A stretch of 26,544 nucleotides of DNA from a virus (IMGVR_UViG_3300020021_000045:1-26544); one strand, 5' to 3'. Counted from the first letter of the stretch, positions 1 through 26,544 are shown. The notes: generated by a model not told the origin, from the letters alone. A program made the numbers and translations.

Positions 1-2319
1 TGGAGCATAAGCTGCCCAATTAGCCTGTATTAATTGGAAATAATAAGAAAATGTTGATATGCCCCAATTCCAGGGTTCATTACCCATCTCTAAGTTAACA
101 CCATTAGTTGGTCCAAGTATTTTAGCACACGTATATCCCTCAGAATAATTATATCCCGTTAGATCATGTTGATTGGTTCCTATTGATGGGAGATTCATCC
201 AAAGTCTGGTATTAGGCAGTCTTGATACAACTGTTGCAAGATGCTCAGTAGGTACTACACTACCAATAGGTGTATTAAGAAAAAGAATAATATCAACTGG
301 TATCTCAACATTTGAATTCACAGTATCAGGATCACTACCAGCATCTGTAGTGAATGGCCAACCGAAGGCTATAGTATCTGAGTTAGTAGCTGTAATACTA
401 ATATTAAGATTGAAACCTGGATAAAATGTATTAACATCTCCACGTATTGTCCATGGTATATTGTAACCTGCTTGATTAACAGGATAAACTAGAACTGTTT
501 GTCCTGTTTTTAATCCATGACCTCCAGGTTGTGTGGTGCGCAATTCAATGATACCGGCTTTTGTATCAGCCCAATTCTGAAGTAGTACACGTCCAGCATC
601 AGTTGCACCGAAAGGTCCATCAGCAATATTGAAATATATTCCGTAATCATCCGTTCCAGTAGGTATCCAACCCTGCGGATTATAAATTTTTGTAGATTTC
701 CATGGTACACTTGTATCAGTTGGATCAGTGCTTAAACGTCTAGCGAATTGAAACTCAATTCCTCTTTGCCTACTTGAATTATTCCATGTAGACAGATTAG
801 CTGACATTTTATCGGCCAACGTACTAAAATTATTTATACCTGCATATCCCCATAGCGCATCCATTCCTCTGACATCACCTGGTGTTATACCATTCAAAGT
901 TAAATTATTAATAAAAACATCATCAGCATCATAATATAATCCATTATCTATATTACCGGGAGCCATCACCAATGGTCTGAAAACATTAGGATTATTAGGA
1001 TGGACAACATGATTCAAACCATCACTTGAAGTCCAATTAATTATCACGTTAGCATAAGTAAATCCTCCTTGCCCCCATCCTAGTGTTAACGGTACTTCTA
1101 TAGTAACAATATTACCATTTATAATTGGCGTAGCAGCTACACCTGCGGTGTAAATTCCTGACGCTGTAAGTGTGAATGATGTTGTCACACCTGGTGGACT
1201 ATTATCAATAAATTTTATTGTCCATGGGCCTCCTTCATACATATGCGCTAAACCAGTAGCAGTTTGATAAATTAAATTAGTTATAGTGCCACCTGGAGTC
1301 CATGATACAGGATTCAAGTTAGCATCTAAAACTACATTTGAACCTTTCCATCCATCACTAGCAAGCATTTTATCCTTGCCAGTAAACATTTCACTTTCTT
1401 GATTATATGTTGGCTGTGGTGGATGCTGTCCACCTACTTTCATTGTTCTTGGAATATCGAAACCAGATAAACTAATAGCCTTTCCCTCAATCTGCCCATA
1501 ATAATTAAACATTGGAGCATTTACTGCTCCAGTAACACTTCCCGCAGAAGTTACCAACCAATTATCCGGTGCTGAATAAGTTACAATATCACTGGCTATA
1601 GGTCCACTCATAACTGGTGATGCGATAGCTCCAGCTCCTGGACCATTATCAATTATTGTTATTACAGGTGGTAATAATAAATTACTTCCACCTTGAAGTA
1701 CGGGAACGTTTTCAATACAATTACCAACAACACATGTAAATGTGCAACCAGTTCCACCAAGATAATCTATTGAACTATCAAATGTACCAGGATACCCAAC
1801 ACCACAACCCCACCAAGTACCACAGAATGGTTTTATGGCTGTAACAGCTCCGTTAACAACAGTGAAAACCATGTTAGCTGGTGATTCTGGATTACCGCCA
1901 GGCATCGGAAGAAGGAAATCACCAGTATAACCTGAACCAGGTGTTTTAATGATAACATTAACTATGCCACTGATCATTGGTAAAATATCTGAATTTATCA
2001 CTACACCTTTAGCGGCTGACACAGCATCAATCGTTGCAGTAGGAGCAGTGTACCCTGTCGTTGCAGCAATTTCCATTGGAATATTTACTATTGAACCATA
2101 CAACAAATCATACATACCAAATGCTAGATGAAAATTCAAATCATCCCATACAAACGTATCAGCTATAACAGGAATATTATTAACTTGAAAAGTTGCATCA
2201 GCATTTTTTGCAGTAATATTTGTGTAAGGGTACTTACCACTTGCGGCTTTAGTATCACTTGTAGTTACAAATGCTGGAACACCACCGTAACTGATAATCG
2301 GATTAATTATGACACCCAT
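1..2319 (-). CDS. Large tail-tip/fibre protein with C-terminal glycoside-hydrolase-like (clan GH-A) domain, 3' end off window
   Basis: I read 773 uninterrupted codons from ATG at 2319 to the left edge; no stop is inside the window. The start has a strong ribosome site (AAGGAG, 5 nt spacing). The N-terminal half (about residues 1-430) is Gly/Pro/Thr-rich, beta-type, with little recognisable homology. Around residue 490-520 a stretch RGMDALWGYAG..NFSTLADKM begins a pattern I associate with phage and planctomycete GH-A-like proteins. A beta insert follows with the tail-fibre-like motif GHGLKTGQTV. The end shows TRLWMNLPSIG and then VNLEMGNEPWNWG, where N747-E748 fits the Asn-Glu-Pro acid/base motif at the end of strand 4 in clan GH-A TIM barrels. 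The nucleophile Glu would lie beyond the window. It is the last visible gene downstream of the tape measure, a normal place for tip or receptor-binding proteins. The likely role is binding or cleaving host surface glycan. Enzyme activity is inferred. Confidence 0.75.
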   Translation of the reverse strand, partial: MGVIINPIISYGGVPAFVTTSDTKAASGKYPYTNITAKNADATFQVNNIPVIADTFVWDDLNFHLAFGMYDLLYGSIVNIPMEIAATTGYTAPTATIDAVSAAKGVVINSDILPMISGIVNVIIKTPGSGYTGDFLLPMPGGNPESPANMVFTVVNGAVTAIKPFCGTWWGCGVGYPGTFDSSIDYLGGTGCTFTCVVGNCIENVPVLQGGSNLLLPPVITIIDNGPGAGAIASPVMSGPIASDIVTYSAPDNWLVTSAGSVTGAVNAPMFNYYGQIEGKAISLSGFDIPRTMKVGGQHPPQPTYNQESEMFTGKDKMLASDGWKGSNVVLDANLNPVSWTPGGTITNLIYQTATGLAHMYEGGPWTIKFIDNSPPGVTTSFTLTASGIYTAGVAATPIINGNIVTIEVPLTLGWGQGGFTYANVIINWTSSDGLNHVVHPNNPNVFRPLVMAPGNIDNGLYYDADDVFINNLTLNGITPGDVRGMDALWGYAGINNFSTLADKMSANLSTWNNSSRQRGIEFQFARRLSTDPTDTSVPWKSTKIYNPQGWIPTGTDDYGIYFNIADGPFGATDAGRVLLQNWADTKAGIIELRTTQPGGHGLKTGQTVLVYPVNQAGYNIPWTIRGDVNTFYPGFNLNISITATNSDTIAFGWPFTTDAGSDPDTVNSNVEIPVDIILFLNTPIGSVVPTEHLATVVSRLPNTRLWMNLPSIGTNQHDLTGYNYSEGYTCAKILGPTNGVNLEMGNEPWNWGISTFSYYFQLIQANWAAYAP

Positions 2320-2330
2320 CTCAACTCCTT

Positions 2331-2807
2331 CTAAGAATTGCTTATAGACTCGAATTCAAATGACACACTAAAGTTATTTTTGTCTCTTTGAGTAAGTACT
2401 ATCTCTGGATTGGTAACTAGAATTGTGGCCCACGTAATATTCTCATAGTCTTTAAGTTCAACAAGTGTTCCCAAATTAGCATTCAGGAAAGTAAATAATT
2501 TCTGTCCATCCAATTGAGTAAGATAATCAATAGTGTAAGAAAATGTTTGAATAAATGGTTTAGAAGCAAATGTACTGGTAGGATCAATTAATAAATCTCT
2601 TCCACGACTTTCTCTTTTAAGTATACTAAAAGTAAGTTTATATTGATTACCAAAACTAGGATTACGTAATGTTAGGAAAAGTATAGTTCCAACAGTGCTG
2701 TTAAAAATTATAACATCTTGTTGTAATACACTTACAGTTGCACCATAATTAAAATTCCATGGTCTAGGAGATGAAGATGCTCCAGCTGGACCAGTGAACC
2801 CACTCAT
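2331..2807 (-). CDS. Conserved phage tail-region protein, function unknown
   Basis: A 158-residue protein with stop TAG, ending 11 nt before the next gene. After a short Gly/Pro/Ser-rich start (MSGFTGPAGASSSPRPW) it is a single soluble beta-rich domain. Recognisable elements in order are LRNPSFGNQYKL, RESRGRDLLI, QTFSYTIDYLTQLDGQKLFTF, LGTLVELKDYENITW, TNPEIVLTQRD and a terminal FSVSFEFE. From memory this layout (NPxFGN, RGxDL, a FLN..LG helix, D.E...W, SFEFE) recurs in uncharacterised proteins beside tail genes of other uncultured phages. That resemblance could not be checked here. No signal peptide or membrane segment is visible. Position after the tape measure suggests a tail-tip or baseplate component. 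Confidence 0.7.
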   Translation of the reverse strand: MSGFTGPAGASSSPRPWNFNYGATVSVLQQDVIIFNSTVGTILFLTLRNPSFGNQYKLTFSILKRESRGRDLLIDPTSTFASKPFIQTFSYTIDYLTQLDGQKLFTFLNANLGTLVELKDYENITWATILVTNPEIVLTQRDKNNFSVSFEFESISNS

Positions 2808-2809
2808 AT

Positions 2810-3307
2810 TTAGAGTCCTTGGCTACCTCTAGTAGGAATAACATATATTTGTACATTACTTTTAAATATTAATGTGTCAGTAATTAATACATTACTATAC
2901 TTATGATTAACTTTAACTGTTTGAGTGAAAGTCAATATATCAGGTAAAAACTTGCCACTATCATAAGTGATATGATCAGAAAAGAATAAAACATTATTAA
3001 ATAAAAATAATCTATCAGCAGTCTGTGTGAAATGTAAATGGTCAACGATTATTGATTCATGGACTCTTCTTATATTTTGAGTAAGAAATAACGTATTAGT
3101 AATATTTACATGTCTACGTACACCTGAAGCTGTAGCAATCTGTCGGAAATCAATAACATCATGTAAATGTCTGACATATAAACCAACATCTTGATTGATA
3201 GCATCCTTGAAAGCTAATTTATCAGGTAAACTAATTATGAATTGATTAGTAGATAAATGCTCAAGGAAAGGCAGTAAATCAGTTAATCCAATATTATATT
3301 TTGCCAT
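2810..3307 (-). CDS. Repeat-containing tail-region protein (D-x-L-x-F-type repeats)
   Basis: A 165-residue protein with stop TAA, adjacent to the 158-aa gene. From about residue 40 to 155 it is built of degenerate units of 16-21 residues with a hydrophobic ladder pattern: HDVIDFRQIA, TNTLFLTQNI, VDHLHFTQTA, NVLFFSDHIT, DILTFTQTV and TDTLIFKSNV. The regular alternation suggests a beta-solenoid or stacked beta-hairpins, as in phage fibres and appendages. The C-terminal half of the protein encoded at 21547-22281 carries the same kind of unit (VDELSL, SDNIDL, NDQLQF, IDELKL), so the two proteins may share a module. No catalytic motif, signal peptide or membrane helix was seen. Role as a structural tail component is inferred from repeats and location. 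Confidence 0.65.
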   Translation of the reverse strand: MAKYNIGLTDLLPFLEHLSTNQFIISLPDKLAFKDAINQDVGLYVRHLHDVIDFRQIATASGVRRHVNITNTLFLTQNIRRVHESIIVDHLHFTQTADRLFLFNNVLFFSDHITYDSGKFLPDILTFTQTVKVNHKYSNVLITDTLIFKSNVQIYVIPTRGSQGL

Positions 3308-3379
3308 AATTTAATTCTATTGATCACCAGTTGAGTACCGGTTTTGCATTATTTTTACGTGGTCGCCACATATAATGAT

Positions 3380-3440
3380 CTTTATTAAAAAATTTATGTT
3401 TTTTGCCGTAATATAAGATAGAAGGAAATGTTTATTTCTA
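3380..3440. promoter_or_regulatory. Conserved intergenic element, copy 1 (promoter candidate)
   Basis: This segment matches another at 24340-24400: ATTAAAA, a 10-nt spacer, then the identical core TTTTGCCGTAATATAAG, followed after a few less conserved bases by a T-rich GTTTA(T/C)TT. Spacing between ATTAAAA and the core is the same in both copies. Both lie between a minus-strand gene to the left and a plus-strand nuclease gene to the right. It could be a promoter for either direction. A TAATAT or TATAAG box is present but no convincing -35 at 17 bp, so a phage-type or non-canonical promoter, or a protein-binding site, is as likely as a sigma-70 promoter. Confidence 0.45.
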
Positions 3441-3464
3441 AGACTCTAATTTAGGAAAATTATA

Positions 3465-3974
3465 ATGACAGAACAAAATCTTAATGGTGATCGCAAAATT
3501 AATAAAGAAGTCATCGAAAAATTTTTGAATAATTTTATTAAAGGAGAAGAAAATAAATGTTGGTTGTGGTTTGGAACACTTCATGAAGGTTATGGTAGAT
3601 TCATGTGTAATGGTGAATATTATTTTGCTCATAGAGTGAGTTGCCTATATTATAATAATTTAATAAAATCGCCCTTACTTGCTTTACATATACGAGAATG
3701 TTTTAATAAGAATTGTGTAAACCCTAATCATTTATATTTAGGAACTCAAAAAGAGAATCAAGAAGATAGAAGTATAATTTACCCTGAATCTTATAATCAT
3801 TGTAAAGGAGAAAGTAATGTCACACATAAATTAACTGAACAAGACATTCGTGATATTAGGTATAAAAAGAAATGTTTAAAACATAAACTTCATCAATTGG
3901 CTAAGGAATACAATATAACCGAATCATATATTGGTCTAATTGTTCAAGGTAAAGCATGGAAACATATTAAATAA
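3465..3974 (+). CDS. HNH homing endonuclease with C-terminal helix-turn-helix
   Basis: A 169-residue protein on the strand opposite to the structural genes, with AGGAAAATTATA before ATG as ribosome site. The N-terminal part has the zinc-loop HNH_3-type signature: CWLWFG (about 32-37), GYGRF (42-46), FAHRV with catalytic His56, then LHIREC (H75, C79) and CVNPNHLYLGT (C84, N86, H89). The C-terminal 50 residues (HKLTEQDIRDIR...YNITESYIGLIVQGKAWKHI) form the Lys-rich helix-turn-helix that these freestanding homing nucleases use for DNA recognition. All expected metal and catalytic residues are present, so it looks functional. It sits beside a second, degenerate relative, between structural genes, which is typical of a mobile insertion. 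The target site is unknown. Confidence 0.9.
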   Translation: MTEQNLNGDRKINKEVIEKFLNNFIKGEENKCWLWFGTLHEGYGRFMCNGEYYFAHRVSCLYYNNLIKSPLLALHIRECFNKNCVNPNHLYLGTQKENQEDRSIIYPESYNHCKGESNVTHKLTEQDIRDIRYKKKCLKHKLHQLAKEYNITESYIGLIVQGKAWKHIK

Positions 3975-4015
3975 GATAGTTAATTTTCTTGTTTCATTGT
4001 TTTAAGGAAAATAAA

Positions 4016-4519
4016 ATGACTGATGTTAATAGAGACCATGAAATAAATTTCGCCATTTGGCAAATAGCTGAAAGTTATTTTATTGAAGATGATCCAAATA
4101 TATGCTGGCCATGGTTAGGAGGTTTTGATAGTAGAGGAACACCTAGATTCAAGAAAAATAAGATTTATTATAAAGCACGTAGGGTAATATTATTACACCA
4201 TTTAGGTTTGAAACAATCAGATTTATATCTCTTAACTAAACCTGAATGTAAATTACAAACTGAATGTTGCAATTGGAATCATATGTTTCTAGGTACACCT
4301 AAACAAAGTACTGCTTTATTAATAGATAGTCGAAGACATGATTCTCTTAATAGAAAAGGAGAAAAGCATCCTATGCATATTTTAACAGAAGAAAAAGTTC
4401 TTACTATAAGAGCTGAATATGCTGAAGGTATGTCTTACACAGAACTATCACATAAATATGAAGTAGCTTATGTACTAATAATAAAAATTATTAATAGGGA
4501 GCTATGGAATCATATTTAA
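4016..4519 (+). CDS. Diverged HNH-family protein, probably nuclease-dead
   Basis: A 167-residue relative of the preceding HNH gene. I chose ATG 4016 because AAGGA lies 8 nt upstream; an ATG at 3989 in frame lacks a good site. The architecture is the same: CWPWLGG (30-36), PRF (43-45), a core region, FLGTPKQ, then a C-terminal helix-turn-helix ending in RELWNHI. The key positions differ. The catalytic His of A-H-R is replaced (KARRV, Arg55), the second metal His of LHxxEC is lost (LLTKPEC), and CVNPNH has become CCNWNH with only the last His kept. Cleavage is therefore doubtful, while the DNA-binding end remains. It may be a decaying homing nuclease or one now used as a DNA-binding protein. 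It probably arose by duplication or a second insertion and is likely co-transcribed with the first. Confidence 0.8.
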   Translation: MTDVNRDHEINFAIWQIAESYFIEDDPNICWPWLGGFDSRGTPRFKKNKIYYKARRVILLHHLGLKQSDLYLLTKPECKLQTECCNWNHMFLGTPKQSTALLIDSRRHDSLNRKGEKHPMHILTEEKVLTIRAEYAEGMSYTELSHKYEVAYVLIIKIINRELWNHI

Positions 4520-4554
4520 TAATGTTGAATATTATAAAAGAGACCAAATAAAGG

Positions 4555-5091
4555 TCAGCACGAGATAGAATAGGATATTTTTATCTGGTCTCCATTTGTA
4601 ACAGGGATAGGACTTGCAAACAGTGCTGTCGTCCAGAGAGTCCCGGTTGTACCGCTTAGCGTATTATTCGAGGTTACGAATACTCCCTGAAGTGTTGCAG
4701 TGCCAGTTATATCGAAAGTAGCTGCCGATGCATTTGTAACTGTTTGTGCGGAACTGCTTCCAGGACCCCACGCCACTCGGTTGGTCTCACTGAAGGCAAC
4801 ATTCTCAATCCATCCGGTATGCGAAGCCATCGTATCCGTGGCAGCCAATGTAGTGAAGCTAGCATTATCAATAATGCCAATACACCATGAAGATTGTGAT
4901 ATTTGAGTAGCACTATTAAACATAACATTAAGTATCGTGTCTTTACCAATATTCGTGATACCATTAGGTACACGTTTCGCTAATAATAGTTTTCCCTTTC
5001 TCCAATGCTCATATTAAACTTTACCATCCAGTGATATTTTACCAAACGGTGTATCAATAATATTGTTATCAGGAAGGATTAAGTTACTCAT
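4555..5091 (-). pseudogene. Conserved phage virion protein gene interrupted by an in-frame TAA
   Basis: ATG at 5091 overlaps the tape measure end by spacing only (TGATAATG) and opens a 25-codon reading frame ending LDGKV followed by TAA at 5014-5016. The same frame then continues without another stop to TGA at 4555. Read across, the product would be 178 residues: LDGKV-stop-YEHWRKGKLLLAKRV, PNGITNIGKDTILNVMF, WCIGIIDNASFTTLAATDT, MASHTGWIENVAFSE and a Ser/Thr-rich beta tail ending DQIKISYSISC. The parts on each side of the stop join into a family I recognise from other phages (an E/F-H-W..GK start, PNGITN, LIDN..FT.LAA.DT.ASH.GW). The first downstream ATG in frame is at 4923 and has no ribosome site and loses the conserved start. 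Either the gene is broken, the base is an assembly error, or the stop is read through. Function is unknown. Confidence 0.75.
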
Positions 5092-5093
5092 TA

Positions 5094-8000
5094 TCAGCCC
5101 TTCTTAAAGAATGTTTCGTCTATGGAACCTTTACGTATTTCACGCCTTAACTGTTCCGCTATGGTTTTACCGAAATTAGGATCACGGGATGTGTGAGTCA
5201 CATTTAAATGTATATCACCAACATTTGTAGTATGGCTTTGAACACTACCTCCTGTATTATAGTATTGAGTGCTAGGTGTAAACACTTGTGGTATGAATGA
5301 AGCGATCATACCTCCTTCAGCGTGATACTCTGGGAATGTGTAAGGATCGATACCTTTATTCATGGACTCAAGTTGTGGTAGAAACTTACTCGTGTTAGCA
5401 GCATTGATTACATATTCCTTCGGTGAAAGCATAGCAGGAATAGTATCAGTACCTTTAGAATAATAACTAATGCTTTCAGGAACCATCCCACCTTTTGCAA
5501 ATGCAAAAGTAGAGAAATCAATACCTGTTGCTGTAGCTACACTATCAGCTGCTCCACTAACTACACCACCAAAACTAGATGAACCATAATTACCAGTGAA
5601 TCCCGCACTTGCAGCTATACCTTGAGATAATTGAGCTTCAGATCCTGGTTGAGAGAAAGATGAGTTCACGAAACCCTGTGACGATAAACCAAAATTTTGT
5701 GAAGCCTGTGCTTGAGGACTTGGTGCTCTCTGTGAAGAACCTTGAGATTTACTATCTAACTGTTTAATTAGACTCTTCGCTATACCTATCTTACTAGCTA
5801 AACTTTCAGATACAGAATTCGCACTTGATACTTTACTAGTCAAACTTGTCGATGTTGATCTCGCATCATTAATATTAGTTTGAATTTTACTATCCACATT
5901 ACTAACTTTACTTAAACTACCACCTAGATTCTTATACGCAGTATTTGCGACTGTTGATTGCTCATTCAATTTATTTGATAATGTTGACGAATTAACAACA
6001 TTACTATGTAATTTTTCAACAACATTATTAGCTTTACTGACATTAGTATTTAAATTATTTACGCTCCCGCTTACCTTACTTGTTATCTGATTACTGATAT
6101 CATTAATATTAGGTCCATCGATAATTTGATTATCTGAATTTAAATTAAGTTGACCTAAACTAGATCCACTTTCTTCTGTACCACCTTCCTGAAAATACTT
6201 GACTAACCCACCTTTATACATCTTCCAAGGATCGATACCTTGATTTATCATTTCCAATTGAGGAAGGAACTTGAGTGATCCCTTGGTTGACACAACGAAC
6301 TCATTCGGTGATAGCATAGCTGGTATGGTGTCTGTACCTTTAGGTACAAAAATATTCTTACCGCCTTCTTGAAAATATTTAACTAACCCTCCCATATACT
6401 TATTTGTAGCACTATCATCAAGAAGTCTTGTCAAATAAGATTGACCTGATGGTGTGGCAAGAAGCTCTGTTGTAGATCTACCACTGAAGAAACCATGTTT
6501 CTCTGCTTGTTTAGCCATCCAATCAGCATCATGTGTAATATTAGGAGAAAGCTTAACAGGGAAGTTAAGTGGCTCCTTCATGTGTTGCTTAAAGACCTGA
6601 GCAGTATATGGGATATCACCCAATGAAGCAGGTATTTCACTAGCTGTTATAGACGTAAGACCTTTAAAATTTGGAATCTTAGGCGATGAAACATTACCTA
6701 CATCAATAACTTGTTTAGTGTGCTCCATTTCATGTCTTAACGCACCTAATCTATCTATATTTGTTACATTCTTATCTGCTAAAGTTATTCCAAGTTTATC
6801 AAAAGCTGTTATCCCTACTCTTGAAAATGGAGATTGAATCATAGCAGAATTAGAAGTGGATTGATGCGGTATAATTGTTGGAGTCTTACCTTGCCAAGTA
6901 TTTAGTATTGCATTAACAGATGCAGGTGTAATCTTATCTTGTGGGTACCCTTTAGATACAGCATAATCTACAATACTTTTACGTAATTCATCAGTATGTA
7001 ATTTATTAACTAAATTAATGGCTCCCATATGGTTACCAGCCATCAATTTAACTATTTCACCTGATGCATCTTTATCTTTACCAATAGAACTTTTCGCTCC
7101 CTCGATATTCCAATGCGAAATAATATTGTTCAAAACTGTGTTACTATCTGTTAAACCGCCTTCTTGATGGTAACCTAAGGCTTTACTTGAATAACTACTA
7201 TCCGAAGACTCGAAAGGATTACTAAATGTTTTAGTATCTACACTACTTGCGTCAAGAAGTCTCTTAATATAAGATTGACCAGATGGTGTTGCAAGAATCT
7301 CTGTGGCACTCTTGCCTTTAAAAAGTCCATGCTTCTCCGCTTGTTGGGCTATCCAATTAGCATCATGAATAACACCCGGTGCCACTTCAACATTAGCATA
7401 TATAGGTTTACCAGTGTATTGCTTAAATGATTGAGCGATATGTGCGTAATCACCTAGTACAGCAGGTATTTCAGTTGGTACATTACCCTGCTTAACATGC
7501 TCTAATTGATGTTTTAACGATCCTAACGTATCTATATTAAGTAATTTCTCTTGTGACTTTAAATTTATTTTGTTATCAATATATTGTGTTTCTAATTGAT
7601 TCTTTACTATAGCTGGTGTTGATCCTGAGAAAGCCTGTGCAACATTTCTGAAAGATGCAGGAGTCACCTGACCAGTAGGATAACCTTGAGTTTGAGCAGC
7701 ATCAACAAGATTTAATGTACCAAATGGTTTACCATGTAGATGGTGCTCTAGATTTGCAGCACCTTTTGGATTAGCAGCTAGTAAACTCTCAATCTTACTT
7801 GCAGATTCACTTACATCACCCTTACTACTTAACAAATTCCAATGTGAAATTAGATTGCTTATGGCTACATCTTCAGGTATTATGTTGTTTCTTACATTAC
7901 CACCATCTTGATAGTAATTCTCAAAACCTACATTACTATTAGTTTTACTTAGATTTGACACATGATCTGACATATTATAATTTTCAAATGTCACACCACC

Positions 8001-11000
8001 TGAAGAATAATTATGACTAAAATTAGTAGGCTTACTGTAAGCAGATTTATAATTACTAATAGGATCAACAGCTAGATTCTGTAATCCTGCTACATCACTT
8101 CTATATTGTTTCTGTAAGTTAAGTTGATTACTTAAACCTTGAGCATAAGTAGGTAAACCTCCATATGAATGGTAGGAAGGATCAATACCTTGATTCATTA
8201 ACGTCAACTCTTTCAAGAATTTAGTTGTACCCTTATTTGATACAACATATTCTTTCGGAGTCAACATTGCAGGTATAGTATCAGTGCCTTTAGAAATGAA
8301 AGTACTTTGATCAACCACTCCACCATCTTGATAGTATTTAGTTAATCCTCCGCCATATTTATGGGCAATACTTACGCTACTATTTTTTAGATTAAAAGAG
8401 CATTGCTCACTTGATTCCGGATTATTAAAACATTGTTGAGCAATATCTGAATAATTTTTTCCACCCTCTGAATAATAATTCTCAAACCCTCCATGAGCAT
8501 GGCTTGATTCATTATAGTTCTCAAATGACACGCCCCCACTAGAATAATTCCCTAATCCTATTATTCCTCTGGTTGATTCTCCACCCATACTTTTATTAGA
8601 TGTATTGCTTGCCTTCAACAAACGTGTCAGATAGGCTTGACCAGATGGAGTAGCAAGAAGCTCAGTTGTGCTCTTGCCTTCGAGGAAACCATGCTCTTTA
8701 GCTTGTTTGCTTATGAATGATGCGTCATGAGTTATGCCAGGAGCAACTGTAACTTTAGCATCTAAGGGTTTACCCATATGCTGTTGAAATATACTCGTTG
8801 TATGTATTATATCTCCAAGTGAAGCAGGAATCTCAGCAGTTGGTTGATAAATTTGTTTTAAGAAATCACTATCTATATCACTAACAGTTGTTTGTTGTTT
8901 AGAATGCTCTAATTCATGCCTTAATGTGCCTAATTTATCTAAACTAACTTTTGAAACTTCTTTATTTAATTTAATTATGTTACTTGATTCACTATAAGTT
9001 GAAACATTTTGATTCCTAAGTATTTCAGGCGCAGTACCTTTATAATCTTGTAAAGCAAAACTAAATGATGCAGGTGTTATTTGGCCAACAGGATAACCTT
9101 GTTTCTCTGCTGCACTGATAAGCTCTTTACGAGGATTAATACCATGTAACTTACTATTTAAATTTACTGCACCTTCAGGGTTCTTAATCATAAGCCCCAT
9201 GATTTTATCTGAAGCTTTATGCGCTGAACCTAATGAACTGCCTTCTTTAGCATTCCATTGTAGAAGTAATTCATTAATAATATTATCAGGATCAGTTATT
9301 TTACCACCTTCAGCATAGTATCCACCTTTATAGAAACCTACAGGATTAATCTCTGGTATAATTGGAGATGATTTGAAACCAGGGGTAACTGAAGCTAAAG
9401 AAGAAACAGGAGCAGGAGCAAATGCTGCTTCAGGAATATTAACTACTGGAGTAGGGTAAGGTGGCACCACAGGTTGAATAATATCTGGTCTCTTAGGAGT
9501 AACACCTTGAATACGTTTCTCTGCTTCAATATTTATTCTGTGTCTTTCACGAGCTTCTTCAAGTTGATTAAATAAATCTTTAGGTTTAGGAGGAGGATTA
9601 TTTCCATACTCACTTGTATACGGACCTTTAGGTATAGGTAAATCAAAGTAAGGTTTATACTTGCTTCCTGGATTCTCTTTTAAAACCTTACTTGCATCAC
9701 TGGCAGCAATTCTTTGAATAGTATCAACATGCTTACTCGCATTAATATTTAAATTAGTTAAGTCTTGTTGCTCTTGGATATATGAATCCAATTCTTTCTG
9801 CGTAGGTGCTGGATTATTTCCATACTTATCCGTGTAAGGGCCACGAGAATAAGGTAACCTAGGATAAGGTTTATAAGAAGTAGTTGCAGAAATAACTTTT
9901 GCATGATTCTCTGCAATTCTATCAGCAAGTAATGTGCGTGTATTAGCTTCTACATTTATTTTATGTATATCTGTATTTTTTTGAGTTAGTTCATCCAGAA
10001 TTCTTTGACTAGGTGCAGGATTAGTTCCGAATTGACTTGTATATGGACCTTTAGAAATTGGAAGAGAGAAATCAGGTTTATAATTAAGATTAGATACATT
10101 GAAAGCATTAGGTCGTTGTATAGGTGTTATGCCTACAACACCTTGCTTCACTGTTTGAATAAATCCTGGTGGCACATATTGTTTACTTATATCGGCAGTT
10201 GCGCCTATCTGACTTTGCTTGACTGTTTGAACAAATCCTGGTGGTACATAATGCTTACTTAAATCAGTAGTTATATGTGGAATATTTTGTTGTATTGTTT
10301 GAATGAAACCCGGTGAAACTTTAGTTTTAGGTTTCAAGAAGTTTTTACTGAAATTATTAAGATACTTAAGTATTAATTGTGAGAGATCTAATTGCCCACC
10401 TTCAGCTAAATATTTTACTAAACCTCCCGTATAACCCTGCGTAGCATCATCGATCATGCTCGTAATAATATCAGTAGCAAATGATCCTGTAGAACCTAGA
10501 TTTCTTTTAGTTATTGCTATCGAATCTTTAAGTGATGTATCACCACCTTCTTCAAAATATCCACTCTTCATACTTTCTAATGTGGTTCTATATTTCTTTG
10601 TTTTATCTGCTGGCATCACATATTCATTAGGTGATAACATAGCAGGGATAGTATCTGTGCCTTTCGGGATGAAACCTCCCTCAGCGTAGTATTTCGTTAC
10701 TCCACCTTTCTCATATAAATAATGTATATTTCTTCCAGGTATATCTTTATATAGATCTCCCTTGTAGGGTTGTCTTGTTATCATCCCTCCTTCCTGATAA
10801 GCTGCTATTAATCCTCCTGCACTCTCTGAATAATTCATTCCTGATGGTTCAGCGGGAAAATCTGGAGTTAACCCTCCACTTGTAAAGTACGGACTTATTA
10901 AACCTCCTTTACTTTCTTCTTGAACAAACCCTGGTGGAACTAATGGAGTAGGTGTTGCAGGTGGCCGAAAAGCACTTTCATAAGGTATTACTGAACCAAC

Positions 11001-14000
11001 ATACGCACTTTCAGGAATAGAAGTATTAATAGCTTTCGCAGGAGGTATAAGTTGTGCTTCCTGCTCTTTAGAAAGTGGCGTATTAGTTTTGATTATTTGG
11101 TTAATATTATTAGATGCTTGCTCAATATTAGATGTAAGTGTATTAATTACTCTACTTAATGCTGGAGCATCTTTACTTAAACTCTCTTTCAATGCATTGA
11201 ATTCTGCAGCTGTACCTGTTAGAGCTTGAGGCAATGACCCAGAAAGAATTTGCTCTATTGATTTCTTTTGAGTCTCTAATTCTTTAACATTAATCTGTGT
11301 AGATGTTACTGTTTCTTTTCTTTTCTCTAATTCAGGTACAAGTTTTGCTATACCTTCTACACTAATTTTTGTTAATTTAAATAGGTCACCTAGAGTAGAA
11401 GTAGTATCGTATCCTTTCTCATTTTTACCAGTTACTATTGGTACAGTAGAAAATAATTTACTTTTATTCTCGAAATCTTCAAGTTGTTTAAGTACATCTG
11501 GTGCTTTCTCTGGATTAAGTCTTAAATTCTCAATCGGTGCAACTAAATCCCTAAAGGCATTTTTAATATCAGCACCTTCTTGTTGGGATACAATACCTGG
11601 TTCAGTGTGAAACACTGTTGAACCTGAGGAACCTATTGCAGTCCCTATTCTATTAATATTTGTTCCAGCCTCAAATGATAATTTGCCGTATTGACCAGTT
11701 AATTTAGTTAACTGGTCTTGATTATCTTTTATTACTTGAGTAGCTTTAATAATATCTGTAGTTAATTTTTGTATCCCAGTCTCAACATTAGTTATATCTA
11801 AAGCCTCTTTGCCTATACTTTTCTTTGCATCCTCAAATTTATCTATTGCAGTTTTAAATTCACTAACTTGTTTCTTTAATGTTGAACTAATATCTATCCG
11901 CTCAGGTATATTTACAGTACCTGTAATTTTATTTATGTCATCAATACCTTTAAGTATTTTAGCCTTAAGTTTATCTAATTCATCTATCCTCTCTTGACCT
12001 TTCTGTGCACGAGTCCTAACCGTTACACCACCAACTATTTCAGGTTCAAGATATTTTCCCGTCTTCTCATTAACTAATGATAAATCTTCAAATTTCTTGT
12101 AATCATCCTTAACCTGCTCAAAAAGTTTTCTTTGCTCTTTAGCTTTATTAGCTGCACTCTCAGCAAATTTGGCTTGAGCTATCGCTTGGTTATTTATAGA
12201 TTGTAGTATTAATTGTTCAACAGATAATCTTAAATGTCCAGCTGCAATAATATCATTATAAGATCCACGTTGTTGCACAAAACTATTCTGTAAACCATTA
12301 GCTAATTGGTAAGCTTCTTGTAGAGTACTATTCAGTCTTTCGAGAGCAGCAGGATTAACTTCAGCTTCTTTGCCTATTGCTGCTGCTCGTTGCTTTAATG
12401 TAGCTATACGGTTAAGAGTCAATGCCGCTTCATTAGGTGATACACCCTGGTAACCAGCTGCTTGGTAATCGCCTTGTGCTGCACCTATTCTAGTCTGGAA
12501 TTGATTCCTCTCGAAATCTAGTGAAGTATCTTTAGCTTTCTGTTTAGCCTCATTACTGTAATCACTAGCTTTCTTGGCAGCACTTTCGATGCCTTGAATA
12601 CCTCTCTCTAAAGAACTTAATGTGAGTTTAAATACGTTACCAGTTTGATTTTCAATATCTTTAAGAAGACTCTTATGCTTAGTGAATTGCGTCTCTAAAA
12701 TATTTATTACAGAAGCCGCTTGTCTAGAATATAAAGTATTCCAAGTCTTAAGATCTTTATTTATCTCACTTGTTATTATTCCTAATCTAGACTTAAATTC
12801 ATCAACATCAACATCTATATTGACTTTTGTTTTCTTATCCAATTGCTCTAGAAGAGCTATATAATCTTCTTTTAATTTCCTTATTATTGCATCAACACCG
12901 AAATACCCTGCAGCGAAACCAGCAACAGCTAATCCAGTTCCACCTACAACTGTTAATGGTGCGGCAATTTTACCTCCACTTGTAGCAGCATAAGCCGCAT
13001 TAGCCGCAGTCGCTCCTAATGTAGCAGTTGTTACAGCCTTGTAAGCTGTTACTATACCTCCAAGAATACTAACTAAACCTTTGATAGCTAATGACGCAAT
13101 ATAAAAACTTCCAACAGCTGAACCTGCTATCACAACTACATCAACTAATTGTTTAAATTTATTAGATAAACCTCCAACTAAATCAGAAACAGTAATAAAA
13201 ACTTGTTGTAACTTAGTAGCAATATCTACAGTAACAACATTTTGTAAACGTGTAGTTTCTTCTTTGAAACGTTGCGCAAAAGTTTCAGATGTTATGCCCT
13301 TAGCTGATTGATAAGTAGCTTGTTGTGTACTTATATTTTTAAGAGCTTCAGCATATTCTTTACCACCATCTGTAGCTAAACCAACAGCAGCTTGCAATTT
13401 ACGTATTTCAGGAAATAATGCGGCTACAGTAACACTACCTGATTCAGCAGCTTTAGCTAACTCATTGATAGCACCAGCCATACCACCTGTTACAGTGATA
13501 AAACCTTTACCATCATCAACGCCATAACTACTAAGAAACTTTTTAAATTCAGCACTAGGTTTCTCGAAAGCTAACAAGAAATTAGCTACACGAGTACCAG
13601 CTTCTTGAGGATTGAAACCTTTCAAAGTTAATAATGTTAATGCTGCACTTACTTCCTCTAAACTAACACCAAGATCACGGGCTAAAGGTCCGGTACGCCC
13701 TAAAACAGCATTAAGCCCTTCAGCTGTTACACGTCCATAATCAATAGTATTAAAGAATAATGAAGCAACATGCTCCGATTCACTTATATCTACACCGAAA
13801 CCTTTAATAGCTGTAGTAAATATACCAACACTATCGTTAAGACTTGAGCCGGTGGTACGTGCGAATTCACTTATAGTTGCTAAGAATTTTTGTGTTTGCT
13901 CAGCATTCTGTGCTACCTGATTACTAAGTGTATCATAACCCGCTGATGCTACTTCAGTTATTGGTTGCCCGAATTGATCAGAAAGTTCTCTAACGGATTT

Positions 14001-16871
14001 CGTCCAAGCCTGTGTTGAAGCTGGTTGATCTTGAGTTATAGTGCGTATCAGTGCTATCTTCTGTCCTAATTCACTTGCAGCTCTTATACCTTCTACCATT
14101 ACATTATTAAGATCACTAAATATTCTATATGTAGCTAATCTAGTAAAAATTCTTGTTTGATCAGTTAATTTTGCAAATGCTCCCGCAAATAATCCAGTAC
14201 GACCAGTTGCAGTAGTTGTAACAGTAGCTAAATTTGATATATCTTTACTTGCCTCTTTAACTGGTTCACTTGCAGCTGGATCAAGAATAGCTTTACTAGC
14301 TATATTCTTTAATGCTTGACTGTATTGATTAGCAGTTATCGAACCACTAGCTAATGAATGAGTTAATTTATCAATAATCTCATTATAACGTTGTACACTA
14401 GCAAATGTGGCAGCAGATGGTAACGGTCCAAAAGTATCCCGTGCACCCTGTACTACAGTAGTATGAGCTTGTGGTAGAGCTTTAGCAAGTGCATCACTTT
14501 TAGCTCGCGCAGCTATACCTATAGCTATATTTAACTGTTCACTATTCTCGGCATTCTTACGAGCATTTGAAGCTTCTACTCCCTTCCTACCAGTTTCAGT
14601 TAATACTTGTCCCAAAACTCTATAAGCCGCAGTTAGATTTTCCAAATGTGGTGCAACAGTTTTCGTAGGATCGAAAGCTGCTGTAGCTGCTTCTAAGTGT
14701 TCAGCGGGTGTAGCTTTGAAAGATGCTGCTTGAGTAGCAACACTTAACTGTGCAGCAGCGTAACGTTTCCTAAAATTAGATACATCAGCTGGTTCAAGAT
14801 CAGGAGATATTATAGGTGGTCCAGCCACACCTTCATATGTAGATTTAGCTAAACGTGCCTGTTGACCAAGTAACTGTTTACCTTCTCTTTGAGGTATAGC
14901 AAACTCTTGATTAAATGCAGTTTTTGCTGCTACTTCAAATTTAGTTGTTAAATCTGTTGCTGTTCTAATTATATCTACAAATTTTTGTAAACTTGAATTA
15001 TCTAATTTTGTTCCACTCAAAGCTGATACAAAAGCTTGTTGAATCTCACCAGCTGAAGCTTTAACATTTAAAGCAGCTTGAGCAGCCTTACTTGCTATCG
15101 TATCAAACGCACTATATAATTTAGCAGCTTGCTCTGGTGGCACATTAGCTAAGACTGGTCGAGGAAGTGCCGCACTGACTTGCTCTTTATTAATTGCATA
15201 TTGTGATATATTGCTTCTAGTAGCTGTAGCATTACTTATATCAAAGGCTTTTTGATTAGCTATATTAACTCTTTCCCTAGCAGTTACTACACCTTCAGTG
15301 GTTCTACGAATATTATCTAAATCATTTGGTACTGCACCCAAACCAGTATGTACTACTCTGACAGCATCTGTTAATTCTTCTAGGCTTGCCTTAGATTTTA
15401 AAGCTTCCTCACCTAATCTAGCAAACGATGTATCTTGTTTAGCTTTTAGACCTATTTCTTGTTCTCTAGTTAAACCTGTTGGTTTAGGGGCAGCACCAGC
15501 AACACCTTCAAAAATTTGTTTACCAGTGTCTGTGTATAATTTCTTAGCAGCAGTAACTTCCCTATATTTAGTGCCCTGTGATTCAGCTAAAGCTTTAGCA
15601 TTTGCTTCTTTGAAAGCATTAACTTGAGCTATTAATTTTACAAACTCGAAGCGTATCGTTTCCAAACCAGCAGTTAAAGGCCCTACACTACGGCCTGATA
15701 ATGCCGCTGATAGAGCCTTGTCTAAATCATGGCTTGATACATTTAATCTTTGAGCTTCTGTACTAACACGTCTTAACTGTGCAATATATCCTATCTCAAG
15801 ATCTTCAGTTTTTTTCGGAGTAACTAAAGGTATAGTTGTAGGTGGACCTAATTTAGATTCTACTTTAGTCGCAATCTTTTGAGTGAATGGATCTAAACCT
15901 TCTCTCGATTCCCTAAGAAAATTCAACTGTTTAGCTGATGCACCTGCTGCTGCACTACCTATCGCGTTAAGAGCATTCTTGACTTCAAGATAAGCTCTAG
16001 CTATCCCTAAAGCTTGTGGTTCTAAATTAGCGAAATCGCCTTTACCTAATTTAATAAATAATGATTCTAACTGTTCTTTAGGTACTTCTGTTTGACGAAC
16101 TGATGTAGTTAATCTTTCCCCTGCTTCTTGAACTCTCAGTATTTCACTTGCTGAAGCACCTCCTAATTTAGCTGGAGGTATAAGTGTTCGAGCAAAATTG
16201 TCTCCCTTAATTTTGGCAGCGCTAGCTAGATTCTCTGGTCCAGTTAGATGGGCTATACTATCTTGTATGTAACCTGTAGTATTGGTTAGAACAGAAGCAT
16301 TTTTCTGTAATCTATTGAAAGCTGTACTGACATTCGTTAACCCTTGAGTCAACGGTCCAGCTATAGGTGCACCTGCACTTAAACTAGTTAATATAGTTTT
16401 CAGTTCTTCAGCACTTGCTCCAGATTTCCTTATAGCATCGTTAAGTGCATTGAAATCTTTAGTTATTTTGCCTTGATCAGTTGATTTCAAATCTTTAGTT
16501 GTACTGTAATCAACTGCTTTAGGAGCTACTTTACTCGCTTTCTCATTAGATTCAGCTAATTTTGTTAATTGTAATGCATATTCACGAGCCGCTTTAGCAC
16601 CATCAGTAAATTTAATAACATTACCTTTAAGAGTGGCACCAAGAACTTCATTATCTTTACTGAGTTGTACAGTGGCTTTACCGGCTCCTTCAACAGAATA
16701 TGTAATTAATGCTCCAAGTTTTTTACCATCACTATCGTACTTCTGAACTATACGTTCTAATGATTTTATTCCATTAGTGGCAAATTTTTCCAAAGCCTGG
16801 GCAGCTATCCCAGCTTTCTCAACTATATCATCGACATCCATGCCTAATACAGTTACATTATCATCAGCCAA
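5094..16871 (-). CDS. Giant tape measure protein with three metallopeptidase-like domains
   Basis: This 3925-residue protein sets tail length and enters the tail lumen. Start is TTG (16871) because an in-frame TGA lies just upstream; the AAGGA site is about 13 nt away, so initiation may be weak, with ATG at residue 11 as the alternative. Residues 1-900 hold six or seven helical repeats of about 115-130 aa. A phage-tail tape-measure core (TP901/PhageMin_Tail type) spans about 910-1205, with GFGVDISESEHVASLFFN and LARDLGVSLEEVSAALTLL. Hydrophobic helices follow at 1244-1327, which may form the membrane-inserting part, then coiled coil to about 1950. The C-terminal half has Gly-Gly linkers, four KGTDTIPAML(S/T)P motifs, short tandem repeats, three HExxH-like domains (about 2528-2756, 2998-3208, 3244-3487), a coiled coil (about 3570-3720) and a typical end, LRREIRKGSIDETFF. 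Tape measure identity is firm. Peptidase function is inferred. Confidence 0.95.
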   Translation of the reverse strand: MADDNVTVLGMDVDDIVEKAGIAAQALEKFATNGIKSLERIVQKYDSDGKKLGALITYSVEGAGKATVQLSKDNEVLGATLKGNVIKFTDGAKAAREYALQLTKLAESNEKASKVAPKAVDYSTTKDLKSTDQGKITKDFNALNDAIRKSGASAEELKTILTSLSAGAPIAGPLTQGLTNVSTAFNRLQKNASVLTNTTGYIQDSIAHLTGPENLASAAKIKGDNFARTLIPPAKLGGASASEILRVQEAGERLTTSVRQTEVPKEQLESLFIKLGKGDFANLEPQALGIARAYLEVKNALNAIGSAAAGASAKQLNFLRESREGLDPFTQKIATKVESKLGPPTTIPLVTPKKTEDLEIGYIAQLRRVSTEAQRLNVSSHDLDKALSAALSGRSVGPLTAGLETIRFEFVKLIAQVNAFKEANAKALAESQGTKYREVTAAKKLYTDTGKQIFEGVAGAAPKPTGLTREQEIGLKAKQDTSFARLGEEALKSKASLEELTDAVRVVHTGLGAVPNDLDNIRRTTEGVVTARERVNIANQKAFDISNATATRSNISQYAINKEQVSAALPRPVLANVPPEQAAKLYSAFDTIASKAAQAALNVKASAGEIQQAFVSALSGTKLDNSSLQKFVDIIRTATDLTTKFEVAAKTAFNQEFAIPQREGKQLLGQQARLAKSTYEGVAGPPIISPDLEPADVSNFRKRYAAAQLSVATQAASFKATPAEHLEAATAAFDPTKTVAPHLENLTAAYRVLGQVLTETGRKGVEASNARKNAENSEQLNIAIGIAARAKSDALAKALPQAHTTVVQGARDTFGPLPSAATFASVQRYNEIIDKLTHSLASGSITANQYSQALKNIASKAILDPAASEPVKEASKDISNLATVTTTATGRTGLFAGAFAKLTDQTRIFTRLATYRIFSDLNNVMVEGIRAASELGQKIALIRTITQDQPASTQAWTKSVRELSDQFGQPITEVASAGYDTLSNQVAQNAEQTQKFLATISEFARTTGSSLNDSVGIFTTAIKGFGVDISESEHVASLFFNTIDYGRVTAEGLNAVLGRTGPLARDLGVSLEEVSAALTLLTLKGFNPQEAGTRVANFLLAFEKPSAEFKKFLSSYGVDDGKGFITVTGGMAGAINELAKAAESGSVTVAALFPEIRKLQAAVGLATDGGKEYAEALKNISTQQATYQSAKGITSETFAQRFKEETTRLQNVVTVDIATKLQQVFITVSDLVGGLSNKFKQLVDVVVIAGSAVGSFYIASLAIKGLVSILGGIVTAYKAVTTATLGATAANAAYAATSGGKIAAPLTVVGGTGLAVAGFAAGYFGVDAIIRKLKEDYIALLEQLDKKTKVNIDVDVDEFKSRLGIITSEINKDLKTWNTLYSRQAASVINILETQFTKHKSLLKDIENQTGNVFKLTLSSLERGIQGIESAAKKASDYSNEAKQKAKDTSLDFERNQFQTRIGAAQGDYQAAGYQGVSPNEAALTLNRIATLKQRAAAIGKEAEVNPAALERLNSTLQEAYQLANGLQNSFVQQRGSYNDIIAAGHLRLSVEQLILQSINNQAIAQAKFAESAANKAKEQRKLFEQVKDDYKKFEDLSLVNEKTGKYLEPEIVGGVTVRTRAQKGQERIDELDKLKAKILKGIDDINKITGTVNIPERIDISSTLKKQVSEFKTAIDKFEDAKKSIGKEALDITNVETGIQKLTTDIIKATQVIKDNQDQLTKLTGQYGKLSFEAGTNINRIGTAIGSSGSTVFHTEPGIVSQQEGADIKNAFRDLVAPIENLRLNPEKAPDVLKQLEDFENKSKLFSTVPIVTGKNEKGYDTTSTLGDLFKLTKISVEGIAKLVPELEKRKETVTSTQINVKELETQKKSIEQILSGSLPQALTGTAAEFNALKESLSKDAPALSRVINTLTSNIEQASNNINQIIKTNTPLSKEQEAQLIPPAKAINTSIPESAYVGSVIPYESAFRPPATPTPLVPPGFVQEESKGGLISPYFTSGGLTPDFPAEPSGMNYSESAGGLIAAYQEGGMITRQPYKGDLYKDIPGRNIHYLYEKGGVTKYYAEGGFIPKGTDTIPAMLSPNEYVMPADKTKKYRTTLESMKSGYFEEGGDTSLKDSIAITKRNLGSTGSFATDIITSMIDDATQGYTGGLVKYLAEGGQLDLSQLILKYLNNFSKNFLKPKTKVSPGFIQTIQQNIPHITTDLSKHYVPPGFVQTVKQSQIGATADISKQYVPPGFIQTVKQGVVGITPIQRPNAFNVSNLNYKPDFSLPISKGPYTSQFGTNPAPSQRILDELTQKNTDIHKINVEANTRTLLADRIAENHAKVISATTSYKPYPRLPYSRGPYTDKYGNNPAPTQKELDSYIQEQQDLTNLNINASKHVDTIQRIAASDASKVLKENPGSKYKPYFDLPIPKGPYTSEYGNNPPPKPKDLFNQLEEARERHRINIEAEKRIQGVTPKRPDIIQPVVPPYPTPVVNIPEAAFAPAPVSSLASVTPGFKSSPIIPEINPVGFYKGGYYAEGGKITDPDNIINELLLQWNAKEGSSLGSAHKASDKIMGLMIKNPEGAVNLNSKLHGINPRKELISAAEKQGYPVGQITPASFSFALQDYKGTAPEILRNQNVSTYSESSNIIKLNKEVSKVSLDKLGTLRHELEHSKQQTTVSDIDSDFLKQIYQPTAEIPASLGDIIHTTSIFQQHMGKPLDAKVTVAPGITHDASFISKQAKEHGFLEGKSTTELLATPSGQAYLTRLLKASNTSNKSMGGESTRGIIGLGNYSSGGVSFENYNESSHAHGGFENYYSEGGKNYSDIAQQCFNNPESSEQCSFNLKNSSVSIAHKYGGGLTKYYQDGGVVDQSTFISKGTDTIPAMLTPKEYVVSNKGTTKFLKELTLMNQGIDPSYHSYGGLPTYAQGLSNQLNLQKQYRSDVAGLQNLAVDPISNYKSAYSKPTNFSHNYSSGGVTFENYNMSDHVSNLSKTNSNVGFENYYQDGGNVRNNIIPEDVAISNLISHWNLLSSKGDVSESASKIESLLAANPKGAANLEHHLHGKPFGTLNLVDAAQTQGYPTGQVTPASFRNVAQAFSGSTPAIVKNQLETQYIDNKINLKSQEKLLNIDTLGSLKHQLEHVKQGNVPTEIPAVLGDYAHIAQSFKQYTGKPIYANVEVAPGVIHDANWIAQQAEKHGLFKGKSATEILATPSGQSYIKRLLDASSVDTKTFSNPFESSDSSYSSKALGYHQEGGLTDSNTVLNNIISHWNIEGAKSSIGKDKDASGEIVKLMAGNHMGAINLVNKLHTDELRKSIVDYAVSKGYPQDKITPASVNAILNTWQGKTPTIIPHQSTSNSAMIQSPFSRVGITAFDKLGITLADKNVTNIDRLGALRHEMEHTKQVIDVGNVSSPKIPNFKGLTSITASEIPASLGDIPYTAQVFKQHMKEPLNFPVKLSPNITHDADWMAKQAEKHGFFSGRSTTELLATPSGQSYLTRLLDDSATNKYMGGLVKYFQEGGKNIFVPKGTDTIPAMLSPNEFVVSTKGSLKFLPQLEMINQGIDPWKMYKGGLVKYFQEGGTEESGSSLGQLNLNSDNQIIDGPNINDISNQITSKVSGSVNNLNTNVSKANNVVEKLHSNVVNSSTLSNKLNEQSTVANTAYKNLGGSLSKVSNVDSKIQTNINDARSTSTSLTSKVSSANSVSESLASKIGIAKSLIKQLDSKSQGSSQRAPSPQAQASQNFGLSSQGFVNSSFSQPGSEAQLSQGIAASAGFTGNYGSSSFGGVVSGAADSVATATGIDFSTFAFAKGGMVPESISYYSKGTDTIPAMLSPKEYVINAANTSKFLPQLESMNKGIDPYTFPEYHAEGGMIASFIPQVFTPSTQYYNTGGSVQSHTTNVGDIHLNVTHTSRDPNFGKTIAEQLRREIRKGSIDETFFKKG
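6413..7142 (-). other. Metallopeptidase-like domain 3 of tape measure (HEMEH)
   Basis: About residues 3244-3487. It repeats the layout: YPQDKITPASV, LRHEMEH (H3380, E3381, H3384 at 6720-6734), SEIPASLGD with E3412, and EKHGFFSGRSTTELLATPSG. All candidate catalytic and zinc-binding residues are present. The distance from the second His to the Glu is 28 residues. Confidence 0.6.
7250..7880 (-). other. Metallopeptidase-like domain 2 of tape measure (HQLEH, probably inactive)
   Basis: About residues 2998-3208. It is collinear with domains 1 and 3 (YPTGQVTPASF, LKHQLEH, TEIPAVLGD, EKHGLFKGKSATEILATPSG). The catalytic Glu of HExxH is Gln3122 (HQLEH at 7497-7511), while both His and E3134 remain. 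Zinc binding may persist without catalysis. The spacing from the second His to the Glu is shorter (9 residues). Confidence 0.6.
8605..9292 (-). other. Metallopeptidase-like domain 1 of tape measure (HELEH)
   Basis: About residues 2528-2756 of the tape measure. An N-terminal helical part ends with YPVGQITPASF. The motif LRHELEH follows (H2652, E2653, H2656 at 8904-8918), with E2680 in AEIPASLGD 24 residues after the second His, a candidate third zinc ligand. The domain ends with KEHGFLEGKSTTELLATPSG. The HExxH...E layout matches zinc metallopeptidases of the gluzincin type, but no family could be assigned from sequence reading alone. Confidence 0.6.
9590..10090 (-). repeat. KGPYT-type tandem repeat in tape measure (3 units)
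   Basis: Three units of roughly 65-75 residues begin with YKP.(F/P).LP, then (K/R)GPYT(S/D).(Y/F)G.NP.P, then a charged helix of about 40 residues (NVEANTRTLLADRIAENH, NINASKHVDTIQRIA, NIEAEKRIQGV). The units alternate a short Pro-rich turn and a helix, which would make a stiff extended linker between the coiled-coil part and the peptidase-like part. Confidence 0.75.
10150..10320 (-). repeat. 24-residue tandem repeat in tape measure (PGF(V/I)QT)
   Basis: Three units with an exact 72-nt period: the PGF codons recur at about 10161, 10233 and 10305. The peptides are SPGFIQTIQQ, PPGFVQTVKQ and PPGFIQTVKQ, each followed by a short segment with a D(L/I)SK.YV pattern in the first two. The nucleotide similarity is high enough to indicate recent tandem duplication. 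Confidence 0.8.
14230..16480 (-). repeat. Tape measure N-terminal helical repeats (6-7 units)
   Basis: Within the tape measure gene, residues about 130-880 contain diverged units of about 115-130 aa. Each has a helix starting with a Ser/Thr cap and an acidic stretch, then a Gly-containing turn and a second helix. Examples are GASAEELKTILTSLSAGAP, VSSHDLDKALSAALSGRSV, KASLEELTDAVRVVHTGLG, KASAGEIQQAFVSALSGTK and KATPAEHLEAATAAFDPTK. A further shared piece, (F/Y)EGVAG.P, occurs twice. The repeats probably form extended helical hairpins that lengthen the ruler. Confidence 0.6.
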
Positions 16872-16897
16872 TGATCACATCATTTCCTTGAAAATTA

Positions 16898-17419
16898 TTA
16901 TTGAATATATCTTATTTCACTCGTCTGAAATGACTTTATTTTAGGTATTTTCTCTTTTAGATTCTCATTGAGATATCTCTTATAAGCTAATTTACCAGCT
17001 CTGAAACTAAACCACGGTGAAAGTTCGATAAGATGAATAGGTGGTTTCACATTATAGAATTCATTAATAAGATAATGCACTACATCAGTACTAAATACAA
17101 AAACAAATCTTTTACCTCCTTCATTCTTGAACTCAAATCTACCTTTTGCTTCTCCAGCTTCTGCTGTATGTCCTTGCTCGATAGCACGTTGAGCCCATTT
17201 AGAATTACTAGGAACAATTGGTATTGTTACCCTTAGAAATTGTCCTAAAGGTCTTAAAGATCCACGTGCTTCTCCAGTCCAGGTTGGTACCTTAATTATA
17301 ACGGCACGAAGCCATGCACGTGCTGCTTGCCTATTCTGAGTTTCTAAAGATTCAGCTAATGCTTTAGTGAATGCTCCTTTATTAAGTTTAATATAAACAA
17401 ATTTTATTTTTATTTTCAT
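16898..17419 (-). CDS. HK97 gp10-like head-tail/tail completion protein
   Basis: A 173-residue soluble protein just upstream of the tape measure. After a basic start it has a helix, NRQAARAWLRAVIIKVP, then TWTGEARGSLRPLG, the pattern (basic helix, hydrophobic-P, TG.AR.SL) I associate with HK97 gp10-like minor tail or neck proteins. A beta-rich middle with FVFVFSTDVVHYLINEFYN and a C-terminal helix (RAGKLAYKRYLNENLKEKI) complete the fold. Members act at the tail terminus or head-tail joint. Placement between chaperone and tape measure is unusual, since such genes normally precede the tube genes, so the assignment is moderate. Confidence 0.6.
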   Translation of the reverse strand: MKIKIKFVYIKLNKGAFTKALAESLETQNRQAARAWLRAVIIKVPTWTGEARGSLRPLGQFLRVTIPIVPSNSKWAQRAIEQGHTAEAGEAKGRFEFKNEGGKRFVFVFSTDVVHYLINEFYNVKPPIHLIELSPWFSFRAGKLAYKRYLNENLKEKIPKIKSFQTSEIRYIQ

Positions 17420-17429
17420 ATTATTTTAC

Positions 17430-17555
17430 TTATAATCTCGGAGTTCCCGCTATAACCTTGAATAATTGCTCGATAAGTTGATGCTCTTCATGAGAACGTA
17501 CCTGATCATAAGCAAGTATTGCTGCAAGAGAATCAAGATTATTATTTTTTTCCAT
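17430..17555 (-). CDS. Small ORF, possible -1 frameshift extension of the tail assembly chaperone
   Basis: A 41-residue frame (MEKNNNLDSLAAILAYDQVR... ending GTPRL) whose ATG overlaps the stop of the preceding gene as TAATG. It is helical and acidic. Relative to the upstream gene it lies in the -1 frame, and that frame is open for many codons before the ATG. It could therefore be made by ribosomal frameshifting, as a lambda G/GT-type extension, or by translational coupling. No perfect slippery heptamer is seen; TCA-AAG-AAA near the end of the upstream gene is a possible weak site. Confidence 0.5.
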   Translation of the reverse strand: MEKNNNLDSLAAILAYDQVRSHEEHQLIEQLFKVIAGTPRL

Positions 17556-18130
17556 TACGTCCCAGTTTTCTTTGACTCCCGGCGGCTTAATTCCGAAGCG
17601 CTCGCAGGCTCTCCAGATTGAATACTTAATGGTTCGTCCGATGGGGTATAAGATTGTCCGTTGCTCCCCGACTGAGAAGCTAAAAAATCTTCACGGGCTC
17701 TTTCAAGTCTTGCTTCATCAAGACAGTTAGCTGCCATGCAAGTATTAATGATACGCATAATCTCAATATTAGAGAAACCAGAGTCCTTAAGTTCTTTCTC
17801 ATAATTATTCCATGTGTCAGGATCGGAAAGACTTATTGTCTCCCATTCCAATCCCTCAGTCGCTTCAAGAGATTTCAGGATAAGATAACCCATACGTTTC
17901 GCGTTATGCTGACCAAGTTGGAATTTATATTTACTATTCTCAGTATCAGTGATTCTTTTACCACCTGGTCTTAATATTATAGGTGGTTTCGGAGCAGGAC
18001 ATAATTGATCGAATGGTTCTATATCCAGAACTGCCTGACACCTGAAAACTATGGGTTCTTTACCCTCCCCTCTTGGAATAACACATATCTCAACATTACT
18101 TCCCTCAATTTTCTTACCGTTGATTTTCAT
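17555..18130 (-). CDS. Tail assembly chaperone-like protein
   Basis: A 191-residue protein with AGAGATAACC before ATG. The N-terminus is a small beta domain (MKINGKKIEGSNVEICVIPR, IVFRCQAVLDIEPFDQLCP), followed by the PKPP.I..PGG motif and a helical core: AKRMGYLILKSLEATEGLEW, TISLSDPDTWNNYEKEL, FSNIEIMRIINTCMAAN. The last 45 residues are Ser/Glu-rich and look disordered. The core resembles proteins annotated as tail assembly chaperones in other phages (CPxPKPP, LKSLEATEGLEW, SDPxTW). Its location just ahead of the tape measure gene region, with an overlapping -1 ORF, supports that role of keeping the tape measure soluble before tail assembly. Confidence 0.7.
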   Translation of the reverse strand: MKINGKKIEGSNVEICVIPRGEGKEPIVFRCQAVLDIEPFDQLCPAPKPPIILRPGGKRITDTENSKYKFQLGQHNAKRMGYLILKSLEATEGLEWETISLSDPDTWNNYEKELKDSGFSNIEIMRIINTCMAANCLDEARLERAREDFLASQSGSNGQSYTPSDEPLSIQSGEPASASELSRRESKKTGT

Positions 18131-18329
18131 GGTTATCTCTTCTATTTTGTACCTGATTAGTGAATTCTCTATCTACTGTTAAATCTTTTATTAACTGCAT
18201 AGTTTCTATCGGTGTGGCTTTATAAATATGATGCTCACATAAAGGTTGTATTTGATTACTATTACAAACACAACCCTTACTAAAGTAATATACAGCTATA
18301 GCTTTTGAATCACATAATATGCATTTCAT
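18114..18329 (-). CDS. Small Cys/His-rich (zinc-ribbon-like) protein
   Basis: A 71-residue protein overlapping the start of the chaperone gene by 17 nt. It has CILC (residues 3-6), CVCN (about 20-23) and PLCEHH (about 29-34), enough ligands for one zinc site, followed by a helix (IETMQLIKDLTVDREF) and a basic, Asn/Arg-rich tail. No membrane segment is seen. I do not recognise the family. Its position inside the tail operon suggests coupled expression with the chaperone; its role is unknown. Confidence 0.6.
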   Translation of the reverse strand: MKCILCDSKAIAVYYFSKGCVCNSNQIQPLCEHHIYKATPIETMQLIKDLTVDREFTNQVQNRRDNHENQR

Positions 18330-18337
18330 AATATAAC

Positions 18338-18541
18338 TTATTCAGTTAAAGATTTATAAATTATATCTAATAATGCAATCACACCAGCACTTAAAAATAT
18401 AAAAACTACAGAAGCACTTATAATAAATTCCTTAATATGATTATAATGAACAGCACAATAAATGATACTGCCCCAAATAAGAATAGCAAGAGCAGTACCA
18501 CATAAACCACCTATAATATATGAATTATTCATATTACTCAT
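18338..18541 (-). CDS. Small two-helix membrane protein
   Basis: A 67-residue protein with two hydrophobic segments, about residues 8-30 (IIGGLCGTALAILIWGSIIY) and 39-61 (FIISASVVFIFLSAGVIALL), separated by a short loop with His and Lys. The size and two-helix layout would fit a holin or other small phage membrane protein, but no endolysin is visible nearby, so no function is assigned. No clear ribosome site precedes its ATG; translation may be coupled to the tube gene that ends just upstream. Confidence 0.55.
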   Translation of the reverse strand: MSNMNNSYIIGGLCGTALAILIWGSIIYCAVHYNHIKEFIISASVVFIFLSAGVIALLDIIYKSLTE

Positions 18542-18546
18542 TTCAT

Positions 18547-19248
18547 TTAAGGAGCTACGTGGTCAACTATAGCATAAATAGCATTGCAAGTTGCTTTTAT
18601 ACTAACTTTACCGCCCTTTAAGTCATGATCTAGAGATGTCCAACGAAATTCTGGTAGCCTAATACTTTCAGCATTTGTTCCACATGGTGGAATATTTAAT
18701 ACGTACATGTCAATACAATATGGTTCACATGGATCAGCACTGGTAGATACCCAATTCAGTGCTTGACCAATCTGTTTTAAAGCTTCTTCGATTGTTGGTA
18801 AACTACCTGAGAACGATCGAAGATCTTCCCATGTGAAATCCATTGTTACATCAAGTGGTACATCATCACCAGCTCTTACAAAATCAATAAAACCTCTATT
18901 TAATACTGTTACTATATTACGTTTCTCACTATATGTTAGATTCCCTTCACCTAGTTTAGCATATATACCATTACCTAATATATTGATTGCTGTACCGCTT
19001 GACACATTCTGTAATAAACCTGGATAAATAAGCATGCCACCACTTGTACTAACAACTTCATAGAATTGAAGATGACTACCGAATTGTACGTATTGCCCTG
19101 TTGTTGCAGTTCCACCTGGAATAATGCTACCATAATTACTTCTGAATGGTAATAAGGCAGATTGATTCCCAGAAACTGTACCACCACTTCCTGGTAGACT
19201 ACCATCAACAATCCATAAAGTTGTATTTCTCAAATCAATAACAGCAAT
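18547..19248 (-). CDS. Tail tube-like protein, paralogue 3 (AUU start likely)
   Basis: The third and most diverged of three tandem paralogues, 233 residues if started at ATT 19248. That codon aligns with the ATG of the other two (IAVIDLRNTTLWIVDG against MAVIDLRSVTLWITD) and lies 7 nt after AGGAG at 19256-19260. The next possible start, TTG at 19233, is 22 nt from the site and would drop conserved residues. After a variable beta module (about residues 24-95) comes the conserved C-terminal part: KLGEGNLTYSEKRN, DRGFIDF...GDDVPLDVTMDFTW, TIEEALKQIGQALNW, STSADPCEPYCIDMYV, IPPCGTNAESI and FRWTSLDHDLKGGKVSIKA. It is probably a tail tube or tube-related structural protein. Confidence 0.8.
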   Translation of the reverse strand: MAVIDLRNTTLWIVDGSLPGSGGTVSGNQSALLPFRSNYGSIIPGGTATTGQYVQFGSHLQFYEVVSTSGGMLIYPGLLQNVSSGTAINILGNGIYAKLGEGNLTYSEKRNIVTVLNRGFIDFVRAGDDVPLDVTMDFTWEDLRSFSGSLPTIEEALKQIGQALNWVSTSADPCEPYCIDMYVLNIPPCGTNAESIRLPEFRWTSLDHDLKGGKVSIKATCNAIYAIVDHVAP

Positions 19249-19281
19249 AACTATTCTCCTAAATTAATAATATTCTCCTTA

Positions 19282-20019
19282 TCAAGGAGTTGTATGACTA
19301 ACAATGGCATAGAGAGCATTACAAGAAGCTTTAATGCTTACTTTGCCACCTTTCAAATCGTGATCAAGTGAAGTCCAACGAAACTCTGGTAACTGAATAC
19401 TTTCTGCATCAGTACCGCAAGGTGGTATATCAAGAAGCCAAACATTAACGCTATATGGTTCGCAAGGATCAGCACTCGTACTTGTCCATGCAGCAGCACC
19501 ACCTATCTGTTTTAAAGTTTCTTCAATAGTGGGACTGGTTCCAGATGCAGAACGTAGGAATTCCCAAGTGAAATCCAAACTCACATCCATCGGTTCATCA
19601 TCACCTACCTTCATGGTATCAATGAATCCCCTATCTCTAACATAAATAAGATTTCTTTTCTCGCTATATGTTAGATTCCCTTCTCCTAGTTTCAAATATA
19701 TACCATTACCTAGTACAGCTATAGCTTCTGTATTTGTCACTGCACTCAATAGTGCAGGGTAAATAGTAATACTTGAAGTGTTACTACTAGTTTCACTATG
19801 AGACATAATCTCATAATACTGCATATGGCCACCGAACTGAATATACTGTCCAACAGCTACAATACCAGTGAAAGTCACTAGTATCGTTGATGAGGCTCCA
19901 GTAGTAAATGGTAATATTGCTGGATAACCTCCTGTATGATTAACTGATCCAGTTGCAGGGGTCGGAGTAGACCCATCAGTTATCCAAAGTGTAACTGACC
20001 TCAAATCAATAACTGCCAT
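19282..20019 (-). CDS. Tail tube-like protein, paralogue 2
   Basis: A 245-residue protein with AGAGGTACAAAA before ATG. The layout is the same as its neighbours: MAVIDLRSVTLWITDGS, a variable beta module (about residues 24-106, with GYPAILPFTT, VAVGQYIQFGGHMQYYE and SSITIYPALL), then the conserved C-terminal part KLGEGNLTYSEKRN, MKVGDDEPMDVSLDFTWEFL, TIEETLKQIG, SADPCEPYSVNVW, DIPPCGTDAESIQLPEF and LKGGKVSIKASCNALYAIV. The C-terminal pattern of a beta-strand-rich fold with DV(S/T)(L/M)DFTWE is shared with proteins annotated as phage tail tube or virion structural proteins. Location upstream of chaperone and tape measure fits a major tail tube role. Confidence 0.8.
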   Translation of the reverse strand: MAVIDLRSVTLWITDGSTPTPATGSVNHTGGYPAILPFTTGASSTILVTFTGIVAVGQYIQFGGHMQYYEIMSHSETSSNTSSITIYPALLSAVTNTEAIAVLGNGIYLKLGEGNLTYSEKRNLIYVRDRGFIDTMKVGDDEPMDVSLDFTWEFLRSASGTSPTIEETLKQIGGAAAWTSTSADPCEPYSVNVWLLDIPPCGTDAESIQLPEFRWTSLDHDLKGGKVSIKASCNALYAIVSHTTP

Positions 20020-20093
20020 TTTTGTACCTCTATTATTATCAGTTTATGTAATCAGATGGATTTGTATCGATTCTAGTGAATTAATTATATTAA

Positions 20094-20840
20094 TTAAGGT
20101 GCCGCGTGAACAATATTAGCGTAGAGAGCATTACAAGATGCTTTAACACTCACTTTACCACCCTTCAAGTCATGGTCAAGTGATGTCCATCTAAACTCAG
20201 ATAATTGTATTGATTCGGCATCAGTGCCGCAAGGTGGGATGTCGAGAAGCCACATATTAACACTATACGGTTCACAAGGATCAGCACTTGTACTTACCCA
20301 ATTCAATGCTTCACCAATTTGTTTTAATGCTTCCTCAATGGTAGGAGGGGCTCCAGAAGCTCCTCTAAGAAATTCCCATGTAAAATCTAATGATACGTCC
20401 ATTGGTTCATCATCACCAACTTTCATGGTGTCAATGAAACCACGATCTCTAACATAAATAAGATTTCTTTTCTCACTATATGTTAGATTCCCTTCACCCA
20501 ACTTACAATATATTCCGTTATGCACAACATTAATAACATCATCATCAGCAAGTGGTTGTAACAACGCTGGATAAATTGTTAATCCAGTTGAGGCACCTGA
20601 ACCTGGAGTTGATGCAGTTACTTCATAGAACTGCATATGTGTGCCGAATTGAAGATAAGTTCCAACAGCAACTTTAGCTGTGAAACCATCAACAGCTATT
20701 GTAGATGAAGCAACAGTAGTAAACGGTAGTACTGCTGGATACCCAGCAACATTATTAACTGCACCAACTGTTGTACCAGTTAATGGAGTAGCATTGTCAG
20801 TTATCCATAAAGTGACTGACCTCAAATCGATAACCGCCAT
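20094..20840 (-). CDS. Tail tube-like protein, paralogue 1
   Basis: A 248-residue protein with AGAGGTGAAAAT before ATG. It starts MAVIDLRSVTLWITDNATPL and then carries the variable beta module (about residues 26-108: GAVNNVAGYPAVLPFTT, IAVDGFTAKVAVGTYLQFG, LTIYPALLQPLADDDVINV). The remaining 140 residues are nearly identical to paralogue 2. The first and second paralogues have the better ribosome sites, so one of them is probably the main tube protein. The high conservation outside the module and variation inside it suggest exchange or selection acting on the surface-exposed part. Confidence 0.8.
   Translation of the reverse strand: MAVIDLRSVTLWITDNATPLTGTTVGAVNNVAGYPAVLPFTTVASSTIAVDGFTAKVAVGTYLQFGTHMQFYEVTASTPGSGASTGLTIYPALLQPLADDDVINVVHNGIYCKLGEGNLTYSEKRNLIYVRDRGFIDTMKVGDDEPMDVSLDFTWEFLRGASGAPPTIEEALKQIGEALNWVSTSADPCEPYSVNMWLLDIPPCGTDAESIQLSEFRWTSLDHDLKGGKVSVKASCNALYANIVHAAP
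20517..20765 (-). other. Beta module in tail tube paralogue 1, shared with the capsid protein
   Basis: Residues about 26-108. The order GAVN.VAGYPA, VDG, A.GT, FG.HMQ..EV, LTIYPAL, ADDDVIN matches the first module in the capsid protein (GAVNLVAGYPAG, VDGLSAAIAAGTW, IAGDMTPLQVV, ITVFNPI, VDDAVITL). Equivalent segments occur in the other two paralogues at about 19702-19950 and 18964-19179. Confidence 0.6.
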
Positions 20841-20930
20841 ATTTTCACCTCTATTTAAATTTGGATGGATTTACACATTAGGTAAATTCTTTATTAAAAT
20901 AGGAAGATAATTATTAGAAAATTACTTGTT

Positions 20931-21383
20931 TCAAAGCCATAAAGTATAAGATGCTTCGATAGATGCTCGTTTAAATTTACTATCTGGAGTTATCAATCCG
21001 AAATGTACGATATCTACCTTTCTATCTTTACTAGGATACATTTGTAAAGTTCCAAACATGCTTTGATCATCTTCAAGGCCATTACCATATTTGAAAAGAC
21101 AAATATCATTATCTAAAGATGTACCTAGGATCCCAACCATTCTATCTATCGCGTATTCATCATCACCAGAGAAACAAGTTGCAAGAATATTTAGAGTCAC
21201 ATCAAATCTGAAAGAAGCAAACTCATAATTCTCTACCATAGGCCCATCCATACGTAATTCTGCCCAACTACTATCTCCATTATAAGAATTAAGATATATT
21301 GGGTAAGCACCATTAGTAAGAGTCTTTACATGCTCGAAAGCACTAGCTTTAATCCAACGAGGTATTGAAGGGTCGAAAGCCAT
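20931..21383 (-). CDS. Conserved phage structural protein, possibly tail terminator
   Basis: A 150-residue soluble protein: MAFDPSIPRWIKASAFEHVK, ELRMDGPMVENYEFASFRFD, VTLNILATCFSGDDEYAIDR, FGTLQMYP and VDIVHFGLITPDSKFKRASI, ending EASYTLWL. The combination R(W/..)I.AS...H, R.DGP, VT.NIL and a C-terminal FG.I.PD....A..EA.Y.L is one I connect with small neck or tail-terminator proteins of other phages; I could not confirm this. It is followed directly by the first tail tube gene, a usual location for a terminator or completion protein. No catalytic residues or membrane segment are visible. Confidence 0.6.
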   Translation of the reverse strand: MAFDPSIPRWIKASAFEHVKTLTNGAYPIYLNSYNGDSSWAELRMDGPMVENYEFASFRFDVTLNILATCFSGDDEYAIDRMVGILGTSLDNDICLFKYGNGLEDDQSMFGTLQMYPSKDRKVDIVHFGLITPDSKFKRASIEASYTLWL

Positions 21384-21545
21384 TTAATCTTTCTTTTTAT
21401 AGACATCATGGAATTCTACTGTTTTTACTGTACCATTCTCATAATACTCAATCTTTTTTACTTTAGAGCATAAGCCTGTGTGATACATACCACAATAGTA
21501 GCATTGCTTAATGGTTTCTGGTTGTAATGTTAATACGTCAATCAT
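21384..21545 (-). CDS. 53-residue zinc-finger-like phage protein
   Basis: A short frame filling the space between two larger genes: ATG 21545 overlaps the region of the upstream stop and TAA is at 21384-21386, directly abutting the next gene. The sequence has MIDVLTLQPETIKQCYYCGM, YHTGLCSKVKKIEYYENGTV and KTVEFHDVYKKKD. CYYCGMYHTGLC gives C15, C18, H22 and C26, a possible zinc site, followed by the (V)KKIEYY..GT(V)K.VEF beta hairpin. The pattern HTG.C..VK.IEY...GT.K.VEF recurs in small proteins of other phages. Perfect tiling with its neighbours and that pattern support a real gene. Function is unknown. Confidence 0.75.
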   Translation of the reverse strand: MIDVLTLQPETIKQCYYCGMYHTGLCSKVKKIEYYENGTVKTVEFHDVYKKKD

Positions 21546-21546
21546 T

Positions 21547-22281
21547 TCATGTACTCAAAATGGGAGGTATTGTGACACTTAAATTTTCGATGAGTTTCAA
21601 TTCATCAATCAAATGTATAACTTTAATACTGGTAGATAGCGTCGCAGTGAATTGTAATTGATCATTAAAAATTTGTAATATGCTACTCATATATTTCTTA
21701 TTAACCTCCACTCCACCAACTAAATCAATATTATCACTAATATACTGATGGAAATTATCCCCAACATGGAATGATCCATTAAGACTCAACTCATCAACAA
21801 TACCTATAATATGATGACGGTTCCTAGTATAATTTAATATTTGTATTATTGTTAATTTATCTCTTACCCATTTATCTTTATGCTCATAAGTTATACTACC
21901 TTTATACTCCGCTAAAGTTATATATAATGATTGACGATCATCAACTTCTTGTATAGTCTTTATTTCGTAACGTTGATGCTCAATAATCACGTAATCTTTA
22001 AGATGTGGCTTGAAATGCTTAGGAAAATCATATCCATCTAAAAGTATAGCTACTTCAAAAGTATCAATAACTCCAGTCAATTGCCCTAAAATTTTTGTTA
22101 AAGGGTTACGGTTCTCAAGAATTTGATCGAGGAAAATGCCTTTCTCAATATGATATTTACGACGATCCTGATTAATCGCTCCTGTCTTGATATCTGGTTG
22201 ACTATCGATCTCTCTATAGAAATCCATTGGTTGACCGAAACGCTTCTTCAAAGAATATAATAGTCTTTCTATAGATAGCAT
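21547..22281 (-). CDS. Head-tail connector-like protein with D-x-L repeats
   Basis: A 244-residue protein whose ATG overlaps the upstream stop (TAATG). The N-terminal half (about 1-140) has MLSIERLLYSLKKRFGQPMD, FYREIDSQPDIKTGAINQDR, a segment LTGVIDTFEVAILLDGYDFP, then KPHLKDYVIIEHQRYEIKTI. This resembles small neck or connector proteins found between capsid and tail genes (a KRFG.P start, a D..TG pattern, F.P.L.DYV...RYEIK). The C-terminal half (about 155-240) is a run of units like VDELSLNG, SDNIDLVG, FNDQLQFTA and IDELKLIE, matching the repeats of the protein at 2810-3307. The role in head-tail joining is inferred from position and N-terminal pattern. Confidence 0.6.
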   Translation of the reverse strand: MLSIERLLYSLKKRFGQPMDFYREIDSQPDIKTGAINQDRRKYHIEKGIFLDQILENRNPLTKILGQLTGVIDTFEVAILLDGYDFPKHFKPHLKDYVIIEHQRYEIKTIQEVDDRQSLYITLAEYKGSITYEHKDKWVRDKLTIIQILNYTRNRHHIIGIVDELSLNGSFHVGDNFHQYISDNIDLVGGVEVNKKYMSSILQIFNDQLQFTATLSTSIKVIHLIDELKLIENLSVTIPPILST

Positions 22282-22823
22282 TATTTATCTCTGATCAACT
22301 TCTTATTTAGGTCATGAATTATATCTTCCTTCATTCTGGTAATATTCATATCCAACTGCTGTTTAGTCATACTAGCTTCTTGAATTAATGTATCTTTAGC
22401 AAGTATCGCCGCAGCAATAATTTTAGCTGCATCGACCTCTTGGTCTTTCTTGATAAAATCTTTCCTGATTAATTCATCAGCAATTACAGTAGTCATATGC
22501 AATTGCTCTTTCTTTATTCCATCAATAACCCCCTCAGCGTATGCAGCTTTCTTAATAGCTTCAACAAGTCCAGCTTGTTGTGAATTAATAGCATCATGCA
22601 TTACTTCTTGCCTTGAGTTTATGTCATCCAATTTTGTTGTTGTTTCTTTTTTTACTTCATCTAATTTTATTGTTGTATCTTTTGCCGCATTATCAATACT
22701 TTTCCTATTTCTGTTTTGAAAATATGCAACAATCATTGTTCCTAGTATTGTTGTCACAGAAGGAACTATCACTGCTAACAGTGAGTATATATTATTTATA
22801 GCACTTGCGTCATTAGGAATCAT
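22281..22823 (-). CDS. Membrane-anchored coiled-coil protein
   Basis: A 180-residue protein whose start overlaps the upstream stop (ATGA), with GAGG before it. A hydrophobic helix at about residues 13-34 (YSLLAVIVPSVTTILGTMIV) is followed by a basic NRNRK and a long heptad-like region (about 40-180) rich in Lys, Asp and Glu, including DTTIKLDEVKKETTTKLDDI. One transmembrane anchor plus a long coiled coil recalls spanin-like or signalling-adaptor proteins. There is no lipobox partner or overlapping gene typical of Rz/Rz1. It is the last gene of the membrane/PAS cassette. Confidence 0.6.
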   Translation of the reverse strand: MIPNDASAINNIYSLLAVIVPSVTTILGTMIVAYFQNRNRKSIDNAAKDTTIKLDEVKKETTTKLDDINSRQEVMHDAINSQQAGLVEAIKKAAYAEGVIDGIKKEQLHMTTVIADELIRKDFIKKDQEVDAAKIIAAAILAKDTLIQEASMTKQQLDMNITRMKEDIIHDLNKKLIRDK

Positions 22824-23236
22824 GCGACCTCTTTAGCTACGGCTATAGCTGCTAGAATACATGAGCCACTCTCTAAACCATGAGGGATACAAATATTATT
22901 TTTAATCCATTCGCCGAATTCCTTATGTATCATGACAAATAATTCTTGGGGAGTTAAATTGACACCAATTTTATTATAAAACTCTTTTAGGTCTTTAGAT
23001 ATTGGAGCATACCATGATCGTACTTCAGCAGTTATTAGATAAGGTGAATTAATTGTACCTAATCCTTTAACTATAAATTCTGTTTCAGCTCGTTTAATCA
23101 AGTAATCCCATATTGTAGTTAATTTATTCTCAATACTTTCAAATTTATCTTTATCTAATTTAAATGCTATACCTGTTGAAATTAATAATGTTATCACAAC
23201 TAGCATAGTGTCAGCAAATATTATTTCATTAGTCAT
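22820..23236 (-). CDS. Membrane-anchored protein, paralogue B flanking the PAS gene
   Basis: A 138-residue protein with AAGGATAGCAG before ATG, overlapping the PAS stop by 8 nt. An N-terminal helix (about 8-25, ADTMLVVITLLISTGIAF) anchors a soluble domain: IWDYLIKR, a variable segment, LKEFYNKIGVNLTPQELFVM, IHKEFGEWIKNNICIP, GSCILAAIAVAKEV. The soluble part aligns with the C-terminal half of the protein at 23751-24332 (IWD....R, YNK, ELF...H..FGE, G.C..LA..IAKE). The Trp, Arg, HxxFGE and GxC positions are the most conserved. The family is not recognised. Two copies around a PAS gene suggest a shared membrane-associated complex. Confidence 0.6.
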   Translation of the reverse strand: MTNEIIFADTMLVVITLLISTGIAFKLDKDKFESIENKLTTIWDYLIKRAETEFIVKGLGTINSPYLITAEVRSWYAPISKDLKEFYNKIGVNLTPQELFVMIHKEFGEWIKNNICIPHGLESGSCILAAIAVAKEVA

Positions 23237-23741
23237 CTGCTATCCTTAACTCAGTTTCTTCCTTAATTTCATTAGTTATTTCTATAATATCTTTACTTAT
23301 TTGTTTAATCTTATGTATTTTTATGTTAGGTTGAATCATTTTTATTACAGCTAAAATATGTGTTCCTGCTTTGGCTATCACCATAGGGCTCAATCTTATT
23401 TCAACAGGTATCAATCGTCCTGATCTATGTAAACCATTCAGAAGCCGACCTATTCCCATTTCACGTACTCGTGGTTGCTCCATATATTTAGAACGTTCAA
23501 CAATATGTGCAAGACGAATAGCTTCAGGGATTAATATTTCCACTGGCTCCCCGATAACTTCGGATCGATGATATCCAAATAATAACTCAGCTTCTTTATT
23601 GAAGACTACTATTCTCCCATTTTCATTAACAATTAATACAGGATCAGGGAGAGATTCTAGAGTTTTTAAATAGATATCCTCTAATATCTCTGACCGTTCA
23701 GATGGACTATAATTATCATTTATTATACGTAAATCTTCCAT
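23229..23741 (-). CDS. Stand-alone PAS-domain protein
   Basis: A 170-residue protein with no kinase, cyclase or DNA-binding domain. The PAS fold covers about residues 27-136: LPDPVLIVNENGRIVVFNKE, AELLFGYHRSEVIGEPVEIL, IPEAIRLAH, then RVREMGIGRLLNGLHRSGRL and IPVEIRLSPM. This is the sensory PAS sequence of bacterial histidine kinases (PD.V..V...G.I...N..A..LFGY...E..G.P...L.P), kept in good condition. A C-terminal charged helix (about 140-165) could mediate binding. It overlaps the next gene and follows another membrane-anchored gene, so translation is coupled. It may bind a small ligand or host PAS partners. Function is inferred, domain identity is firm. Confidence 0.85.
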   Translation of the reverse strand: MEDLRIINDNYSPSERSEILEDIYLKTLESLPDPVLIVNENGRIVVFNKEAELLFGYHRSEVIGEPVEILIPEAIRLAHIVERSKYMEQPRVREMGIGRLLNGLHRSGRLIPVEIRLSPMVIAKAGTHILAVIKMIQPNIKIHKIKQISKDIIEITNEIKEETELRIADD

Positions 23742-23750
23742 TAGTAAAAA

Positions 23751-24332
23751 TTATTTAATTTCTTTAGCGATATTGACAGCTAATTCCACACAAGTACCAT
23801 AAAACAAATTAGCTGGCACACTAACTTTTCTAATTATTTCCTCACCAAAATCTTGATGGCATAATATAAATAATTCTAAATCATTTAAATTTTTATTTTT
23901 ATTGTACCATATTTTTAATTTAGGAATTAAATCATTAAAATATTTTTTAATGTCTCCTAAAATTTCTTGACTCTTAATATTCATTATATTTTTTATTTTA
24001 ATATTTTCTAAACTCCTGCCACGAAAATGATCCCAAATTTCACTTACTTGATCACTCATTCCCGCAATATTTATATTTGATAATGTGGATCCAATTTCTG
24101 TATATCTTCTCTCTTGTTGGGTACCTTCAGCATGAGATAGTTTCTTTGATATTTCGAGTATTAAGTCTAAATCATTAGTCATTTTGTATATTGTTTCATT
24201 TTGTTTATCAGTTAAGTCAAGTAATATTTTACTGTGATTACTAATGATTTTTGCATTATGTGCAAATAAATAAGCGATACAACCGAAAGCACACATTGAA
24301 ACAATAATTAAAATTACAATTACAGTTATCAT
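23751..24332 (-). CDS. Membrane-anchored protein, paralogue A flanking the PAS gene
   Basis: A 193-residue protein, first of the cassette, with GTGAG six bases before ATG. Residues about 2-24 (ITVIVILIIVSMCAFGCIAY) form a membrane helix, followed by a coiled coil (about 30-80, SKILLDLTDKQNETIYKMTN), then a soluble domain: EIWDHFRGRS, an Ile/Lys-rich segment, LKIWYNKNKNLNDLELFIL, CHQDFGEEIIRKVSVP and GTCVELAVNIAKEI. The end aligns with paralogue B. The longer coiled coil distinguishes the two. A copy of the conserved intergenic element lies 13-50 nt before its start codon, so it may control this cassette. Confidence 0.6.
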   Translation of the reverse strand: MITVIVILIIVSMCAFGCIAYLFAHNAKIISNHSKILLDLTDKQNETIYKMTNDLDLILEISKKLSHAEGTQQERRYTEIGSTLSNINIAGMSDQVSEIWDHFRGRSLENIKIKNIMNIKSQEILGDIKKYFNDLIPKLKIWYNKNKNLNDLELFILCHQDFGEEIIRKVSVPANLFYGTCVELAVNIAKEIK

Positions 24333-24339
24333 TTAAATC

Positions 24340-24400
24340 TCACATTAAAAATTTTTACACTTTTGCCGTAATATAAGGTACATAGAAGTGTTTACTTTGA
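24340..24400. promoter_or_regulatory. Conserved intergenic element, copy 2 (promoter candidate)
   Basis: This is the partner of the element at 3380-3440: ATTAAAA, 10 nt, TTTTGCCGTAATATAAG, then GTTTACTTT. It lies just upstream of the minus-strand gene that starts at 24332, overlaps the stop of the Cys-rich peptide gene, and is about 170 nt before the plus-strand endonuclease gene. Direction is not decided by the sequence. Confidence 0.45.
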
Positions 24401-24514
24401 ACAACCACAATCACATGATAATTGGCATTGAGGGCCGCAACTGCAACTATTAGTCTTGAGGAGGGGAATAGATAAGAAAAGCACACATGAGAGTAGGATA
24501 GTTAGTAACTTCAT
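24392..24514 (-). CDS. 40-residue Cys-rich secreted or lipoprotein-like peptide
   Basis: A short frame missed by usual length cut-offs. ATG 24514 has TAGGAG 7 nt upstream and TAA is at 24392-24394. The N-terminus is signal-peptide-like: two residues, MK, then about 17 hydrophobic residues (LLTILLSCVLFLSIPLL). The rest, KTNSCSCGPQCQLSCDCGCS, has six Cys in 15 residues (C24, C26, C30, C34, C36, C38). A Cys at residue 10 lies inside the hydrophobic segment. The Cys spacing resembles a small metal-binding or disulfide-rich peptide. It lies between capsid and cassette genes and is antisense to any plus-strand transcript starting at the nearby element. Function is unknown; the ribosome site and signal-like start make translation plausible. 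Confidence 0.55.
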   Translation of the reverse strand: MKLLTILLSCVLFLSIPLLKTNSCSCGPQCQLSCDCGCSK

Positions 24515-24546
24515 TTCAGAACTCCTAAATTTTTTCGAGGTAAGTC

Positions 24547-25098
24547 ATGACCATGTTTAAAGACGAGAAACGCTGTTCAACTTGTTATCAGTGGAAACAT
24601 ATTAGTGAGTATCGTAAGGCTTCTTCCCGTAAAGATGGACTTGATAGTCAATGTAAACAGTGCATAAAAGAAGACAATGCAAGAAAAGATAAAATTATAA
24701 AAACTATGAAATATTGTCCAACATGTATGAAAACATTACCTATTAATGTGTTTAATAAAGATAGTAATCGTTCTGATGGGTTAATGGCTGTATGTAAAAA
24801 TTGTATGACTATAAATAAGAATCGTAATAGGAGTAATAGTAAAGCAAATTATCAAACTTATGATATATTATTTGCTGAACAAAAAGGTCGTTGTACTATA
24901 TGTTTCAGTGATGTTTTAAATACGGATTCTAAAGATCAACGATTATGCATCGATCACGACCATGAAACAGGTGAAGTAAGAGGTCTCCTTTGTAGAAGAT
25001 GTAACTTAGGTTTGGCTAATTTTAATGACAATATAGACAATCTATATGCAGCTATAGATTATTTAGATGCATATAATGAGAAAAAGAAGTCAAAATAA
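24547..25098 (+). CDS. Recombination endonuclease VII-like protein with two N-terminal zinc knuckles
   Basis: A 183-residue protein with GAGGTAAGTC before ATG, on the strand opposite to the virion genes. The C-terminal domain is endonuclease VII type (T4 gp49 family): GRCTIC (C116, C119), LCIDHDHETGEVRGLLCRRC (D136, H137, D138, H139; C149, C152), then NLGLANF. Both Cys pairs and the DHDH core are intact, so it is probably active on branched or nicked DNA. The N-terminal 90 residues contain two tandem CxxC...CxxC units (CSTC...CKQC and CPTC...CKNC, each with an S.(R)KDGL or NRSDGL link), a common accessory in mobile family members. It inserts between the capsid gene and the membrane cassette and ends at a terminator. 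Confidence 0.9.
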   Translation: MTMFKDEKRCSTCYQWKHISEYRKASSRKDGLDSQCKQCIKEDNARKDKIIKTMKYCPTCMKTLPINVFNKDSNRSDGLMAVCKNCMTINKNRNRSNSKANYQTYDILFAEQKGRCTICFSDVLNTDSKDQRLCIDHDHETGEVRGLLCRRCNLGLANFNDNIDNLYAAIDYLDAYNEKKKSK

Positions 25099-25104
25099 AG
25101 AATA

Positions 25105-25146
25105 AGGAAGATGAGGGATGAAAAATCCCTCATTTCCTAATTTTTT
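25105..25146. terminator. Bidirectional rho-independent terminator
   Basis: A stem ATGAGGGAT (25111-25119), loop GAAAA, ATCCCTCAT (25125-25133) extends through a one-base bulge to AGGAA (25105-25109) pairing TTCCT (25134-25138). It is followed on the plus strand by AATTTTTT, and read on the minus strand by a T-rich stretch. It separates the convergent endonuclease VII-like and capsid genes and can stop both transcripts. This implies that the genes left of it on the minus strand need another promoter or readthrough. Confidence 0.85.
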
Positions 25147-25152
25147 AAAATG

Positions 25153-26544
25153 CTAACCGCATAATAATGTACCAGCGAGCTTCTCAAAGATTGCGATTCC
25201 CATTAATAAGTCAATCGTGACGAGCGTTCCCTGGTTGATTCCCTGGTACGACATCACCACGCGCATTGATAGGTTATTATAGGTAACATTGGCACTTAGA
25301 GCGCCCATGCCCGCGCGAGGCAGGGCTAATGGCCTACTAACAAGCGCTAATGCGTTACGGTGGAACACAAAATTATAGTTACCTGCCGGTCCCACATTAA
25401 CGGCAGCACTATTTGCAATGGTAGCATTTAATGGGCGATCAATACTTATCGACGTACCACTACTTTCAACATCAGTAATGGTATAAACATCGGCATTATT
25501 AGTGCCGAAAGTAACTGGTTGACCGATAACAGGAGCTACAGCCGGTGGAGTAATAGTGATATAATCAGTGTAACCGGCAGCATACCCACCACTGAAATTA
25601 ACAGCACCAGGTGTATAGAGAGTGATAACAGCATCATCGACAACAGCATTACTGATTGGATTGAAAACAGTGATAGAGGTTGGCGTTGAGCCACCAACTG
25701 TTGAAACAACTTGAAGCGGTGTCATATCACCAGCTATAGTTATCCAAGTTCCAGCAGCAATAGCAGCTGAAAGACCATCTACTACAAAAGTTGATGTCCC
25801 AGCAGGATAACCAGCAACAAGATTAACAGCACCAGTAAGTACTGTACCACCCGTTGGAACGTGTGGTTGATTCTGTGCCATTAAAATATTAAGCCCGAAT
25901 TTACGTCCAAGAGATGCTTCACGTAATGCTGTTCCCTGATCACCAACAAAGTGAGCATCAACAAAATTACTATTCTGAAGCATCACTGTTTCAGAGTAAG
26001 GATTAAGAATACAATGTCGATTAAAATCCGTAGGGATTTTATTAACATTTAACTGTTGACGAGCTGCAAGAAGATAATTTGCAGCATTAGATGAAGTCAA
26101 TTGTCCCAATCCACCAACAGCACCACCAGTTGGCTGAAAACGAATAGCTTGACCACTTAATACTTTATCTATCATCGATGCAATAGAGATCACACCGGGT
26201 CGAAGATATTCATCAACCAAATTTTTAAATGATTGAGATTCTTCACCATCCATAATCATAAATGATGTATGAAGGTGCTGATCCAAAGGTACAGGAATAT
26301 TATCAGAGATAGCATTTTGTACTGTAACAGGATCAGAGTCAACTTTACGATAAGCCGTGAATGTACGCGGCTTACGTGTATTAACTACATCACCATATTT
26401 AGCAATGACATTCTCGAAATCTCGATACACAAGATTACCAAGAACCATTGTCTCTTCAAGAATGGCCAAACCTTCATTTGCCCATAATTGAGGAATGAAA
26501 GCTGCATTATCATTAGCGAAGTACTGTTTGAGAGTACGAAAAGA
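25153..26544 (-). CDS. Major capsid protein, P22 coat-like, 5' end off window
   Basis: The frame is open to the right edge, and the residues before the internal TTG at 26469 match the usual start of P22 coat-type proteins (QYFANDNAAFIPQLWANEG, then LAILEETMVLGNLVYRDFEN), so the true start lies beyond 26544. The visible 463 residues include VIAKYGDVVNTRKPRTFTAY, DQHLHTSFMIMDGEESQSF, YLRPGVISIASMIDKVLSGQ and a C-terminal core (VFHRNALALVSRPLALPR, MRVVMSYQGINQGTLVTIDL) typical of the P22 gene 5 coat family. In the middle, two tandem beta modules of about 75 residues are inserted, resembling those of the tail tube paralogues. The gene ends at TAG beside a strong terminator. It forms the icosahedral head shell. 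Confidence 0.9.
   Translation of the reverse strand, partial: SFRTLKQYFANDNAAFIPQLWANEGLAILEETMVLGNLVYRDFENVIAKYGDVVNTRKPRTFTAYRKVDSDPVTVQNAISDNIPVPLDQHLHTSFMIMDGEESQSFKNLVDEYLRPGVISIASMIDKVLSGQAIRFQPTGGAVGGLGQLTSSNAANYLLAARQQLNVNKIPTDFNRHCILNPYSETVMLQNSNFVDAHFVGDQGTALREASLGRKFGLNILMAQNQPHVPTGGTVLTGAVNLVAGYPAGTSTFVVDGLSAAIAAGTWITIAGDMTPLQVVSTVGGSTPTSITVFNPISNAVVDDAVITLYTPGAVNFSGGYAAGYTDYITITPPAVAPVIGQPVTFGTNNADVYTITDVESSGTSISIDRPLNATIANSAAVNVGPAGNYNFVFHRNALALVSRPLALPRAGMGALSANVTYNNLSMRVVMSYQGINQGTLVTIDLLMGIAIFEKLAGTLLCG
25390..25833 (-). other. Two tandem beta modules inserted in the capsid protein
   Basis: Module A (25609-25833) runs TGAVNLVAGYPAG to AVVDDAVITLYTP. Module B (25390-25608) runs GAVNFSGGYAAG to IANSAAVNVGP. 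Both show GAVN..(A/G)GY.AG, a central (T/V).(I/T)(A/F)G, a (V)(Y)T/V-type strand, (S/T)SI(T/S)(V/I) and a final (V/A)..(A/D)AV. They look like immunoglobulin-like or small beta-barrel surface domains of the kind that decorate capsids, but no fold can be proven here. Confidence 0.6.

Follow-up and report, generated by a model that had tools for sequence, protein, structure and literature searches.

The tape measure protein encoded in a 26,544-base virus window from IMG/VR (the window being the whole stretch of DNA analysed) carries three collinear HExxH-type domains, which lie between duplicated copies of one of the protein's own modules. Two motif histidines and a downstream glutamate are conserved in every copy, and the array is absent from the tape measures of relatives. 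We consider the domains to be candidate zinc peptidases, and set out below the evidence for that reading together with the alternatives to it.

The tape measure protein and its three domains

The window holds a minus-strand, siphovirus-like structural block comprising a coat protein of the P22 type (Pfam E = 1e-28), tail genes and the tape measure gene. The product of positions 5094–16871 (minus strand; 3,925 residues, TTG start) is identified by its profile matches as a tape measure protein of the PhageMin_Tail/TP901 type. In Pfam, PhageMin_Tail (PF10145) matches residues 959–1143 (13443–13997, minus strand) with E = 3e-23, the NCBIfam model TIGR01760 matches with E = 7e-22, and the best of several matching tape-measure families in PHROG reaches 7e-23. 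The gene for this long tail protein lies between those for the tail tube and the tail tip, in an order that matches the relatives designated G002 and G004.

Alignment of the three copies, all on the minus strand, places the first at residues 2524–2756 (8604–9302), the second at 2992–3210 (7242–7898) and the third at 3240–3488 (6408–7154). These are paralogous domains of about 220–250 residues each, with 46–47% identity to copy 1. Motif searches found HELEH (residues 2652–2656; 8904–8918) followed by EIPASLGD (2680–2687; 8811–8834) in copy 1, and HEMEH (3380–3384; 6720–6734) followed by EIPASLGD (3412–3419; 6615–6638) in copy 3. Copy 2, which has HQLEH (3121–3125; 7497–7511) and EIPAVLGD (3134–3141; 7449–7472), is distinguished by glutamine in place of the putative catalytic glutamate and by a short inter-helix loop, with 8 residues between the second histidine and the EIPA glutamate where copies 1 and 3 have 23 and 27. 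A sequence-only reading had proposed three such domains between 6413 and 9292, one of them with the glutamate-to-glutamine change, each with an E-I-P-A-(S/V)-L-G-D motif after a gap of 9–28 residues and a common E/KHG...G(K/R)S.TE(L/I)LATPSG block. The domains lie where that reading placed them, with outer limits that agree with ours to within 10 bases; the distances from the second histidine to the EIPA glutamate are 24, 9 and 28 residues in copies 1, 2 and 3, and the block recurs in all three.

The putative zinc ligands, two histidines and one glutamate, are thus present in every copy. The second glutamate of the motif is likewise invariant, as are an HD pair (residues 2715–2716 in copy 1), an HG pair (2727) and a lysine and a glutamine that follow the motif, and upstream of it the domains have an invariant W-N...GYP.GQ.TPAS block and predicted helices. 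The chance expectation of HExxH over the whole protein is 0.045; the three motifs are not independent occurrences, because the copies descend from one ancestral domain. In all pairs of copies dN is lower than dS (dN/dS of about 0.33–0.51, with dS near saturation), so the copies are constrained rather than decaying freely, and at their level of protein identity they are too divergent to be an assembly artefact. Pfam matches to TFIIB and LisH in copy 3 were judged to be due to chance, since they fall on other helices and in one copy only.

The insert and the tape measures of relatives

Relatives were gathered via the coat protein (8 loci) and via a tail protein that is triplicated in the window (64 loci). 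The three tandem paralogous genes for the latter (18547–19233, 19282–20019 and 20094–20840, minus strand) encode proteins of which the outer two share 76% and 64% identity with the central one, with weak matches to distal tail proteins. By BLASTP, an ancestral tape-measure core at residues 772–1940 (11052–14558, minus strand) is collinear with residues 76–1267 of G002 (23% identity, E = 1e-64), and a conserved C-terminal tail at residues 3792–3917 (5121–5498, minus strand) matches G002 residues 1266–1361. Comparison with G002 and with the tape measures of the other relatives delimits an inserted stretch of about 1,850 residues (1941–3791; 5499–11051, minus strand), placed exactly between the relatives' core and C-terminal tail; they have nothing that corresponds to it except the C-terminal module, of which it holds additional copies. 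Residues 1–771 (16871–14559, minus strand) form an N-terminal extension of about 700 residues relative to G002, segments of which show weak similarity to one another.

The duplicated module is marked by the sequence GTDTIPAML. Motif searches, BLASTP and DNA repeats locate it at residues 2071–2079 (10635–10661), 2862–2870 (8262–8288) and 3512–3520 (6312–6338), and a fourth copy at 3807–3815 (5427–5453; all minus strand) has the position seen in relatives. By BLASTP the first three of these copies also match the C-terminal module of G002, at residues 2067, 2855 and 3498. Against these four modules, relatives' tape measures in which the motif scan matched have exactly one of the GTDTIPAML type, about 80 residues from the C-terminus, and cultured phages that are unrelated also have a single C-terminal module of this type in their tape measures.

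Forty-two tape-measure homologues from the tail-protein relatives were compared, 32 of them uncut by a contig end, and neither HExxH nor HQxxH occurs in any of the 42. The uncut proteins are nearly all 1.1–1.46 thousand residues long, the exception being one frame of 853 residues, and it is the entire domain, not merely the motif, that the relatives lack. Since they have neither the domains nor the extra modules, the domains belong to an insert specific to the phage studied. In the explanation we prefer, the tape measure acquired this insert, made up of extra C-terminal modules and three copies of a zincin-like domain; taken as a whole, with peptidase activity included, we give it about an even chance. 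Tape measures must stay thin enough for the tail tube, yet some bear enzymes, and a nearly tripled protein set against 32 complete relatives without the domains offers a clean natural comparison for asking how cargo fits into the tail and whether inserted length counts towards the length of the tail.

Pfam shows no M23 peptidase or lytic transglycosylase anywhere in the 3,925-residue protein, nor in the tape measures of the two plus six relatives scanned, so the domains are not obviously substituting for a known wall enzyme. The tape measure of one relative, IMGVR_UViG_3300009504_000032 (L224:12673-20679, plus strand; at least 2,669 residues within the locus), has an RNase_T/DnaQ-type exonuclease domain at residues 1034–1200, in an N-terminal extension (Pfam E = 1.5e-11). 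A short literature search surfaced no fusion of RNase_T to a tape measure. As a further case of enzyme-like cargo in a tape measure, this domain was counted in favour of explaining the insert as cargo.

Candidate zinc peptidases and their alternatives

HExxH with a downstream glutamate is present in copies 1 and 3, and copy 2 has HQxxH. A zincin-like fold is slightly more likely than not for the domains, whilst predicted peptidase activity of copies 1 and 3 has in our estimate an even chance of being right; copy 2 would then bind zinc yet be inactive. Support comes from the persistence of the ligand positions in three of three copies despite the loss of the catalytic glutamate from one. As a counterpoint, the fourth residue of the motif is glutamate in all three copies, a position that is normally uncharged in the zincin consensus. 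Overall, we treat enzyme activity as a plausible but tentative reading.

Profile searches found no curated peptidase family among Pfam, PHROGs and NCBIfam (at the curated cut-off or E < 0.001) and no PDB match for the domains. The best Pfam match, and the sole family there to match the HELEH segment of copy 1 even weakly, was the putative metallopeptidase DUF6782 (PF20573), which we rejected as below the cut-off (E = 0.23; 10–11 bits against a cut-off of 27, over 54 of 241 positions). No homologues of the domains were found in IMG/VR, either with the three-copy alignment and peptides of copy 3 or with the patterns EIPA.LGD with upstream H...H and HDA.....QA..HG, and none in GTDB genomes, in INPHARED phages and PLSDB plasmids (tblastn), or among the relatives, eight reached via the capsid and 46 via the tail protein. 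AlphaFold models had a pLDDT of 42 from the three-copy alignment alone and of 49 once 19 core rows of a phage family described below were added, both too poor to position the two histidines and the glutamate, and Foldseek returned no match. The second model has HELEH in helix 122–135 and EIPA just before helix 160–176, the HExxH helix itself having a pLDDT of about 35; at this low confidence the predicted order of HExxH helix, loop, EIPA and helix would be that expected of a minimal zincin.

The same results bear on a non-enzymatic explanation, in which the repeated domain would be structural or bind metal, serving to extend or decorate the tape measure, and HExEH would be a look-alike segment of helix. 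The want of fold or family support from the profile searches and low-pLDDT models fits such a spacer, as do the missing catalytic glutamate in one of the three copies, the atypical glutamate at the fourth position, an insert built of internally duplicated modules and an N-terminal extension that is likewise weakly self-similar. Set against it are the low chance expectation of HExxH in the tape measure and the invariance of the two histidines, the downstream glutamate and the HD and HG pairs when more than half of all positions differ, and we consider the spacer explanation somewhat unlikely.

A different active-site arrangement would be the inverted zincin motif HxxEH seen in M16 enzymes. This sequence is kept in all three copies, and on such a reading the middle copy could be active too: the second glutamate of the motif is invariant, whereas the first is glutamine in copy 2. 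M16 enzymes place their third ligand about 76 residues further along and differ greatly in fold and size. In the present domains the invariant glutamate of the TE(L/I)LATPSG block follows at a varying distance of 65 to 84 residues, and M16 was not matched in Pfam. We regard an inverted motif as very improbable.

A wider motif scan of IMG/VR bears on the atypical fourth residue. It gave 42 loci, 41 of which (L018–L059 except L027) form one real family with HE(L/I/M/V)EH, a glutamine three residues on and EIPA or EVPA about 27 residues on, in proteins that stand alone or are fused to NMN adenylyltransferase-like (NadM/NadR) proteins. Some members have a second HExxH domain (HELVHHHQ...EREAYE). 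The family appears to be undescribed. In the 257 billion bases of the GTDB collection the same pattern gave 49 matches, of which the 26 in frame look like chance occurrences, and the family is therefore phage-specific. A Flavobacterium phage protein related to this family, and found by similarity rather than by motif, keeps HEIEH and a downstream glutamate, from which it follows that HExEH is genuinely conserved as a motif in phages, charged residue at the fourth position included.

This family could be the parent of the tape-measure domains, one member having moved into the tape measure. The two have HE(L/M)EH..Q and EIPA in common at similar spacing, and hhalign aligns them with E = 5.6e-5 and a probability of 66%. 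However, when columns are shuffled with the motif alone left in place, 8 of 100 shuffles reach that score, which the motif used to select the family thus explains, and the match is gone once the motif is masked; similarity to the family therefore extends little beyond the motif and is not significant there. The family proteins are also not tape measures, and the regions before the motif differ, with beta strands in the family and predicted helices in the domains. The family was dropped as a parent after the shuffling control, and we think membership unlikely.

Precedents, possible roles and other features of the window

On the zincin reading, HExxH would lie on one helix and the EIPA glutamate at the start of the next, the two jointly binding zinc. 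By analogy with T5, whose tape measure lies with its C-terminus at the tail tip and releases that end first (PMC10038345), the corresponding end would sit at the tip here and leave first at infection, and the domains, on glycine-rich linkers, might then act there. Their substrate could be the host envelope, whether its proteins or cell-wall peptides, or they could cut the tape measure itself and so release segments. Their position in the C-terminal third, together with the T5 precedent, suggests action on one or other of these substrates if they are active.

The tape measure of T5, pb2, is cleaved after R1127, which separates from it a metallopeptidase motif that has muralytic activity (PMC10038345). 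Judged by its description, that motif is likewise C-terminal and downstream of the core, but it is a single copy at the very end that is cut off in maturation, unlike the copies found here, which number three, are internal and precede a conserved tail. The sequence-only reading had contrasted the domains with known tape-measure enzymes, taken to be mostly M23 peptidases or lytic transglycosylases, and pb2 makes that contrast too strong. It had also held repeated HExxH domains to look different from what is known, which is likewise too strong, as arrays of one to five such domains are common in injected polyvalent proteins (PMC5512222). In these phage and plasmid proteins the zincins are interspersed among other domains, have HEXXH in one helix and the glutamate in the next with variable inserts between, and show no specific relation to known clades or classical peptidase families (PMC5512222). 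The metallopeptidase domains described by Iyer et al. (2017), in 12 clades, likewise come in several copies within a giant protein with interspersed modules, encoded among virion genes; the likeness is one of architecture, and delivery of the present domains is presumed from the role of a tape measure. That paper mentions tape measures nowhere (0 occurrences, PMC5512222), whereas in the present case a tape measure bears the domains, with duplicates of its own module among them. Should the domains prove to be peptidases, they would extend the polyvalent-protein theme to this class of protein. A third precedent is the tape measure of Thermus phage P23-45, which, in the part of the account drawn on here, is another giant enzyme-carrying protein, of 5,002 residues, with a virion RNA polymerase and a metallopeptidase domain, such domains being according to its authors characteristic of many tape measures (PMC10770324). 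It differs in its RNA polymerase cargo, and that part of the account reports no triplicated domain.

Self-processing alone, in which the peptidases have the tape measure as their sole substrate and cut it either in assembly or once inside the cell, a role proposed for DdrB of P1, is consistent with the motif, alignment and insert data. Autoproteolysis is the role favoured for such domains in polyvalent proteins, action on host proteins also being allowed (PMC5512222), T5 supplies a tape measure that is cut near its C-terminus (PMC10038345), and with three copies set between repeated modules there would be three points of release. However, the protease that cuts pb2 is unidentified and acts upstream of the peptidase of pb2, and the tape measures of relatives manage without the domains. 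We consider it unlikely that this is their only function. More broadly, the T5 precedent would favour the cell wall as target and the polyvalent proteins self-processing, and the present data do not separate the two.

Single metallopeptidase motifs in tape measures (T5, P23-45) and HExxH arrays in injected phage proteins were thus known already. What is probably new is a triplicated HExxH array between duplicated tape-measure modules, whose enzymatic part we infer; in the open-access literature searched, no triplicated, partly inactivated array interleaved in this way was found. A bolder reading, which we hold to be unlikely, is that of an undescribed zincin family known so far from this protein alone, with two active copies and one inactive copy mounted between the duplicated modules, which would give the tail a built-in series of peptidases for opening the host envelope or for stepwise release of tape-measure segments on genome entry.

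Elsewhere in the window, a PAS-domain protein is encoded inside the structural block (23229–23741, minus strand; Pfam E = 2.6e-16), and small genes with similar C-termini adjoin its gene. Three genes run opposite to the strand of the block (3465–3974, 3989–4519 and 24547–25098, plus strand), one encoding an endonuclease VII-like protein (E = 3e-18) and two encoding related homing-endonuclease-like proteins without a Pfam match.
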